Assembly: GCF_028471945.1 (NCBI RefSeq)
Contig: NZ_CP110128.1
Span: forward strand, 4,328,501 to 4,392,500
Source: Pseudomonas sp. WJP1
Lineage (GTDB): Bacteria > Pseudomonadota > Gammaproteobacteria > Pseudomonadales > Pseudomonadaceae
Length of the DNA: 64,000 bases
Direction: 5' to 3'
Below are positions 1-64,000 of the stretch, one piece after another. Under the pieces are notes generated by a model. It was not told the DNA's origin, did not search any database, and was given only the letters and a program-made list of their open reading frames with translations. A program made the position numbers and the translations under genes. Positions within the stretch are counted from its first letter, which is position 1, and the number at the start of each line of letters is the position of its first letter.

Positions 1-173
1 TGGGTGATGACAGGCAACGGGCTCAGGTGCTGCTTGAACGAGTCGGGATAAATGCCGAATCCGCCCAGCAATGGCCAGGGATCGACCCCATGCTCCTGCA
101 GCACCACCGGCAACGAGACGAGCGCACCCACCGGAATGGATTTATCCGCAACCCGTGGGCTCGCTCGCTTCAT
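1..173 (-). CDS. AraC family transcriptional regulator, N-terminal part (cut by window edge)
   Basis: Only the first 57 codons are inside the window. The start is MKRASPRVADKSIPVG, preceded by ACGGAGCC as ribosome binding site. The segment with PVVLQEHGVDPW and LSPLPVITH matches the N-terminal arabinose-binding-type domain of AraC regulators (the AraC_binding/DUF4081-like class common in Pseudomonas); the DNA-binding HTH would lie outside the window. It follows the acyl-CoA dehydrogenase on the same strand with 21 bases between, so it may be the last gene of that catabolic operon. The family assignment rests on a short stretch only. Confidence 0.7.
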   Translation of the reverse strand, partial: MKRASPRVADKSIPVGALVSLPVVLQEHGVDPWPLLGGFGIYPDSFKQHLSPLPVIT

Positions 174-194
174 CGCCAGGCTCCGTGAATGGCG

Positions 195-1967
195 CTAGAA
201 CTGCTCGGGATCGAATGCCTTGAGGGTTTCGGCGCCCGTGTTGATACGCTGCAGGTGTATCGTCGTTTCGGGCAGTATACGCTCGAAGAAGAACCGGGCT
301 GTGGTCTGCTTGGCGCGGTAGAAATCGCCATCGGCCGAACCTTGCGCAAGGTGGCGCCGGGCAGTGACGGCCATCTTCGCCCATTGCAGACCGAACGCAA
401 CCAAGGCGGTCAGGTGCAGGAAGTCCACCGCACCGGCGGCGGTGGCACTCGCATCGGCGCTGCCCATGTATTCGACGGCCATCACCAGATCTGCCAGGGC
501 GAGGCGCAGCGCCTGTACTTCCTTCAACTCGTTGCCATGCTCGTCGCAGAAGTCGTCCACCAGCTTCAGGAAACGCCGCATCGCCCGCCCATCGTCGAGC
601 CTGAGCTTGCGCGCTGCGAGATCCATCGCCTGCACGCCGTTGGTGCCTTCATACAGCGGGGTAATCCGCGCATCGCGCTGAAATTGCTCCATGCCCCACT
701 CTCGGATATAGCCGTGCCCGCCGAAGCATTGCATCGCCATTCCCGTGCATTCCACTGCCTTGTCAGTACAGTAAGCCTTGATCATTGGGGTGAGCAGGCC
801 AAGCAGGTCGCTGGCGGCCTCACGCACTTCGGGGTCCGGGTGCTTGTGCGCCAGGTCGACCTGCAGGCCGGCCCAATAGGTGAGCGCCCTGCCCCCTTCG
901 ATGAATGCGCGCTGGGTCAGCAACATGCGCTGCACATCGGGGTGCATCACGATCGGATCAGCCGGCTGCCCAGGCGTCACCGCGCCACCCGGCGCTCGCC
1001 CCTGAAGGCGTTCACGGGCATAGCGGGCGGCATTCTGGTAGGCCACCGAGGCCAGGCTCAGGCCCTGAACGCCGACCGCCAGGCGTGCGCTGTTCATCAT
1101 CACGAACATGACGCGCAGGCCTTGGTGCGGCTGGCCGATCAGGTAACCGGTGGCACCGTCGTAATTCATCACGCAGGTCGGGTTGCCGTGGATGCCCATC
1201 TTCTCTTCCAGGGACCCGCAACGTACCGCGTTGCGCTCGCCCAGCGAGCCATCGGCGTTGACCAGGATTTTCGGCACGATGAACAGGCTGATGCCTTTTA
1301 CACCCGGCGGTGCGTCCGGCAGGCGGGCCAGGACCAGATGGATGATGTTCTCGGCCAGGTCATGCTCACCGGCGGAGATGAAAATCTTTGTTCCGGTGAT
1401 GCGGTAGCTGCCATCTGCCTGCGGCTCGGCGCGAGTCCGTAGCAACCCAAGGTCGGTACCGCAGTGCGGTTCGGTAAGGTTCATGGTGCCGGTCCAGCGA
1501 CCCTCGATCATCGGCGGCATGAACAGCGCCTTTTGCGCCTCGCTGCCGCCATTGGCGATGGCATTGACCGCGCCATGACTGAGGCCGGCGAACATCGAAA
1601 AGGCCAGGTTGGCACTGGTCATGATTTCCCGCACGGCAATGCCCAGCAGGTGCGACAGCCCCTGACCGCCGAATTCGGGCGACGCGGTCAGGCCGGTCCA
1701 GCCACTTTGCGCGTAAAGCTGGTAAGCCTCGCGAAAACCTGGTGCGGTCGTCACTTCGCCGTCGGCCAGCTTGCAGCCCTGCTGATCGCCGACGGCGTTC
1801 AACGGCATCAGCACTTCACTGGCGAGTTTGGCGGCTTCCTCGAGGATCGCGGCGACGACATCCGGTGTGGCCTCGGCGAAGCCCGACAGGTCGGCGTAGT
1901 GCTCCACTTGCAGCAGTTCATCGAGGACAAAATGCATGTCCCGTAGCGGTGCGTTGTAAGTTGCCAT
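195..1967 (-). CDS. Acyl-CoA dehydrogenase, long DmdC/FadE-like type with extra C-terminal domain
   Basis: A 590-residue FAD flavoprotein that would oxidise an acyl-CoA to the trans-2-enoyl-CoA. The N-terminal APLRDMHFVL block is typical of the about 590-600 residue acyl-CoA dehydrogenases that include DmdC (3-methylmercaptopropionyl-CoA dehydrogenase). The middle domain has MNLTEPHCGTDLGLLRTRA, and GGHGYIREWGMEQFQRDARI with YEGTNGVQAMDL are the C-terminal family signatures. It is the last enzyme gene of a four-gene minus-strand beta-oxidation operon, 10 bases after the thiolase. The acyl substrate cannot be read from sequence; a second, shorter acyl-CoA dehydrogenase sits on the other side of the locus. 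Confidence 0.9.
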   Translation of the reverse strand: MATYNAPLRDMHFVLDELLQVEHYADLSGFAEATPDVVAAILEEAAKLASEVLMPLNAVGDQQGCKLADGEVTTAPGFREAYQLYAQSGWTGLTASPEFGGQGLSHLLGIAVREIMTSANLAFSMFAGLSHGAVNAIANGGSEAQKALFMPPMIEGRWTGTMNLTEPHCGTDLGLLRTRAEPQADGSYRITGTKIFISAGEHDLAENIIHLVLARLPDAPPGVKGISLFIVPKILVNADGSLGERNAVRCGSLEEKMGIHGNPTCVMNYDGATGYLIGQPHQGLRVMFVMMNSARLAVGVQGLSLASVAYQNAARYARERLQGRAPGGAVTPGQPADPIVMHPDVQRMLLTQRAFIEGGRALTYWAGLQVDLAHKHPDPEVREAASDLLGLLTPMIKAYCTDKAVECTGMAMQCFGGHGYIREWGMEQFQRDARITPLYEGTNGVQAMDLAARKLRLDDGRAMRRFLKLVDDFCDEHGNELKEVQALRLALADLVMAVEYMGSADASATAAGAVDFLHLTALVAFGLQWAKMAVTARRHLAQGSADGDFYRAKQTTARFFFERILPETTIHLQRINTGAETLKAFDPEQF

Positions 1968-1977
1968 GGTCGCCTCC

Positions 1978-3177
1978 TTATAGACGTTCGATCACGACGG
2001 CCAGCCCCTGGCCGACGCCGATGCACAGGCTGACCACGGCGTAACGGCCGCCACGGCGTTCCAGTTCGCGCAGCGCGGTCAGCGCCAGGCGCGCACCGGA
2101 AGCCCCCAGCGGATGGCCCAGGGCAATGGCACCGCCGTTGGGATTGACACGCGGGTCGTCGGCGCGCAAGTCGAGCAGGTGCAGGCAGCCCAGTACCTGG
2201 ACGGCGAAGGCTTCGTTGATCTCGATCAGGTCCATGTCTGCCAGGCTCAAACCCGCACGCTCCAGCGCCTTGGGAATGGCAAAGGCCGGGCCGATGCCCA
2301 TCACCCGCGGTGCAACGCCACTGGCAGCGCCAGCGAGGATTCGCCCTCGCGGCTGGACGCCATGGCGCTCACCCAACGCGCGGCTGCCGATCAGCAAGGC
2401 CGCCGCACCATCGTTGATGCCCGAGGCGTTGCCAGCGGTGACGACGCCACCGTCAAACAACGGCTTGAGCCTGGCCAGATCCTCGGGATTGGCCTGCGGA
2501 CGCGGATGTTCATCAGCGGTCACGGTGACGGTGCCCTTGCGACCGGCCGGTGCTTGCAGGGCGAGGATTTCATCGGCGAAGAACCCCTCGGCCAGCGCCT
2601 TCGCATAGCGTTGCTGCGAGGCCAGTGCAAACGCGTCAGCCGCCTCGCGCCCGATGCCGTAATCGTGGGCAACGTTGTCTGCCGTTTCCGGCATGGTGTC
2701 GTTGCCGTATTGCGCATTGACCTTCGGATTGGGGAAGCGCGCACCGATGGTGGTATCGAAGAGCTTCGCCTCACGGCTGTACGCCGATTCGCTCTTGCTC
2801 AACACAAAGGGCGCACGGCTCATGCTTTCTACACCGCCGGCCAGATACAACTCGCCTTCGCCACAGCTGACAGCACGTGCGGCATCGAGCACGGCGGCCA
2901 GGCCGCTGGCACACAGGCGATTGACGGTCTGCCCCGGCACGCTGACCGGCAGCCCCGCGGCCAGCAGCGCGTTGCGTGCGACGTTGCGGCTGTCTTCGCC
3001 AGCCTGATTGGTGCAGCCGAGGATCACGTCCTCGATCTGATCGGCAGAAAACGGCGAGCGCTCCACCAGGGCCCGCATCAACTGGGCGGCAAGATCATCC
3101 GGGCGAACCGGCGCCAGGCCGCCGCCATGGCGACCGAACGGAGTACGCAAACCATCGTAGATATAAGCGTCGAGCAT
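1978..3177 (-). CDS. Acetyl-CoA C-acyltransferase (thiolase, PcaF/FadA type)
   Basis: A 399-residue thiolase, full length for the family. It cleaves a 3-oxoacyl-CoA with CoA to give acetyl-CoA and a shortened acyl-CoA. The acylated cysteine is Cys89 in the NRLCASG motif; the GHPLGASGAR histidine motif and the C-terminal CIGVGQG cysteine are present. NVARNALLAAGLP and VESMSRAP also resemble beta-ketoadipyl-CoA thiolases, so a dicarboxylyl-CoA substrate is possible. It lies between the 3-hydroxyacyl-CoA dehydrogenase (27 bases upstream) and the acyl-CoA dehydrogenase, as expected for the last step of one beta-oxidation cycle. Confidence 0.92.
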   Translation of the reverse strand: MLDAYIYDGLRTPFGRHGGGLAPVRPDDLAAQLMRALVERSPFSADQIEDVILGCTNQAGEDSRNVARNALLAAGLPVSVPGQTVNRLCASGLAAVLDAARAVSCGEGELYLAGGVESMSRAPFVLSKSESAYSREAKLFDTTIGARFPNPKVNAQYGNDTMPETADNVAHDYGIGREAADAFALASQQRYAKALAEGFFADEILALQAPAGRKGTVTVTADEHPRPQANPEDLARLKPLFDGGVVTAGNASGINDGAAALLIGSRALGERHGVQPRGRILAGAASGVAPRVMGIGPAFAIPKALERAGLSLADMDLIEINEAFAVQVLGCLHLLDLRADDPRVNPNGGAIALGHPLGASGARLALTALRELERRGGRYAVVSLCIGVGQGLAVVIERL

Positions 3178-3204
3178 TCTTATTGTTCCTTCCCGTAGTG
3201 AGTA

Positions 3205-4722
3205 TCAGGTGTCAGCGGTGAGCAGCGACAAACCCAGGCGGGCGCGGCGCATCAACCAGGGGCTGGGGCGATAACGCGGGTCGCGGTAGTAGTGGTGGAG
3301 GTTGTCGAGGATCTGCAGCACGGTGTCGCCGCCGAGCGCATCACCCCACGCCAGCGGACCCAGCGGATAACCCAGGCCGAGGCGAATGGCACTGTCGATG
3401 TCTTTCGGGCTGGCCACGCCTTGCTGCGCCATGTCGCAAGCGATGTTGACGATGTGCGCCAGCACCCGCTGCGCAACGAAACCTGCGCTGTCGCGGATCA
3501 CGCTGACCGGTTTGCCGTCGGCAGCCAGCAGTGCATGGGCAGCATCGCGCCAGCCCGGCGCGGTGATGGTCGTGGTCATCAACACGCGGCGGCGCTCCAG
3601 CGGCAGCAGCGTGTCCAGGGCCAGGGTGCGCATCGGGTCGAGTCCTTCGGCGATGGCGGCGTGCGTCGCATCCGTACCCAGCGGCAACACCAGGCACAGC
3701 GCGTCGGGGCCTGGCCGCTGGCCCGTCTCGATGTGCGCACCCAGGCGCTGAAGCAGGTCAATCACGGCATCACGGGCGTGGGGCCGCGCAGCGCTGACCC
3801 ACACCATCGGCAGCTTCACGTCGGGTGCCAGTGCCTCGTCGGGTACCTGCTGCACGCCCTCGACGTAGCGGTAGAAGCCTTGCCCGACCTTGCGCCCGAG
3901 CAACCCGGCGTCCAGGCGTTGGCGGGTGATCACCGTCGGGCGATAGCGTGGCTCATGGTAATACTGATCGAAGATCGATTCGGTAACCGGGTGCGAAACG
4001 TCCAGCCCGGTGAGATCGAACAGCTCGCACGGCCCCATGCGAAAACCGGCCTGCTCGCGCAGGATGCGATCCAGGGTCAGCGGGTCGGTCACCGACTCGC
4101 TCAACACGCGCATGGCCTCGGTGCCATAACCCCGACCGCCATGGTTGACGATGAAACCGGGCGTGTCCTGGGCGCGCACGGCGGTATGACCGAAGCGCTC
4201 GCCGAGTGCCAGCAATGTCGCCCCGACCCAGGGTTCGCTCTTGAGGCCATCGATCACCTCGACGATCTTCATCAGCGCCACCGGGTTGAAAAAGTGAAAG
4301 CCGCCGACTCGCCCCGGCACGCTACATTGCGCGGCGATGGCGGTCACCGACAGCGACGAGGTGTTGGTGGCCAACAGGCAGTCGTCGGCTACCACGGCTT
4401 CAAGGTCGGCGAACAAGGCACGCTTGATCTCGAGGTTCTCGACGATCGCTTCCACCACCAACTGGGCATCGGCCAGCTCGGCCAAGGCGTTCGCCGCCAG
4501 CAGATGTTGCGCGGCCACCTGTACCTGCTGCTCGCTCAACTTGCCCTTGGCGCAAAGCTTTTCGAGGGTTGTCACAATCCCTTGGCGGGCGGATTGCGCG
4601 GCGCCTTCGCGGCTGTCGAACAGTTGCACCGTTACGCCGGCCAATGCCGCGATCTGCGCGATGCCGGCGCCCATGACACCCGCACCGACCACCGCCATGC
4701 GATTGATTTTTCGTGCATTCAT
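3205..4722 (-). CDS. 3-hydroxyacyl-CoA dehydrogenase (PaaH-like, duplicated C-terminal domain)
   Basis: A 505-residue NAD-dependent enzyme oxidising 3-hydroxyacyl-CoA to 3-oxoacyl-CoA. The Rossmann motif GAGVMGAGIAQIAA lies at residues about 13-26. TNTSSLSVTAIA and PGRVGGFHFFNPV are the 3HCDH signatures. Two C-terminal 3HCDH helical domains follow (around GFIVNHGGRGYGTEA and GFVAQRVLAHIVN), which gives the 500-residue length typical of PaaH/PaaC-type enzymes rather than the 280-residue short form. Only 2 bases separate it from the enoyl-CoA hydratase stop, so the two are co-transcribed and probably coupled. Confidence 0.92.
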   Translation of the reverse strand: MNARKINRMAVVGAGVMGAGIAQIAALAGVTVQLFDSREGAAQSARQGIVTTLEKLCAKGKLSEQQVQVAAQHLLAANALAELADAQLVVEAIVENLEIKRALFADLEAVVADDCLLATNTSSLSVTAIAAQCSVPGRVGGFHFFNPVALMKIVEVIDGLKSEPWVGATLLALGERFGHTAVRAQDTPGFIVNHGGRGYGTEAMRVLSESVTDPLTLDRILREQAGFRMGPCELFDLTGLDVSHPVTESIFDQYYHEPRYRPTVITRQRLDAGLLGRKVGQGFYRYVEGVQQVPDEALAPDVKLPMVWVSAARPHARDAVIDLLQRLGAHIETGQRPGPDALCLVLPLGTDATHAAIAEGLDPMRTLALDTLLPLERRRVLMTTTITAPGWRDAAHALLAADGKPVSVIRDSAGFVAQRVLAHIVNIACDMAQQGVASPKDIDSAIRLGLGYPLGPLAWGDALGGDTVLQILDNLHHYYRDPRYRPSPWLMRRARLGLSLLTADT

Positions 4723-4724
4723 GC

Positions 4725-5495
4725 TCAGTTCCCCGAATAGACCGGCTGGCGTTTCTCGAGGAAGGCGCGCATGCCCTCCTTCTGGTCGGCGGAATCAAAG
4801 AGCAGCTGGAAGGCCTTGCGCTCCAGCATCAGCGCGGTGTCCAGCGAGGCGTCCTGGCCTGCCAGCAAGACTTCCTTGATCTGCATCACGGCCAATGGCG
4901 GCATGCCGGCAATCTGCGTGGCCAGTTCCAGAGCACGTGCCTGCACCTGGTCGTCCTCCACCACCTCACTGGCCAGGCCCATGCGCAGGGCCTCATCGGC
5001 GCTGACCGGCAGGCCGGTGAGCAGCATGCGCATCGCCTGGAACTTGCCGACCGCACGGGTCAGGCGCTGGGTTCCGCCGGCACCGGGCATGATGCCGACA
5101 CGGATTTCTGGCTGACCAAAACGGGCGCTGCGGCCGGCGACGATCAAGTCGGCATGCATCGCCAATTCACAGCCGCCACCCAGGGCGAAGCCATTGACCG
5201 CCGCGATCACCGGTTTCGGGCACTCGGCGATTGCCGCCCACAGCCGTTGCGTCTGGCGCAGGAGCATGTCGATGGCACCGCGCTCAGCCATGTCGCGAAT
5301 ATCCGCGCCGGCGGCGAACACCTGGTCACCGCCGGTGAGCAGGATGCAACGCACTTCAGGATCGACGCCCAGCACGCTGAAGTGTTCCGCCAGTTGCTCA
5401 CGGACCGCCTGGTTCAGCGCATTGCGCGCCTCAGGTCGGTTGAGGTGGATCCGCGCCACGCCCGTCAAAGGGTGATCGACATAGGTTTCGTTCAT
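4725..5495 (-). CDS. Enoyl-CoA hydratase/isomerase (crotonase family)
   Basis: A 256-residue crotonase-fold enzyme that would hydrate trans-2-enoyl-CoA. The oxyanion-hole segment AAGADIRDMAERG and the signature NGFALGGGCELAMHADLIVA are intact, followed by FGQPEIRVGIMPGAGGTQRL with the usual catalytic-region acid. It is the first gene of the minus-strand operon hydratase, hydroxyacyl dehydrogenase, thiolase, acyl-CoA dehydrogenase. The promoter should lie in the 243-base spacer toward the IclR gene, which carries two copies of a 17-bp palindrome-like site. Confidence 0.92.
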   Translation of the reverse strand: MNETYVDHPLTGVARIHLNRPEARNALNQAVREQLAEHFSVLGVDPEVRCILLTGGDQVFAAGADIRDMAERGAIDMLLRQTQRLWAAIAECPKPVIAAVNGFALGGGCELAMHADLIVAGRSARFGQPEIRVGIMPGAGGTQRLTRAVGKFQAMRMLLTGLPVSADEALRMGLASEVVEDDQVQARALELATQIAGMPPLAVMQIKEVLLAGQDASLDTALMLERKAFQLLFDSADQKEGMRAFLEKRQPVYSGN

Positions 5496-5512
5496 AACTG
5501 CCTCTTGTTTTT

Positions 5513-5529
5513 GTTCCGCTATGCGAAAC
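5513..5529. promoter_or_regulatory. IclR-type operator candidate, copy 1
   Basis: The 17-mer GTTCCGCTATGCGAAAC is an almost perfect palindrome (GTTCCGC / GCGAAAC around TAT). It occurs 18 bases before the enoyl-CoA hydratase start and is repeated exactly 119 bases away at 5632-5648. IclR regulators typically bind palindromes of about this length. Assignment to the adjacent IclR protein is inference. Confidence 0.65.
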
Positions 5530-5631
5530 TATGTTTTGCAATTAAAAACAAGCCTACGCAAATTCTCCTGCGCTTTGCAATCACACGAACGCATCACATG
5601 ACAAACAATAAATTTATGGTTGGATTCATTA

Positions 5632-5648
5632 GTTCCGCTATGCGAAAC
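5632..5648. promoter_or_regulatory. IclR-type operator candidate, copy 2
   Basis: An identical second copy of GTTCCGCTATGCGAAAC in the same divergent spacer, about 90 bases before the iclR start. The surrounding DNA (5530-5670) is A+T-rich, as expected for promoters. Two identical sites near opposite ends of the spacer suggest joint control of both transcripts. Confidence 0.65.
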
Positions 5649-5738
5649 TTGATTCTATTTTATTGACTATCGCTTTTCGCCTATGCCAGCATCCGGCCGG
5701 CGATCGGCGAGCCACCGTCCGACGCATGAGGATCGACC

Positions 5739-6557
5739 ATGACCAAGCCCACGCCTTTCGACACCGAACTCGACCAGCAAGACCTGGAGCAGGACCGCCA
5801 GTTCGTCACCGCCCTCGCCCGTGGCCTGGAGCTGTTGCGCTGCTTTCGCCCGGGCGAGCGTTTGCTGGGCAATCAGGAGCTGGTCGTGCGCAGTGGCTTG
5901 CCCAAGGCCACGGTGTCGCGCCTGACCTACACCCTGGTGCGCCTGGGTTACCTGCAATACAACGCCAGCATGGGCAAGTACGCCCTCGACACCGGCGTGC
6001 TTGCCCTCGGCTACGCGCACCTCAGCGGGCTGGACATTCGCCGGGCGGCACGACCGCTGATGGCCGAACTCGCCGAGCAGACCCAGACTTCGGTGTCCCT
6101 CGGCGCGCGCGATCGCCTGAGCATGGTCTACATCGACAACTGCCAGGGCAGCGGCCCGTTGACCCTGCGCCTGGACATCGGCGCCCGCATTCCCCTGGCG
6201 ACCACTGCCATGGGCCGCGCCTATCTCGCCGCCTTGCCGGAACAGGAGCGCGATCTGCTGCTCGATCAACTGCGCGCCCGCGACCAGGAGCAATGGCCGG
6301 CCATCCGCGAACAACTGGAAAAAGCCTTCCGCCAGTACCAGGACCAGGGCTTCTGCCTGTCCCTCGGTGGCTGGGAAAAGGACATCAACGCCGTTGGCGT
6401 TCCATTGATCAAACCCGACGGCTCCGGTGTCGTCGCCTTCAGCTGCGGTGGCCCGGCATTCGCCCTGCGCCAGCACATGCTGGAGGACGACCTGGGGCCA
6501 CGCCTTTCGCACATGGTGCGCAATGTCCAGGCCAATCTGGGCCGACAATACCAATAA
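5739..6557 (+). CDS. IclR family transcriptional regulator
   Basis: A 272-residue regulator. The N-terminal winged HTH (residues about 20-80, with VTALARGLELLRCF and NQELVVRSGLPKATVSRLTYTLVRLGYL) is followed by the IclR effector-binding GAF-like domain (DTGVLALGYAHLSGLDIRRAARPLMAELAEQ to the C-terminus). It is divergent from the beta-oxidation operon and 10 bases upstream of the second acyl-CoA dehydrogenase, so it probably controls both directions, sensing the substrate acid or a CoA ester. Two identical 17-bp sites in the spacer are candidate operators. Confidence 0.92.
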   Translation: MTKPTPFDTELDQQDLEQDRQFVTALARGLELLRCFRPGERLLGNQELVVRSGLPKATVSRLTYTLVRLGYLQYNASMGKYALDTGVLALGYAHLSGLDIRRAARPLMAELAEQTQTSVSLGARDRLSMVYIDNCQGSGPLTLRLDIGARIPLATTAMGRAYLAALPEQERDLLLDQLRARDQEQWPAIREQLEKAFRQYQDQGFCLSLGGWEKDINAVGVPLIKPDGSGVVAFSCGGPAFALRQHMLEDDLGPRLSHMVRNVQANLGRQYQ

Positions 6558-6567
6558 GAGGTCATGC

Positions 6568-7725
6568 ATGATCAACGATCAGGAAACACTCAACCTGCTG
6601 CTCGACAATCTGTCGCGCTTCGTCCGCGAGCGCCTGGTGCCCGCCGAGTCCGAAGTCGCGGAAACCGACCGGATTCCCCGGCACATCGTCGATGAGATGC
6701 GCGCACTGGGCCTGTTCGGCCTGTGCATCCCGCAGGAATACGACGGCCTCGGCCTGAGCATGGAAGAGGAAGTCCTGGTCGCTTTCGAACTGGGCAAGAC
6801 TTCGCCTGCGTTCCGTTCCCTGATCGGCACCAACAACGGCATTGGCTCCCAGGGCCTGATCATCGACGGCACCGAAGAGCAGAAACAGCGCTACCTGCCG
6901 CGGATGGCCGCCGGCGAACTGATCGGCTCGTTCGCCCTCACTGAACCGGGCGCGGGTTCCGACGCTGCCTCGCTGTCCACCCGTGCCGTGCGCGAGGGGG
7001 ATTTCTACGTCCTCAACGGCACCAAGCGCTTCATCACCAACGCCCCGCAAGCCGGCATTTTCACGGTAATGGCCCGCACCAGCAGCGAGATCAAGGGCGC
7101 CGGCGGTATTTCCGCGTTCATCGTCGAGGCCGGTACGCCGGGGCTGTCGCTGGGCAAGATCGACCAGAAGATGGGCCAGAAAGGCGCGCACACCTGCGAT
7201 GTCATCTTTGAAAACTGCCGTATCCCTGCCGCCAACCTGATCGGTGGCGTGGAAGGTATCGGCTTCAAGACAGCCATGAAAGTCCTCGACAAGGGCCGCC
7301 TGCACATTGCCGCCATTTGCGTCGGTGCGGCCGAACGCATGCTCGACGATGCGCTGACTTACGCTCTGGAGCGCAAGCAGTTCGGCCAGCCGCTGGCCGA
7401 GTTCCAGTTGATCCAGGCGATGTTCGCCGACAGCCAGGCGGACATCTACGCCGCCCGCTGCATGGTCATCGACGCCGCACGCAAGCGCGATCTCAAGCAG
7501 GACGTGTCCATGGAAGCGTCGTGCTGCAAGATGTTCGCCTCGGAAATGTGCGGCCGCGTGGCCGATCGCGCCGTGCAGATCTTCGGCGGTGCCGGTTACG
7601 TCAGCGAATACGGCATCGAGCGCTTCTACCGCGATGTCCGCCTGTTCCGCATCTACGAAGGCACCACACAGATCCAGCAACTGGTGATTGCCCGCCACCT
7701 GATTCGTCGCGCGGGGCTCAAATAA
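6568..7725 (+). CDS. Acyl-CoA dehydrogenase (short, FadE-like)
   Basis: The start MINDQETLNL was chosen because an AAGAGG ribosome site precedes ATG 6568; an in-frame extension would run back into iclR. It has 385 residues, standard for tetrameric acyl-CoA dehydrogenases. FALTEPGAGSDAAS is the FAD/substrate-contact signature, QKMGQKGAHTCDVIFENCRIP follows, and the C-terminal FGGAGYVSEYGIERFYRDVR and YEGTTQIQQL motifs are intact. The glutamate of YEGT is the usual catalytic base region. It is followed after 1 base by an acyl-CoA synthetase, so activation and first oxidation of one acid are probably paired. Confidence 0.92.
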   Translation: MINDQETLNLLLDNLSRFVRERLVPAESEVAETDRIPRHIVDEMRALGLFGLCIPQEYDGLGLSMEEEVLVAFELGKTSPAFRSLIGTNNGIGSQGLIIDGTEEQKQRYLPRMAAGELIGSFALTEPGAGSDAASLSTRAVREGDFYVLNGTKRFITNAPQAGIFTVMARTSSEIKGAGGISAFIVEAGTPGLSLGKIDQKMGQKGAHTCDVIFENCRIPAANLIGGVEGIGFKTAMKVLDKGRLHIAAICVGAAERMLDDALTYALERKQFGQPLAEFQLIQAMFADSQADIYAARCMVIDAARKRDLKQDVSMEASCCKMFASEMCGRVADRAVQIFGGAGYVSEYGIERFYRDVRLFRIYEGTTQIQQLVIARHLIRRAGLK

Positions 7726-7726
7726 C

Positions 7727-9271
7727 ATGCTGACCCGTGAAGATGTACTTGCCGGCCAGCCCGATTACCTGCACCAGATCCTCGACCGCCATCCGCCCCG
7801 TCACGACGATGCGCCGGCGCTATTCGAGAGCGGACAGACACTCAGCTACGGCCAATTGCGCGAGGCGGTCGCGATGCTGGCCGACCAGTTCGAACGCGAC
7901 GGTATTCGCGCTGGCGACAGGGTCATGCTGGTCGCAGAGAACAGCGGTTTACTGGTGGCGTCCCTGCTCGCACTCAGTCGCCTGAACGCCTGGTCCGTGG
8001 TCGTCAATGCGCGATTGTCGGCGGGTGAGATCGAAAACATTCGCGTCCATTGCAGCGCCCGTCGGGTCTTGTTCGGCAGTGCTGTATCGAGGGATGCCGC
8101 CGCCCATGCCGAGCGCGCTGGCGCCGAGCCGCGCATGTCGGACTGCCTGGGCAGCTACCACCTCGGACCGCTGAATGGGGACTGCCAGCCTGAAGTGGTA
8201 GAAAACGACCCATCGCGCCAGGTCGCGGTCATGATCTACACCACCGGTACCACCGGCGCGCCCAAAGGCGTCATGCTGACCCACCGCAACCTGCTTTACA
8301 TTGCCCACTCCGCCAGCCTGCTGCGCCAGCTGTGCAGCCAGGACCGTGTCTACGCGGTGCTGCCGATTTCTCACGTTTATGGCTTGTCGGCAGTCTGCCT
8401 CGCCAGCCTGTTCGCCGGCGCAGCGCTGCAACTGGAAGCGCGCTTCGACCCACAAGAACTGGCCCGCGCCCTGCGTGATGACGGCATTACCTTGATGCAA
8501 GGCGTTCCGACCATGTACGCCAGGCTGCTTGAGTTGGCGGATGCCGGCCAACTCGAGTTGTTCGCGCCGCAATTGCGCTTCATGTATGCCGGTGGTTCGC
8601 CCCTGGACATGACCCTCAAGAACGCAGTCGAACAGCGCTTCGGCCTGACGCTGCACAATGGCTACGGCCTGACCGAAAGCTCGCCCACGGTCAGCCAGAC
8701 GCGCATCGACGCCCCGCGCAGCGATACCTCCATCGGCCTGCCGATTCCCGGCCTGGACATTCGCCTGATGAACAACGATCGCGACGCCTGCGTAGCGCAG
8801 GGCGAAGTCGGCGAGCTGTGGATACGCGGTCCCAATGTGATGAAGGGCTATTACCAATCGCCTGAAAAGACCAAAGAGGTCCTGACGGCAGACGGCTGGC
8901 TCAACACCGGCGACCTGGCGCGCCAGGACAGCGATGGCGCGCTCTTCATCGCCGGGCGCAGCAAGGAGTTGATCATCCGTTCCGGGTTCAACGTGTATCC
9001 CCCCGAGGTCGAAGCCGTCATAGCAGCCTTTCCGGGCGTGGTGATCGCGGCTGTCGTCGGCCGTCCGGTGGAAGGTAACGAAGAGGTCGTGGCATTCCTT
9101 CAGGTCGCCCATCGCGAGTCGTTCGATACGACTGCCTTGAAGACCTTCCTGGCCGAACGCCTTTCTCCCTACAAACGCCCAAGCAAAATTCACGTGCTCG
9201 ACAGCCTGCCCGCCACCGCGTCGGGCAAGATCCTCAAGCATCAACTCAAGCAACAGGCGCAAGCGCTTTAA
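7727..9271 (+). CDS. Acyl-CoA synthetase (AMP-binding, ANL superfamily)
   Basis: A 514-residue ATP-dependent acid:CoA ligase. The phosphate-binding motif YTTGTTGAPKG is at residues 171-181, the A5-type motif NGYGLTESSPT follows, then the hinge region with NTGDLARQDSDGALFIAGRSKELI, and the catalytic lysine motif LPATASGKILKHQL near the C-terminus. This is a complete enzyme of the class that activates fatty or aryl acids. It lies one base after the acyl-CoA dehydrogenase stop. With the divergent operon it completes a pathway: activation, dehydrogenation, hydration, second oxidation, thiolysis. The substrate is unknown. Confidence 0.9.
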   Translation: MLTREDVLAGQPDYLHQILDRHPPRHDDAPALFESGQTLSYGQLREAVAMLADQFERDGIRAGDRVMLVAENSGLLVASLLALSRLNAWSVVVNARLSAGEIENIRVHCSARRVLFGSAVSRDAAAHAERAGAEPRMSDCLGSYHLGPLNGDCQPEVVENDPSRQVAVMIYTTGTTGAPKGVMLTHRNLLYIAHSASLLRQLCSQDRVYAVLPISHVYGLSAVCLASLFAGAALQLEARFDPQELARALRDDGITLMQGVPTMYARLLELADAGQLELFAPQLRFMYAGGSPLDMTLKNAVEQRFGLTLHNGYGLTESSPTVSQTRIDAPRSDTSIGLPIPGLDIRLMNNDRDACVAQGEVGELWIRGPNVMKGYYQSPEKTKEVLTADGWLNTGDLARQDSDGALFIAGRSKELIIRSGFNVYPPEVEAVIAAFPGVVIAAVVGRPVEGNEEVVAFLQVAHRESFDTTALKTFLAERLSPYKRPSKIHVLDSLPATASGKILKHQLKQQAQAL

Positions 9272-9282
9272 ATCTATCCGTG

Positions 9283-9309
9283 ACGAGGCATTCGCAACGA
9301 ATGCCTCGT
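9283..9309 (+). terminator. Hairpin after acyl-CoA synthetase (terminator-like)
   Basis: A perfect 12-bp inverted repeat (ACGAGGCATTCG / CGAATGCCTCGT) with a 3-base loop begins 11 bases after the synthetase stop. It is followed by TTATACC rather than a long T-run, so termination may be weak or the hairpin may protect the 3' end. Confidence 0.55.
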
Positions 9310-9331
9310 TATACCCTGGCAGAAACTACCC

Positions 9332-9652
9332 ATGAAACGACTAATAGAAATCCCGGCGAACCGCCTTCCCGCCGAAGGACAGCGCGTCCTGCTACGCCAT
9401 GAAGAAACGTCAGTGCTGCTGTTCAATATCGCCGGCACCTTGCATGCCATCGACGAGAGTTGCCCGCACAGCGGCGCATCCCTGTTCGCCGGCAAACTGC
9501 ATGGGAACATGCTGCAGTGCCCGGCCCATGGACTGCGGTTCAACCTGGAAAAGGGTTGCCCGGGCGCGAAGGGAATGGAGGTAAGGACTTATCCCGTCAG
9601 CTCCCACGACGAGGTGTGTATCGTGGATCTGTCCGAGGCCACAACGGGCTGA
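9332..9652 (+). CDS. Small Rieske [2Fe-2S] ferredoxin-like protein
   Basis: A 106-residue single-domain protein with both Rieske half-motifs: CPHSGASLF at about residues 46-54 and CPAHGLRF at about 66-73, giving the two Cys and two His ligands of a [2Fe-2S] cluster. The length fits stand-alone Rieske ferredoxins that pass electrons to oxygenases. No oxygenase terminal component or reductase is adjacent. It lies 60 bases after the synthetase and after a hairpin, so it may be a separate transcription unit. Its partner is unknown. Confidence 0.85.
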   Translation: MKRLIEIPANRLPAEGQRVLLRHEETSVLLFNIAGTLHAIDESCPHSGASLFAGKLHGNMLQCPAHGLRFNLEKGCPGAKGMEVRTYPVSSHDEVCIVDLSEATTG

Positions 9653-9751
9653 AGGCGGCCGGTGGTCGTTGCATCTCGCTTGCCGCCGGCCTGTGGCTAA
9701 GCTTAATGAATCGGGGGAATTGAAACCTGGGTGTTCCCAAAGGAGACGATC

Positions 9752-10042
9752 ATGTATGCCGTGATAAGAACCTACCTGGGTGCTGGAGCAAAGCAGCTTT
9801 TCGAGCGATTGGAGGAGCGCAAAACCGACGTCGAAGCCGCCCTGCGTACAGTACCTGGTCTCGTAAGCTACACGCTGCTCAATACCGGTGATGGCGGTAC
9901 GTCGGTGACTGTCTGCACGGACAAGGCCGGCAGCGATGCGAGCTTGAAAGTTGCACGTGAGTGGATTCAGAAAAATGCATCGGATATCCACGCGGACCCG
10001 CCGATCGTGACGGAAGGCCCGGTCCTTGTGCAGATCAAGTAA
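9752..10042 (+). CDS. Small conserved-looking protein, possible dimeric alpha/beta-barrel fold
   Basis: A 96-residue protein. The start MYAVIRTYLGAG was chosen because AAAGGAGACG precedes ATG 9752; an earlier in-frame ATG lacks such a site. YAVIRTYLG near the N-terminus, PGLVSYTLLNTGDGG in the middle and the SVTVCTDKAG strand resemble the pattern of dimeric alpha/beta-barrel (antibiotic-biosynthesis-monooxygenase/stress-response barrel) proteins. No catalytic residues can be assigned. It stands alone, 20 bases before the end of the convergent binding-protein gene. Confidence 0.7.
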   Translation: MYAVIRTYLGAGAKQLFERLEERKTDVEAALRTVPGLVSYTLLNTGDGGTSVTVCTDKAGSDASLKVAREWIQKNASDIHADPPIVTEGPVLVQIK

Positions 10043-10062
10043 CGCGTCCTTGCGATTGCCCC

Positions 10063-11031
10063 CTAGAGCGCTGCCTCGATTTTTCGCGCCGCCGCCTCAT
10101 CGACCCAGGCGTGCCACACCTGCGGGTACTCCTTGAGGAACATCCTGGCCAGCTTGGGTGACTCGATGCGCTCGCGGGTCATCCTCGCCAGGTTCTGGTT
10201 CAGCAGATCGATGGGAATATTGACCTTTTCCAGCACCGCGACCAGCTCGGGCGCCTGGTCATGAAACGCCTTGGAGAGCCCGACCATGGTGACCACGTCC
10301 TTGTTGGCGCCGGTCTTTTCCTCCAGCCTTATCGCATCGACCTGGCCCATCAACGGAGTCGGTGACCAGTAGTAGAACAGCACCGGTTCGCCGCGCTTGT
10401 AGCTGGACAGCACAGCGGCATCCAATGCCGCACCGGTGCCCGGGCGGAAGTTCGTGAAGGTGTTTTCAAGGCCATACTCTTTCAACATCTCGGTATTGTC
10501 CTGTTCACAAATCCAGCCCGCGGGGCAGTTGTAGAACCGGCCTTTGGAGGGCTCCTCCGAATCGCGAAAAATACCCGGGTACCTGCTCAGGTCGGCGACC
10601 GTCCTGAGGTCGGGCGCCTGCGCCGGCCGCTTGCGTTTGGCGTCCCCCTCCACGACATAACGCGGCACATACCAGCCCTGGGTCGCACCGACGATCGGCG
10701 CACCCACCCCGACCACCTTGCCGGCTGCCGCGGCCTTCTTCCAGACCTCGCTGCGCTCCATCCACTCTTCGCCAAACACTTGAATATCGTTGCCGGCCAG
10801 GGCAGTCTCGAGAATGATGGTGTTACCCACCAACTGATCCGTTGCACAGCCATAACCTTCCTTGAGCACGATCATCATGATGTCGGTGAGGAGCATCCCG
10901 CTCTCCCAGTTCAGACCGGCAAACTTCACAGGCCGGCCCGATTCACACCACCCTGCGGCCTGGCTGCCGGCACTGCCAACGAGCAAGCCAAGGGTGAGCA
11001 ACGAAGCCAGCAAACTCTTCCTGTTTTTCAT
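10063..11031 (-). CDS. ABC transporter substrate-binding protein, glycine-betaine (ProX/OpuAC) type
   Basis: A 322-residue periplasmic solute receptor. The start MKNRKSLLASLL gives a clear signal peptide ending near SQAAG; a longer in-frame start would bury it. The mature part (KFAGLNWESGMLLTDIMMIVLKEGYG, QVFGEEWMERSEVW, GWYVPRYVV) matches the OpuAC domain that cages quaternary amines with aromatic residues. No ABC permease or ATPase gene is nearby, so this is an orphan receptor that must use a transporter encoded elsewhere. It follows the oxygenase gene on the same strand with about 100 bases between, suggesting they share a ligand. Confidence 0.88.
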   Translation of the reverse strand: MKNRKSLLASLLTLGLLVGSAGSQAAGWCESGRPVKFAGLNWESGMLLTDIMMIVLKEGYGCATDQLVGNTIILETALAGNDIQVFGEEWMERSEVWKKAAAAGKVVGVGAPIVGATQGWYVPRYVVEGDAKRKRPAQAPDLRTVADLSRYPGIFRDSEEPSKGRFYNCPAGWICEQDNTEMLKEYGLENTFTNFRPGTGAALDAAVLSSYKRGEPVLFYYWSPTPLMGQVDAIRLEEKTGANKDVVTMVGLSKAFHDQAPELVAVLEKVNIPIDLLNQNLARMTRERIESPKLARMFLKEYPQVWHAWVDEAAARKIEAAL

Positions 11032-11135
11032 GATCAGACGCTCCGAATCATTATTATTGGGGGCAGCGAACTGTTGTGTGCGACACACGTGAAGCGAAGG
11101 AATCAATCAATTGCTTTTCTTGTTATGGGTGACAC

Positions 11136-11975
11136 TCAAACCAGGGGATCGACGGTGGTGCGTCCGTAGAACAACTGGCGGGCATAGGCACTGAATTCGA
11201 CATTGGGCTGGTCCACGTAGGCGAACACCGCGTTGAGCCGCAACCTCTCCCCTTGCACCGGCGTCACTCGGTGCAATGAATAGCGGCCGCGGAACAATGT
11301 CAGGGTACCGGGTACTTGAGGCAACACCTCTATCTGCTGAGTTTGCGGCTCATCGAGGAACTGCCTGACCGCGTCGTAGCAATCGTCGTGTTCATTGCGC
11401 AGCATGCGCACATACTCGAAATCCCCGCCGGCGGCCGCCGCCTGGAGGGACAGCGTGACGCTGAAGTCGGAACGATCAAAATGCCAGCCCAATTGCTGCC
11501 CTGCCGTGAAGCCCTGCAGGTTAAGGGCTGCCAGGGGATCGGCGTGACGATAAAGCGTCTCCAGGTTCAACACATCCCGGATGAACGTCAGCACCTCGTC
11601 CGATTGGTAAATCTGCCGGATCAAGTTGTCGCCGGGAATGTCAGCGTAGGCGACCGTGTCTTTTTCCGTCTCCATCAAGCGCTGCAGCGGATGCCCTGGG
11701 TCAACGCCTTCCTCCTGGGGCTTGAAGTAGACCGTATGTTTTTCCCGAAAATGAAACATGCGCGGGTGCAGTGCGAGGGTTTGATCCGCCATCGCCGCGA
11801 CCGATTCATCGCGAATGAAACCCGGAAATATCGCAACGCCTTCTTGTCCCAGCAACGACTGACTGCGGGCAACCAGTGCCAGATAAGCGGGGTTGGTGCG
11901 GTCGGTAATGGGGTAACGCGCAAGATCGATCAAATCGCCAAGGGCTGGTGCAGGTTTGCTAGGCAGGGTGGTCAT
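11136..11975 (-). CDS. Fe(II)/2-oxoglutarate-dependent oxygenase (HalD/BesD-like family, HxD type)
   Basis: A 279-residue non-heme iron oxygenase. The facial triad is visible as His165 and Asp167 in GWHFDRSDFSV and His235 in RYSLHRVTPV; Arg244 or Arg246 is placed to bind 2-oxoglutarate. FRGRYSLHRVTPV and the GGDFEYVRMLRN block resemble the HalD/BesD/ArpA group, which contains free-amino-acid halogenases (HxG) and hydroxylases (HxD). Here Asp is retained, so hydroxylation is expected, not halogenation. It is divergent from a LysR regulator and upstream of an amine-type binding protein; a cationic amine or amino-acid substrate is a guess. Confidence 0.75.
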   Translation of the reverse strand: MTTLPSKPAPALGDLIDLARYPITDRTNPAYLALVARSQSLLGQEGVAIFPGFIRDESVAAMADQTLALHPRMFHFREKHTVYFKPQEEGVDPGHPLQRLMETEKDTVAYADIPGDNLIRQIYQSDEVLTFIRDVLNLETLYRHADPLAALNLQGFTAGQQLGWHFDRSDFSVTLSLQAAAAGGDFEYVRMLRNEHDDCYDAVRQFLDEPQTQQIEVLPQVPGTLTLFRGRYSLHRVTPVQGERLRLNAVFAYVDQPNVEFSAYARQLFYGRTTVDPLV

Positions 11976-12083
11976 GGTTGTTGTTCTCCGGTGGCTCTGC
12001 TGGATTCAGATTGCATCGACCGAAAAAACAAGTCACGCTCATAATTTTACGCAATTTTGTGAATTATTTTCAGGTCGGCCACC

Positions 12084-12995
12084 ATGAGACTCACGCTGGA
12101 TCACCTTGTGATGCTGCAAACCCTGTCCCAAGTCGATTCGATTACGGCGGTGGCCGAGCGTTTATGGCTGACACCCTCTGCCGTCAGTCACCGCATCCGT
12201 GAAGCGGAGCGGCGGCTGGGTGTGAGCCTGACGGAAAGGTCCGGCGGCAAATTGAGACTCAGCCCTGCGGGCGTGCGCCTGGAGCGAGCCGCCAAGGACA
12301 TCATCGCCATTCTGAATGAAGCCGAGTCCGAAGCCAGGTCCATGGCCGGCGGTGTCACGGCCTTTGTGCGCATGGGGGTCACCTCCTACGGCCCGTTCCG
12401 CTGGATTCCGAAATTCATCAAGCATTACTCGAGCCTTCGACCGGATATCGAAATAACCCTGGTGACCGTGCCCCGCGATGATGTTTACGCGAGCCTGATG
12501 CAAGGGCGGCTTGATGTGTCCATCATCGATGACGGCATGGTGCCCAGCGGGGTGGCAAAACTGCCGCTGTTTCGCGACGACCTGATCGCGATCATGGCCA
12601 CCGACCATCCGCTTGCGCAAAGAAGGAACATCTACGCCGAAGACTTCAAGACCTACAACCTGGTGACGTACTCGACCGATCGCGCCAGTGGCTGGGAATA
12701 CGATCGATTCTTCGCCCCCGCGAGCATCTTGCCGCGGCGCATGATCACGGTTGAGTTGATCGAAGCCATCGTCGAACTGGTTCGCTCAGGCTACGGCATC
12801 AGCATCTTGCAACGCGATCTGGTGACCCCCAGCCTTGAGCGTGGGGAACTGGCCTGGGCGGCCCTGAACGACGGCCTTGATATCGCCTGGAACGCTATCG
12901 TTCGCCCCTCAGAGCGGGAAGACAGCGAGGTCAACAAAATGGTGACAGAGCTGGACACCTGGATTAAACAGGCTGGAAATCCTGGCCACGGCTAA
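12084..12995 (+). CDS. LysR family transcriptional regulator
   Basis: A 303-residue LTTR with the N-terminal winged HTH (LDHLVMLQTLSQVDSITAVAERLWLTPSAVSHRIREAERRLG) and a two-lobed effector domain. It is divergent from the oxygenase gene, with a 108-base spacer whose half near the LysR start is A+T-rich and contains imperfect dyads (CAATTTTGTGAATT). By the usual LysR logic it probably controls the oxygenase and binding protein. The gene overlaps the convergent methyltransferase by 4 bases. Confidence 0.9.
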   Translation: MRLTLDHLVMLQTLSQVDSITAVAERLWLTPSAVSHRIREAERRLGVSLTERSGGKLRLSPAGVRLERAAKDIIAILNEAESEARSMAGGVTAFVRMGVTSYGPFRWIPKFIKHYSSLRPDIEITLVTVPRDDVYASLMQGRLDVSIIDDGMVPSGVAKLPLFRDDLIAIMATDHPLAQRRNIYAEDFKTYNLVTYSTDRASGWEYDRFFAPASILPRRMITVELIEAIVELVRSGYGISILQRDLVTPSLERGELAWAALNDGLDIAWNAIVRPSEREDSEVNKMVTELDTWIKQAGNPGHG

Positions 12996-13711
12996 ATCGG
13001 CGTTTTGCACGTCAACCAGGCCCCCCAGAAAAGGCTGCTGAAGAAACGGGTGGTGTCGCCAAATCCGCTGTCATGCAAAAGTTTTTGCACCGCCGCCTCG
13101 GAATGTGGAGGGTCAGCGCCTTGCAGGATTTTCCCAAGCTTGACCTTCACTTCCTCCGGGCTGGCTCCATGCTGGCGCCAGCGTTGTCCCCAGGCAGCAA
13201 GCAGTAACGGCTGGCTGGCATAAGCATACTGATTGCCCGCAACAATCAGCGGCGCATCAGGTTTGAGATGAGATCGAATGGCTCGCAGGATCTGTCGCTT
13301 GGCCTCATCCCCATCGAGATGATGGAGCACGCCGATCAAGGTCGCTGCATCGTAGGACTCGTCTGCCGCCAGGTCTTCCACGTGGCCATGATGCAGGGTG
13401 GTTCTTTCAAGCAGGTTGTTGGCCTCCAGCTGCTGCTTCGCCGCCGCCAGCATCGGCTCGGACGGATCAACGGCTATGAAGCGCCAACCCGGCTCAAGCC
13501 TGGCCATCGCGATGATTTCCTGCGCAGTACCGCCAGCGCCAACCACCAGTACTTTTGCCGTACCGGTGTTGCCCAGGCTTGCCGCCAGCATGCAAGCAGC
13601 CAGGTCCTGGCAGGCGTCATACCCTGCCAGCGCGATACGGCTCTGTCGTGCGTACTCGTCGGCTCGTGACGTATCGAATTTTTCGGCAGCGTTCGAAGGG
13701 GATGATTTCAA
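12992..13711 (-). CDS. Class I SAM-dependent methyltransferase
   Basis: A 239-residue Rossmann-fold methyltransferase. Motif I VLVVGAGGTAQE (about residue 54), the acidic ribose contact FIAVDPSEPMLAAAK, HGHVEDLAADESYD as motif II and LIGVLHHLDGDE as post-II are all present. The acceptor cannot be predicted. It is convergent with the LysR gene (4-base overlap). A 12-bp perfect hairpin lies about 70 bases upstream of its start. Confidence 0.85.
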   Translation of the reverse strand: MKSSPSNAAEKFDTSRADEYARQSRIALAGYDACQDLAACMLAASLGNTGTAKVLVVGAGGTAQEIIAMARLEPGWRFIAVDPSEPMLAAAKQQLEANNLLERTTLHHGHVEDLAADESYDAATLIGVLHHLDGDEAKRQILRAIRSHLKPDAPLIVAGNQYAYASQPLLLAAWGQRWRQHGASPEEVKVKLGKILQGADPPHSEAAVQKLLHDSGFGDTTRFFSSLFWGAWLTCKTPI

Positions 13712-13780
13712 GGCGGTTCTCCATGTCCTGAAATCAAAACTACTTCACACCAGGCAATAATAAAAATTCATTAATTTTAT

Positions 13781-13809
13781 GTCATGCATTCCTGAAAGGA
13801 ATGCATGAC
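13781..13809. other. Perfect hairpin between methyltransferase and KGG gene
   Basis: Inverted repeat GTCATGCATTCC / GGAATGCATGAC, 12-bp arms with a 5-base loop. On the minus strand it is followed by ATAAAATTAA. It lies downstream of the KGG gene's terminator and upstream of the methyltransferase start, so it could be a second terminator or an operator. Confidence 0.5.
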
Positions 13810-13837
13810 TCGAAGGATTACTCTCGTTCGGCACGAT

Positions 13838-13867
13838 CAAAACCAAGCCCCGAAGGGTTCGGGGCTT
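13838..13867 (-). terminator. Rho-independent terminator of the KGG-protein gene
   Basis: On the minus strand AAGCCCCGAA, loop CCC, TTCGGGGCTT forms a 10-bp GC-rich stem, followed by GGTTTTGATC. It begins 17 bases after the stop codon of the KGG gene. Confidence 0.75.
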
Positions 13868-13883
13868 GATGAGTCAGACCGCA

Positions 13884-14228
13884 TCAGGGCTTGCGGCCTC
13901 CACCTCCGCTCATCCCACCGTCATTGCGTCCCTTGTCAGATTGATCGCGATCAAGATTGCTGTCGCGTCCGCTACCTTGCCCAGTGCTGGACGATTGGTC
14001 AGCCCTGTTGGCTTGTTGTCCACCTGAAGCCTGGCCGCCTCTTTGGCCTGGTTTGGACATGTTTTCCTTATCGTCGGCAAATTCGCCGCCGCGATTGCCT
14101 TGCCCGCCTCCGGACATGCGATCGCTATCGCGCGTTTGTTGTCCACCGGAAGCCTGACCGCCTTTTTTACCGGCTTCATTAGTCTTGTCCCAGTCACTGC
14201 CGGGATTTTTATTTCCTGTATTGGCCAT
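13884..14228 (-). CDS. KGG-repeat, Gly/Gln-rich stress-type protein
   Basis: A 114-residue hydrophilic, glycine-rich protein. Two KGG motifs are visible: EAGKKGGQASGGQQ around residues 19-31 and PGQRGGQASGGQQ around 60-72. This is the pattern of the YciG/con-10-like stress-protein family, thought to be small, disordered proteins induced in stationary phase or under general stress. The start MANTGNKNPG was preferred over an ATG two codons upstream because the GAGGTG ribosome site is then at a normal 7-base distance. It is monocistronic and ends at a clear terminator. Confidence 0.85.
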   Translation of the reverse strand: MANTGNKNPGSDWDKTNEAGKKGGQASGGQQTRDSDRMSGGGQGNRGGEFADDKENMSKPGQRGGQASGGQQANRADQSSSTGQGSGRDSNLDRDQSDKGRNDGGMSGGGGRKP

Positions 14229-14467
14229 TTTCATTCACCTCTACATCGTTGGCACGAGCTTGGGCTCGTATACGTCGGAGGACGCACAAAACAGAAAGTT
14301 TGAACGGAAATATCGCGCTCGCGACGAGTGGATTCGGGCATTTGGTTCCATCGAAAACGGACGCATTCGATGGACGGCGAGAGCTCATGAGGCGGCAAGA
14401 AGATCAAAAGCCAAAGCAACAGCGAGGCGGCCTGACAGCCAACCTGATTGCAGGTGTCCCCGCTTTC

Positions 14468-14573
14468 CCCTGTGGGAGCCAGCCTGCTGGCGATGGACTT
14501 CCAGGCGACGCGTTCATCCAGACAAGGCGCGTTATCGTTGACGTCCATCGCCAGCAGGCTGGCTCCCACAGGG
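14468..14573. repeat. REP doublet (inverted pair)
   Basis: Two perfectly inverted 29-base arms (14468-14496 and 14545-14573), each starting or ending with the CCTGTGGGAGC family sequence, separated by 48 bases. This is the usual Pseudomonas REP/REPIN arrangement, mobilised in trans by REP-associated tyrosine transposases; none is encoded here. Confidence 0.88.
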
Positions 14574-14589
14574 AATCAGGTGCAGCAAT

Positions 14590-14894
14590 AAAAGTCAGGT
14601 CGGCTTTAAGGCCGCCTCGCTTTTGTTTTTGATCTGGGTGCCCCGTTAACCACGATGGCCGAACGCAGGCATTGCGCAGTGGGGAAACCGGCAGGACGCC
14701 GGTTTAGCCGCGCTGGGCCATGGATGGCCCATCGCGGCGACCCACGGAGCAATGCCGGAGAGAGGGCATGCCGAGCCTAAGCGAGGCACCGAGTGGTGGG
14801 GCAAAGCCTTTTGGTTCCTTTTTGGCGTTTGAAAAAGGGACTCGCCGTAAGGGCGAAACCATAAGTGGCCGTTACCGCAGCAACGGATATGTAC
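14590..14894 (+). repeat. Long intergenic repeat, copy 1 (305 bp)
   Basis: Nearly identical and ungapped with 31739-32043, in the same orientation 17.1 kb apart. It contains short internal palindromes (GGCTTTAAGGCC, GGACGCC-type, GGGCCATGGATGGCCC) and ends in a CCGTTACCGCAGCAACGG palindrome. Short ORFs on both strands are not convincing genes. The rest of the 14229-15042 gap (14895-15042) shows nothing recognisable except the ribosome site of the next gene. Confidence 0.85.
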
Positions 14895-15042
14895 ACAGAC
14901 AGCAAGGACCAACGTTGGTATTGGCGCCGACGGAGGTAGTCACATGAGGCGCCCATCTGCAACAGTTTCAAGATCAGACGCCCGATGTTTACTAGACTTG
15001 ATATCGCATGGAAGTCTTCCACGCCCCACAGGTAATCAATCG

Positions 15043-15600
15043 ATGACTGAACACATCGTGCATTTTCATTGCCAAATCGATCAGGGCACCACTGAGCGCT
15101 TCCGCGACTGCTGCCTCGAAGCCATCGAACAAGGCGCCACCTCCCTGCTACTCAACCTGTCAACGTGTGGGGGGAGCACCAACTTTGGCTTCACCCTCTA
15201 CACCTTCCTGAAGTCACTGCCGGTACCGCTGTGCGCGATCAACGCAGGCAATATCGAGTCAATGGGCATCATCATGTTCCTGGCGGCAGGCCGGCGTATC
15301 ACTTCACCCCACTCACGCTTCCTGATTCACCCGATGAACTGGTACTTCAGCCAAAAATCGGTCGACCATCAGCGCCTGCGTGAATACCTGTCGAGCCTCG
15401 ACAACGACCTTGCGCGCTACGTGAAGATCTTCACCCTCGAAACGGCGGACGCAGAGACCAAGCTCGACATTTTCCATTGCCTTTCAGCCGAAGAAAAAGT
15501 CATCGCTGCACACGAATCCCTGGCCTACGGCATTGCCCATGAAATGAAGCAGATGATGTTCGCCGATGATGTCAAACACTGGAAAGTCAGCGGTGGATGA
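15043..15600 (+). CDS. ClpP-like serine protease-fold protein (S14 family), stand-alone
   Basis: A 185-residue protein; the start MTEHIVHFHC was chosen because CAGGTAAT precedes ATG 15043 and family homology begins here. GGSTNFGFTLYTFLKSLPVPLCAINAGNIESMGIIM matches the ClpP region carrying the nucleophile; Ser73 in ESMG and His96 in RFLIHP correspond to the ClpP Ser and His. The catalytic Asp is not obvious. No Clp ATPase is nearby and there is no propeptide. It precedes RNase Z by 15 bases, so they are likely co-transcribed. It may act as a ClpP paralogue or a non-proteolytic relative. Confidence 0.8.
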   Translation: MTEHIVHFHCQIDQGTTERFRDCCLEAIEQGATSLLLNLSTCGGSTNFGFTLYTFLKSLPVPLCAINAGNIESMGIIMFLAAGRRITSPHSRFLIHPMNWYFSQKSVDHQRLREYLSSLDNDLARYVKIFTLETADAETKLDIFHCLSAEEKVIAAHESLAYGIAHEMKQMMFADDVKHWKVSGG

Positions 15601-15615
15601 ACCGGGCGCACGGCC

Positions 15616-16587
15616 ATGGATCTGATATTCCTGGGTACCTCATCAGGCGTTCCGACCCGAAATCGAAATGTGAGTGGCACCGCGCTCATAGAGTCCTCTG
15701 GCGGGGGCTGGTACCTGGTAGATTGCGGTGAAGCCACGCAGCATCAAGTGATGCGCACCCCGCTGTCTTTACAAGCGCTGCGCGGATGCTTCATCACCCA
15801 TGTCCATGGCGATCATTGCTTCGGCTTGCCCGGCTTGCTGGCCAGCGCCGGCATGTCGGGCCGTGTCGAACCACTGGATATCGTGATGCCGGTTGCGCTC
15901 CATCCCTGGCTACGCCTGAGCCTGACCGTCAGCAAATCCTGGCTGCCCTTCGAATTGCACCTGCATGCGAGCGAAACCTTCGATGGCTGGCAAAATGCAA
16001 CGGTTCAGGTCGACAGCGTTGCCCTCTCCCATCGCGTTCCGAGCCAGGGCTTTGTTTTTACCGAATCGGATCCTCATCCGCGACTGGATACCCAACGCCT
16101 GGAGGCCGAAGGGATTCCCCGTGGGCCGATGTGGGGCGAGTTGGCCCATGGACGTGAGGTTGAACACGCCGGGCGCCTGTTTCGCGCCGAGCAATTTCTG
16201 CGCCCTGCGCGCCCCGCTCAACGCATTATCATCTGCGGCGATAACGATACCCCCGAGCTGTTGGCGCAAGTGGCCGACGGTGCCGATGTGCTGGTACATG
16301 AAGCGACCTTCACCCAGGCATTGATCGATCACAATCAGGAGGCTTACGGGCACAGCAGTGCCGCCGCCGTGGCGCGTTTCGCCGAGTTGGCAGGCATTCC
16401 CAACCTCGTTCTGACTCACTTCAGCGCACGCTACCAGGACAATCCCGAGCGAAGTCCGTCCATCGAAGACATCTACAAGGAAGCCGCAGCGCACTTCACC
16501 GGCAAGCTATTGCTGGCTCGGGATCTGCAGCGCTATCACCTCGACCGGGACGGTCGATTGGACGTCGTTATGGGCCGTTTGGCGTAA
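15616..16587 (+). CDS. rnz: Ribonuclease Z / MBL-fold tRNA 3'-processing endonuclease
   Basis: A 323-residue metallo-beta-lactamase-fold nuclease. The N-terminal [19 protein letters not shown] and the metal motif THVHGDH (His62, His64, Asp66, His67) are diagnostic of RNase Z/ElaC, and HEATF and LTHFSARY near the C-terminus complete the zinc site. It would trim tRNA 3' trailers. The length is normal for the short form. It follows the ClpP-like gene closely. Many bacteria encode CCA in their tRNA genes, so the role may be RNA turnover. Confidence 0.88.
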
Positions 16588-16611
16588 GGGTGATCGATTC
16601 TTCACTTGCAC

Positions 16612-16653
16612 ATTACATATGGATATCCGTATATTTGATTATCCATATGTAAT
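16612..16653. promoter_or_regulatory. ArsR operator (perfect inverted repeat)
   Basis: ATTACATATGGATA at 16612-16625 is repeated exactly in inverted form as TATCCATATGTAAT at 16640-16653, with a 14-base spacer. It ends 11 bases before the arsR start. ArsR repressors bind A+T-rich dyads like this over the -35/-10 region and release on As(III). Confidence 0.8.
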
Positions 16654-16664
16654 AGGCTACTGCA

Positions 16665-17012
16665 ATGATCACCCCTCCCGAGGTATTCAAGAGCCTGGCT
16701 GACGAGACGCGTACCCGCGCCACCCTGCTGATCGCCAATCAGGGCGAGCTGTGTGTCTGCGAGCTGATGTGCGCCCTGGACGACAGCCAACCGAAGATCA
16801 GCCGCCATCTCGCGCAACTGCGCAGCAGCGGACTGCTGCTCGATCGCCGTCAGGGGCAGTGGGTTTACTACCGTCTCAATCCGGACCTGCCCGCCTGGGT
16901 GCACGAAATCTTGCAGGTTACCTTGAAGGCCAATTCCGATTGGCTGCAGAACAATGCTTCGCGCCTGCAGAACATGGACGGACGTCCTGTGCGTGATGCC
17001 GCCTGTTGCTGA
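16665..17012 (+). CDS. arsR: Arsenic-responsive repressor ArsR
   Basis: A 115-residue winged-helix ArsR/SmtB repressor. The As(III) site is visible as Cys30, Cys32 and Cys36 in ELCVCELMCAL, at the start of the recognition helix as in the R773 type. The HTH follows as QPKISRHLAQLRSSGLLLDRR. The protein ends in a Cys-Cys pair. It is the first gene of arsRBCH, 23 bases before arsB, and its promoter carries a perfect dyad at 16612-16653, so autorepression relieved by arsenite or antimonite is expected. Confidence 0.93.
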   Translation: MITPPEVFKSLADETRTRATLLIANQGELCVCELMCALDDSQPKISRHLAQLRSSGLLLDRRQGQWVYYRLNPDLPAWVHEILQVTLKANSDWLQNNASRLQNMDGRPVRDAACC

Positions 17013-17035
17013 ATCCCTGATCGAGTGAATTTTCA

Positions 17036-18325
17036 ATGCTGGTTGCCGCTTCTGTTTTTGTCTTCACCCTCATACTGGTCATCTGGCAACCCAAGGGGCT
17101 CGGCGTCGGCTGGAGTGCCTCTGCCGGTGCGCTGATCGCGTTGGCGGTGGGTGCCGTATCGCTGCAGGATATTCCCACGGTGTGGGCCATCGTCTGGAAC
17201 GCCACCGCTACCTTTATCGCCATCATCGTTATCAGCCTGTTGCTGGATGAAGCCGGCTTCTTCAAATGGGCCGCCCTGCATGTGGCGCGCTGGGCGAACG
17301 GCAGCGGCTACCGGTTGTTCGCCTTTTGCGTGCTGCTGGGCGCGGCGGTCTCCGCGCTGTTTGCCAACGACGGCGCGGCGCTGATCCTGACGCCCATTGT
17401 CATGTCCATGCTGCTGGCGCTGCGGTTCTCGCCTGCCGCGACCCTGGCCTTCGTGATGGCCGCCGGATTCATTGCCGACACCGCCAGCCTGCCACTGGTG
17501 GTGTCTAACCTGGTGAACATCGTGTCCGCCGATTACTTCGGGCTGGGCTTCGCCGAGTACGCCTGGGTGATGGTGCCGGTCAATCTGGTCAGCGTCGCCG
17601 CCACCTTGCTGATGCTCTTTTTGTACTTCCGCCGGGACTTGCCGCCGCGCTATTCAGTCGAGGCCTTGCAGACGCCTGCAACGGCGATTCACGATCCCGC
17701 CACCTTCTTCGTGGGTGGGTGGATCCTGGTTGTCCTGCTGCTCGGCCTGTTCGTCCTCGAGCCGCTGGGTGTTCCCATCAGCGCGGTGGCCGCGGCCTGT
17801 GCGGCGATCCTGTTCGCGGTTGCGGCCAAGGGTCACCGGATTTCCACCCGGCGCGTGTTGCGTGAAGCACCCTGGCACGTCGTGGTGTTCTCCCTGGGCA
17901 TGTACCTGGTGGTGTATGGCCTGAAGAACGCGGGGCTGACCGATTCACTCACCCATGTGCTCGACCGTTTGGCCGAACTGGGCCTGTGGGGTGCCACCCT
18001 GGGCACCGGCCTGCTGGCCGCGCTGCTGTCGTCGGTGATGAACAACATGCCCAGCGTGCTGATCGGCGCCTTGTCGATCCAGGCCAGCGGCGCGGAAGGT
18101 ATCGTTCGCGAGGCGATGATCTACGCCAACATCATCGGCTGCGACCTCGGCCCGAAAATCACCCCCATCGGCAGCCTCGCCACCCTCCTCTGGCTGCACG
18201 TGCTTGAACGCAAGGGCATGCGCATCACCTGGGGCTACTACTTCAAGGTCGGGATCGTGCTGACCCTGCCGATTCTGTTGATCACCCTGTCGGCCCTGGC
18301 ACTACGCCTGAGCCTGAGTCTTTGA
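17036..18325 (+). CDS. arsB: Arsenite efflux permease ArsB
   Basis: A 429-residue inner-membrane protein with about twelve hydrophobic segments and the ArsB/NhaD-type signatures [37 protein letters not shown] and [16 protein letters not shown]. It exports As(III)/Sb(III), by itself in antiport with protons or energised by ArsA; no arsA gene is present. It is the second gene of the operon, between arsR and arsC. Length and motifs are complete. Confidence 0.94.
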
Positions 18326-18354
18326 TGGCCGCCCCAAGCGGCAGGAGCAAAACC

Positions 18355-18825
18355 ATGCGAGTCCTGTTCATGTGCACGGCCAACAGCTGTCGCAGCATTC
18401 TCTCCGAAGCCATGTTCAATCACCTGGCACCGGATGGATTCGAAGCGGTGAGCAGCGGAAGTTTCCCTAAGGGCCAGGTGCTGCCTCGCAGTCTCACCAC
18501 CTTGCAGAATGCTGGCATTGGCATCGACGGCTTGAGCAGCAAGGGCAACGACGCGTTCGAGGGCAACCCGCCGGATATCGTCATTACCGTGTGCGACAAG
18601 GCGGCGGGCGAATCCTGCCCGGTGTACTTCGGCCCGGCCGTGAAAGCTCATTGGGGCCTGGAAGATCCTTCCGATGTCGTGGGTGATGAAGCGGTCGTCG
18701 ACGCCGCCTTCCGTGCCACCCTGGCGCGCATCGAACAACGCTGCAAGGCCTTCCTCGCCCTGCCCTTGACCACCCTCGGCCGCGATGAACTCAAGCGCGA
18801 GCTGGATCGAATCGGCTCGCTCTGA
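18355..18825 (+). CDS. arsC: Arsenate reductase ArsC, LMW-phosphatase (thioredoxin-coupled) type
   Basis: A 156-residue enzyme; the start MRVLFMCTANSCRS has AGGAGC upstream. The CX5R phosphate loop Cys7-TANSC-Arg13, plus Cys80 and Cys88 in TVCDKAAGESCPV, correspond to the three redox cysteines of the Staphylococcus-type enzyme (C10, C82, C89). So it is the tyrosine-phosphatase-fold arsenate reductase, recycled by thioredoxin, not the glutaredoxin-dependent R773 ArsC. It makes As(III) for ArsB export. Confidence 0.93.
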   Translation: MRVLFMCTANSCRSILSEAMFNHLAPDGFEAVSSGSFPKGQVLPRSLTTLQNAGIGIDGLSSKGNDAFEGNPPDIVITVCDKAAGESCPVYFGPAVKAHWGLEDPSDVVGDEAVVDAAFRATLARIEQRCKAFLALPLTTLGRDELKRELDRIGSL

Positions 18826-18837
18826 GCAGGAGGATAC

Positions 18838-19539
18838 ATGTCAGACGCTCTTCCCAATCTTGACCTGGCGCTGTTCGACGGTGCGCAGATCCCGCATCAG
18901 CCCACTGCTCACAAGCCACGCATCCTGCTGCTGTACGGCTCGAACCGCGAGCGTTCGTTCAGTCGCCTGCTGGTCGAAGAAGCCGCGCGGTTGCTGGAGC
19001 ACTTCGGTGCAGAAACGCGCATCTTCAATCCGTCAGGTTTGCCGCTGCCCGACGACGCTCCCGTCGCACATCCCAAGGTCCAGGAACTGCGCGAACTGAT
19101 GCAGTGGTCCGAAGGCCAGGTCTGGTGTTCGCCGGAACGCCATGGCGCGATGTCGGCCGTGTTCAAGGCGCAGATCGACTGGGTGCCCCTGGAGCTCGGC
19201 GCCGTGCGCCCCACCCAGGGCAAGACGCTGGCGGTGATGCAGGTGTGTGGTGGCTCGCAGTCGTTCAACGTGGTCAATCAGCTGCGGGTGCTGGGGCGTT
19301 GGATGCGCATGTTCACCATCCCCAACCAGTCCTCGGTAGCGAAGGCCTACATGGAGTTCGATGAGGCCGGTCGGATGAAGCCGTCGGCGTACTACGACCG
19401 GGTCGTCGACGTGATGGAAGAACTGGTGAAATTCACCCTGCTGCTGCGCGACCGCCAAGCGTTCCTGGTGGATCGCTACTCTGAACGCAAGGAGACGGCC
19501 GACCAGCTCATGGCCCGGGTCAATCAGCGCTCCATCTGA
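18838..19539 (+). CDS. arsH: ArsH, NADPH-dependent FMN reductase
   Basis: A 233-residue flavodoxin-like protein. [24 protein letters not shown] is the FMN phosphate-binding segment, and [22 protein letters not shown] is highly characteristic of ArsH. ArsH oxidises trivalent organoarsenicals such as methylarsenite and reduces quinones or H2O2-linked acceptors. It starts 13 bases after arsC with AGGAGG as ribosome site, as the last gene of the ars operon. Confidence 0.94.
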
Positions 19540-19627
19540 GGTGGGTACCGTCACCCCTTGTCCACGAAACTGAAAGGCCTGGGCCATAATGACCTGTCAT
19601 GCACAGCCATCGGCGGGAACCTTTCAG

Positions 19628-20119
19628 ATGATCTCGATCGAACTGCACGCGGCCCGGCGCGACGAGCTGCAGACCATTGAAAACCTGATGCAGTTCTACA
19701 CCTATGACTTCAGCGAGTGGTTGCCGCTGACACTGGGTGAGCATGGCTTCTACAGTCTCGCGCCGCTCTCGGACTACTGGCGAAAACCCGCGACCCAGGC
19801 GTTCCTGATCCGGGTCGACGGGGAACTGGCCGGGTTCGTCACCGTGGATGATGAAATCCACGTGCCCGATGCCCGCTACAACATCGGTTACCTGTTCGTC
19901 ACTCGGCGCTTTCGTGGCCAGGGTGTCGCCAGGTTTGTCGTGTCCACCCTGTTGAACCGCCACCCGGGTCGATGGCAGATTTTCCACGTCGAGGCGAACC
20001 AGCCGGCACGGCTGTTCTGGGCGGCCGTGATACCTGAGGTGACGCAAGACCGATTCAGCGTTCATCGGCTGTTTATCCAAGGGTTGCCGTGCACCGTTTA
20101 CTGTTTTGAAAAAGCGTAA
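19628..20119 (+). CDS. GNAT family N-acetyltransferase
   Basis: A 163-residue acetyltransferase-fold protein. The start MISIELHAARRDEL was chosen over an ATG 13 codons upstream because homology-like sequence begins there. The acetyl-CoA binding motif is visible as YLFVTRRFRGQGVARFVV (R/Q-x-x-G-x-G/A type), and FHVEANQPARLFWAAVIP is the typical C-terminal GNAT strand-helix. The substrate is unknown. It lies 88 bases after arsH and converges on the next gene with 13 bases between. Confidence 0.85.
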   Translation: MISIELHAARRDELQTIENLMQFYTYDFSEWLPLTLGEHGFYSLAPLSDYWRKPATQAFLIRVDGELAGFVTVDDEIHVPDARYNIGYLFVTRRFRGQGVARFVVSTLLNRHPGRWQIFHVEANQPARLFWAAVIPEVTQDRFSVHRLFIQGLPCTVYCFEKA

Positions 20120-20132
20120 GCCTCCCCCCGCC

Positions 20133-20687
20133 TTAAACAATCCTCAACCAAGGCCAGCGAGCCTGATAGCTTTTCGCTTTCTGCTCAAACAGTTCAGGCC
20201 TGGGGTTTGCCGGATTGATGCGCAGCAAGCCCTGCTCCACATCCGCCAGTCCGTAGGGGGCATAGACCTCGCCGGTGGCGACATCCAGGCCGATGCAAGT
20301 GCCCGCCACCAGGTAGCGATCAATCCCGTCCCTGGCCGATTCGAGCCTGGGGTAAGCCCCGCCAAAGCGCTGACGATACCAAAGGTGCACGCGCGCCTGA
20401 TTCTTGAGCTCGACGTTGACCCCAAGGTCCTGGAAGAGATGTCGGGCCCGCTGGATGACCTCGTTCTCGGCCTCCCAGGACAGGTCGGTATCAAAGTAGA
20501 AAACGTCGTAATCCTTGATGCTCCACGCAGGGTCGCGTTGCGCCTGTTGATTCCATACCGCCTGGAACAGGCAGCCTGCCGTGAGCAGGCACTGGTCCAG
20601 GCCGAGCGCAGGCAAGCGTGAGGTCAATTGCGCGTTGATCGGGTTGGTCATCGCGATGTCAACCAACCTTTGGGCCGTCAATGTCAT
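20133..20687 (-). CDS. Nucleotidyltransferase family protein (COG3575/DUF925 type)
   Basis: A 184-residue soluble protein. LLTAGCLFQAVWNQQ, the acidic pair in SIKDYDVFYFDTDLSWEAE and the VHLWYRQRFGGAYPRL segment are the marks of the conserved DUF925 nucleotidyltransferase-like family, where the two aspartates of DYDVFYFD would bind metal. The molecular role of the family is not established. It is monocistronic and convergent with the GNAT gene. Confidence 0.82.
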   Translation of the reverse strand: MTLTAQRLVDIAMTNPINAQLTSRLPALGLDQCLLTAGCLFQAVWNQQAQRDPAWSIKDYDVFYFDTDLSWEAENEVIQRARHLFQDLGVNVELKNQARVHLWYRQRFGGAYPRLESARDGIDRYLVAGTCIGLDVATGEVYAPYGLADVEQGLLRINPANPRPELFEQKAKSYQARWPWLRIV

Positions 20688-20755
20688 GGTTCATTCCTTG
20701 CCAACCGATTCAGTCCTGGCGCCCAAGTTACAACAAAACCATGACAGGGCTGCAC

Positions 20756-21805
20756 TCAGTATTGCATCTCGGCCACCAGCAGCTTCACCAACGCCGCGGC
20801 CGGCAGTTCCCGCGCCAGCGGTGCTCCCTGCCCGGCCCACTGCACGGCAAAATCGCTATTGGCCTGGGCAGCTGCCGCGACGTTCAGCGCCTTGTTGGCG
20901 TCATAGGTGAACGGATAGTCCGGCAAGGCGATGCCTGCCCCTTCGAGACTGGTGAAGTTGCGATTGACCATGCCCCGGGCCGGACGGCCGGAGATGACGC
21001 TGGTGACGCGCGTCTGATGCGCGCGCGGCCCCTTGAGCGCTTCCCGATAGGCAACGTTCGCCGACGACTCCGGGCAGAGTATGAACGCTGTGCCTAACTG
21101 CGCGGCGCTCGCGCCCAACTGCATGACAGCGTTAATACCTGCGCCATCCATGATGCCGCCTGCCGCAATTACTGGCAGCCGACAGGCATCGACCAGTACC
21201 CGCACCAAAGCCAGGGTGCCCATCTGCAAATCCTGCTGCGAATCGAAGACCCCGCGATGCCCGCCGGCCTCGTAACCCTGGGCCACCAGGGCATGCACCC
21301 CGGCGTGCTGCGCCGCCAGCCCTTCGGCCAGGTTGGTGACCGAGCACAGCAGCACGATGCCGGCGGCCTTGAGTGCATCGATGGCCGGTTGTGCAGGCAG
21401 GCCGAAATGGAAGCTGACCACCGCCGGCTTTTCCTCCAGTAGCATCTGCAGCATCTCGGCATCTTCAACGAACGAGGTGTAGATCTCCCGCAGCGACACG
21501 GGTGGCTCGGCGGCAAATTCGGCGAAAAACCCTGCCAGAAATTGCAGCCACCGCGATTCCCGCTCGGCATCCCGGACAGCAGGCTGGTGGCAGAACACAT
21601 TCACATTGAAGGGTTTGCCGGTCTGCGCCGCCGTCTCACGCAGCATGGCCCGCGCCTGCTCGACATTGCTCGCGCCAATGCCGATGGAACCCAGCCCGCC
21701 TGCATTAGACACCGCCGCCGCGAGCCTGGGGGTGGAGACACCCACCATCGGCGATTGAATGATCGGCAATTGGATGCTCAATAGGGACAACAGAGGATTG
21801 GACAT
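20756..21805 (-). CDS. Nitronate monooxygenase, class I-like (FMN)
   Basis: A 349-residue TIM-barrel flavoprotein. The start [20 protein letters not shown] has AGAGGATTGGAC upstream; a long open extension 5' of it is not needed. [54 protein letters not shown] and [28 protein letters not shown] fit class I NMOs, whose physiological substrate is propionate-3-nitronate, oxidised to malonate semialdehyde plus nitrite/nitrate. It follows mmsA on the same strand after 103 bases that contain a hairpin. Malonate semialdehyde is the kind of substrate MmsA consumes, so the pairing makes metabolic sense. Confidence 0.87.
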
Positions 21806-21859
21806 GGCAGCACCTGGACCTGACGGATGAAAGTGAACGCTGGAACTCTGCGCTGGACA

Positions 21860-21883
21860 GCGTGCAAGCCCGAGCTTGCACGC
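21860..21883. other. Hairpin between mmsA and nitronate monooxygenase genes
   Basis: A perfect 10-bp stem GCGTGCAAGC / GCTTGCACGC with a 4-base loop starts 25 bases after the mmsA stop. No T-run follows on either strand, so it is more likely an mRNA-stability or attenuation element inside the operon than a strong terminator. Confidence 0.55.
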
Positions 21884-21908
21884 CCTCCAACCCGAAAACG
21901 CGTGAAGG

Positions 21909-23426
21909 CTACTTGGAGGTCGGCATGGCGAACTCGGCGCCCTTGGCGATGCTGTTCGGCCAGCGCTGCATGACCGACTTCTGCTTGGTGTAGAAACGCA
22001 CACCCTCTTCGCCATAGGCGTGCATGTCACCGAACAGCGAGCGCTTCCAGCCACCGAAACCGTGCCACGCCATCGGCACCGGAATCGGCACGTTGATGCC
22101 GACCATGCCCACCTGGATGCGGGTCGCGAACTCACGGGCGATGTGGCCGTCGCGGGTGTAGCAAGCGGTGCCATTGCCGAATTCATGGGCATTGACCAGA
22201 TCAACCGCCTCGGCAAAATCCTTGACCCGCATGCACGCCAGCACCGGACCGAAGATTTCCTCCTGGTAGATCTTCATCTCGGGGGTGACATGGTCGAACA
22301 CCGTGCCACCAAGCCAGAAGCCCCCGGCACAATCGGCACCGGCCTGCGAGCCATCGAAGTCTCGGCCGTCGACCAGCATCTCGGCGCCTTCGGCGATGCC
22401 TTGCTCGATATAGCCGGTGATGCGCTGGTGCGCCACTCGGGAGACGATCGGGCCCATTTCCGCGGCCAGGTTCATGCCCTCGAGGATCTTCAGCGTCCGG
22501 GTGCGCTCCACCAGTTTGGGGATGACCTTGTCGGCCACATCACCGACGAACACCGCCACCGAAATCGCCATGCAGCGCTCGCCGGCAGAACCGAAGGCCG
22601 CGCCGATCAGCGCATCGACCACCTGCTCGACGTCGGCGTCGGGCATCACCACCATGTGGTTCTTCGCCCCGCCCAACGCCTGCACACGCTTGCCGTGGCG
22701 AGCACCGGTCTCGTAGATGTAGTTGGCGATCGGCGTCGAGCCGACAAAACTCACGGCCTTGACTTCAGGGTGGTCGAGCAGCGCATCCACCGCTTCTTTA
22801 TCACCCTGCACCACGTTGAACACACCGTCGGGCAGCCCGGCCTCCTTGAACAACTCGGCGATCAGCAGCGAGGGCGAAGGATCGATCGGGCTCGGCTTGA
22901 GCACGAAGGTGTTGCCGCAGGCGATGGCCACCGGGAACATCCACATCGGCACCATCACCGGGAAGTTGAACGGCGTGATACCGGTCACCACGCCCAGGGA
23001 CTGGCGCAGGGTCCAGTTGTCGATGTTGGTCGAGACCTGCTCGGTGTAGTCGCCCTTGAGCAGTTGCGGGATGCCGCAGGCAAATTCGACCACCTCAATG
23101 CCGCGCGTCACTTCGCCCTGGGCATCGGTGAAGACCTTGCCGTGTTCGGTGGTGATCATCCGGGCCAGGGTGTCGCGGTGCTCGTTGAGCAGCGCGAGGA
23201 ACTTGAACAGGATGCGCGCGCGGCGCAACGGCGGCGTCGCCGACCAGGCTGGAAATGCCCCGGCGGCCGACTGCACCGCGGCGTCGACGTCAGCCGCGCT
23301 GGCCAGGGCCACCTTGCCGATCACCGCACCGGTGGCGGGGTTGGTGACTTGCTGCGAGCGACTGGAAGTGCCGGGTGTCAGGCGACCGTGGATGTAGTGT
23401 GCGATGTCTGCTGGCTGGTTGCTCAT
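21909..23426 (-). CDS. mmsA: CoA-acylating methylmalonate/malonate-semialdehyde dehydrogenase
   Basis: A 505-residue aldehyde-dehydrogenase-superfamily enzyme. The start [12 protein letters not shown] has AGGGGAC upstream. It shows the MmsA pattern: [45 protein letters not shown] and the catalytic cysteine in [11 protein letters not shown], with Cys rather than the usual Glu-dependent hydrolysis giving a CoA thioester. It converts methylmalonate semialdehyde to propionyl-CoA or malonate semialdehyde to acetyl-CoA. There is no mmsB next to it; a nitronate monooxygenase follows instead. The promoter at 23507-23562 is shared with the DUF485-actP operon. Confidence 0.92.
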
Positions 23427-23506
23427 GGCGGGTGTCCCCTGGTGGTGGATAAGAGCCATCTCTTGTTGTTGTCAGGCCGGGGCTGTTGAGCGCTCCCGAC
23501 ATGGCC

Positions 23507-23562
23507 AAGGTAGGCCCGCCGATAAATCATGTAAAATGATGATTAATGATCATATGGATCAT
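23507..23562 (-). promoter_or_regulatory. Promoter and dyad operator of mmsA operon (shared motif, copy 1)
   Basis: On the minus strand TTTACA (23530-23535) and TACCTT (23507-23512) are separated by exactly 17 bases. The -35 lies inside the dyad ATCATGTAAAATGAT (23526-23540), which fits a LysR-type T-N11-A box. Further upstream are TAATGATC and a GATC-N5-GATC dyad. The same arrangement, base for base in most positions, occurs at 29014-29069. Confidence 0.75.
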
Positions 23563-24224
23563 ATTTTATGAAGCAACCACTTCGCCCGCTCGCCCAGGCG
23601 GCGCTTCCAGTCCGCAGCCAGGCCGACGCTGTCCGCCAGCGCCAGCAAATCGTCGATCAGTGGCCGGTGCGACAATTGCACCTGCCAGAACTGGTCGATG
23701 GAAAAGCGTTCGTTGTGCCGTTCCAGCAACTCAATGCGGTCCCCCGCTTGCAGCAAGCCCGGCTCGAGCACCCGGTAATACCAGCCGGTGATCCGCTCCC
23801 GGGCGACGAACATCGACATATGCTCGGCGTCAAAACGATGGTTGATCTTCCAGCAGGGACTGCGCGGCTGAGAGACCTGTAAGAGGCTGCTGCCGATGCG
23901 GAACACGTCGCCGATGTGCACGTTGAGCTCCGAAAGCCCGAACGCGGAAATGTTCTCCCCCAGGCTGCCCGCGACCAATTGCGCGGCACTGGGCGCAAAG
24001 GCCTGCCTCAGGCGCTGGTAGTTTTGCGCCGCATACTGATGCACGGCCTTTTCCGGGCCGCCGTGCACCCGGGTGTCGCCGTGCTGGTCGCCGACGATGC
24101 CGTGCAGCTCCACGCGTACCGGGCCTGCCTGGGGTTGCTTGAAGATGCCCGTGCGCTGCCCTTCGGGCTGCAACACTCCCAGGCCTCCTGCGAAGACATG
24201 GTCGATTGTCGAAGTCGGTGTCAT
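23559..24224 (-). CDS. MOSC-domain protein, YiiM-like
   Basis: A 221-residue protein with a MOSC domain followed by a helical tail, as in YiiM. VELHGIVGDQHGDTRVHGGPEKAVHQY and SLGENISAFGL are the MOSC signatures, and Cys124 in SQPRSPCWKINHRF is the conserved molybdenum-ligand cysteine. YiiM/YcbX-type proteins reduce N-hydroxylated compounds such as 6-hydroxylaminopurine using molybdenum cofactor. Its position between the mmsA-NMO and LysR genes, and its end overlapping the mmsA promoter motif, hint at handling of N-oxygenated by-products. Confidence 0.88.
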   Translation of the reverse strand: MTPTSTIDHVFAGGLGVLQPEGQRTGIFKQPQAGPVRVELHGIVGDQHGDTRVHGGPEKAVHQYAAQNYQRLRQAFAPSAAQLVAGSLGENISAFGLSELNVHIGDVFRIGSSLLQVSQPRSPCWKINHRFDAEHMSMFVARERITGWYYRVLEPGLLQAGDRIELLERHNERFSIDQFWQVQLSHRPLIDDLLALADSVGLAADWKRRLGERAKWLLHKI

Positions 24225-24284
24225 GGGTAGACCTGCGCTCTTTACCTGATTTCGGCCACTTTACTAATCGCCAAGAAAGATCGT

Positions 24285-24317
24285 AAAGTGATGGTTAAAC
24301 ATGGCAACAATCACTTT
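24285..24317. promoter_or_regulatory. Inverted repeat in MOSC/LysR divergent spacer
   Basis: AAAGTGAT (24285-24292) and ATCACTTT (24310-24317) form an 8-bp dyad with a 17-base gap, 22 bases before the LysR start. It is a plausible autoregulatory site for the LysR protein, but this is unproven. Confidence 0.45.
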
Positions 24318-24338
24318 TTCTGATAGATGGTGACGATC

Positions 24339-25238
24339 ATGGAAATGCGCCAACTGAAGATTTTCTGCGCCGTGGCCGAACTGGGCAGCTTCACCGCCGC
24401 CGCGTTGCAGGTGAATACCGTGCAGTCCAACGTCACCATGCGCGTCAAGGAACTGGAAGCCGAACTCAATCGCGAACTGTTCATCCGCAGGAAGTCCGGG
24501 GTGGTACTCACCTCGGCGGGCGAGACCTTTCTCGGTTATGCGCGGCGCATCCTGCAACTCACAGACGAAAGCCGCAGCGCCCTGATGGACACCGGCAGCC
24601 CGACCGGCCTGCTCAGGCTGGGCTCGATGGAAACCACCGCCGCCATTCGCTTGCCGCAAGTGCTGACTCGCTACCGCGAGCAGTACCCCGACGTGCAGTT
24701 GTCGTTGCTGACCGGCACCACGGTCGAGTTGATCAAGGCCATTGAATCTCATCGCCTCGACGGTGCCTTCGTCGGCGGCTTCCACCAGAACTCGGCGCTG
24801 GCCCAGGAAGAGGTGTTCTGCGAAGAGTTGGTGCTGGTCAGCAGCAACCAGTTCGAAACGCTGCCGGCGCTGATCGATAAAATGCCCCAGCAGACCGTGC
24901 TGGTGTTCCGCACCGGCTGCTTCTATCGCTCGACCCTGGAAAACTGGTTCTACCAGGTGGGACTGGTGCCCAACCAGATCATGGAACTGGGCACGCTCGA
25001 CGGCATCCTGTCGTGTGTGGCGGCGGGCATGGGCGTGACCCTGCTGCCCAAGGCCATCGCGGAAAACTGCAGCGTGCGCCATGCAATCCGCTGCCACACC
25101 CTGCCGGCGGAATTCGCCAATGTCTCCACGGTGTTCATCCGCCGCAACGATACGATGATCACCTCGGCGATGAGTGCGTTCATCGGCCTGGCGCAACAAC
25201 AGATCGCCAAGCCTGCGACCGCACACGGCCCCCTGTAG
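24339..25238 (+). CDS. LysR family transcriptional regulator
   Basis: A 299-residue LTTR. MEMRQLKIFCAVAELGSFTAAALQVNTVQSNVTMRVKELEAELN is the winged HTH, and the effector domain runs from GLLRLGSMETTAAIRLP. ATG 24339 was chosen; an ATG four codons earlier is possible. It is divergent from the MOSC gene and lies between the two operons that share a promoter motif containing a T-N11-A dyad, so it is the best local candidate for their regulator. The stop codon TAG is part of a REP element, so the REP insertion may have set the present C-terminus. Confidence 0.9.
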   Translation: MEMRQLKIFCAVAELGSFTAAALQVNTVQSNVTMRVKELEAELNRELFIRRKSGVVLTSAGETFLGYARRILQLTDESRSALMDTGSPTGLLRLGSMETTAAIRLPQVLTRYREQYPDVQLSLLTGTTVELIKAIESHRLDGAFVGGFHQNSALAQEEVFCEELVLVSSNQFETLPALIDKMPQQTVLVFRTGCFYRSTLENWFYQVGLVPNQIMELGTLDGILSCVAAGMGVTLLPKAIAENCSVRHAIRCHTLPAEFANVSTVFIRRNDTMITSAMSAFIGLAQQQIAKPATAHGPL

Positions 25239-25324
25239 GAGCGAGGCTTGCCCGCGAAGAACGATAACGCGGTGCGGCAGTTACACCGCAGCGCTTGGTT
25301 CGCCGGCAAGCCTGGCTCCTACAG
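25233..25324. repeat. REP doublet
   Basis: Inverted REP sequences CTGTAGGAGCGAGGCTTGCC and its partner ending GGCTCCTACAG flank a short central part. The element starts within the last codons of the LysR gene and provides its TAG stop. Confidence 0.85.
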
Positions 25325-25339
25325 TGGGCCATCGGTCAT

Positions 25340-26323
25340 TCAGCCCAACGCGGTGGCACGATTGATTTCGCCGAACGCCAGGCGGGTGATCGGCGCCAGG
25401 CCACTCGTCAGCTCCGCCACCCGCTCCGCCGCCGGCACGACACTGTGGATCTTGCCCACCCCCTGCCCCGCATACAGCGACAACTTCTGTGCCATCCGCG
25501 GTTTGTCGATCGCCCGGGCGCCTCCGCCGATCAAGCGCAGCAAATTCCACTTGTCCCGATTGGGGATCACCCGGTGCGGCGTGCCGTAGGTCCAGCCGAA
25601 GGAATAGCCGGTGCGGTACTCGGTGTCATCGGTGCTCGCTTCGACGATCTTCTGCTTGTACAGCGGATGGGCGTTGGACTCATCGGTGGCAATGAACGCC
25701 GTGCCCACCACCACCCCCGATGCACCCAGCGACATCAGTGCGCGCACGTCGTCGCCGTGGGTGATGCCACCGGCCGCCAGCACCGGCTTGCCCTCGGCGA
25801 CCGCCAGGATCGACGTCAACAACGGCATGATGCCGATCGTGCCGCGATTGAGGTGCCCACCACTTTCACTGCCCTGGGCGATGATGATGTCCGCGCCCTG
25901 GGCGATGGCGATGCGGGCCAGCTCCACCGTCCCTGCTTGCACCATGACCAGCAGCCCGGCGTCTTTCGCTCGGGGAATCATGTCGGCGGCATACTTCTCG
26001 GCATAAAACAGCGACAGCAATTTGGGCTTTTCCTTGAGAATCACCTGAAACTGCGCTTCGAAAACATCCGGTCCACCGAACTGCGGCACCAGGTTCACCC
26101 CGAAGGGCTGGTCGGTCAGCGCACGCGTTTCCTCGATCCAGCGACGCAAGGCCAAGGGCGGCAGGCGCAAGCCGCCGAGCACGCCCATGCCCCCGGCGTT
26201 GGCCACTGCCGCGACCAGTTGCGGGCCGGAAATGGCGGCCATGCCGCCGAGGAATATCGGGTACTCCACGCCGCAGAGCCGGGTGACGACATTACCCGAA
26301 AAACCGGTTTTGTCCTGTTTCAT
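25340..26323 (-). CDS. NMO-family flavin oxidoreductase (nitronate monooxygenase-like)
   Basis: A 327-residue FMN TIM-barrel protein. CGVEYPIFLGGMAAISGPQLVAAVANAGGMGVLGG, IIIAQGSESGGHLNRGTIGIMPL and AAGGITHGDDVRALMSLGASGVVVGTAF are the NMO/2-nitropropane-dioxygenase family motifs, but the details differ from the class I enzyme at 20756-21805, so it may be an NAD(P)H:quinone reductase-type member. It follows the cytochrome b gene by 3 bases and is the last gene of the DUF485-actP operon. Thus both operons with the shared promoter end in an NMO-family gene. Confidence 0.83.
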   Translation of the reverse strand: MKQDKTGFSGNVVTRLCGVEYPIFLGGMAAISGPQLVAAVANAGGMGVLGGLRLPPLALRRWIEETRALTDQPFGVNLVPQFGGPDVFEAQFQVILKEKPKLLSLFYAEKYAADMIPRAKDAGLLVMVQAGTVELARIAIAQGADIIIAQGSESGGHLNRGTIGIMPLLTSILAVAEGKPVLAAGGITHGDDVRALMSLGASGVVVGTAFIATDESNAHPLYKQKIVEASTDDTEYRTGYSFGWTYGTPHRVIPNRDKWNLLRLIGGGARAIDKPRMAQKLSLYAGQGVGKIHSVVPAAERVAELTSGLAPITRLAFGEINRATALG

Positions 26324-26326
26324 GAC

Positions 26327-26881
26327 TCACAGCTCCACATGTTTGCCCAGCATCCGCTTGAGCGTGTTGTTCTTCAGGAGAAAGTGATTCTTTACTGCGC
26401 CGAAAACATGCAGTGCCAGCCCGGCGAGGAACGCCGAGGCGCCAATGTCGAACAGCACATCGACCACATGCTTCAACGTGTGGTTGGCCGGCAGGATGCT
26501 CGGAATCCACCATCCGCCGGGCAGTTCGATAACCTCGCCGGCGGCGGCCCGTGAAGCCCACACCGCGATCGGCAACAGCACCATCGCCAAGGCCAGCGAC
26601 ACCGCCACCGAGCGGCTGATGATCACTTCGATAGGGTTCGGCGTGCCCACCGGCAGCGGATGATAGGAGGTGACCCGCGCCCAGAACCGGTAGGACGAGA
26701 CGAGGAACAGGATCAGCCCCAGCAGGTTTTGTACCCTGCCAAGCTGCAGTTGCTGCGCCTCGCTATGGGCGTGGCCGATCAGCAGTTGCAGGCCGAAAAT
26801 CCCCAGCAGCGTGAAAGCCACGACCCAGTGCAGGGCGACGGTGATGGGTGAAAATCTCAGGCCATTGTCTCGTAGTTGCAT
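26327..26881 (-). CDS. Cytochrome b (b561/YceJ family)
   Basis: A 184-residue inner-membrane di-heme protein with four hydrophobic segments. Candidate heme histidines are in PITVALHWVVAF (about residue 18), the LIGHAHSE loop, NHTLKHVVDV and LALHVFGAVKNHF. The b561 family passes electrons across the membrane or to periplasmic acceptors. It lies 54 bases after the actP-like gene and 3 bases before the NMO-family gene. The electron donor and acceptor are unknown; a link to the neighbouring flavin oxidoreductase is possible. Confidence 0.85.
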   Translation of the reverse strand: MQLRDNGLRFSPITVALHWVVAFTLLGIFGLQLLIGHAHSEAQQLQLGRVQNLLGLILFLVSSYRFWARVTSYHPLPVGTPNPIEVIISRSVAVSLALAMVLLPIAVWASRAAAGEVIELPGGWWIPSILPANHTLKHVVDVLFDIGASAFLAGLALHVFGAVKNHFLLKNNTLKRMLGKHVEL

Positions 26882-26935
26882 GGCTGACTCCTTTTGCAGA
26901 ATGCGCAGATCAGGAAAGGATGGACCGCGAAGGTC

Positions 26936-28609
26936 CTAGTGGTTGACCGCCTGCGCGGCACCGAGCCCGGTCTGGGCGCGGATCAACTGATCATCGAAAC
27001 GCTCGCGCTCGAGCACCGCACCATGGCTGCGGTCAGTGACCGAGCCCAGCCAGGTGAACAGGAACGCCACGTTCATCGAGATGATCGCCGGATAGTCATA
27101 GGGGAAGATCGCCTCGGCATTGCCCAGCACCTTGACCCACACTGCCGGCGAGAGAATGACCAGCCCCACCGCACTCACCAGCCCGGCGACTCCGCCGATC
27201 AGTGCGCCACGGGTGGTCAGCCCTTTCCAGTACATCGAGAGCACCAGGATCGGGAAGTTGACCGAGGCCGCCACACCGAAGGTCAGCGCGACCAGGAAGG
27301 CAATGTTCTGATCCTTGAACAGAATCCCCAGCACCACTGCGACGATGCCGATGCCCACCGAAGCAATGCGCGATACGCGACGCTCGTCCTTGGCCTGTGC
27401 CTTACCCTTCCTGACCACCATCACGTACAAGTCGTGGGAGATCGCCGACGTGCCGGCCATGGTCAGCCCCGACACCACCGCCAGGATCGTCGCGAACGCC
27501 ACGGCGGAAATGAAGCCCAGCAGCAGGTCACCACCCACGGCTTTGGCCAGGTGCATCACCGGCATGTTGGAGCCGCCGATCAACTTGCCCGCCAGATTGC
27601 CGGACTCGTAGAAGGCCGGGTCTTGGCCGACGATCACGATGGCCGCCAGGCCCAGCACCGCCACGATCAGGTAGAAGAAGCCGATGAAACCGGTGGCGAC
27701 GAACACCGATTTGCGCGCCTGTTTGGCGTCCGGCACGGTAAAGAAGCGCATGAGAATGTGCGGCAGGCCTGCGGTGCCAAACACCAGTCCCAGCGCCAAC
27801 GAGATCAGCGACAACGGGTCGGCCACCAGTTTGCTCGGCAGCAGGATCCGCTCGCCATCGCGGTGCGCGGCCACGGCTTTTTCGAACAACAGGTCGAAGG
27901 AAAAACCGAATTTGCTCAGCGCCAGGAACGCCAGCAGCGTCCCCCCCACCAGCAGCAACCCGGCCTTGATGATCTGCACCCAGGTGGTCGCAACCATGCC
28001 ACCGAAGGTGACGTAGACCGCCATCAACAGCCCCACGGCAATCACCGCATAGTTGTAGGGCAGGCCGAACAGCAGCTGGATCAACTGCCCTGCCCCCACC
28101 ATCTGGACCACCAGATAAAAGCACACCACCGTCAGCGAACCGAAGGCCGTCATCGTGCGGATGCGGTTCTGGTCGAGGCGGAAAGAGGCGATATCGGAGA
28201 TGGTGATGCGCCCCAGATTGCGGATGCGCTCGGCGAACAGGAACAACAGCAACGGCCAGGCGACAAAGAAACTGATCGAGTACAGCACGCCATCGAAGCC
28301 GTTGAAGAAGATCATGCTGGTGACTCCCAGCAACGCCGCCGCCGACATGTAGTCACCGGCCAGTGCCAGACCGTTCTGGAAGCCGCTGATACCACCGCCG
28401 GCGGTGTAGAAATCGTCCATGGATCGGGTTTTCGAGGCGGCCCAGTACGTGATGCCCAGGGTCGTCACGACGAAGACCAGGAACATGCTGATGGCGGTGA
28501 TGTTGATCGGTTGTTTTTCGACGTTCTGGATGACGTCACCGGCCATGGCGCGAGCCGCGAACACGCACAGCAGGACGGGAAGGATGAGGTTCAGCAGGAG
28601 GCGTTTCAT
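26936..28609 (-). CDS. actP: Sodium:solute symporter, ActP-like monocarboxylate/acetate permease
   Basis: A 557-residue SSF-family transporter. It begins with a cleavable-looking signal ([23 protein letters not shown]) as ActP does, followed by about 13 membrane spans; [31 protein letters not shown] is the SSF signature at the first core helices. ActP imports acetate, propionate, glycolate and related short monocarboxylates. The start overlaps the DUF485 stop by 4 bases, the universal yjcH-actP layout. Whether it carries acetate or another small acid here, such as 3-nitropropionate, cannot be read from sequence. Confidence 0.9.
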
Positions 28610-28920
28610 ACGATGGCCCCCGCGCGGATTTCTGCGGTCAGGTCATCGAACTCACCATTGGCGCGATGGATGTAGAGCCCTGTGAACAACCAGGCCCCGA
28701 CGATGAACACGGCACCTAGAGGCCAGCCGATGCTGATGATGCTGGTCGCGGAAAGTTTGGTCGCCAGCAGCTGGGGGGCGAAGGCGGCGACGAGGATAAA
28801 CGTGAAGTACGGGACAAGGGTGGCCGCGGTCAGACTGGCGACGAAGGTTCGCTGCCGCGAGACCAGCTCCTTGTACCGGGGATGGTTGCGGATTCTGGCT
28901 GATTCGGTTGCATGGTTCAC
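28606..28920 (-). CDS. yjcH: DUF485 membrane protein (YjcH-like)
   Basis: A 104-residue protein with two membrane spans. [31 protein letters not shown] and the ending [20 protein letters not shown] are typical of DUF485 proteins always found before ActP. It overlaps actP by ATGA, so translation is coupled. It is the first gene of a four-gene operon; its promoter at 29014-29069 matches that of mmsA. The biochemical role is unknown, perhaps symporter assembly or regulation. Confidence 0.9.
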
Positions 28921-29013
28921 GTTGACTCCGTGTAGCAGTGGTAGCGTTATTGTTGTTCCACAGCCTCAGATTCAGACTCGATCCGCCACTGGCTGCGGTA
29001 TCTGTGCCCCTTC

Positions 29014-29069
29014 AACCTATGCCCGCCACACAATCATGTAAAATGATCAATAATGATCTAATTGATCGC
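29014..29069 (-). promoter_or_regulatory. Promoter and dyad operator of yjcH-actP operon (shared motif, copy 2)
   Basis: On the minus strand TTTACA (29037-29042), 17-base spacer containing GGCGGGC, then TAGGTT (29014-29019). The dyad ATCATGTAAAATGAT (29033-29047), TAATGATC and GATC-N5-GATC follow upstream, in the same order and spacing as at 23507-23562. The distal part overlaps the 3' end of the MFS gene. Confidence 0.75.
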
Positions 29070-30302
29070 TTTTGGTGAATTCACTATTCGAGGATTTGCC
29101 GCGCGACTTCTCACCCAGCCGTTGATCCCCGCGCACAACACCAGCAGCGCACCGGTCATCAGGAACACGTGGTGCAAGCCGAAATGCGCACCGATCTGGC
29201 CACCGATCAGGGGCCCGATCACCTGCCCGGAGAACTGCGCCGATTGCAGATAGCCGAGGATTTTTCCAGTGTCGTGATCCTCGACGGATTGCCGGATCAG
29301 CTTGGCAATGGCCGGCAGCAGGCCGGCGATGGTCATGCCCATCAGCCCCCGCAATACCGCCAGTTGCCACCACTGCGTAACGAATGCCTGGGGCACCATG
29401 ACGATGCCGGTCAACACCAGGCAACCGATGATCACGTTCCAGCTGCCGACTCGATCGGCCAGCGCACCGAGCCTGGCGGCGGTCAGGATGCTGCCCAGCG
29501 CCGAACAGGCCATCACCACCCCGGCGATCCGCGCCTGGTCATCAAAGGCAACGCCCAAGTGACCGATGTAGACCGTGATGATCGGCTCGATCGACATGTT
29601 GGCCAGCAGCACCATCATGGCCGTCATCAGCAGTGCGCCAATGATCGGCCAGCGAGAACCGGTCCCCTCGACCGGGAGCTTTTTCTCGCGTCGGACCCCG
29701 TCCGTACTGCGATCGAAATCCTCGCGAATCAGCACGATGGTGGTGATCGCCGCCACCGCGATCATCGCGCCACCCACAAAAAAAGTGCCGCGGATACCCA
29801 CCAACTGCGGCAGAAATCCCCCTACCAGCGGCCCGATAAGGTTGCCGGACAACGCCCCCGTCGACAGCACCCCCAGCGCCCAACCGGCTTTTTCCCGTGG
29901 CACCTGGGAGCCGATCATCACGATCGAAGCCGAGGCATAACCGCCGATGAGCCCGGCGATCAGGCGCAGCACCACCAGATCGGTAACGTCCCGCGCCAGC
30001 CCGATCAGCGACATCACGATCGCCATGCCGATGGCCGCGCGGACCAGCATCGGTTTACGCCCGAAACGATCCGCCAACCGGCCCCAGAGTGGCGCGGTAA
30101 TCGCCGTGCCAAAGAACGTTGCGCCAAACGCTACAGCCGACCACTGCACCACGTCGGCCTGCCCGGTGACACCCAGTTGTTGCACATAGAGCGGCAGGAA
30201 CGGCAGCAGCATGCTCAGGCTCACCAGGGTGGTGAACGAGCCGAACACACAAACAGCCAGGTTGCGACGCCAATAGGCAAGGTTACGATCGGCGTAATTC
30301 AT
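29058..30302 (-). CDS. MFS transporter (MdtG/DHA1-like drug efflux)
   Basis: A 414-residue major facilitator with twelve hydrophobic segments. MNYADRNLAYWRRNL was taken as start since the earlier in-frame part is not protein-like. The loop 2-3 motif GRLADRFGRKPMLVRAAIGM and the TM5 motif VLSTGALSGNLIGPLVGG are the family A and C motifs for DHA1 proton antiporters. The substrate is unknown. It is divergent from the D-cysteine desulfhydrase gene; the 234-base spacer is A+T-rich with TATCTCT/AGAGATA half-sites. Confidence 0.88.
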   Translation of the reverse strand: MNYADRNLAYWRRNLAVCVFGSFTTLVSLSMLLPFLPLYVQQLGVTGQADVVQWSAVAFGATFFGTAITAPLWGRLADRFGRKPMLVRAAIGMAIVMSLIGLARDVTDLVVLRLIAGLIGGYASASIVMIGSQVPREKAGWALGVLSTGALSGNLIGPLVGGFLPQLVGIRGTFFVGGAMIAVAAITTIVLIREDFDRSTDGVRREKKLPVEGTGSRWPIIGALLMTAMMVLLANMSIEPIITVYIGHLGVAFDDQARIAGVVMACSALGSILTAARLGALADRVGSWNVIIGCLVLTGIVMVPQAFVTQWWQLAVLRGLMGMTIAGLLPAIAKLIRQSVEDHDTGKILGYLQSAQFSGQVIGPLIGGQIGAHFGLHHVFLMTGALLVLCAGINGWVRSRAANPRIVNSPKAIN

Positions 30303-30536
30303 GAGGCCACGTGCTCCGCTGGTGAATGTCAGTCGGGCAGACCTTATCTCGCGGCAATATATCTCTGATAACGAATTATTAAGATCACAGACATCTGCAT
30401 TAGAGATACCTGCGCTTATTACATGGTGTATCAACTGTAATGCCTTGCCAGCGGTTTATCTTCAAGCCGCCGCTTTTTACAGTGGCGGATGGCGTCCAAG
30501 CCCACCGAGTTCCTTCCACTCCACGAGCGAACCTTC

Positions 30537-31565
30537 ATGCCCCACGACTTGACTCATCTTGATGCCGCGCTGGCCGCGTACCCCCGGGTGGCCCTGCTCG
30601 AAGGCCCGACCCCGATCCAGGAACTGTCCCGCTTGAGCGGCTTGCCCGAACTCAATGGCTGCCACCTCTACGTCAAACGCGACGACCTGACCGGTCTCGG
30701 CGGTGGCGGAAACAAACTGCGAAAACTGGAATTCCTGCTCGGCGAAGCCTTGGCCGAAGGTGCCGACACACTGGTGACCTGGGGCGGTTTTCAATCCAAC
30801 CATGCAAGGCTGACCGCCGCGGTGGCGGCCCGTCATGGCCTGGCCTGCGAGCTGATCCTGACGCCCTCGGCCGTGCGCACTGACGATGACTTTTGCCACA
30901 ACGGCAATGTGCTGCTGGATGCACTGTTTGGCGCGAAGGTCCATCGACTGGCTCGGGGTGTCTTGCCTGATGCCTATGCGGCGCAGTTGGTCGACACGCT
31001 GAAGGGCCAAGGCAAGAAGCCCTTTGTGATGCCCCTCGGCGGGTCCAGCCCCCGGGGCAGCCTGGGTTATGCCGCCTGCGCGGGCGAAATCCTGCGCCAG
31101 GCGGATGCGCTGGGCGTGCATTTCGAGCAAATCATCGTGCCCAATGGCAGCGCCGGCACGCATTCAGGGCTATTGGCCGGCATCACCCTGGCTGGCGCAT
31201 CGACGCAAATCCTTGGCTACTCGGTGCTGGCGAGCGAGGAACAGGCCACGGCCACGACCCTGGAAAAAACCCGCCAGGTTCTGCGGCTGCTTGATCGGTC
31301 CACAACGCTGGCCGATCAGTCGGTTCGCTTGGATGGCAGTCAACGTGGCGATGCTTATGGCGCGCCGACTGAAGCGATGCTCGAAGCGGTGCATCTGCTG
31401 GCGTCCCGGGAAGGCTTGCTCACCGATCCCGTCTACGGCGGCAAGGCCTTTGCCGGGCTGCTCGCGGCTGTACGGCATGGTGATTATCCGGCGGGAAGTA
31501 ATCTGCTGTTCGTGATGACTGGCGGCATGCCTGGGTTGTTTGCCTACCGCAGTGCCTTTGACTGA
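30537..31565 (+). CDS. dcyD: D-cysteine desulfhydrase / ACC-deaminase family PLP enzyme
   Basis: A 342-residue fold-type II PLP enzyme. GGGGNKLRKLEFLLGEAL carries the PLP lysine, and WGGFQSNHARLTAAVAARHG and the C-terminal VMTGGMPGLFAYRSAF are family motifs. D-cysteine desulfhydrase releases pyruvate, H2S and ammonia from D-cysteine; 1-aminocyclopropane-1-carboxylate deaminase is a close relative and cannot be fully excluded without checking the active-site Ser/Thr and Glu/Leu positions. The start MPHDLTHLDA is used; an ATG 16 codons earlier is less likely. It is followed by REP and long-repeat DNA. Confidence 0.82.
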   Translation: MPHDLTHLDAALAAYPRVALLEGPTPIQELSRLSGLPELNGCHLYVKRDDLTGLGGGGNKLRKLEFLLGEALAEGADTLVTWGGFQSNHARLTAAVAARHGLACELILTPSAVRTDDDFCHNGNVLLDALFGAKVHRLARGVLPDAYAAQLVDTLKGQGKKPFVMPLGGSSPRGSLGYAACAGEILRQADALGVHFEQIIVPNGSAGTHSGLLAGITLAGASTQILGYSVLASEEQATATTLEKTRQVLRLLDRSTTLADQSVRLDGSQRGDAYGAPTEAMLEAVHLLASREGLLTDPVYGGKAFAGLLAAVRHGDYPAGSNLLFVMTGGMPGLFAYRSAFD

Positions 31566-31613
31566 GGGTCACGCCATAGCCTTGTGGTTTCGACTTGGCG
31601 GCGAGTGCAAAAT

Positions 31614-31720
31614 CTGTAGGAGCCAGGCTTGCCGGCGAAGAACGATAACGCGGTACAACAGATACACCGCAGCGTCTGGTTCGCCGGCAAGTCGGATCGC
31701 CGCATCGCTGGCTCCTACAG
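31614..31720. repeat. REP doublet
   Basis: CTGTAGGAGCCAGGCTTGCC at one end and its inverted partner ending TGGCTCCTACAG at the other. It lies 18 bases before the second 305-bp repeat, just as another REP doublet precedes copy 1. Confidence 0.85.
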
Positions 31721-31738
31721 AGGATTGGGGGTATCTGC

Positions 31739-32043
31739 AAAAGTCAGGTCGGCCTTAAGGCCGCCTCGCTTTGGCTTTTGATCTGGGTGCCCCGTTAACC
31801 ACGATGGCCGAACGCAGGCATTGCGCAGTGGGGAAACCGGCAGGACGCCGGTTTAGCCGCGCTGGGCCAGGGATGGCCCATCGCGGCGACCCACGGAGCA
31901 ATGCCGGAGTGAGGGCATGCCGAGCCACAGCGAGGCACCGAGTGGTGGGGCAAAGCCTTTTGCTTACTTTTTGGCGTTTGAAAAAGTGAGTCGCTGTAAG
32001 AGCGAAACCATAAGTAGCCGTTACCGCAGGAACGGATATGTAC
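31739..32043 (+). repeat. Long intergenic repeat, copy 2 (305 bp)
   Basis: Direct repeat of 14590-14894 with only scattered mismatches and no evident gaps. The terminal unit with CCGTTACCGCAGGAACGG is followed by a second, diverged copy of that unit to about 32093 (CCGTTACCGCAGCAATGG). The rest of the 31566-32151 gap is the REP doublet, this repeat and a terminator. Short ORFs here are repeat translations. Confidence 0.85.
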
Positions 32044-32093
32044 TCAGTCAAAAAAAGATAGGTGGCCGTTACCGCAGCAATGGATATGCACAC

Positions 32094-32129
32094 CAAAAAA
32101 AACCTCCCCAGGAAAAATCCCAGGGAGGT
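32094..32129 (-). terminator. Rho-independent terminator of the EF-hand/EGKCG gene
   Basis: On the minus strand ACCTCCCTGGGA pairs with TCCTGGGGAGGT (12 pairs, two G-U) around a short T loop and is followed by eight T residues. It starts 23 bases after the stop codon. Confidence 0.85.
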
Positions 32130-32151
32130 GATTCACCGCTACAACGCGTAA

Positions 32152-32613
32152 TCAGCTCTTGGCCTTGCTCATCTGGGTAAACAACTCCGTAGGCACTTTC
32201 TTGCCATTGGAGGTGAACTGGTTGGTGCGGAATTTGTAGACCTCGCCTTCGGAGAGGAAACCGTCGTTGTTGGTGTCCATGGCCTTGAACTCTTCACCGC
32301 CCTTCGGGGCTACGGTCAGCAGCTCCTTGAGCGAAACGCGGCCGTCGTGGTCGGCGTCGGTACGGGCGAACGAAGCATCGCCGCACTTGCCTTCACCACA
32401 CTTGCCTTCACCGGCCTTGGTCACTTTGGCGCCGGATTCTTCAGCGCCACACTTGCCTTCGCCACACTTGCCTTCACTGGTTTTTTCCGCCGAGGCCAGT
32501 TGGTAGCCCTGAGGCAGCGCGTCTGCGGCAAAGGCGTTCGAAGCGAGGTTGAGGCTGCCGGCCAGTGCAACAGCGATCAGGCCAATACGGGATTTGTTCG
32601 ACATACGGGACAT
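32152..32613 (-). CDS. Secreted EF-hand protein with four EGKCG motifs (HvfA-like)
   Basis: A 153-residue exported protein; start MSRMSNKSRI with GGAGAATC upstream. The signal peptide ends near residue 29 (SNAFA-AD). Four EGKCG motifs lie at residues 47-51, 52-56, 69-73 and 74-78, giving cysteines 50, 55, 72 and 77 and no others. Two complete EF-hand loops follow at 86-97 (D86, D88, D90, E97) and 113-124 (D113, N115, D117, E124). EGKCG repeats are the hallmark of HvfA-type precursors modified by MNIO (DUF692) enzymes into copper-binding products, but no DUF692 or DoxX gene is in the window. It could be an orphan precursor or an unmodified metal/calcium-binding protein. Confidence 0.85.
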   Translation of the reverse strand: MSRMSNKSRIGLIAVALAGSLNLASNAFAADALPQGYQLASAEKTSEGKCGEGKCGAEESGAKVTKAGEGKCGEGKCGDASFARTDADHDGRVSLKELLTVAPKGGEEFKAMDTNNDGFLSEGEVYKFRTNQFTSNGKKVPTELFTQMSKAKS

Positions 32614-32732
32614 GGTGATTCTCCGGATACTGTGTGCGGCCGAGCCGCGAAGGTCTATGCCACAAGGGCGATAAGCCGTGGTGCGAGGCGCGGTTGCTTT
32701 CTCGCTAAGGCAGGGCTATTTGACTGCAACCG

Positions 32733-32810
32733 TGTATCCCGGATGTATCCGGTTGCCGGGGCATTTGTAAGCCAGTCTGCGTACGACGGGTCTGGATACA
32801 CAGCGATACA
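32733..32810. promoter_or_regulatory. Paired direct repeats, response-regulator-like operator
   Basis: TGTATCC occurs at 32733-32739 and 32744-32750 (11 bases apart). On the other strand the same half-site occurs as GGATACA at 32794-32800 and CGATACA at 32804-32810 (10 bases apart). Helical-turn-spaced direct repeats facing each other are typical of OmpR-family response regulators. They lie in the 380-base spacer between the EGKCG gene and the glyoxalase gene, which otherwise shows nothing recognisable. Confidence 0.5.
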
Positions 32811-32993
32811 CAGGCGCAGGTCTTCCCGCCACAGGAGCGGCCATGTACGATCGGCAGCGGGCCAATGCTGCCCGCCGCTCGCTCCCGATGGGAAAGGTGA
32901 AAGCATCGCTTCCTCAAACGAACCCTGTCGTATCTCTTGACGGTCGAGGTTTGGCAACGCGGGCACCAAGGCATCTCGGCTACAGGAGCAACG

Positions 32994-33530
32994 ATGTTTT
33001 CAATCGAGCAAGCCAAGCAAATGGCCAAACAGTTGCGCGCCTCGCTGGAGGAACGCAATCAGGGCCTGTCTCACTCCACCGCGCTGGAACTGGTCGCGCA
33101 GCAATTGGGCTACAAGGACTGGAACACGGCATCGGCGATGCTTTCCCCGGCAGCCCCCCAGCCCACGCCCACGGTGACCTTCGACAAGCCCATTCCCATA
33201 TTGCGGATGTTCGACGAAGCCAAGGCCCGTGAGTTCTATCTCGATTTCCTCGGCTTTCGCGTCGAATTCGAGCACCGGTTCGAAGCCGACCTGCCGCTGT
33301 ACCTGGGCATCAGCCGCGACGGCCTGCAACTGCACCTTTCCGAACACCATGGCGATGCCAGCCCGGGTTCGACAGTGTTTGTCCCGATGAACAATATCGA
33401 ATTGCTTCGCGATGAGTTACTGGCCAAGCGCTACGGCTATGGACGCCCGGATATTGTCCAGCAGGGCTGGGGGCAAATCCTGGAAGTCTACGATCCGTTC
33501 GGCAACCGGATCCGCTTCTGCCAGGGCTGA
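32994..33530 (+). CDS. Glyoxalase/bleomycin-resistance-fold protein with N-terminal helical domain
   Basis: A 178-residue protein; start MFSIEQAKQMAKQL with CAGGAGC upstream. Residues 1-55 (LEERNQGLSHSTALELVAQQLGYKDWNTASAML) form the helical module seen in glyoxalase-related proteins of this class. Residues 65-178 are a VOC domain (IPILRMFDEAKAREFYLDFLGFRVEFEHRF, LQLHLSEHHGDASPGS, ILEVYDPFGNRIRFCQ), similar to bleomycin-binding proteins. It may bind a small toxic compound; enzymatic activity is not evident. It ends at a clear terminator. Confidence 0.83.
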   Translation: MFSIEQAKQMAKQLRASLEERNQGLSHSTALELVAQQLGYKDWNTASAMLSPAAPQPTPTVTFDKPIPILRMFDEAKAREFYLDFLGFRVEFEHRFEADLPLYLGISRDGLQLHLSEHHGDASPGSTVFVPMNNIELLRDELLAKRYGYGRPDIVQQGWGQILEVYDPFGNRIRFCQG

Positions 33531-33548
33531 TCGACACAGTCCTGTCAC

Positions 33549-33588
33549 CTGCAAGGCTGGCCTTCTAACCGCCCTGCCTTGCAGTTTT
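33549..33588 (+). terminator. Terminator after glyoxalase-fold gene
   Basis: CTGCAAGGC and GCCTTGCAG form a perfect 9-bp stem around an 18-base loop that can extend the stem partly, followed at once by TTTT. It begins 19 bases after the stop codon. Confidence 0.7.
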
Positions 33589-33731
33589 CGGATAGCGCAA
33601 ACCGCCCGATCCGAGCATCATCGCCGCCCCCGCTTATGGCCGTTCACCCCCGACTAGCATGCCCTGCGTCAAATCCGGTCCGTCAAAACCGTCTCTATAC
33701 TCAGCCAGAACCACCTGAACGGAGGATACCC

Positions 33732-34547
33732 ATGCGCTACGCCTTCACATTGAAAAATGGTGCCATGGCCCTTTTCGATCCAGATACCGCCCTGCTTACC
33801 ATCACCACAACCCATGGAGAAGTTCAAAGCACTACGATAGGTAGAGCCGAATCGCGTCTACTGGACCTGCTGCTCATGGAGCCCGGCCAGACCAAAAGTC
33901 GCGAGGAGATCATCGACTACACCTGGAATGACCGCGTCGTTGCCTCCGGTAGTTTGAACCAGGCCGTTTTCTCCCTTAGAAACCTGCTCAACGACAGTCG
34001 TGATCACGAAATAGTGATGACGGTTCCACGCAGAGGCTATTGCTTCAACCGTCTCTATGTAATGGATGCGCATTCAGACTTGCCGACGCCTTCAGATGAA
34101 GCCATGCCTGTGCCTGCCATTGAAGCGCCGGCGCCACAGGGCAATGATGATCTGCCGGTACCAGCAGTAAAAACCAGAACATCAACTTTTATTACAAAAG
34201 CCCAGTTGATCGGCTACGTGGTGACTTTGGGCGTATGTGCCTTCACCGGTTTCCACTCTGGCTTCGACACAACAAAAATAGAAGTTTCCAGCGCAAAACA
34301 TCATGAACTGGCCATCCATGCGGTAGGCCAAAGCGTGGCAGAGGCCGAAGCACTGAGGGATCTTTCGGTTACGCAGGCTCAACAGCTTCCAGCCAATTTA
34401 AAAGGCGATGTCTGGCTGAACCTGTTTAAAACAAACTACTCGATTTCGTGTATTCGCTCGGACCAAAGTACTGCAAACCTGCAATTGAACAGCGAACAAA
34501 AAGACCTTGCACTGATGATCCGGCAATGTCTGGAAGCCACCCTATGA
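33732..34547 (+). CDS. ToxR/CadC-like membrane-anchored winged-helix regulator
   Basis: A 271-residue protein; start MRYAFTLKNG with GGAGGATA upstream. Residues about 20-105 form an OmpR-type winged helix (RAESRLLDLLLMEPGQTKSREEIIDYTW, SLNQAVFSLRNLLND, MTVPRRGYCF). A Pro-rich linker follows, then one membrane span at about 157-175 and a periplasmic tail of about 95 residues with exactly two cysteines (240 and 266), as in disulfide-sensing ToxR/CadC proteins. The stop overlaps the next start (ATGA). It probably activates nearby envelope genes directly from the membrane. Base composition here is lower in G+C than in neighbouring catabolic genes. Confidence 0.82.
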   Translation: MRYAFTLKNGAMALFDPDTALLTITTTHGEVQSTTIGRAESRLLDLLLMEPGQTKSREEIIDYTWNDRVVASGSLNQAVFSLRNLLNDSRDHEIVMTVPRRGYCFNRLYVMDAHSDLPTPSDEAMPVPAIEAPAPQGNDDLPVPAVKTRTSTFITKAQLIGYVVTLGVCAFTGFHSGFDTTKIEVSSAKHHELAIHAVGQSVAEAEALRDLSVTQAQQLPANLKGDVWLNLFKTNYSISCIRSDQSTANLQLNSEQKDLALMIRQCLEATL

Positions 34548-35026
34548 AGTCAATGACCTCTGCAACCGCGCACTGGGTTGTGCTTGCAATCATCAATGCC
34601 GCCTGTGTCTTTTCCTTGATGTATGCGCCCTCTCACTACATGGAAAATATCAGTTATCAAACCATTACCCGACAATGGCTGGAGGACTCGAATCAACTCA
34701 ACACTGAAGAGTACCTGACCATCGGGCACGGTCGATTGACCCAAACCACCCTGGAAAGCCTGAACGGTAAAATCCGTAACGCGACCATTTCGGCGCAGGT
34801 AATCCGGGAAAGCAATCATCATGTGCAGATAAAGATCAATAACGTCAAACTAAGCCAGGACAACGAATTATTCGCCATTGAAAAAACGCCGGACCTTTTT
34901 TTCAGACGTCAGTTCGTTCTACAGGAAGGCACCATCCTGAACTATGAATTACTCCCTACCGCCGACAAGAACAGCGTATGTTTTTATGTGCATGACATTG
35001 GCCGTTTGCGCTGCATGAATCACTGA
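34544..35026 (+). CDS. ToxS-like periplasmic partner of the membrane regulator
   Basis: A 160-residue protein with one N-terminal membrane anchor (about residues 8-27) and a periplasmic domain. The start overlaps the regulator stop by 4 bases. Two cysteines only in the periplasmic part (146 and 157, in SVCFYVHDIGRLRCMNH), mirroring the two in the regulator. No strong sequence family is recognised; the ToxS-like call is from architecture and gene order (ToxR-ToxS, PsaE-PsaF), where the partner protects and stabilises the regulator's periplasmic domain. Confidence 0.65.
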   Translation: MKSMTSATAHWVVLAIINAACVFSLMYAPSHYMENISYQTITRQWLEDSNQLNTEEYLTIGHGRLTQTTLESLNGKIRNATISAQVIRESNHHVQIKINNVKLSQDNELFAIEKTPDLFFRRQFVLQEGTILNYELLPTADKNSVCFYVHDIGRLRCMNH

Positions 35027-35136
35027 GACCTCCTCATCAAATCACGCCACAATAAAAATAATAATTACTGATTTGAATCAAACACCCCTCGCCCATCAAG
35101 ATCCCGCCTTTATAGTGTTCGCGAGCCGTCAAATCA

Positions 35137-35394
35137 ATGATGACCAAGATCCTGGCAGTTCTGTTTCTAGCCGCCATACCCTTCCATTCAATGGCGCACA
35201 ATGAATACGCCATCGGCAGCACGGAAATCGAGTTCTACGAAATAGAAATGAGTCCAAACGAAAACATCAAATTGAAACACCTGAAAATATATTCCGAGAA
35301 TGAGCGCAATGAAGGTGAAGGGGCGCTTGATAACGCACTGCCTCCCCCACCACGAAACAACGAGAGCGACGAGCTTACGCTGACGCCCGTTTGA
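35137..35394 (+). CDS. Small secreted protein, unknown
   Basis: An 85-residue protein. MMTKILAVLFLAAIPFHSMA is a good signal peptide with likely cleavage before HNEYAIG. The mature 65 residues are acidic, with a Pro-rich segment (LPPPPRNN) near the end and no cysteine. It is not recognised. It follows the ToxR/ToxS-like pair on the same strand after 110 A+T-rich bases and precedes the barrel gene fragment, so it may be a target of that regulator. Confidence 0.6.
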   Translation: MMTKILAVLFLAAIPFHSMAHNEYAIGSTEIEFYEIEMSPNENIKLKHLKIYSENERNEGEGALDNALPPPPRNNESDELTLTPV

Positions 35395-35517
35395 AAATAT
35401 GGATTATTGACTTCAACAAGCCTCGTGAGCACAGGACTATCCGAAGGCCACGCCGTGACAGTGATGCGGCTGACACACTGCACGGCCTGAAAAATCATCA
35501 ACAAGGAAAGCACCTCA

Positions 35518-35853
35518 ATGCTGCTTAAAAAACTCGCAAGCGTATCCTTTGGTGTATTGCTTTCACTCAAGGCCTGGGCCGATGACAAGGCATTTTACAG
35601 CGCCGACCTGACGCACATTGAAAGCAACGAAAACAAGCTGATCGAAGAACAATCCAGTTACAAGATTTGCACCGATTATCGCGTGGATGATTTTTTCGCC
35701 TTTGATGCCGCAGCCCTCGGCCCGGCAAACCAGACAGCCATCTTTGGCTCGAAAATAGCGCCGTGCAAACTGCAGAGCCTGGTGGAGTTGACCGCGAGCG
35801 ACACGTACGTCTTTGCCGCGACCCTGGAGCTCATGCGGGAGTCATCAACGTGA
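35518..35853 (+). CDS. Truncated outer-membrane beta-barrel protein, paralogue of 36962-37462
   Basis: A 111-residue protein. MLLKKLASVSFGVLLSLKAWA is a signal peptide, and DDKAFYSADLTHIESNENKLIEEQSSYKI aligns with DDKGLYLGAGVSNIETDKTHLNDEDNSYKV of the intact barrel downstream. Similarity becomes weak after about residue 75 and the protein stops about 55 residues early, lacking the last strands and the C-terminal Phe needed for barrel assembly. The stop codon overlaps the AraC start (TGATG). It may be a decayed paralogue kept as a leader for the AraC gene, or a secreted product. Confidence 0.65.
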   Translation: MLLKKLASVSFGVLLSLKAWADDKAFYSADLTHIESNENKLIEEQSSYKICTDYRVDDFFAFDAAALGPANQTAIFGSKIAPCKLQSLVELTASDTYVFAATLELMRESST

Positions 35854-36743
35854 TGAGCCTCGCCCCCGCAAAGCACGAAGCCAGCTTTCGCCAGCAAAAA
35901 CTCATTGATGGTTGCAGGCGCCCATGCAGTCGACTGCAGTTTGATTCAGCCGTCACGCTGATCGGCTCTGTTCCTCATGGCTGCATAACATTGGCGATCT
36001 CCCGAACGACTGTCGGTCGACCCACTGTCAACAACCATCAATTGCGACCTAACGAAATCATCGTACTGTCTGGCGGCGAGTCCGTGCACTACACCTGCGA
36101 GCCGAATGAAACTCTTTTTACCCTGACCACGACGTTAGAACATTACGCACAATGCGTGGAAAACCATTCATTGATCGACGTACTTGCATATCGACAGGTG
36201 CACCACTTCCAGGTGGCCAATTTCAAACTGGTGCAATCTGCGATTGACGTCTTCAACGCTCATTTGATCGACATCAATGAGCCTGATTTGAAACAACGTG
36301 ACCCCCATGAACAATCAGCCGCTGACGGTGAATTGCTGGTTGCCCTGTTACGGGCCCTGACACCTATTGGACGCTGCGCGCAAAAGCCCCCGACAAGAAG
36401 GAAGATCGCGACAGAGGCCATTGAGTACATTCATCAAAACACCAACAGGCCACTGAACATGAAGGTGCTGGTAAAACAACTGAAAACCACCACGCGCAGC
36501 TTGCATCATGGTTTCGTTGAAACATTCGGGACTTCGCCGATCGCCTACATCAGAAACCTCAGGCTCGCCCATGTCCGCCGAGACTTGATCCGCAACACCT
36601 GGCCGACGGTCACTGAAACCGCAATGTATTGGAATTTTCATCATCTGAGCCGGTTCTCCAAGGCGTATCAGGAAGCTTATGGTGAGACACCCTCGGAAAC
36701 GGCCAGACGCAAAAGTTCCAAACTGGCAGCGGCAAACAAATAA
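35853..36743 (+). CDS. AraC family transcriptional regulator
   Basis: A 296-residue regulator; start MSLAPAKHEASF overlaps the upstream TGA (TGATG), so translation is probably coupled. The N-terminal sensor domain (LIGSVPHGCITLAISRTT, IIVLSGGESVHYTC) is of the AraC-binding-like cupin type. The C-terminal double HTH has MKVLVKQLKTTTRSLHHGFVETFGTSPIAYIRNLRLAHVRRDL and TVTETAMYWNFHHLSRFSKAYQEAYGETPSE, complete for the family. The effector is unknown. It sits between a truncated and an intact copy of the same barrel family. Confidence 0.87.
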   Translation: MSLAPAKHEASFRQQKLIDGCRRPCSRLQFDSAVTLIGSVPHGCITLAISRTTVGRPTVNNHQLRPNEIIVLSGGESVHYTCEPNETLFTLTTTLEHYAQCVENHSLIDVLAYRQVHHFQVANFKLVQSAIDVFNAHLIDINEPDLKQRDPHEQSAADGELLVALLRALTPIGRCAQKPPTRRKIATEAIEYIHQNTNRPLNMKVLVKQLKTTTRSLHHGFVETFGTSPIAYIRNLRLAHVRRDLIRNTWPTVTETAMYWNFHHLSRFSKAYQEAYGETPSETARRKSSKLAAANK

Positions 36744-36810
36744 CAATCAATGACTTCCAGTTCACTCGCGCATTGCCCAGGATTATTTATGTCTACCCAA
36801 GGGGAAAAGC

Positions 36811-36915
36811 ATGCGCTATCGATTTAATACGCTGCCACTCAAACAGAAAATCATACTGTGCCTTGCCGCCTACCTATTGGGTGTCGCATTAGCCTGGATG
36901 ATTAACGCCTATTAA
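36811..36915 (+). CDS. 34-residue single-span membrane peptide
   Basis: A short gene: AAGGGGAAAAGC ribosome site, ATG 36811, TAA 36913-36915. The peptide has a basic N-terminus (MRYRFNTLPLKQK) and one hydrophobic helix (about residues 14-32) ending WMINAY, suggesting an inner-membrane small protein. It lies between the AraC gene and the intact barrel gene on the same strand. Coding status rests on the strong ribosome site and helix pattern only. Confidence 0.5.
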   Translation: MRYRFNTLPLKQKIILCLAAYLLGVALAWMINAY

Positions 36916-36961
36916 CGCCCTACACCTGATAACCAACAACCTGTACAAGGATCCACCTCCC

Positions 36962-37462
36962 ATGTTACTTCGAAACCTTGGCTTCGTTTCGCTGCTTTCG
37001 CTGCTGTCTTTTCAGGCGCTCGCCGATGACAAGGGTTTATACCTTGGCGCTGGCGTCAGTAACATTGAAACCGACAAAACCCATTTGAACGATGAAGACA
37101 ACAGTTATAAGGTTTTTGCAGGTTATCGTCTCAACAGCTACCTGGCCTTTGAAGGCGCCTTCGTGGATCTCGGCCAGTTCAAGGACAAGAATCTGGACTT
37201 CGATGGTAAATCAGTCCAGGCCAGCGCCCATCTCGGTATTCCGCTGGGAGAGCGCGTGCGAATCTTCGGCAGTGTCGGTGCCCATGCCTGGGATGCAGAC
37301 GGCAATGCCGCCGATGATGATACGGGCGTCAACCTGACCTACGGTGCCGGCGTTGAAGTTGATGTATTTCGCAACATCGGAGTCCGCGCGGAATATGAAG
37401 TACTGGAAGTCGGCAACATCAACCTGAATCAAACAACGGCCTCTGCTTTTATTCTGTTCTGA
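36962..37462 (+). CDS. Outer-membrane beta-barrel protein (OmpA/OmpX-like, 8-strand)
   Basis: A 166-residue protein. The signal peptide MLLRNLGFVSLLSLLSFQALA is followed by mature DDKGLYLGAGVSNIE. Alternating amphipathic strands (SYKVFAGYRLNSYLAFEGAFVDLG, VQASAHLGIPLGERVRIFGSVGAHAWD, VNLTYGAGVEVDVFRNIGVRAEYEVLEVG) and the C-terminal Phe in SAFILF fit a small eight-stranded barrel inserted by BAM. It is the last plus-strand gene of the accessory block; its stop overlaps the end of the convergent MFS gene by 14 bases. Confidence 0.85.
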   Translation: MLLRNLGFVSLLSLLSFQALADDKGLYLGAGVSNIETDKTHLNDEDNSYKVFAGYRLNSYLAFEGAFVDLGQFKDKNLDFDGKSVQASAHLGIPLGERVRIFGSVGAHAWDADGNAADDDTGVNLTYGAGVEVDVFRNIGVRAEYEVLEVGNINLNQTTASAFILF

Positions 37463-39053
37463 CACCCACTTCAATTGAGCGGCGATGCCGGTCGTAGCGG
37501 CCCAGGGCAATCTTGATGCCTACCAGCATGGGCGCGGCCACGACAAACAACAGGGCTACGGTGAAAAACGCTGAGTCGAAGGCGATCACCGTAGCCTGAC
37601 CCGACACCGCCTTGCCCAGCAGGCTGGTCGCGCCCCGGGCGGCGGCCAGTTGATCCATGCCCTTGCCCGCCAGCATCGCCGTGCTGGAGATCAGCCGTTC
37701 GATCAGCGCACTTCCCCCAGGGGTGACGTTGGCGCCGAGTACGGACGCATTGCTGACGATGTGGTGCTCGATCAGGGTCTGCAGCCCGGCGACGCCCATC
37801 AAGCCCCCTAATTGCCTCCCCGTATTGAACAGGCCAATGCCCGCGGCAAGGTTGCGGCTGTTGAGGTTGCTGAACGCGATCAGGGTGATCGACAGGAACA
37901 GCAAGCCCAGGCCCAGGCCGCGTAGCAGGATGGCCGCCATCATGTCATCACTGCCGCTTTCGCTGGTGGAACCGGACAGCATCCACATCGCCGTCATGAT
38001 CAGCAGGATGCCAAAGGGCACAGTCGCAACCGGTGGAACGCGTGCGAATTTGAAGGCAATGGCCGCGATCAGCAGCGAGCCGACAAACAAACCGCCGCTG
38101 GGCAACAGCAGCAGGCCGGCATCGGTCGGCGTGAACGCGAGCACCGACAGGGCGAACGCCGGGATCAGGTACGCGCTGCCGAACAACGCGGCACCGGCGA
38201 CGAAACTGACGAAAAAGGCAAAGGTGAAATCGCTGGACCTGAACACCGTGAAATCGAACAGACCCCGGCCTTTGGCCAACGCTTGGCGGCCGAGAAAGGC
38301 CAGCAGCGCAGCGCTGCCGATGGCCGTCAACCACTGGATGCGCGGTTCCTCGAACCAGTCCCAACGGCTACCCTGGCTGAGCACGTAGGTGAAACAGAAC
38401 AGGGTCACGGAGATCAGGCACAAGCCTGGCCAGTCAAAGCCCGGTTGGCGCACTTTGGCGGGCATGGGGTGGTCGGCGATGAGCAACAGACCGCTCGCCG
38501 CCAAAGCCAGCGGCACCACGCTGAAGAAAATCCAGGTCCAGGACTGGCTGTCGATCATCCACCCTTGCAGCGCCGGTGCGAGGGTGCCGGGCGCGACCAC
38601 GGCGCCCATGGCGAACAGCGCTTGCAGGATCGGCTGCAGCGAACGCGGATAAGCGCGGAAAATGATCGCCTGCCCCGCCACCAACAGGGCTCCCCCGGCG
38701 AACCCTTGAATGAGGCGCAGCGCGATCAGCAGCTCCAGCCGAGCCGTGAACGCAGCCATGCAACACGCCAGGCCCATGGCCAGGGTGGCGCCGATGAGCA
38801 CGTGACGGGCAGAAAACCGTTGCATCAGCCAAGGCGCAGTCATGAACCCGATCAGCTTGAGCGCAATGTAGCCAACATCCAGCCAGGCGAATTCGTCAGG
38901 CGTGGCATAGGTGTCGCCAATCATATCGCTGCGCCCGAGCGCCAGCACCGTGCCGGCGATCGCCTCCGTCAGCGCGGCCAGCACGATGCCCAGCATGAGC
39001 AGGACGCCGGTGGGGGTCCTGCTGTTCAAAGTGGCCTTGACGAAGGTGTTCAT
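37449..39053 (-). CDS. MFS drug efflux permease, EmrB/DHA2-like (14 TM)
   Basis: A 534-residue MFS protein with about fourteen hydrophobic segments. Start MNTFVKATLNSRTP overlaps the HlyD-type stop by 4 bases (ATGA). LIGATLAMGLACCMAA and LIQGFAGGALLVAGQAIIFRAYP are typical for DHA2. With the preceding membrane-fusion protein it should form an EmrAB-like pump needing a TolC-type channel; none is encoded next to it. The substrate is unknown. Confidence 0.87.
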   Translation of the reverse strand: MNTFVKATLNSRTPTGVLLMLGIVLAALTEAIAGTVLALGRSDMIGDTYATPDEFAWLDVGYIALKLIGFMTAPWLMQRFSARHVLIGATLAMGLACCMAAFTARLELLIALRLIQGFAGGALLVAGQAIIFRAYPRSLQPILQALFAMGAVVAPGTLAPALQGWMIDSQSWTWIFFSVVPLALAASGLLLIADHPMPAKVRQPGFDWPGLCLISVTLFCFTYVLSQGSRWDWFEEPRIQWLTAIGSAALLAFLGRQALAKGRGLFDFTVFRSSDFTFAFFVSFVAGAALFGSAYLIPAFALSVLAFTPTDAGLLLLPSGGLFVGSLLIAAIAFKFARVPPVATVPFGILLIMTAMWMLSGSTSESGSDDMMAAILLRGLGLGLLFLSITLIAFSNLNSRNLAAGIGLFNTGRQLGGLMGVAGLQTLIEHHIVSNASVLGANVTPGGSALIERLISSTAMLAGKGMDQLAAARGATSLLGKAVSGQATVIAFDSAFFTVALLFVVAAPMLVGIKIALGRYDRHRRSIEVGVRTE

Positions 39054-40147
39054 GAGCCTTCCCCTTGCGCCACCTCCACCCGCGCGGACAGGCCCGGCAC
39101 GATGCGCCCCGGCAGCGGATTGTCGGCCAGGCGGATCTTCACCGGAACCCGTTGCACGACGCGTACGAAGTTGCCGGTGGCGTTGTCCGGCGGCAGCAAG
39201 CTGAACGCCGCGCCACTGCCCGGTGCAAAGCTGTCGACCACGCCGTCCAGTGCCGCGTCGGGGTAACCATCGACCGTGATGCGCACGCGCTGGCCGGGGC
39301 GGATATGTTCGAGCTGGGTTTCCTTGAAGTTCGCCACGACCCACACATCGTTGACCGGCACGATATCGAGCAGGGAAACCCCCGGCGTCACGAAGCGGCC
39401 GAGACGGATCTGCCGGTTGCCGACCACGCCATCCACGGGCGCCCGCACCACGGTGTGCTCAAGGTCGATCCGGGCAAGCTCGCGTGCGGCCTCCGCCTGG
39501 GTCACGGCCGCCACGGCCGCCTCTCTTTGCGCGACAAACACGGCGATGTTTTGCTGCTGCGCCTCGACCGTAGCCGCTGCGGCCGATACCGATGCCGCGG
39601 CCCTGGATTGCGCGGTGCCGGTTTCATCGACCAGTGCCTGGCTGACCGCGTTGCTGACGATCAGTTTGCGGCTGCGCTCGTGGGTCTTGGTGGCCAGGCT
39701 CATGTCGGCGCTGGCCGAACGGCGCTGGGCCTCGGCCTGGCGGATCAGCGCCCGTTGCAGCTGAATCTGTGCGTCGACATGGCTCAGGCGCGCCTGGGCG
39801 GCGCTGACATTGGCCACCGCTTGCGCGAGTTTGGCGCGATAGTCGCGGTCATCGATGCGAAACAGCACGTCACCGGCGCGCACGGTCTGGTTGTCCCCGA
39901 CCTCCAGCGCCGTGACGTAGCCGGCCACCTTGACGGCCAGCGAGGTGACGTCGCCACGGACATAGGCGTTGTCGGTCGAGGTCACGCCGCTGGAAAATGC
40001 CATGACGCCCCAGGCCGCCACGACCACCACGGCCCCGACACACAGCAAGATTCCGAGGGCCTTGCGCTTGCTACGCCGCGTCACGACGACAGGGGTCGCG
40101 GCACTTGCGCCGGCGGCAATGGCGGGCTTGTCCTGGAGGGCGTTCAT
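39050..40147 (-). CDS. Membrane-fusion protein, EmrA/HlyD-like
   Basis: A 365-residue protein with a cytoplasmic N-terminus, one membrane span at about 30-52 (ALGILLCVGAVVVVAAWGVMAF), a biotinyl-lipoyl half-motif (YVRGDVTSLAVKVAGYVTALEVGDNQTVRAGDVLFRID), a long coiled-coil helical hairpin (Ala/Glu/Gln-rich, about 95-205) and the second lipoyl half (DLEHTVVRAPVDGVVGNRQIRLGRFV). This is the EmrA layout. It is translationally coupled to the MFS gene. The cupin gene upstream is 96 bases away. Confidence 0.88.
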   Translation of the reverse strand: MNALQDKPAIAAGASAATPVVVTRRSKRKALGILLCVGAVVVVAAWGVMAFSSGVTSTDNAYVRGDVTSLAVKVAGYVTALEVGDNQTVRAGDVLFRIDDRDYRAKLAQAVANVSAAQARLSHVDAQIQLQRALIRQAEAQRRSASADMSLATKTHERSRKLIVSNAVSQALVDETGTAQSRAAASVSAAAATVEAQQQNIAVFVAQREAAVAAVTQAEAARELARIDLEHTVVRAPVDGVVGNRQIRLGRFVTPGVSLLDIVPVNDVWVVANFKETQLEHIRPGQRVRITVDGYPDAALDGVVDSFAPGSGAAFSLLPPDNATGNFVRVVQRVPVKIRLADNPLPGRIVPGLSARVEVAQGEGS

Positions 40148-40243
40148 TTTTTTATTTCCTGTGTAATGCCTGGAACTGCGCCAGCCACGGGGCGGCAGCG
40201 GTGTGCCGCCCGGCTGTCGAGGATGCCTGAGCGGGTGACCGAC

Positions 40244-40657
40244 TCACTTTTCAAGGGGTGTCACCAGGGGCGTTTTATCGGTGTCGAGGACGAACACCGC
40301 CAACAGGCGCGCAGGTTCGGTGCTGCTGGCGTTGGCGCTGACTTCGTGCACGGAGCCCGGCTCCTCTACGAAGTTTTCGCCGACCTTGTAGATCTTTTCC
40401 GGCTGGCCTTTGATTTTGATGCGAAACGCACCTTCCAGAACCGTTGCATAGATGAAGGCGGTTTGCGGGTGGGTGTGGGCCGGCGAGGCGGCGCCCGGCC
40501 CGTACTCGACGACCACGCCCTTCATGCTCTTGCCAGGGATGTTGGGAATGGGCCGGTCGAACACCACCGTCACCTTGCCGGCGGGTGGCTCGGCGGCCGA
40601 CACGGCGCTGACCGTCAGCGCTGCGAAAACCGCGGCCAATACAAATCGGCTAAACAT
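40244..40657 (-). CDS. Periplasmic cupin-domain protein
   Basis: A 137-residue protein with signal peptide (MFSRFVLAAVFAALTVSAVSA-AE) and a single cupin: motif 1 SPAHTHPQTAFIYATVLEGAFRI and motif 2 FVEEPGSVHEVSANAS carry candidate metal-binding histidines. Exported single cupins of this size have no assigned reaction. It lies on the same strand as the SDR gene and the efflux genes and may share their transcript. Confidence 0.82.
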   Translation of the reverse strand: MFSRFVLAAVFAALTVSAVSAAEPPAGKVTVVFDRPIPNIPGKSMKGVVVEYGPGAASPAHTHPQTAFIYATVLEGAFRIKIKGQPEKIYKVGENFVEEPGSVHEVSANASSTEPARLLAVFVLDTDKTPLVTPLEK

Positions 40658-40699
40658 GGCATTGCTCCTTCGTGATTGGGAATGGGGTCGCGCGCACCG

Positions 40700-41452
40700 T
40701 TAGCGGTTCGTCGACTGGGCGAGCCAGTCTTCGAAGCGGATCGCGCCCAGGCGTGCGTCCTTGCCGGCGGTCAGCGATCGATCGTCGAGCACCGAGCCGA
40801 AATAGCGCGCGTTGACGTCCGGCACGACCTTGCGGTGGTCCTGGGTTGCCTGCATGAAGCGCCTGGCCAGGTCGTCGGTCGGCATGGCCTCGGGTCCTGC
40901 GACTTCGACCGTGCCATTGACCGGCGCTGCCAGCACCACATCGGCCAGCGCCGCCACCACGTCGTCGGAGGCGATGGGCTGGATCAGCGCCGGCGAAACG
41001 CGAATCTCCTCGCCGACGGCGAACGACTGGACGATGCCGCCGACGAATTCGAAGAACTGCGTGGCGCGCAGCAGGGTGTAGGGAATGCCGGAGGCCTTGA
41101 TGAGGTTTTCCTGGGCGACCTTGGCCCGGAAGTAGCCGTTCTCCGGCAGGCGTTCAGTGCCGACGATCGACAGGGCCACGTGATGGCGAACCCCGGCCGC
41201 GGCTTCGGCGGCCAGCAGGTTGCGGCTCGAGGTTTCGAAGAAATCCAGCACGGCCTGGTCTTCCCAGGACGGCGCGTTCGCGACGTCGACCACCACATCG
41301 GCGCCATCCATCGCTTCGGCCAGGCCTTCGCGGGTGACGCTGTTCACTCCCGTGCTCGGGCTGGCGGCGAGCGCCTCATGGCCGCGCTCGCCAAGGGTTT
41401 TCACAAGCTTCGATCCGATGAGGCCGGAGCCTCCGATGACGACGATCTTCAT
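40700..41452 (-). CDS. Atypical SDR, NAD(P)-binding NmrA/YwnB-like protein
   Basis: A 250-residue Rossmann protein. The dinucleotide motif VIGGSGLIGSKLVKTLGERGH is at the N-terminus. LSIVGTERLPENGYFRAKVAQENLIKASGIPYTLLRATQFFEF has the YxxxK-like spacing replaced by the YFRAK form, typical of atypical SDR type 5. It may reduce a small carbonyl or act as a redox sensor. It is the first gene of the minus-strand run SDR, cupin, EmrA-like, EmrB-like, and is divergent from the winged-helix/TPR regulator. Confidence 0.84.
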   Translation of the reverse strand: MKIVVIGGSGLIGSKLVKTLGERGHEALAASPSTGVNSVTREGLAEAMDGADVVVDVANAPSWEDQAVLDFFETSSRNLLAAEAAAGVRHHVALSIVGTERLPENGYFRAKVAQENLIKASGIPYTLLRATQFFEFVGGIVQSFAVGEEIRVSPALIQPIASDDVVAALADVVLAAPVNGTVEVAGPEAMPTDDLARRFMQATQDHRKVVPDVNARYFGSVLDDRSLTAGKDARLGAIRFEDWLAQSTNR

Positions 41453-41710
41453 GGCTTTTCTCCACTTGTCGACTGCAGCGATTGCGTCGGTGTAGGGAGA
41501 GATTGCCTGCGCGCGTGAGGCAAGTCCTTGGGCCGGGCTTGGGTTTGCCTTGGCGCAAGCGTTGATTTACGTCCAAAGCCGCTGTTGCTCGTCCAGCCGC
41601 CCTTGCTGTGAACGGTGCAGCAGCTTGCGAGCTACCGTATGATCGGCATCACGTACTAATCGCCAGTCGCCTGGGACACGGAGTCGGGGCGCTTCGCCAG
41701 GGGATTCATC

Positions 41711-43288
41711 TTGCCATTCGCGTTCGAAGACTACGTGCTCGATCAGGAGCGTCGGGAGCTGACCTTGCGCGGGCAGGTGGTGGCCGTCGGCCCCCAGGTC
41801 TTCGATCTGTTGCTGCTGTTCGTCAGCCATCCCGAGCGCGTGGTCAGCAAGGACGACTTGCTCGAGGCAGTGTGGAGCGGCCGGATCGTCTCGGAATCGA
41901 CGATCACCAGCCACATCAATGCAGTGCGCAAGGCCATCGGTGACAGCGGCGAAGAACAGCGCCTGGTGCGCACGGTCGCCCGCAAGGGTTACCGTTTCGT
42001 CGGGCAGGTCAGGGTCGACCCTGGCGACCAGGCGCGGCCGCCTGACACCGAGCAACCCGCTGTCCTGAAGCCTGCGCCAGCCCTTGTCCTGCCGGACAAA
42101 CCCTCGATCACTGTCCTGCCCTTCCACAACCTGAGCGGCGATCCCGCGCAGGAATACTTCGCCGACGGCGTGGTGGAGGACATCATCGCTGCGCTGTCGC
42201 GGATCCGCTGGCTGTTCGTCATCGCGCGCAATTCGAGCTTCACCTACAAGGGCCAGGCGGTGGATGCCATGGGTGTCGGCCAGGCACTGGGCGTGCGCTA
42301 CGTGCTCGAAGGCAGCGTGCGCAAATCGGCGAACAAGGTGCGCATCACCGGGCAACTCATTGACGCCACGAGCGGCGCGCATATCTGGGCGGAGCGATTC
42401 GAAGGCCTGCTCGACAATATCTTCGAGCTGCAGGACCAGATCGCCGAAAGCGTCGTCGGGGCCATCGCGCCGCAACTGGAACGGGCAGAGATCGAACGCG
42501 CCAAACGCAAGCCGACGGAAAGCCTGGACGCCTACGACTACTACCTGCGCGCCATGGCCAAGCTGCACAGCGGCAGCCGGGAAGCCATCGCGCAGGCGCT
42601 ACCGATGTTCTACACGGCCATCGAACTCGATGCGGAATTTGCTTCGGCCTACGGCATGGCTGCCTGGTGCCACTTCTGGCGCAAACTCAACGGCTGGATG
42701 GGCGATCGCCCGGCCGAGATCGCCGAGGGCATACGGCTGGCGCGCCTGGCGATATCGCTCGGGCGCGATGATGCCGTCGCGTTGACCCGGGGCGGACATG
42801 CACTGAGCCACCTGGCCGGCGAAGTCGACGCTGGCATTGCGTTGCTCGACAGGGCGCGCCTGCTCAATCCCAATCTCGCCCCCGCCTGGTACCTAGGCGG
42901 CATCCTGCGCGCACTGCACGGCGAAACCGATGCCGCGATCAAGGACTTGAACCACGCCCTTCGATTGAGTCCGCTGGACCCGGAAATGTTCAGGATGCAG
43001 GTCGGCATGGCGCTGGCGCACTTCTTTGCCGGGCACTTCGATGCGGCCGCAGACTGGGCGGAAAAAGCCCTGGGCAACTTGCCCAGCCTGCTACCCTCGG
43101 CAGTCCTGGTGGCGGCCAGTCATGCCCTGGGCGGACGCATGGACAAGGCGCAACTGGCGATGCAACGCCTGCACGAACTCGACCCCTCGTTGCGCGTCTC
43201 CAACCTCAAGAACTGGCTGCCAATCCAGCGGCCCGAAGATTTCGCCCGGCTCGCCGATGGCCTGCGGCTGGCCGGGTTGCCGGAGTAA
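41711..43288 (+). CDS. Winged-helix / TolB-like / TPR regulator (CadC-type DNA-binding)
   Basis: A 525-residue protein starting at TTG 41711, with CAGGGG a few bases upstream. Residues 1-100 are an OmpR/CadC winged helix (LTLRGQVVAVGPQVFDLLLLFVSHPERVVSKDDLLEAVW, TITSHINAVRKAIGD, VARKGYRFVG). Residues about 125-250 (SITVLPFHNLSGDPAQEYFADGVVEDI, GVRYVLEGSVRKSANKVRITGQLID) are the TolB-like domain found in adenylate-cyclase-associated regulators, but no cyclase domain is present. The rest is TPR-type helices. No membrane span is seen. It is divergent from the SDR-cupin-efflux run, its probable target. Confidence 0.83.
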   Translation: MPFAFEDYVLDQERRELTLRGQVVAVGPQVFDLLLLFVSHPERVVSKDDLLEAVWSGRIVSESTITSHINAVRKAIGDSGEEQRLVRTVARKGYRFVGQVRVDPGDQARPPDTEQPAVLKPAPALVLPDKPSITVLPFHNLSGDPAQEYFADGVVEDIIAALSRIRWLFVIARNSSFTYKGQAVDAMGVGQALGVRYVLEGSVRKSANKVRITGQLIDATSGAHIWAERFEGLLDNIFELQDQIAESVVGAIAPQLERAEIERAKRKPTESLDAYDYYLRAMAKLHSGSREAIAQALPMFYTAIELDAEFASAYGMAAWCHFWRKLNGWMGDRPAEIAEGIRLARLAISLGRDDAVALTRGGHALSHLAGEVDAGIALLDRARLLNPNLAPAWYLGGILRALHGETDAAIKDLNHALRLSPLDPEMFRMQVGMALAHFFAGHFDAAADWAEKALGNLPSLLPSAVLVAASHALGGRMDKAQLAMQRLHELDPSLRVSNLKNWLPIQRPEDFARLADGLRLAGLPE

Positions 43289-43292
43289 CCGA

Positions 43293-44186
43293 CTAAAACG
43301 CTACGCTCAGCTTGAGCCAGTACGCACTGCCATCGGGGCGGTTGCGTACCCGGGTTTCGTCTTGCCATTTGGCGGTCAGGAACCAGCCGTTCTTATTGGT
43401 GTACTTGATTGAAGGGCCAATGGCCAGGCTGCGGCTCTTGTTGTCCGGCAGCCGTTCGCCGTCCTGACGGTCATCGGTGGTTTGCCACAGGGTGTACCCC
43501 CCCACGCCCACCACCCAACCGTTACCCAGCCCCCAACCTGCGGAGTAATCCATGTGCAGGGCCTGACCGGAGCGGTAGTCGGTGGCGGGGTTATTGAAGT
43601 TGAAGTCGTACATGGTTTTCACGTCGACATTGAGACCGTCCGGATCGACGTATGCCAAGGCAATAACAGGCTGCAGCACCCAGTAGTTGCAGCCAATGTT
43701 GGCCAGGTCATCGCGATCGTATTTACCCGTGGGCGCGATGGTATCGACAGCGAAGATCGCGTGCATTTTGTCGCTGTAGTGGTAGCCCAGAGCGGGCGCA
43801 AGGATCATGTCGCCCAGACCGCGGTTACTTTGCGATTGACCGTTGACACTGACCCTGAGATCCACCAGCGGTGCAATGACGTGGAAACCCAGCTGCCCGC
43901 CAAGAATTTGCTGCTCCGTGACCCAGATCAGGCGGCTGGCGATGCTGTTGGCCCGCAGATCGAAATCCACCGGCAACTGCTCGCCACCATTGCCGCGCAG
44001 GGCGTCGGCTTCGTAATGGCTGACGAACAGCTGGCCATACAATCCCGGAGGTGGCATTGCCCCCGCCATGTAGGTTTCGGCCCCCATCGCGTAGGGTGAG
44101 GCACCTCTCTCGCTGGCATGGCCCAGGTTACAGAACAGGCTCATGAACGTGAAACTGATCGGGATGAACAACGCTTGTCGATTCAT
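43293..44186 (-). CDS. Outer-membrane MetA-pathway/SphA-type transporter porin
   Basis: A 297-residue protein with a signal peptide (to about residue 24, LGHA-SE). Amphipathic strands throughout (GLYGQLFVSHYEADALRG, ALGYHYSDKMHAIFAVDTIAPTGKYD, YSAGWGLGNGWVVGVGGYTLWQTTDD) and the C-terminal Phe of LKLSVAF fit the MetA-pathway-of-phenol-degradation family of hydrophobic-substrate channels. It is divergent from the Fe-alcohol dehydrogenase-amidase pair and may import their substrate. Confidence 0.85.
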   Translation of the reverse strand: MNRQALFIPISFTFMSLFCNLGHASERGASPYAMGAETYMAGAMPPPGLYGQLFVSHYEADALRGNGGEQLPVDFDLRANSIASRLIWVTEQQILGGQLGFHVIAPLVDLRVSVNGQSQSNRGLGDMILAPALGYHYSDKMHAIFAVDTIAPTGKYDRDDLANIGCNYWVLQPVIALAYVDPDGLNVDVKTMYDFNFNNPATDYRSGQALHMDYSAGWGLGNGWVVGVGGYTLWQTTDDRQDGERLPDNKSRSLAIGPSIKYTNKNGWFLTAKWQDETRVRNRPDGSAYWLKLSVAF

Positions 44187-44608
44187 GCTTTAAACCTTCT
44201 TATTATTTTTGTTCGGGCGCACGGTTGAGCCCCGCGATAATGTCGCAGTGTTTTACCCAAGTGAAACTTCGAGCGCTTTATAAAACCACTTTATAAAAAT
44301 GTCACGCTAAAAAAGCCTGCCCTAGGTAATGCGACATAGCGCCGAACCCGCGTGACAGGTGCGCACCATCAGCTTTTCGGCCTACAGAACACGCTACTAA
44401 CAAATGATAAAAATAATATATATCAATAAGATACAACCTTAACAAAAACACATGAAAAACAATAAACAACAACTACCCACAACTTCACACCCGCAACTTT
44501 TTCGATCATCCAAGACGTTGGACGCTATGTCCCTGGTTTGCGACTTGTCGCGACCCGGCCGATGCATCAGCCTCGATCCGTATTCAACAGCTATCCGGGT
44601 CAATAACA
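44187..44608. other. A+T-rich divergent intergenic region
   Basis: A 422-base spacer between the porin and the Fe-alcohol dehydrogenase. It is strongly A+T-rich, with the direct repeat CTTTATAAAA (around 44276 and 44290) and a poly-A stretch near 44440-44470. No convincing gene or known regulatory element was found; it should hold both promoters. Confidence 0.5.
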
Positions 44609-45724
44609 ATGAATCAACTAACTTGCCTGCCACAGGACTCCGTCATTTGGGGCGAAAACATCCTGGCGACAGCCGTTTCCCGTTTTGCCGAGTATGGCAT
44701 CGAGTGCCCGATCACATTCACGGTCACGCCGCTTACCCAGTTGAACGACACCTGCCTGCAACCGCACATCAAACAAGGGGTGGGGGTTTTTACCGAACTG
44801 CCTGCGCATGTGCCGGATGTCACGGTTGAGAAAGGCCTGCAGGCCTGCCTTCGTCTCGGAGCCAAGTCGATCATTGCCCTCGGTGGCGGATCGGTGCTCG
44901 ACGCCGCCAAGGCGGTGTCGTATCGGCACCACCAGCAAACCGGCCATTTCCTGCCCATCGCGGCACTGCCAACCACCCTGTCCGGCTCCGAGTTTTCGCA
45001 CTATTTCGGCATTACCGAAACCGCTGGCCCGGAGAAATTCAAACGCAGCTACGCCATTCGCGAAACGACCCCGAAAGTGGTGGTGATCGACCCCGTACTG
45101 TTGCTCGATACTCCCCGCGCGCTGTTGCTGTCCTCAGCGATCAAGGGCATGGACCATGCGGTGGAAGGCATGCGCAAGGTGCGTACCGACCACCCCCACG
45201 CGATCATGTCCGCCAGCGGGTTGCAGCGCTTCTTCAACGTCCTTGAACGGTGGCCGGAAAAGCTCGAGACCCGCCGCGCCATTGACCACGGATTGGTCAC
45301 CCGCCACGACCTGCTGCAACTGCAACTGGCCGCCTGGCAGTGTTACTTCTCGCCGGCATCGGTGATTTACGGGCTGAGCCACCGCATCGGGCATATCCTG
45401 GGCGGCACTTTCGGCCTGCCCCACAGCGCGACTTCGTGCATCACCCTGGCCCCGGTGATTCGTGCGTGTGCCGATTATTACGGAGCAAAGCTCGATATCC
45501 TGTCGCCAGCGCCCCGGGGGCTAGCCGCCGGGCAACTGGCTGAGCGGATCGCCAACCTGGTGGTCAGCCTGGGCCTGCCCAGTCGCATCAGCTGCTTCGA
45601 CATCGATAAGTCGCAATTGGCCAAAGTCGCCGAGCTGTTGAAAACCCATTATCCGAATGAGGTCGACGATCTGGGGGGGAATGCCTCGGCCAAACTTGAC
45701 CTGCTGCTGGAGCGGCTTTGGTGA
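44609..45724 (+). CDS. Iron-containing alcohol dehydrogenase (maleylacetate-reductase-like)
   Basis: A 371-residue Fe-ADH-superfamily enzyme. The NAD(P) segment GAKSIIALGGGSVLDAAKAVSYRH and LPTTLSGSEFSHYFGIT are present, then VIDPVLLLDTPRALLLSSAIKGMDHAVEG with the metal Asp/His region, and the ligand histidines in YGLSHRIGHILGGTFGLPHSAT. The 371-residue length and the SGSE form resemble maleylacetate reductases more than butanol dehydrogenases. Its stop overlaps the amidase GTG start, so the two are coupled. The substrate is unknown. Confidence 0.85.
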   Translation: MNQLTCLPQDSVIWGENILATAVSRFAEYGIECPITFTVTPLTQLNDTCLQPHIKQGVGVFTELPAHVPDVTVEKGLQACLRLGAKSIIALGGGSVLDAAKAVSYRHHQQTGHFLPIAALPTTLSGSEFSHYFGITETAGPEKFKRSYAIRETTPKVVVIDPVLLLDTPRALLLSSAIKGMDHAVEGMRKVRTDHPHAIMSASGLQRFFNVLERWPEKLETRRAIDHGLVTRHDLLQLQLAAWQCYFSPASVIYGLSHRIGHILGGTFGLPHSATSCITLAPVIRACADYYGAKLDILSPAPRGLAAGQLAERIANLVVSLGLPSRISCFDIDKSQLAKVAELLKTHYPNEVDDLGGNASAKLDLLLERLW

Positions 45725-47073
45725 GCGCGCGCATTGCGGGTTTGCCTGAAGCGCTGCAAGCTTTGGCCAGCGGACGAATCAGCGCATCGGCATTGACCCG
45801 GCAAGCCTTGGACATCGCCCAAGCCGGCCAGTCGACACTCAATGCATTCGCTAACATTGCCCACGACTCGGCGTTGCAAGCCGCTGCGTACAGCGATCGA
45901 CGTTATGCCGCAGGCTGCCCACGGCCGCTGGAAGGCTTGCCGATCGGCATCAAGGACTTGATCGATACCCAAGGCCTGGAAACGCGTTATGGCTCGGCCG
46001 CCTATCGGGGTCACGTGCCATCGGCCCACGCGCAGGTGGTGCAATCGTTGGTAGGCCAGGGCGCAATCATCATCGGCAAGACCACCACCCATGAATTCGC
46101 CTGGGGGGTCACCACGGCCAGCCGTGAGTTCGGCAACACCCTCAATCCGCTCGATACCCGCTGCATTCCCGGTGGCTCGAGCGGTGGTGCGGCGGCGGCG
46201 ATCGCCTGCGGCGCCATCGCCGCGGGCCTGGGCACCGACACCGGTGGCTCAGTGCGAATTCCGGCGGCGCTGTGTGGTGTGACCGGCTTCAAACCGACTT
46301 ACGGCAGGTTTCCCACCGAAGGCATTTTTCCCCTGGCGCCCAGCCTGGATCATCCGGGGCTGCTCGGCGCTGGCGTGGCCGACGTCGTGCTGTTGGCGAG
46401 GGCCCTGGGCATTGCACTGCCCGATGCCACATCCTCGGTAATGCCGCGCTTTGGTGTGATCCGCCAGATCGATCCGGTTCCTTTAAGTACAGAAGTCGCT
46501 GAAGCCTTCGAGCGGGCCGTAAGTAGTCTTGCCCGGGTTCATGAGTGCGTCGAAGTCGATTCCGCCGGCCTGTTCGACGGTGCGTTCCAGGCCTTCGCCA
46601 ACATTGTCCTGACCGAGGGCGCTGTGACGCACTTTTCGCGGCATGACTGGGACTTCATCAACCACCACTATGGCGCAGAGACCGTCGAACGGCTTGATCG
46701 GGCCAGGCGTGTGGAGATAAGCGAATACGCGAGCGCGCAGACAGTACGCCGACAACTCGGCGCAAGGCTCGGCCAGCTCATGGACGGCATTGACTATCTG
46801 CTACTACCCACCTGCCCCTGTACCGCGCCGCGCGTGGATCAAGCCACCCTGGGCATCGGCACCTGGCAAGGCACGGTTCGCGAAGCGCTGATGACCTACA
46901 CCGCGCCGTTCAATCTTGCTGGTTTTCCGGCCATCTCGATTCCATTGCCCTGCCCGTCTGCGGACGGCCGCCTGCCTGCGGCGCTGCAAATAGTTGCTCG
47001 GCCCGGGAACGATGGTGGCTTGCTTCAGATTGCACTGGAATTGGAATGCCTGCTGGCAAACTCTGCTGAATGA
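45721..47073 (+). CDS. Amidase-signature (AS) family hydrolase
   Basis: A 450-residue enzyme starting at GTG 45721, inside the TGA of the preceding gene (GTGA). The AS triad is visible: Lys78 in LPIGIKDLIDTQ, cis-Ser153 in GGSSGGAAAA and nucleophile Ser177 in GTDTGGSVRIPAALCG. It hydrolyses an amide to acid and ammonia; the GatA role is unlikely because no gatB or gatC is near and the start has no GatA-like features. Coupling to an Fe-dehydrogenase suggests a two-step catabolic module. Confidence 0.88.
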   Translation: MSARIAGLPEALQALASGRISASALTRQALDIAQAGQSTLNAFANIAHDSALQAAAYSDRRYAAGCPRPLEGLPIGIKDLIDTQGLETRYGSAAYRGHVPSAHAQVVQSLVGQGAIIIGKTTTHEFAWGVTTASREFGNTLNPLDTRCIPGGSSGGAAAAIACGAIAAGLGTDTGGSVRIPAALCGVTGFKPTYGRFPTEGIFPLAPSLDHPGLLGAGVADVVLLARALGIALPDATSSVMPRFGVIRQIDPVPLSTEVAEAFERAVSSLARVHECVEVDSAGLFDGAFQAFANIVLTEGAVTHFSRHDWDFINHHYGAETVERLDRARRVEISEYASAQTVRRQLGARLGQLMDGIDYLLLPTCPCTAPRVDQATLGIGTWQGTVREALMTYTAPFNLAGFPAISIPLPCPSADGRLPAALQIVARPGNDGGLLQIALELECLLANSAE

Positions 47074-47100
47074 CCCTCTGACTCACACCCAATAACCCCG

Positions 47101-47189
47101 TAGGAGCGGTGCTTGCCCGCGAACCAGGCGCTGCGGTTTATCTGTTGTCCGGTTTCGTCGTTCCCGCCGGCAAGCCTGGCTCCTACAGG
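47101..47189. repeat. REP doublet
   Basis: GTAGGAGCGGTGCTTGCCCGC and its inverted partner ending GGCTCCTACAG surround a short core. It lies in the 197-base spacer between the amidase stop and the convergent LysR stop. Confidence 0.8.
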
Positions 47190-47270
47190 TGAACCAGACG
47201 CCTGGGCGTTTCTGTTGCGCTGCGTTATCGTTCTTCACGGCATGCTTCGCACTAGCAAAAAATCGATGCG

Positions 47271-48182
47271 CTACGCTTCGTCGAAGGTCGTCAACCTGGG
47301 TATCTCGGCAGCGAGAAAATCCAGCAGCGCGCGCACCGCAGGCAACAGCCCGGTCCGATGGGGCATCAACGCGGTCATGCGCGCATCCGCGACCATCCAG
47401 CCCGGCAATACCCGCCGCAAGGTGCCGTTCTTGAGCTCCTCCTTGCAGATGTAACCTGGCAAGGCGGCAATTCCGAGGTTGGCACACGCGGCTTCCTTGG
47501 TGGAAATCATGTCGTTGCTCTGGAATCTCGGCGTCAGCGGCACGGTGGTTTCCTGACCGGACGGGCCCCGCAACTGCCACTGCACCGGCCCTCCTCGCAC
47601 AATGGAAATCGACGCATGTTGCGCCAGCTCCTCCGGGGTGGCCGGTGTGCCGGCTTTTTCCAGGTATTGCGCCCCGGCGAACAGGAACCACGGCACGCTG
47701 GCAATCGCGCGTTGAACCAGGGAAGAATCCTGCAACGGGCTGATGTGCCCCCTGATCGCCAGGTCAAAACCTTCGCCGACAATGTCCACCAGGCGGTCGG
47801 TGGAAATTTCCACAATCTGCACTTTAGGGTAACGCGTGAGGAAAATCGGCAGCAGGTCGCGCAAGGCGAACTGGGCGATTTCCACCGCCGTAGTGATGCG
47901 CACCACACCGCTGGGTTCAGACAGTCGTTGCCGCACCGCCTCCTCGGCCACGTCCGCACTGTTGAGCATGGCGATGGCGTATTGGTAGAACTCGATGCCG
48001 ATATCGGTCATGCCGAACTGGCGCGACGTGCGGTTGAGCAGCCGAACCCCCAGATAGGTTTCCAGTTCCTGGACCCGATGGCTCAGGGTCGATTTGGGCA
48101 GTCGCAGACTGTTGCCGGCGGCGGTGAAGCCACCGCGATCGACCACTTGAACGAAGTAAAAGACATCTTTCAGATCCAGCAT
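47271..48182 (-). CDS. LysR family transcriptional regulator
   Basis: A 303-residue LTTR, start MLDLKDVFYFVQ. The HTH is VVDRGGFTAAGNSLRLPKSTLSHRVQELETYLGVRLLNRTSRQ, followed by the effector domain with IVEISTDRLVDIVGEGFDLAIRGH, the CrgA/AaeR-like subgroup that often responds to aromatic or quinone stress. It is divergent from the tryptophan-dioxygenase-family gene with a 196-base spacer, so it probably regulates that gene and perhaps the quinone-detoxification genes further on. Confidence 0.9.
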   Translation of the reverse strand: MLDLKDVFYFVQVVDRGGFTAAGNSLRLPKSTLSHRVQELETYLGVRLLNRTSRQFGMTDIGIEFYQYAIAMLNSADVAEEAVRQRLSEPSGVVRITTAVEIAQFALRDLLPIFLTRYPKVQIVEISTDRLVDIVGEGFDLAIRGHISPLQDSSLVQRAIASVPWFLFAGAQYLEKAGTPATPEELAQHASISIVRGGPVQWQLRGPSGQETTVPLTPRFQSNDMISTKEAACANLGIAALPGYICKEELKNGTLRRVLPGWMVADARMTALMPHRTGLLPAVRALLDFLAAEIPRLTTFDEA

Positions 48183-48378
48183 CCGGGCCCTGCCTTTGCA
48201 ATCACGCAATGGCGGTTATTCTGGCAGTTTTCCAGCGCTAATCCACCGCGAAGATCGTTCGCCATTGCGGGACTTATCGTACAGCCCGGCCAACTTCCCA
48301 GGCCCGGCCGCCCAACCTAGACTTTTCCTGCTTTTCAGCCGTTGGCCTGCAAGCCAGAACTCCATCAGGAAAACAATA

Positions 48379-49272
48379 ATGAACAGTCCTAGCGAACCCG
48401 CGAGCCTCGAACCAACCGGCACACCCGCCGGTCAAACCCCCTACAGCGCCTGGATGCAGACCGACGTGCTGCACTCGCTGCAGAATCCGGTCAGCGACCA
48501 CCCTGGCGAACACGCCTGGATCGCCCATGTGCAAGTGTCCGAGCTCTACTGGATGCTCATCGTCAAGGAACTGCAAACGGCGCAACGCCAGCTGCGGGCA
48601 AACAACCTTGGCCTGGCCTGGCGCACGCTCCTGCGCGTAGTCGCCCATCAAGAGGTGCTGGCGGCCAATTGGCGCTCGATCGACTGGATGACACCGAACG
48701 ACCTGATGGCGATCCTGTCCCGTGCCGCGGCGACCTACGGCAAGGACACCGCGCTGCAGGGCTGGACCTATCGGCATATGGTTTATCTGCTGGGAATCAA
48801 GCAGGCCGAACACCTTGAACACTTCACTGTGCAGCCTGAGCGCCTGGCACAGTTGCAGCAGGCCCTGGTTGAACCGAGCCTCTACGACGACCTGCTGGCC
48901 TATTTCAGCCGCATCGGCATGGCGGTGCCCAAGGCAGTGCTCGAACGCGACCTGAGTGCGCCCTACGTCCCGAGCCCGGCCGTCGAGCAGCTCTGGCGCG
49001 ACATCTACGCAGGCCCGGACATCAACCTCCAGTTGCAGCAGATCGGCGAAACCCTCGCCGACATCGCCGAAGGCTTCAGCGACTGGAAGTACCGCCACCT
49101 GATGGCCACCCGCCGAACTTTCGGCGCCCGCCCAGCCTATTTCGGCACCGAAGGCGTCGCCTGGCTGGTGCCCACCCTGGACGAAATCCCGTTCCCGGAG
49201 TTGTGGTCGGCGCGGACCTTCATCGGCAACCCACCGTCGGGCTGCCCGCATATGGCCAAGCATAAGAACTGA
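48379..49272 (+). CDS. Tryptophan 2,3-dioxygenase family heme protein, divergent
   Basis: A 297-residue mostly helical protein; start MNSPSEPASL with CAGGAAAAC upstream. AWIAHVQVSELYWMLIVKEL aligns with the TDO distal-pocket helix (His50), and His240 in DWKYRHLMATRRTFG matches the proximal heme ligand. The TDO substrate loop GTGGSSG, normally about 15 residues later, is replaced by AYFGTEG, so the substrate may not be L-tryptophan. No kynurenine-pathway gene is adjacent. It is divergent from a LysR gene. Confidence 0.8.
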   Translation: MNSPSEPASLEPTGTPAGQTPYSAWMQTDVLHSLQNPVSDHPGEHAWIAHVQVSELYWMLIVKELQTAQRQLRANNLGLAWRTLLRVVAHQEVLAANWRSIDWMTPNDLMAILSRAAATYGKDTALQGWTYRHMVYLLGIKQAEHLEHFTVQPERLAQLQQALVEPSLYDDLLAYFSRIGMAVPKAVLERDLSAPYVPSPAVEQLWRDIYAGPDINLQLQQIGETLADIAEGFSDWKYRHLMATRRTFGARPAYFGTEGVAWLVPTLDEIPFPELWSARTFIGNPPSGCPHMAKHKN

Positions 49273-49320
49273 GATATTTTCTTCATGAGCATGGCTTGCC
49301 CGTGATGGCGGCATTGAGAT

Positions 49321-49350
49321 CGCCATCGCGAGCAGGCTCGCTCCCACAGG
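49321..49350. repeat. Single REP element
   Basis: CGCCATCGCGAGCAGGCTCG followed by CTCCCACAGG, the standard Pseudomonas REP half, without a clear inverted partner. It lies 48 bases after the dioxygenase-family stop. Confidence 0.75.
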
Positions 49351-49465
49351 TTTAGCAGCGCCTTTGCGTATCGAGCAAATCAGGTAGGATACAAGCCGTT
49401 CCAGGTCCGGGGCCGCACTTCATTGCGGCCACACCTCGACCCCATTTCTCACTGGAGCGGACATC

Positions 49466-50068
49466 ATGCGACTCTATGACAGCCGAATGTCGGGCAATTG
49501 CTGGAAGGTACGCATTCTGCTCAATCAGCTGGGCCAGCCTTACGAGCGGATCACCCTGGACCTGGCCAAAGGCGATGCGCAAACCCCCGAATTCCAGCAG
49601 ATCAGCCGCTTCTCCCGAGTCCCCGCACTGCAACTCGATGATGGCCGGTCCATTGTCGAATCCGGCGCTATCCTGCTGTACCTGGCGCAAGGCAGTCGCT
49701 ACCTGCCAGACGATCCCTGGCTGCGCGCGCAAATAGTTGGTTGGCTGTCGTTTGAACAAGGCGATCTGCAAAAACCACTGGCGCAGTGCCGCGTCTACCA
49801 TTTGAAAGGTCTGGCCGGGCAAATGGCCCCGCAGATCGAGCAATTGCATGGCGAGGGTTACCTGGCGCTGGAAAAACTCGAACACTGGCTCACCACTCAC
49901 AGCTGGCTGGTCGGCGACGATTACACCGTGGCCGACCTGGGGGTCTCGATCTACGTTTCACTGGCGAGTGTCGGCGGCTTCGACATGCAGCGTTTCCCCG
50001 CCATTGGACGATGGATCGCGCAAGTCAAAAGCCAGCCAGGGTGGGTCGAATTATTGCCGAACGGTTGA
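49466..50068 (+). CDS. Glutathione S-transferase
   Basis: A 200-residue GST. The N-terminal thioredoxin domain has MRLYDSRMSGNCWKVRILLNQLG with Ser/Cys in the catalytic region, the cis-Pro in FSRVPAL and the glutathione-binding SIVESGAILLYLA. The C-terminal helical domain has WLVGDDYTVADLGVSIYVSLA, with the conserved N-capping Asp. The class resembles bacterial YfcG/beta-like enzymes. It converges on the WrbA gene with 14 bases between; the block around it is rich in redox and quinone detoxification genes. Confidence 0.9.
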   Translation: MRLYDSRMSGNCWKVRILLNQLGQPYERITLDLAKGDAQTPEFQQISRFSRVPALQLDDGRSIVESGAILLYLAQGSRYLPDDPWLRAQIVGWLSFEQGDLQKPLAQCRVYHLKGLAGQMAPQIEQLHGEGYLALEKLEHWLTTHSWLVGDDYTVADLGVSIYVSLASVGGFDMQRFPAIGRWIAQVKSQPGWVELLPNG

Positions 50069-50082
50069 ACGGCGGGCCCGGA

Positions 50083-50712
50083 TCAGGCCACTTCGCTGAC
50101 TGCTTGCACACAGCGCAATGACCGGGCCACCGACGCGACTCTGCGCCCCTGGTACCGGGCGACGGCCAAATGCTCTTCATCGGGCATCAAGGTGTCGAGC
50201 ACCGACACATGGGTCGCGCCATACGGCGTACCGGCCTTGAACATCGAAGGGTCGGCATATCCAAGCGGCACGATAATCAGCCCCAGGTGAGCCATCGGCG
50301 CGTAGATCGACAGCAAGGTCGATTCGTTGCCGCCGTGCTTCGAGGAGGTCGAGCCAAACACCGAACCCGCCTTGCCGTTGAGCTTGCCGGCAAACCACAG
50401 GCCGCCGAGGCTGTCGATGTAGGCCTTGAGCTCCGAAGCGATCGAACCAAACCGGGTTGGCGTCCCGAAAATGATCGCGTCGGCCCACTCCGCATCGGCC
50501 TCGGTGGGTTTCTCGTACTTTGCGTTCATGGTTTGCGCGCTGTCGAACCAACCCGGAACTTGCAGCATGACTTCGCTGCCGACCAGCTCCCGGGCCCGGC
50601 GCAGACGCACCTCGGCGCCTTGTGCCAACGCGCCTTCAGCAATGGCGTTGGCGAGGATTTCGGTGGAACGGGTGCGCGAATAGAACACGATCAGGACTTT
50701 TGGTTTTGACAT
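50083..50712 (-). CDS. wrbA: NAD(P)H:quinone oxidoreductase, WrbA type
   Basis: A 209-residue flavodoxin-like FMN protein. VLIVFYSRTRSTEILANAIAEGA is the FMN phosphate loop, and ADAIIFGTPTRFGSIASELKAYIDSLGGLW with KAGSVFGSTSSKHGGNESTLLSIYAPMAHLGLIIVPLGY are diagnostic of WrbA. It reduces quinones by two electrons and avoids semiquinones. It follows the ring-cleaving dioxygenase on the same strand, 77 bases downstream. Confidence 0.92.
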   Translation of the reverse strand: MSKPKVLIVFYSRTRSTEILANAIAEGALAQGAEVRLRRARELVGSEVMLQVPGWFDSAQTMNAKYEKPTEADAEWADAIIFGTPTRFGSIASELKAYIDSLGGLWFAGKLNGKAGSVFGSTSSKHGGNESTLLSIYAPMAHLGLIIVPLGYADPSMFKAGTPYGATHVSVLDTLMPDEEHLAVARYQGRRVASVARSLRCVQAVSEVA

Positions 50713-50789
50713 GATGGAACCTATGGATGAGCAACAGTGAACAGCGACCCCACGATGAAGTCGCTGGCTAAGGGGTGCAGTGCGCCGGG

Positions 50790-51740
50790 TCAGATGGCGA
50801 TCGGCTCGAGCCGGCTGAGCAGTTCGTCCTTGCGTTCGCTCAACCAGGACGGCGTCTGGAATTCGGCGCCCAATTCGTCCGCCGCCTCATCGATGGTAAA
50901 ACCGATATCGGTGGTCGCCGCTTCGAACATCACACCGCCAGGCATCTTGAAATACATCGAACGGAAGTAGTTGCGGTTCACCGATTCGGAAGTATCGATA
51001 TGCCCCATCGACATCAGTTTGTCCTTGAGCGCCATCTGCTGTTCGACGTTGTCCACCGCGAAGGCCACATGGTGGATCGTGCCCTCCCCGTAGATGGACG
51101 AACCTTGCAGGCGGTCGGGCTCATGCTGGAACTCGACGACGGTGCCAGGCGCGCCGCTGGCGGTTTCAAAACGGTGATAGGGGCCATGCTGCCCGGCGTA
51201 ACGGAACTCGAGCGCGTCTTTCATGAAGATGATCGACTCGGCGACCTCGCGCAGTGACAGGGTGATGCTGTGTACCCCACGGATGGCGAACGCTTCGGGG
51301 ATGTCATCGGCGACGCACGCAGGACGGTTGTCCCGGTCGGAGGCGACCAGGTCGAATTCGATGCCGCACGGATGCAGGAACCGTTGGCGGGTCTCACCGA
51401 AACGCGTGACCGTTTCCTCGTCGAACGGCACGCCGAAGGCTTTGAACCGCGCTCGCCAGAAGTCCAGGGAGTGCTTGGGTACGGAGTAGTTGATCACCCG
51501 GATCTGGCCGGATCCCGGACGGGCTTTGACACCCCGTTGGCGGAACGGGAACGAGGTGACCAGCGTGCCGGCATCCCCTTGGGCGTTGCCGTAGTACAGG
51601 TGATAAATCGGTTCGTCACCGTCAAGCAGTACCGTCTTCTTGATCAGGCTCTGTCCCAGCAGCTTCACATAGAAATCAACGTCCTCTTGCGCACCGGCAA
51701 CGCCGGCAGTCAGGTGGTGGAAACCTTTAATGGCTGACAT
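50790..51740 (-). CDS. Ring-cleaving dioxygenase, glyoxalase fold (MhqO/LinE/PcpA-like)
   Basis: A 316-residue two-domain VOC protein; start MSAIKGFHHLTAG with GGAGAATCGA upstream. The putative Fe(II) ligands are His8/9 in GFHHLTAG, His223/224 in GTIHHVAFAV and Glu273 in GGVMFEAATTDIGF, as in hydroquinone-cleaving PcpA/LinE and MhqO. It would open a hydroquinone ring. It lies between the nitroreductase and WrbA genes on the same strand. Confidence 0.86.
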   Translation of the reverse strand: MSAIKGFHHLTAGVAGAQEDVDFYVKLLGQSLIKKTVLLDGDEPIYHLYYGNAQGDAGTLVTSFPFRQRGVKARPGSGQIRVINYSVPKHSLDFWRARFKAFGVPFDEETVTRFGETRQRFLHPCGIEFDLVASDRDNRPACVADDIPEAFAIRGVHSITLSLREVAESIIFMKDALEFRYAGQHGPYHRFETASGAPGTVVEFQHEPDRLQGSSIYGEGTIHHVAFAVDNVEQQMALKDKLMSMGHIDTSESVNRNYFRSMYFKMPGGVMFEAATTDIGFTIDEAADELGAEFQTPSWLSERKDELLSRLEPIAI

Positions 51741-51822
51741 TCGATTCTCCAGTTTCGTTTGGACGAGCAGGTGCCGCAACGCCTGTCGGCGCCGTGGGCA
51801 TTTACCAGGGTTGGGTCGGAAG

Positions 51823-52506
51823 TTATTCGTCGAGGAACGTGGTGAACTCTTCGAGTTCCAGCTTGGCGACGCTCATGCGGTTTTCCGCCAGGCTGTTGTC
51901 GGCCCAGCCCAGTGACATGCCGGCGACGATCATCTGGTCATCGGGAAGATTGAGTTCGGTGCGCAACAGCGGGTGCTGCAGCGACCAGATCTGCTGGGGG
52001 CAGGTATCGAGCCCGCGCCCCTTGGCGGCCAGCATCACGTTCTGCAGGAAGCAGCCATAACAAAGGAAACTGGCCCATTCCAGACGCCGATCCATGGTGA
52101 AAATGATGCCGACCGGCGCATCGAAAAAACGGAACTGACGCTCGACATCACGCCGCCGTCCCTCCTTGTCGCTACGACAGCAGCCCTGGGCATCACCCAA
52201 TTGGCCGCGAAAGGTATTGAAGCGGGACTTGTAGGGATCATGCAGCTGAGTCGGAAAAAACGGGTATTCCGGAGTCTGGCCTTCCGGTGAAGCGCGATAC
52301 GCCTCCACCGCGGCTTTGGTAATGCGCTCGCGGGACTGACCGGTTATGACATAGCAACGCCACGGCTGGCTGTTACTCGAGCTCGGCGCATGTTTTGCCG
52401 CCGACAAAATGTCCTTCACCATGTCCATCGACACCGGTCGATCGAGAAAACCACGCTTGGCACTACGCTCGCGAATCAGATCATCAATGAACAGGCCACT
52501 CGGCAT
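51823..52506 (-). CDS. Nitroreductase family FMN protein
   Basis: A 227-residue flavoprotein. KRGFLDRPVSMDMVKDILSAAKHAPSSSNSQPWRCYVITG is the nitroreductase N-terminal signature with the FMN-contacting Arg and Ser residues, and GRGLDTCPQQIW and AGMSLGWAD complete the FMN site. It reduces nitro-aromatics or quinones with NAD(P)H. It is the first gene of the minus-strand trio nitroreductase, ring-cleaving dioxygenase, WrbA, which resembles MhqN-MhqO quinone-defence operons. Confidence 0.9.
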   Translation of the reverse strand: MPSGLFIDDLIRERSAKRGFLDRPVSMDMVKDILSAAKHAPSSSNSQPWRCYVITGQSRERITKAAVEAYRASPEGQTPEYPFFPTQLHDPYKSRFNTFRGQLGDAQGCCRSDKEGRRRDVERQFRFFDAPVGIIFTMDRRLEWASFLCYGCFLQNVMLAAKGRGLDTCPQQIWSLQHPLLRTELNLPDDQMIVAGMSLGWADNSLAENRMSVAKLELEEFTTFLDE

Positions 52507-52689
52507 TTTCGGTCTCCTTATTATTGGAATGGAGTCTCAGCGGTTCCCGTTGATGGCGTCTGGTTACTGTTGCTGACTGCCTGGGGTGTGACAGAGCATA
52601 AGAGCGTTGCGCCAGGCATAGAAGGCGCTGCGTTTGAACGCAGGGTTGCGGATTCGTGAACGATCAGGCACTTGCCGTGAGTTCTGGCA

Positions 52690-54104
52690 TCAGTTCATGA
52701 CGGCCACCTTGTTGCCGGTACTGTCCCACCCTCCTCCCAGCGCCTTGTAGATGGCGACAATCCCCCGGTACTGGTCGACCTCACCCTGTGCCTGTGCATC
52801 CTCTGCATTCAAGCGTTCGCGCTCGGCATCGAGCAACACCAGGTAATCGACAGAGCCTTCCTTGTACTGGATCGCCGCCAGGCTGGCCGCCGCGCGACTT
52901 GATTCGCTCTGCTTGATCAACGACAGCAGCCGCTGTTGGCGTTTGCCATAGTCGCTGAAGGCGTTCTCCGATTCTTCCAGTGCCAGCAACACCTGCTGTT
53001 CGTAGGTGGCCAGGGCGCCTTCGGCGTCGGCGTTGGCGCCGCGGATGCGCGCGCGCACGCTGCCCAGATCAAAGGCGGCCCAGGTGATGCTCGGGCCCAG
53101 GCTCCAGGCCCGGGCGGCACTGGAACCGATTTGCGAACCGCGCCCGGCGGTGAAGCCAAGGAAGCCGCCCAGGCTGACCCGGGGAAACAGGTCGGCGGTC
53201 GCCACGCCGACATCCGCGGTCGCCGATGCCAGCCTGCGCTCGGCCGCCAACACATCGGGACGACGCTGCAACAACTCGCCGGGATCGCCGATCGGCAGCG
53301 CCTTGGCGATGGCCGGCAGCTCCGCCGGGCTCAATGACACGCTCAGCTGGTCCGGGCGTTCACCGAGCAAGGTGGCGATGCGATTTTTCTGCCGGACCTG
53401 TTCCGCCTGCAGTTGCGGCACACTCGCCTCCACTGCGGCCAGGCGCGCGTCGGCACGCACCACATCGAGTTCGTTGCCGACGCCGGCATCGCGCAGGCTG
53501 ACGGTGACGCTGCGTGAATCGTTTTGGTTTTTCAGGTTGGCCAGGGCGATTTTTTCCCGCAGTTGCGCGCCGCGCAGTTGCCCGTAAGCGTCGACCAGTT
53601 CAGCGATCATCGTTACCCGCAGTTGATACAGATCTGCCGCAGCCGCGTCTTCCCGGGCATCACTCGACTCCAGCGCACGCTGAATGCGCCCGAACAGATC
53701 GATTTCCCAGGCCATGTCCAGGCCCAGGTCGTAGCGCTCAGTATTGACCCGGCTTTCAGTCAGGCCCGGTATTTGTGATTTGCCTTGCACGCTGCTGATG
53801 CGACTGGTGACCACCGGCAGGTTGTCGTTGCTAATGTCGTCGCGAATCGCTCGCGCCGCTTTCCAGCGGGCAAAAGCCACGCGCAGGTCGCGGTTGCCCT
53901 CCAGGGATTTGCTCACCAGTTGGTTCAGTGTGGGGTCGTCGAACTGCTGCCACCACACCGTCTCGAAGCGCGTCTGATCGTAGTTCGCGGCCTTGGCATA
54001 AATGCTGTTGGCCGGCGGCGTAGCCGGGGTCTTGTAGTCCGGACCTACGGTGCAGGCGGCCAGCGCACTCACCAGAAGGCTGGGTAGAAAAAGCTTGAGA
54101 GCAT

Positions 54105-54108
<4 letters not shown>
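52690..54108 (-). CDS. oprN: RND efflux outer-membrane factor, OprN-like lipoprotein
   Basis: A 472-residue TolC-family channel. The signal ends at a lipobox (LVSALAACTVGPDYKTP, lipidated Cys at about 19). ETVWWQQFDDPTLNQLVSKSLEGNRDLRVAFARWKAAR and LFPRVSLGGFLGFTAGRGSQIG are close to my recollection of P. aeruginosa OprN. Long coiled-coil helices form the periplasmic tunnel. Its start overlaps the RND permease stop by 4 bases; it is the last gene of the operon. Confidence 0.9.
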
Positions 54109-57284
<3,176 letters not shown>

Positions 57285-57296
57285 GTCGATGCTTCC

Positions 57297-58556
57297 TTAT
57301 CCGCGAGGGCTGGGCGCCGCATCCGTCTTCACCAGGGCCGGTGATTTGACGGAGGTGGAGGATGGGCTTGCAGGTTGATTGCCCGCCTCGATGGCCTGGC
57401 GTTGGCGGGTCAGGGTCGCGACCGTTTCCGGGTCGGCCATGGGTGCGTCCTGCGGGGCGACCACGGCGCCGGGACGGACCCGCTGCAGGCCGTTGATGAC
57501 GATGCGATCGTCTTTGTGCAAGCCGCTGCGCACGATGCGCAGGCCTTCAAGCTTGGGCCCCAGGTCGACGTTGCGGTACACGACCTTGTTGTCCTGATCG
57601 ATCACCAGCACGAATTTCTTACCCAGGTCGGTACCCACCGCCTCGTCCTTGATCAGCAGGCCGGCATAGGCGGCGCTGCCCACCAGTTTCAGCCGGGCGT
57701 ACAAACCCGGGGTGTATTGGCCGGCGGCGTTGTCGAACACCGCGCGACCGCGGATGGTGCCGGTCTTGGGATTGACCTGGTTGTCGACGAAATCCATCTG
57801 CCCCAGGTGACTGTTGCCCTCCTCGTCCGACAGGCCCATGTACACCGGCGTGGCCTGGCCACGCTGACCCTGGCGGGAAAGCTGGCCGTACTTGAGGAAC
57901 AGGCGTTCGTCGGCGTCGAAGTAGGCGTACACCCTGTCGGTGGAAACCACGCGGGTCATTGCGCTGGTTTCGGCGGTGACGAGGTTGCCGGCGGTGATTT
58001 CAGCGCGGCTGACACGGCCGCTGATCGGTGCGGTCACGCGGGTGAAGCTCAGGTTCAGACGGGCAAGATCGAGCTGCGCCTGCATCGCATCGACACCGGC
58101 CCGGGCTTCCTGGGCGGTGGTATTGCGAGTGTCGGCCAACTCCGCGGAAATCGCGTTGCTGCCGAGCAACCGCTGACCACGCTGCGCTTCATTGCCGGTA
58201 CGAACCAGAGTGGCGCGGGCCTGTTGCAACTGCGCTTCGAGGCGATGCACTTCATGTTCGAATGGCCGCGGATCGATCTGGAACAGCAGATCACCCTTCT
58301 TCACCAGCGCACCGTCGATGAAGGCCACCCGTTCGATCTGCCCTGATACCCGTGGACGGACCTCGACGGTTTCCGGTGCCTCCAGCCGTGCGGTCACTTC
58401 ATCCCATTCGGTGATGGGCTGCTCGATGACCTTGGCGACCGTGACGCGCGGCGCCCCCGGAGCATTGGCGGCGACCGGCGCACGATCGCAAGCGGCAAGC
58501 ATCGTGAGTGCCAGGGCGGCAAGTGGGTAACGCAGTGGTTTGAGTGATTGTTCCAT
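57297..58556 (-). CDS. mexE: RND efflux periplasmic adapter, MexE-like lipoprotein
   Basis: A 419-residue adapter. Start MEQSLKPLRYPLAALALTMLAACDRA has a lipobox (LAAC). RVSGQIERVAFIDGALVKKGDLLFQIDPRPFEHEVHRLEAQLQQARA is the lipoyl plus hairpin region. ITAGNLVTAETSAMTRVVSTDRVYAYFDADERLFLKYGQLSRQG and the SPRG end are MexE-like. Unlike P. aeruginosa, no LysR mexT is beside it; a TetR gene is divergent, with palindromic sites at 58652 and 58724. Confidence 0.9.
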   Translation of the reverse strand: MEQSLKPLRYPLAALALTMLAACDRAPVAANAPGAPRVTVAKVIEQPITEWDEVTARLEAPETVEVRPRVSGQIERVAFIDGALVKKGDLLFQIDPRPFEHEVHRLEAQLQQARATLVRTGNEAQRGQRLLGSNAISAELADTRNTTAQEARAGVDAMQAQLDLARLNLSFTRVTAPISGRVSRAEITAGNLVTAETSAMTRVVSTDRVYAYFDADERLFLKYGQLSRQGQRGQATPVYMGLSDEEGNSHLGQMDFVDNQVNPKTGTIRGRAVFDNAAGQYTPGLYARLKLVGSAAYAGLLIKDEAVGTDLGKKFVLVIDQDNKVVYRNVDLGPKLEGLRIVRSGLHKDDRIVINGLQRVRPGAVVAPQDAPMADPETVATLTRQRQAIEAGNQPASPSSTSVKSPALVKTDAAPSPRG

Positions 58557-58651
58557 GGAGGTGTCCGCCTGACGGTTATGGTTTTTTTGCGCAGTCTCGG
58601 CTTCGCGCGCGGCCGCGACGAATCGAACGCAATGAACTTGGGTATCACTAT

Positions 58652-58666
58652 TGATGATAGTCATCA
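58652..58666. promoter_or_regulatory. TetR operator candidate, site 1 (mexE side)
   Basis: TGATGATAGTCATCA is a palindrome with 6-bp arms around TAG, 96 bases before the mexE-like start. It is the inverted form of site 2 at 58724-58738. Confidence 0.7.
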
Positions 58667-58723
58667 TGTATAAAGGCAAAAAAAAGGGATTTACCCTGCT
58701 CACACATTTGCGCCAACAATATA

Positions 58724-58738
58724 TGATGACTATCATAA
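58724..58738. promoter_or_regulatory. TetR operator candidate, site 2 (tetR side)
   Basis: TGATGACTATCATAA matches the reverse complement of site 1 in 13 of 15 positions or better and lies 61 bases before the tetR start. The two sites, 72 bases apart, bracket an A+T-rich stretch likely to contain both promoters. Confidence 0.7.
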
Positions 58739-58798
58739 TTACTACCCTCTCAGCGACGACCTGCCAAGGGCCATGCACGCTGGCCACAGGAGCACCTC

Positions 58799-59356
58799 AT
58801 GAAAGTGACGAAAGACAAGGCTGCGGCCAACAAAGAAGCGATCCTTGCGGCCGCCTCCCGGCTGTACCGCGAGAAAGGTCTCGACGGCATCGGCATCGGC
58901 GAACTGTCCCGCTCGGTCGGGCTGACCCACGGCGGGTTTTACGGGCAGTTTCCGGGCGGCAAGGAACAGCTGGCCTGCGAGGCCGTCAGCAGGACGTTCG
59001 AAACCAACATACAAACCTGGCAAACCGCCAAATCGATTCCTGAACTGGTCAAGGGTTACCTGACCCAGAAGCACCTGGACAACTGGACCGAGGGCTGCCC
59101 GATTCCCGCGCTGGCGACCGACGTCGCGCGTACCGGCGGCACGGTCAGCCAGTCCTTCACCCAGGGCATCGAGCGCTTGATCGAAATACTGATGCCACTG
59201 GTGGAAGGCGAAAGCCAGGAGGAAAAACATCAGCAGGCGTTGCAGGTCATTGCATCAATCGCCGGCGCCATGCTGATCGCCCGGGCGGTGGATAAACCGG
59301 CGTTGTCCCAGCAGTTCCTGACGTCGGTGATCAACACCTGGCAGCCCTCCTTGTAG
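58799..59356 (+). CDS. TetR family repressor (NemR/AcrR-like)
   Basis: A 185-residue regulator; start with AGGAGC upstream. The HTH is NKEAILAAASRLYREKGLDGIGIGELSRSVGLTHGGFYGQFPGGKEQL, the form found in regulators of reactive-electrophile and efflux genes. A single cysteine in NWTEGCPIPALATDVAR could be a redox or electrophile sensor, as in NemR. It is divergent from mexEF-oprN. Its TAG stop lies in a REP element. Confidence 0.9.
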   Translation: MKVTKDKAAANKEAILAAASRLYREKGLDGIGIGELSRSVGLTHGGFYGQFPGGKEQLACEAVSRTFETNIQTWQTAKSIPELVKGYLTQKHLDNWTEGCPIPALATDVARTGGTVSQSFTQGIERLIEILMPLVEGESQEEKHQQALQVIASIAGAMLIARAVDKPALSQQFLTSVINTWQPSL

Positions 59357-59440
59357 GAGCGAGCCTGCTCGCGATGGACGTCAACGATAACGCGCGCTGC
59401 CTGTATAGACGCGTTGTCCGGACCACCATCGCAAGCAAGG
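59353..59440. repeat. REP doublet, partly degenerate
   Basis: GTAGGAGCGAGCCTGCTCGC GATGG at the tetR end and a shortened inverted partner CCATCGCAAGCAAGG near the end of the MFS gene. The first REP supplies the TAG stop of the tetR gene. Confidence 0.75.
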
Positions 59441-59441
59441 T

Positions 59442-60674
59442 TCAGACCGTAGTTTGCACCGCCACCGCCTGCCGTCCCTTGAACGCCAGGGAAAAACAGA
59501 AAAAGATCGCCAGGGCAAACCCGGCCGGGAACAGCCAGATGTTTTTCCAGTCATGGCTACCCGCCGTCGCGGCGTAGTGGTCGGTCACCTGCCCCGCCAC
59601 CCAGAAACCGATCAGCATGCCCAGGCCGTAGGTCGCCAGGGTAATCAAGCCCTGGGCGGAACTCCTGAAGCGTTGCGAAGCCTTGGCGTCGGTGTAGATC
59701 TGGCCGCTGACGAAGAAGAAGTCATAGCAGATGCCGTGCAAGGCGATACCGGTGAACAGCATGAAAGCCAGGTCGCCGTTGTTGCCATAAGCGAACAACA
59801 GGTAGCGCAACGCCCAGGCCAGCATCCCCACCAGCAGCGCAATCTTGATCCCGAAGCGCTGGATGAACAGCGGCAGAAGCAGCATGAACAGGACTTCGGA
59901 AACCTGCCCGATGGCCATTTTCGCCGTGGGGTTTGTCACGCCGATCTCGGCCAGGAACGGGTTGGCATTCTGGTAATAGAACGCCAGCGGAATGCAGATC
60001 AGGATGGAGGCGATGAAGAACACCAGATAGCTGCGATCCTTGAGCAAACCCAGGGCATCAAGCCCGAGCATCTGCTTGAGGCCGCCGCCCGATTCGCCCT
60101 TGAGGGGGGCGGTGCGCGGCAGGGTGAAGCTGTAGAGGCCCAGCAGCAGTGACGCAAGCGCCGACATCAGGAAGGTGTTGCGCAACCCGCCTGACGAAAT
60201 CGCCGTTTGTGAGTCCCAGGCAAACACAAAGCTGATCACCACGCCGGCGACGATCCAGCCGAGGGTGCCCCACACGCGGATGCGCGAAAACTCCAGCGCC
60301 GGGTCGCTCATCTGGCGGAAGGCGACGGAATTGACCAGGGCCAGGGTCGGCATGTAGATCATCATGTAGGCCAGCACGTACGGATAGAAGGTGCTGAAGT
60401 CCGGTGCCCGATAAAGTTGATACAGCAACACCGCGCCCGCCAGGTGCAACACTGCAAGAATGCGCTCGGCATTGAAGAAGCGGTCGGCGATCAAACCGAT
60501 CACGAACGGCGCGATGATCGCCCCCCATGACTGGGTCGAGAACGCCATGCCGATCTGCACGCCAGTGGCGCCCAGGTTACTGGCGAGAAAGGTCCCGAGG
60601 GTGACGAACCAGCCACCCCAGATAAAGAACTGCAGGAACATCATTGCGCTTAACCGCGCATTCATCGTGGTCAT
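59442..60674 (-). CDS. MFS nucleoside/sugar permease, NHS (NupG-like) family
   Basis: A 410-residue MFS protein with twelve spans. MNARLSAMMFLQFFIWGGWFVTLGTFLASNLGATGVQIGMAFSTQSWGAIIAPFVIGLIADRFFNAERIL and TLALVNSVAFRQMSDPALEFSRIRVWGTLGWI are the nucleoside:H+ symporter signatures. In sugar operons such transporters often carry glycosides or unusual sugars. It is the third gene of the Gfo/Idh-isomerase-MFS operon, 43 bases after the isomerase gene. Confidence 0.88.
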   Translation of the reverse strand: MTTMNARLSAMMFLQFFIWGGWFVTLGTFLASNLGATGVQIGMAFSTQSWGAIIAPFVIGLIADRFFNAERILAVLHLAGAVLLYQLYRAPDFSTFYPYVLAYMMIYMPTLALVNSVAFRQMSDPALEFSRIRVWGTLGWIVAGVVISFVFAWDSQTAISSGGLRNTFLMSALASLLLGLYSFTLPRTAPLKGESGGGLKQMLGLDALGLLKDRSYLVFFIASILICIPLAFYYQNANPFLAEIGVTNPTAKMAIGQVSEVLFMLLLPLFIQRFGIKIALLVGMLAWALRYLLFAYGNNGDLAFMLFTGIALHGICYDFFFVSGQIYTDAKASQRFRSSAQGLITLATYGLGMLIGFWVAGQVTDHYAATAGSHDWKNIWLFPAGFALAIFFCFSLAFKGRQAVAVQTTV

Positions 60675-60717
60675 GACTGTCACCGTCTTATTGTTGTTTT
60701 TGTGCGAGAGAAAATGT

Positions 60718-61812
60718 TCAGGCGTCAGGCAGCCCCAACAGTCGTCGATTGAACGTCGCGTCGGAGGACACACTGGCGAAATCGTCGAACGCCTTGCGGG
60801 TCTTGCTGATCATGTGTCGCTCGATGAACGCCGCCCCTTCTGCGGCGCCCTGCGCGGAGTCCTTCAGGCAACATTCCCACTCCAGCACCGCCCACCCGGC
60901 AAAATCGTATTGGCTCAGCTTGCTGAAGATCGACTTGAAGTCGATCTGGCCATCGCCCAGTGAGCGGAAACGCCCCGGCCGCTCGACCCAGCCCTGATAA
61001 CCGCCGTAGACACCGGAACGGGCATCGGGCCGGAACTCGGCGTCCTTGACGTGGAACATGCGGATGCGCTCGTGGTAGCGATCGATGAAGCCCAGGTAAT
61101 CCATTTGCTGCAGCAGCAGATGGCTCGGGTCATACAGGATCGCCGCGCGGGGATGGTGATCGACCGCCTCCAGGAAGCGCTCGAATGAAGCGCCGTCGTG
61201 CAGGTCTTCGCCGGGGTGAATCTCGTAGCACAGGTCGACGCCGGCCGCTTCGAAACAGTCCAGGATCGGCAACCAGCGCTTGGCCAATTCGGCAAAACCT
61301 TGCTCGACCAGGCCACTCGGCCGCTGTGGCCAAGGATAGACGTAGGGCCAGAGCAGCGCGCCGGAAAAGGTCGCGTGGGCTTTCAGGCCCAAGCGCTGAC
61401 TGGCGCGTGCCGCCAGCTTCAATTGCTCGATGGCCCAATCGGTACGTGCCTGGGGCTGGCCGCGCAAATGTGCCGGCGCGAAGTCATCGAACAGCGCGTC
61501 GAACGCCGGATGCACCGCTACCAGCTGGCCTTGCAGATGCGTCGATAGCTCGCTGATTTCGACGCCTGCCTGGGCGCACACCGCCTGTAATTCGTCGCAG
61601 TAGCCCTGGTCTTCGGCGGCGCGCGCAAGGTCAATGAATTGTGTGCCCAGCGTCGGCAATTGAATGGCCTTGTAACCCTGGGATGCCGCCCACCGGGCGA
61701 TGTTGGCCAAGGTATCGAAGGGCGCTTCGGTGGACATGAATTGCGCGAGGAATATCCCAGGGCCACGCATGCCGATTGGGGCAGTGTCAGTCACGGCAGT
61801 CTCCAGAGTCAT
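60718..61812 (-). CDS. Sugar phosphate isomerase/epimerase (xylose-isomerase-like TIM barrel)
   Basis: A 364-residue AP-endonuclease-2/TIM-barrel protein; ATG overlaps the TGA of the Gfo/Idh gene (ATGA). AGVEISELSTHLQGQLVAVHPAF, CYEIHPGEDLHDG, ILYDPSHLLLQQMDYLGFIDRYHERIRMFHVKDAEF and WAVLEWECCL carry the metal-binding Glu/Asp/His set. Such enzymes isomerise or cleave keto-sugars made by Gfo/Idh dehydrogenases (inositol, 3-keto-glycoside or levoglucosan routes). The specific substrate is unknown. Confidence 0.85.
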   Translation of the reverse strand: MTLETAVTDTAPIGMRGPGIFLAQFMSTEAPFDTLANIARWAASQGYKAIQLPTLGTQFIDLARAAEDQGYCDELQAVCAQAGVEISELSTHLQGQLVAVHPAFDALFDDFAPAHLRGQPQARTDWAIEQLKLAARASQRLGLKAHATFSGALLWPYVYPWPQRPSGLVEQGFAELAKRWLPILDCFEAAGVDLCYEIHPGEDLHDGASFERFLEAVDHHPRAAILYDPSHLLLQQMDYLGFIDRYHERIRMFHVKDAEFRPDARSGVYGGYQGWVERPGRFRSLGDGQIDFKSIFSKLSQYDFAGWAVLEWECCLKDSAQGAAEGAAFIERHMISKTRKAFDDFASVSSDATFNRRLLGLPDA

Positions 61813-62975
61813 GGGGTGCAGACCAGTTCGGTCCACTTGGCATCGCCACGGTGGTTGGCGATCACGGTTTCGATGAACGCCATGCCGCGCAGGCCGATGT
61901 CGATCCCGGGTACCCCGGGAGCATCGTGCCCCGCAGCCTCGCCGCGGATGGCACAGGCAAGATCGCCGTAGAGATTGGCCATGGCCTCGAGGTAGCCTTC
62001 GGGATGCCCGGCCGGCAAGCGCATGCGCTGGCTGGCGGCCTGGCACAGCCAGGGCTGGCCGACGCCGGAACGCAAGACGCGCATGGGTTGATCGAGGGCG
62101 CGGTGGATCAGGCTCGCGGGTTCTTCCTGCCGCCATTCCAGCCCCCCCTTGTCGCCATAGACGCGGATCTTCAGCGGGTTTTCCTCGCCTGCGCAGACCT
62201 GGCTGGCGATCAGTACGCCGCTGGCGCCCCCAGCCATCTTGAACAGCATCGAGGCGTCATCGTCCAGCTGACGGCCCGCGATGTGCACGCCCAACATCGC
62301 GCACAGCTGCTGGATCGGCTGATCGGCGACAAACTCGGCCAGGGAAAAGGCGTGGGTACCAATGTCACCGATGCAGCCGCCCAGACCGGACTGCTCGGGT
62401 CGGTCACGCCATTGCGCCTGCTTGTTGCCCTGCCCGGCCACATCCTGGCTGAGCCAGCCCTGGGGATACTCGACAATGACCTTGCGCACCGCACCGATCA
62501 CGCCGTTGCGCACCATGTCGCGCGCCTGCCAGACCATCGGATAACCCAGGTAGGTGTGGGCCAGGCCGTACAAGCGGTTGCTGCGCTCGACCACGTCCTT
62601 GAGCGCGAGCAATTCGGCCAGGTTCAGTGCCGCCGGTTTTTCGCTGAACACATGAAAACCCGCGCTCAGCGCCTGGCTGGCAACCGGGGCGTGCAAGTGG
62701 TTGGGCGTGACGATCACCAGCAGCTCCATGCGCTGCTCGGCGGGCAATGCACGCTCGGCGTCGATCATCTGCTGCCAGTCGCTGTAACAGCGCGAGGCCG
62801 GCAAGCCCAGCGCCGCGCCGGTGTTCCGATTGTTCTGGGTGTCACGGCTGAAAGCGCCGCACACCAGTTCAAAACGGCCATCGAGCCCGGCGGCCTGACG
62901 GTGGGCTTGAGCGATGAATGCGCCCTCGCCGCCCCCGACAAATCCCATTCTTATTTTTGGCACTGCAGTGTTCAT
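61809..62975 (-). CDS. Gfo/Idh/MocA family NAD(P)-dependent sugar oxidoreductase
   Basis: A 388-residue enzyme; start MNTAVPKIRMGFVGGGEGAF. The Rossmann motif GFVGGGEGAFIAQAHR, the catalytic Lys of FSEKPAALNL and the QWRDRPEQSGLGGCIGDIGTHAF segment with the active-site Asp/His are intact. The GGGEGAFI form resembles levoglucosan and glucoside 3-dehydrogenase-type members, a weak hint only. It is the first gene of the operon; the promoter faces the LacI gene across a perfect palindrome. Confidence 0.88.
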   Translation of the reverse strand: MNTAVPKIRMGFVGGGEGAFIAQAHRQAAGLDGRFELVCGAFSRDTQNNRNTGAALGLPASRCYSDWQQMIDAERALPAEQRMELLVIVTPNHLHAPVASQALSAGFHVFSEKPAALNLAELLALKDVVERSNRLYGLAHTYLGYPMVWQARDMVRNGVIGAVRKVIVEYPQGWLSQDVAGQGNKQAQWRDRPEQSGLGGCIGDIGTHAFSLAEFVADQPIQQLCAMLGVHIAGRQLDDDASMLFKMAGGASGVLIASQVCAGEENPLKIRVYGDKGGLEWRQEEPASLIHRALDQPMRVLRSGVGQPWLCQAASQRMRLPAGHPEGYLEAMANLYGDLACAIRGEAAGHDAPGVPGIDIGLRGMAFIETVIANHRGDAKWTELVCTP

Positions 62976-63021
62976 CGCAATTTTCTCTGTTTGAAGCGGG
63001 GTTTTCAGACTTGAATCCGGG

Positions 63022-63047
63022 CCACGATGTAACCGGTTACATCGTGG
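63022..63047. promoter_or_regulatory. LacI-family operator, perfect 26-bp palindrome
   Basis: A complete palindrome from CCACGATG to CATCGTGG with core TGTAACCGGTTACA and the central CG typical of LacI/GalR operators. It lies 47 bases before the Gfo/Idh start and 118 bases before the lacI-type start. Confidence 0.85.
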
Positions 63048-63165
63048 CGGAAATTTAGGCTCAGTTTTGAGGCCTGTCAAACCCGGGATTAAAATCGATG
63101 AACATTCCGGCCCATGGCCAACTGCGTTAAGCTCGCCGGCCGCGCGGTTCGATAACGAGGTGATT

Positions 63166-64000
63166 TTGTCCAATATCCGTGAAGTAGCCAGGCTGGCCGG
63201 CGTCTCGGTGGCCACGGTGTCCAGAACCCTGAAATCGCCTGAGCGTGTGCTGCCCGAAACGCGGGACAAGGTCAACGCGGCCGTGGAAAAGGCCGGCTAC
63301 AGGCCGAACCTGATGGCGGTGCAGTTTCGCTCCCGGCGCACCGGCAACCTGGTGATTCTGGTGCCGGCCATCGCCAACACTTTTTTCGCCCGAGTCATCA
63401 GCGGCGCCCAACAGGCGGCCCAGGCGGCCAACTATCGCCTGCTGCTGTGCGACACCCAGGGCCGCGAGGAGATCGAACGGGAATTCGCCGAACTGGTGTA
63501 CAACCATCAGGCCGACGGCGTGATTCAATTGCGCGCCTACGACCCCTTCGAAGCGCCCTTCCCCAACGCCGAGTTGCCGCCCATCGTTAACGCCTGCGAG
63601 GTGATTCAAGGCGGCCGTCATCCAACCATCAGCCTGGACAATCGCGCGGCCGCCAAGGCCATGACCGAACACCTGATCGAACTGGGCCACCGCCGGATCG
63701 GCCTGATCAAGGGCCCGAAAAGCAGCCCGTTGACCCGCGATCGCGTGGCCGGTTATCAGGATGCCTTGCTTGCGGCCGGGATTGATTGCGACCCGGCGCT
63801 GATCTGTCACGGTGATTTCAGTCTGAAGGCCGGTGACGACGGCGCAGCCGCCATGCTGGCCCTGCCCGAACGCGCCACTGCACTGTTCTGCGAAAACGAT
63901 GAAATGGCCATCGGCGCGTTGAAACGCATCAAGCAACAGGGGCTGCGGGTGCCCGAGGACATTTCCCTGGTGGGTTTTGACGACATTCCCTTTGCAGCGT
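63166..64000 (+). CDS. LacI family transcriptional regulator (cut by window edge)
   Basis: Open to the end of the window (278 codons seen), so the C-terminus is missing. The start is TTG 63166 with GAGGTG upstream. The HTH NIREVARLAGVSVATVSRTLKSPERVLPETRDKV and hinge are followed by the periplasmic-binding-like domain (LVILVPAIANTFFARVISGAQQAAQAANYRLLL, ALFCENDEMAIGALKRIKQQGLRVPEDISLVGFDDIP). It is divergent from the Gfo/Idh-isomerase-MFS operon and probably represses it through the palindrome at 63022-63047 until a sugar ligand binds. Confidence 0.92.
   Translation, partial: MSNIREVARLAGVSVATVSRTLKSPERVLPETRDKVNAAVEKAGYRPNLMAVQFRSRRTGNLVILVPAIANTFFARVISGAQQAAQAANYRLLLCDTQGREEIEREFAELVYNHQADGVIQLRAYDPFEAPFPNAELPPIVNACEVIQGGRHPTISLDNRAAAKAMTEHLIELGHRRIGLIKGPKSSPLTRDRVAGYQDALLAAGIDCDPALICHGDFSLKAGDDGAAAMLALPERATALFCENDEMAIGALKRIKQQGLRVPEDISLVGFDDIPFAA

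Follow-up and report, generated by a model that had tools for sequence, protein, structure and literature searches.

Many legumes and fungi contain the toxin 3-nitropropionate. In Pseudomonas sp. WJP1, a stretch of 64,000 nucleotides (hereafter the window) carries two separate minus-strand operons that both end in a gene of the nitronate monooxygenase (NMO) family, with a MOSC gene and a LysR gene between them. Do these genes form a single system for the breakdown of this toxin, as the first-pass annotation of the DNA had proposed? Overall, it appears likely that these genes make up a regulon, under the control of LysR, with which the cell catabolises 3-nitropropionate or the corresponding nitronate (P3N). 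Among the matches listed in literature searches, titles and abstract openings contained no description of this gene set. The conversion of the nitronate to the semialdehyde is already known; the new parts are the regulon, the link to malonate semialdehyde decarboxylase (MSAD), and a cytochrome b561 that resembles superoxide oxidase.

Genes of the two operons

Operon 1 consists of mmsA (21909-23459, minus strand) and, as its last gene, NMO1 (20756-21805, minus strand). Operon 2, also on the minus strand, begins with a gene for a DUF485 membrane protein (28606-28920; Pfam DUF485, 101.6 bits), followed by an actP-type sodium/monocarboxylate symporter gene (26936-28609; NF006903, 853.4 bits, cut-off 750), a cytochrome b561 gene (26327-26881; Pfam Ni_hydr_CYTB, 53.1 bits), and NMO2 (25340-26323). 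In between lie a YiiM-like MOSC-domain gene with an SPCWK stretch (23559-24224, minus strand; Pfam MOSC, 112.3 bits; YiiM structure 5yhi, E 4e-36) and the LysR gene (24327-25238, plus strand; Pfam HTH_1 and LysR_substrate). Coordinates and Pfam assignments agree with the layout that was first read from the DNA. The mmsA product is assigned to the CoA-acylating (methyl)malonate-semialdehyde dehydrogenases (TIGR01722, 686.9 bits, cut-off 448.5).

NMO1, of 349 residues (Pfam NMO, 261.8 bits), is most similar in the PDB to chain 4q4k (E 2.1e-127; 61.4% identity over 342 columns), which we take to be PA4202 NmoA, an enzyme of the class I type. The histidine of its EAGGH motif is kept and aligns to the histidine altered in chains 4qit and 4qiu, and both this residue and the overall similarity place NMO1 in class I. 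In the ORF list, a longer frame of 486 residues over NMO1 begins upstream, within mmsA.

The class I motifs reported earlier hold for NMO1 but not for NMO2. Aligned to 4q4k (34% identity), NMO2, an NMO/FabK-family FMN-type enzyme of 327 residues (Pfam NMO, 185.2 bits), lacks the FNVN-FCH segment with its FCHQP stretch, and the EAGGH-type histidine is kept as ESGGH. Its best PDB matches are 5gvh, of the FabK type (1.5e-39), and 3bo9, a putative nitroalkan dioxygenase (1.6e-39). Judged by these motifs, NMO2 is not class I-like. A structure model of NMO2 was set aside at a pLDDT of 42.9.

Shared operator and probable regulator

The near-identical promoters described at first were found again at both operons. 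The 16-base core AATCATGTAAAATGAT occurs exactly at 23525-23540 and 29032-29047, and these are the only two exact copies in the 7.0 Mb genome. With up to three mismatches, the window contains two matches against 0.16 expected, and none of 100 shuffles gave at least two; with up to two mismatches, the whole genome contains four, and the reversed control none. A one-mismatch match (L011) was rejected as a real site since it lies inside an RHS-like ORF, as was a two-mismatch match (L012) inside an ORF reading as an ABC transporter ATPase. A 26-mer common to both promoters overlaps a TTTACA box, followed by a 17-base spacer and then TACCTT or TAGGTT. The operator of operon 1 (23526-23563, minus strand) comprises the 26-mer at 23526-23551 and an upstream TGATC half, with the -35 box TTTACA at 23530-23535 and the -10 box TACCTT at 23507-23512. 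That of operon 2 (29033-29070, minus strand) comprises the 26-mer at 29033-29058 and an upstream GATC half, with TTTACA at 29037-29042 and TAGGTT at 29014-29019. A degenerate third copy, with nine mismatches in the window, lies between the LysR and MOSC genes (24278-24315, minus strand), where a 12-nt inverted repeat is found at 24285-24296 and 24306-24317. The operator strand folded as DNA gave a z of -0.22.

The operator is shared by several units and conserved across species. Among related Pseudomonas loci, 14 of 15 have it before mmsA with no more than two mismatches, and 11 of 12 have it before DUF485 with no more than four; it is also kept before MSAD (L035) or NMO1 (L026, L027, L193) where those genes come first. 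Because the Pseudomonas loci are related, part of this conservation reflects shared descent. No operator was found before NMO1 in L019, and in L190 a perfect operator accompanies mmsA, yet the search of that genome gave no NMO1 at 1e-110.

Regulator and targets co-occur across 297 Pseudomonas genomes: LysR and NMO2 are present in the same 13, and 12 of these have an NMO1 that is at least 78% identical. In a tree of LysR proteins, relatives from the window clade adjoin NMO-family genes in five loci (L041, L049, L112, L155, L156). The view that both operons belong to one regulon is strengthened by the common, conserved operator and by this co-occurrence. Its regulator is probably the product of the intervening LysR gene, a role that the first-pass annotation had not assigned to it. 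Many relatives have a second LysR gene beside DUF485, whose product could bind the operator instead. Among NCBIfam models, the window LysR scores best against that of the putrescine regulator PtrR, with 266.3 bits, below the cut-off of 400. An apparent separation of operon 1 from LysR in some genomes was dropped, since the two pieces from one genome (L188, L189) are both near contig ends; L024 and L028 start at a contig end, and L036 is apparently on the same contig as L189. L025 lies beside ORFs reading as Mu-like phage genes.

Malonate semialdehyde enzymes and the proposed pathway

A malonate-semialdehyde-consuming enzyme is linked to NMO1 in the window, by mmsA, and in 23 of 80 NMO1 loci, by MSAD or an mmsA that is at least 73% identical. 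In 10 of these 80 loci MSAD immediately precedes NMO1, and in five more it is nearby (15/80). In L019, L026, L027, L037, and L193, the stretch read contains neither mmsA nor MSAD, and the best MSAD match in the window genome is only 28% identical, not a close one.

A separate search of the 297 Pseudomonas genomes gave 19 MSAD-like genes, 11 of which adjoin an NMO1 relative; the other eight (four at 57-59% identity, four at 39-42%) have no NMO match within 1.5 kb. By MSAD identity, the link is present in 6/6 members of the clade of at least 86% and in 5/9 of the set at 55-62%. In a phylum-wide sample, 13 of 14 MSAD-like genes (47-59% identity) had no NMO match in the 14-18 kb read, and the fourteenth, at 70%, is that of L112, a LysR/NMO-MSAD-ActP cluster in a distant genome. 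This independent cluster speaks for ActP as a member of the pathway, as had been suggested. A general link between MSAD and NMO was rejected on the 13 phylum-wide and eight Pseudomonas cases; the claim is confined to the clade at 86% or more and to some members of the 55-62% set. On plasmids, no NMO1 relative was found at 1e-80, and an 81%-identical MSAD on a Rahnella plasmid has no NMO annotated within 6 kb. On a plasmid, an MSAD-family gene sits after iolCDEB, and inositol breakdown yields malonate semialdehyde. In L045 and L049, a gene that reads as flavohaemoprotein-like lies ahead of NMO1-MSAD.

The proposed pathway can be described as follows. In response to a presumed inducer, the LysR protein would bind the two-part operator overlapping the -35 boxes of operons 1 and 2, as well as the weaker copy in the gap that separates its gene from MOSC. 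ActP would import the small nitro-carboxylate, and NMO1, perhaps with NMO2, would convert P3N to malonate semialdehyde with nitrite or nitrate, from which MmsA would form acetyl-CoA. In relatives, MSAD may take malonate semialdehyde to acetaldehyde, instead of or besides MmsA. From gene linkage, the MOSC protein may clean up side products. The chemistry assigned to operon 1 at the outset, from nitronate to malonate semialdehyde, is borne out by the similarity of NMO1 to 4q4k, the extra MmsA paralogue, and the MSAD linkage in several arrangements and taxa, and the 3-nitropropionate interpretation as a whole is partly supported.

It is also conceivable, but unlikely, that LysR controls a defence against alkyl nitronates in general, in which NMO1 and NMO2 detoxify, 3-nitropropionate is one of several substrates, and the enzymes for malonate semialdehyde are bystanders. 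Several nitronates serve as substrates of class I NMOs; of the genes searched, the distant loci L155-L157 contain LysR, NMO2, and the cytochrome gene and none of the others (mmsA, MSAD, and actP included), and in L041 LysR adjoins NMO1 and the other genes are absent. However, several arrangements unrelated to one another bring malonate-semialdehyde enzymes together with NMO-family genes, and mmsA has the operator immediately in front of it.

Less probable still is an ordinary regulon for short-chain carboxylates, valine, or beta-alanine, served by ActP and MmsA, in which the enzymes of the NMO family act as FMN reductases in some other process. Such roles belong to the MmsA and ActP families, and both proteins are raised in P. 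aeruginosa growing on propionate, according to the accessible text of PMC9765439. The genome, however, has two further MmsA relatives at 58-64% identity (the nearest paralogues being 64%, 58%, 49%, and 47% identical) and five other ActP copies (59-66%), the present set co-occurs with NMO2, LysR, and NMO1, and MSAD acts on malonate semialdehyde (PMC10606566, accessible part). Least probable of all are two separate neighbouring systems with promoters left similar by duplication and not by shared regulation: a distance of 5.5 kb separates the promoters, and L034/L191 have NMO1 but none of the other genes, but the flanks diverge while many species keep the operator at both sites, and the genes are present in nearly the same genomes.

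The proposed regulon for 3-nitropropionate or P3N resembles P. aeruginosa nmoR-nmoA (PA4203-PA4202) in combining a LysR-type regulator with a class I NMO. To our knowledge, that locus has no mmsA, MSAD, actP, cytochrome b561, or NMO2. The window LysR also falls, in a tree without NmoR itself, in a different clade from the LysR genes transcribed divergently from NMO1 in other loci, which are NmoR-like by position only. NmoR regulates nmoA, which is involved in 3-nitropropionic acid detoxification (PMC10926688, accessible part). In Pseudomonas sp. JS189 (pnoA) and similar degraders, the pathway likewise leads from P3N to malonate semialdehyde (3-oxopropanoate) and on to acetyl-CoA; ActP, NMO2, b561, MOSC, and MSAD under one operator were not found in the accessible part of that paper (PMC9552603). 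As a counter-point, the same part states that a pnoA gene in Pseudomonas sp. Nvir showed no expression on nitropropionate. The MSAD of relatives, closest to the solved malonate semialdehyde decarboxylase 2aag (4.7e-58), resembles that of P. pavonaceae 170; the pathway named for MSAD is the 1,3-dichloropropene route (PMC10606566, accessible part), whereas in the relatives here MSAD adjoins nitronate monooxygenase genes. Among the accessible papers, none contains both of the terms 'malonate semialdehyde decarboxylase' and 'nitronate monooxygenase'. The MSAD link, if true, would give a natural role to an enzyme tied, in the literature accessible, to a man-made soil fumigant, and such a regulon, through an operator that can be recognised in the DNA, would make it possible to mine genomes for 3-nitropropionate degraders.

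Predicted fold of the cytochrome b561

The predicted model of the b561 (pLDDT 77.4, from eight sequences) has the four-helix fold of CybB: in Foldseek, E. coli superoxide oxidase 5oc0 is its sole PDB fold match at E of at most 0.001 (E 1.2e-4, probability 1.00, TM 0.72/0.76, 16% identity). By sequence, no superoxide-oxidase match was found in the PDB at E up to 1, and the cybB family model scored it at 24.3 bits, below its cut-off of 170. In the predicted model, the cytochrome, which the first-pass annotation had left without an explanation, is superoxide-oxidase-like by fold, not by sequence. It may pass the electrons of superoxide formed in flavin chemistry back to quinone. Its link to the regulon, if true, would suggest a physiological partner for proteins of the superoxide-oxidase type.

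A wider reading, which we offer tentatively and with some doubt, would make 3-nitropropionate breakdown a natural home of MSAD, with MSAD and MmsA as interchangeable exits of the NMO operon, the b561 as a partner that recycles electrons lost by nitronate oxidation, and one LysR operator for all. The likeness of the b561 to CybB extends to conserved histidines: His18, 74, 158, 166, and 181 are invariant in all eight sequences, and the first four are also present in the distant L156.

Operator sites and the probable LysR-controlled regulon

ORF and family-model searches confirmed the first-pass annotation's placement of the two operons, mmsA-NMO1 and DUF485-actP-cytb561-NMO2, and of the MOSC and LysR genes; NMO1, of 349 aa, starts at 21805. 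The window genome is a single contig of 7,004,124 bases, and it carries five additional ActP copies; in a search of the same genome, the window MmsA proved to be an extra paralogue. Overall, the regulon is well supported. The sequence AATCATGTAAAATGAT is found on the plus strand at both promoters; on the minus strand, the common stretch is a 26-mer overlapping TTTACA, with TANNTT 17 bases on. With up to three mismatches, the operator core has two window matches against 0.16 expected, and with up to two it has four matches genome-wide, of which only the two window sites are exact. The remaining two both lie within ORFs and were rejected.

The nearest named loci are from Pseudomonas, e.g. P. umsongensis (L018), in which mmsA and LysR are each 98% identical to the window genes. 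Among L017-L043, 14 of 15 loci have the 26-mer, with at most two mismatches, no more than about 200 bases ahead of mmsA, and 11 of the 12 tested have it upstream of DUF485 with at most four (L030, cut by the locus edge, was left out); L040 is the exception at both places (9 and 7 mismatches, respectively). At loci lacking mmsA, the operator stands before the gene for malonate semialdehyde decarboxylase (MSAD) in L035 (0 mismatches), or before NMO1 in L026 (0), L027 (1), and L193 (1); L037 has a weak site (6 mismatches), and the operator search of L019 gave none (best, 14 mismatches). The L022 copy precedes an mmsA remnant and is some 450 bases upstream of MSAD. When 5400 stretches of 210 bases were drawn at random from these 27 loci, true sites included, 28 had four or fewer mismatches. 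In the consensus of related loci, the bases around the element vary more than the element itself; since the loci are related, part of this conservation reflects shared descent.

A third site may precede the MOSC gene. There, 15 of 17 loci have their best 26-mer position, at 6-10 mismatches, 88-94 bases before the searched stretch ends (window copy at 24278, 9 mismatches). Because 200 of the 5400 random stretches reach ten or fewer mismatches, the constant place of this site outweighs its score.

Distribution of LysR, NMO1 and NMO2

Co-occurrence was examined in an even sample of 297 Pseudomonas genomes from a larger group. LysR of the window type (E ≤1e-120) and NMO2 (1e-100) are present in the identical 13 genomes, and NMO1 at 1e-110 in 46. 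NMO1 of at least 78% identity is also found in 13 genomes, 12 of them common with the LysR/NMO2 set; G440 has LysR and NMO2 without such an NMO1, and G657 has that NMO1 alone. At L190 of G440 (9203-11551), mmsA has a perfect operator and the genome has no NMO1 at 1e-110, and therefore NMO2 may carry out the oxidation in this genome.

A search of 398 Pseudomonadota genomes at 1e-60 gave, besides the window's own, NMO2 relatives in three genomes (57-58% identity). Each of these has as its neighbour a divergent LysR (41-42% identity), on whose far side lies a b561 (34-38%); none of the other regulon genes searched for was found in the stretches read at these loci.

In a LysR tree of 32 rows, with long branches and a midpoint root only, the window LysR groups with those of L041, L112, L049, L155, and L156, and LysR genes diverging from NMO1 elsewhere fall apart from this group. 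Also in the window LysR's group is the second LysR carried by some Pseudomonas; it shares about 39-42% identity with the window protein and adjoins DUF485 on the opposite strand in many relatives (L020, L021, L023, L026, L027, L029, L032, L033, L188, L192, and L193). It remains an alternative regulator in the relatives carrying it. None lies at that place in the window, and the next best LysR in the window genome is 37% identical to the window LysR. For the latter, the proposed regulator, the best NCBIfam model is PtrR, with a score under the cut-off.

Proposed salvage of malonate semialdehyde

The regulon substrate is probably 3-nitropropionate or propionate-3-nitronate (P3N), and malonate semialdehyde salvage is the best-supported step of the pathway. 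According to excerpts of PMC9552603, conversion of P3N through 3-oxopropanoate to acetyl-CoA is already known, and a pnoA gene in the strain of that study showed no expression; nmoA, pnoA, and NmoR are summarised in excerpts of PMC11585277 and PMC10926688. The gene set is a fuller, new version of an already known pathway.

NMO1 and chain 4q4k (PA4202) share 61.4% identity. Among the best 80 of 344 NMO1 loci, mmsA-type genes of at least 73% identity occur in 16, and mmsA or MSAD in 23; L087 is the one mmsA-bearing locus outside Pseudomonas, with mmsA on the other strand and one gene between. The Pandoraea loci L051, L052, L071, L073, L077, and L081 have two NMO1-type genes in tandem.

MSAD beside NMO1 was an unexpected finding. 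This 129-aa gene, for which malonate semialdehyde decarboxylase is the top match among solved structures, is present in 15 of the best 80 of 344 NMO1 loci. It stands directly before NMO1 in L018, L020, L022, L024, L025, L028, L029, L030, L035, and L036, and directly after it in L045 and L049; in L063, L072, and L084 the two are some 2.2 kb apart, separated by a LysR and an MFS gene. In L022, the mmsA remnant (9201-9431; residues 1-66 clear, with a weak second piece of 503-516, E 0.08) precedes a full-length MSAD and NMO1. In L025, the mmsA-MSAD-NMO1 operon is preceded by ORFs (2297-5699) that look like transposition genes of a Mu-type phage. The examined text of two MSAD papers (PMC5818174, PMC10606566) has no word beginning with 'nitro'.

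Since the 80 loci had been found through NMO1, a separate search led by MSAD was run. MSAD-like genes (1e-25) occur in 19 of the 297 Pseudomonas genomes, and 11 of the 19 have an NMO1 relative as neighbour: six of six at MSAD identities of at least 86%, and five of nine (one truncated at a contig end) at 55-62%. In the Pseudomonadota sample (14 of 398 genomes at 1e-25), an NMO-family gene lies beside MSAD in one of 14, L112, in the order LysR/NMO-MSAD-ActP. Around a Rahnella plasmid MSAD (81%; the one inspected of two such plasmids), no NMO is annotated within 6 kb, in a collection with an incomplete gene table; on two further plasmids inspected, the MSAD-family genes likewise lack an annotated NMO nearby, and these plasmid genes count against the MSAD-NMO link. 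The myo-inositol (iol) pathway yields malonate semialdehyde, and an Agrobacterium larrymoorei Ti plasmid has an MSAD-family gene (L160, 4001-4390; 52.7% identity) after iolC, iolD, iolE, and iolB.

Accessory proteins

The predicted b561 model (pLDDT 77.4) has as its sole PDB fold match at E ≤0.001 the E. coli superoxide oxidase, 5oc0, an enzyme described in the excerpted text of PMC11869295. A sequence search of the PDB with b561 did not find superoxide oxidase, and its score against the cybB family model is far under the cut-off. The b561 may partner the flavin chemistry of NMO. By PDB sequence search, the window MOSC protein is YiiM-like. A protein beside a LysR and an NMO gene in L049 reads as a YcbX-like MOSC, and the gene preceding NMO1 in L045 and L049 reads as a flavohaemoprotein.
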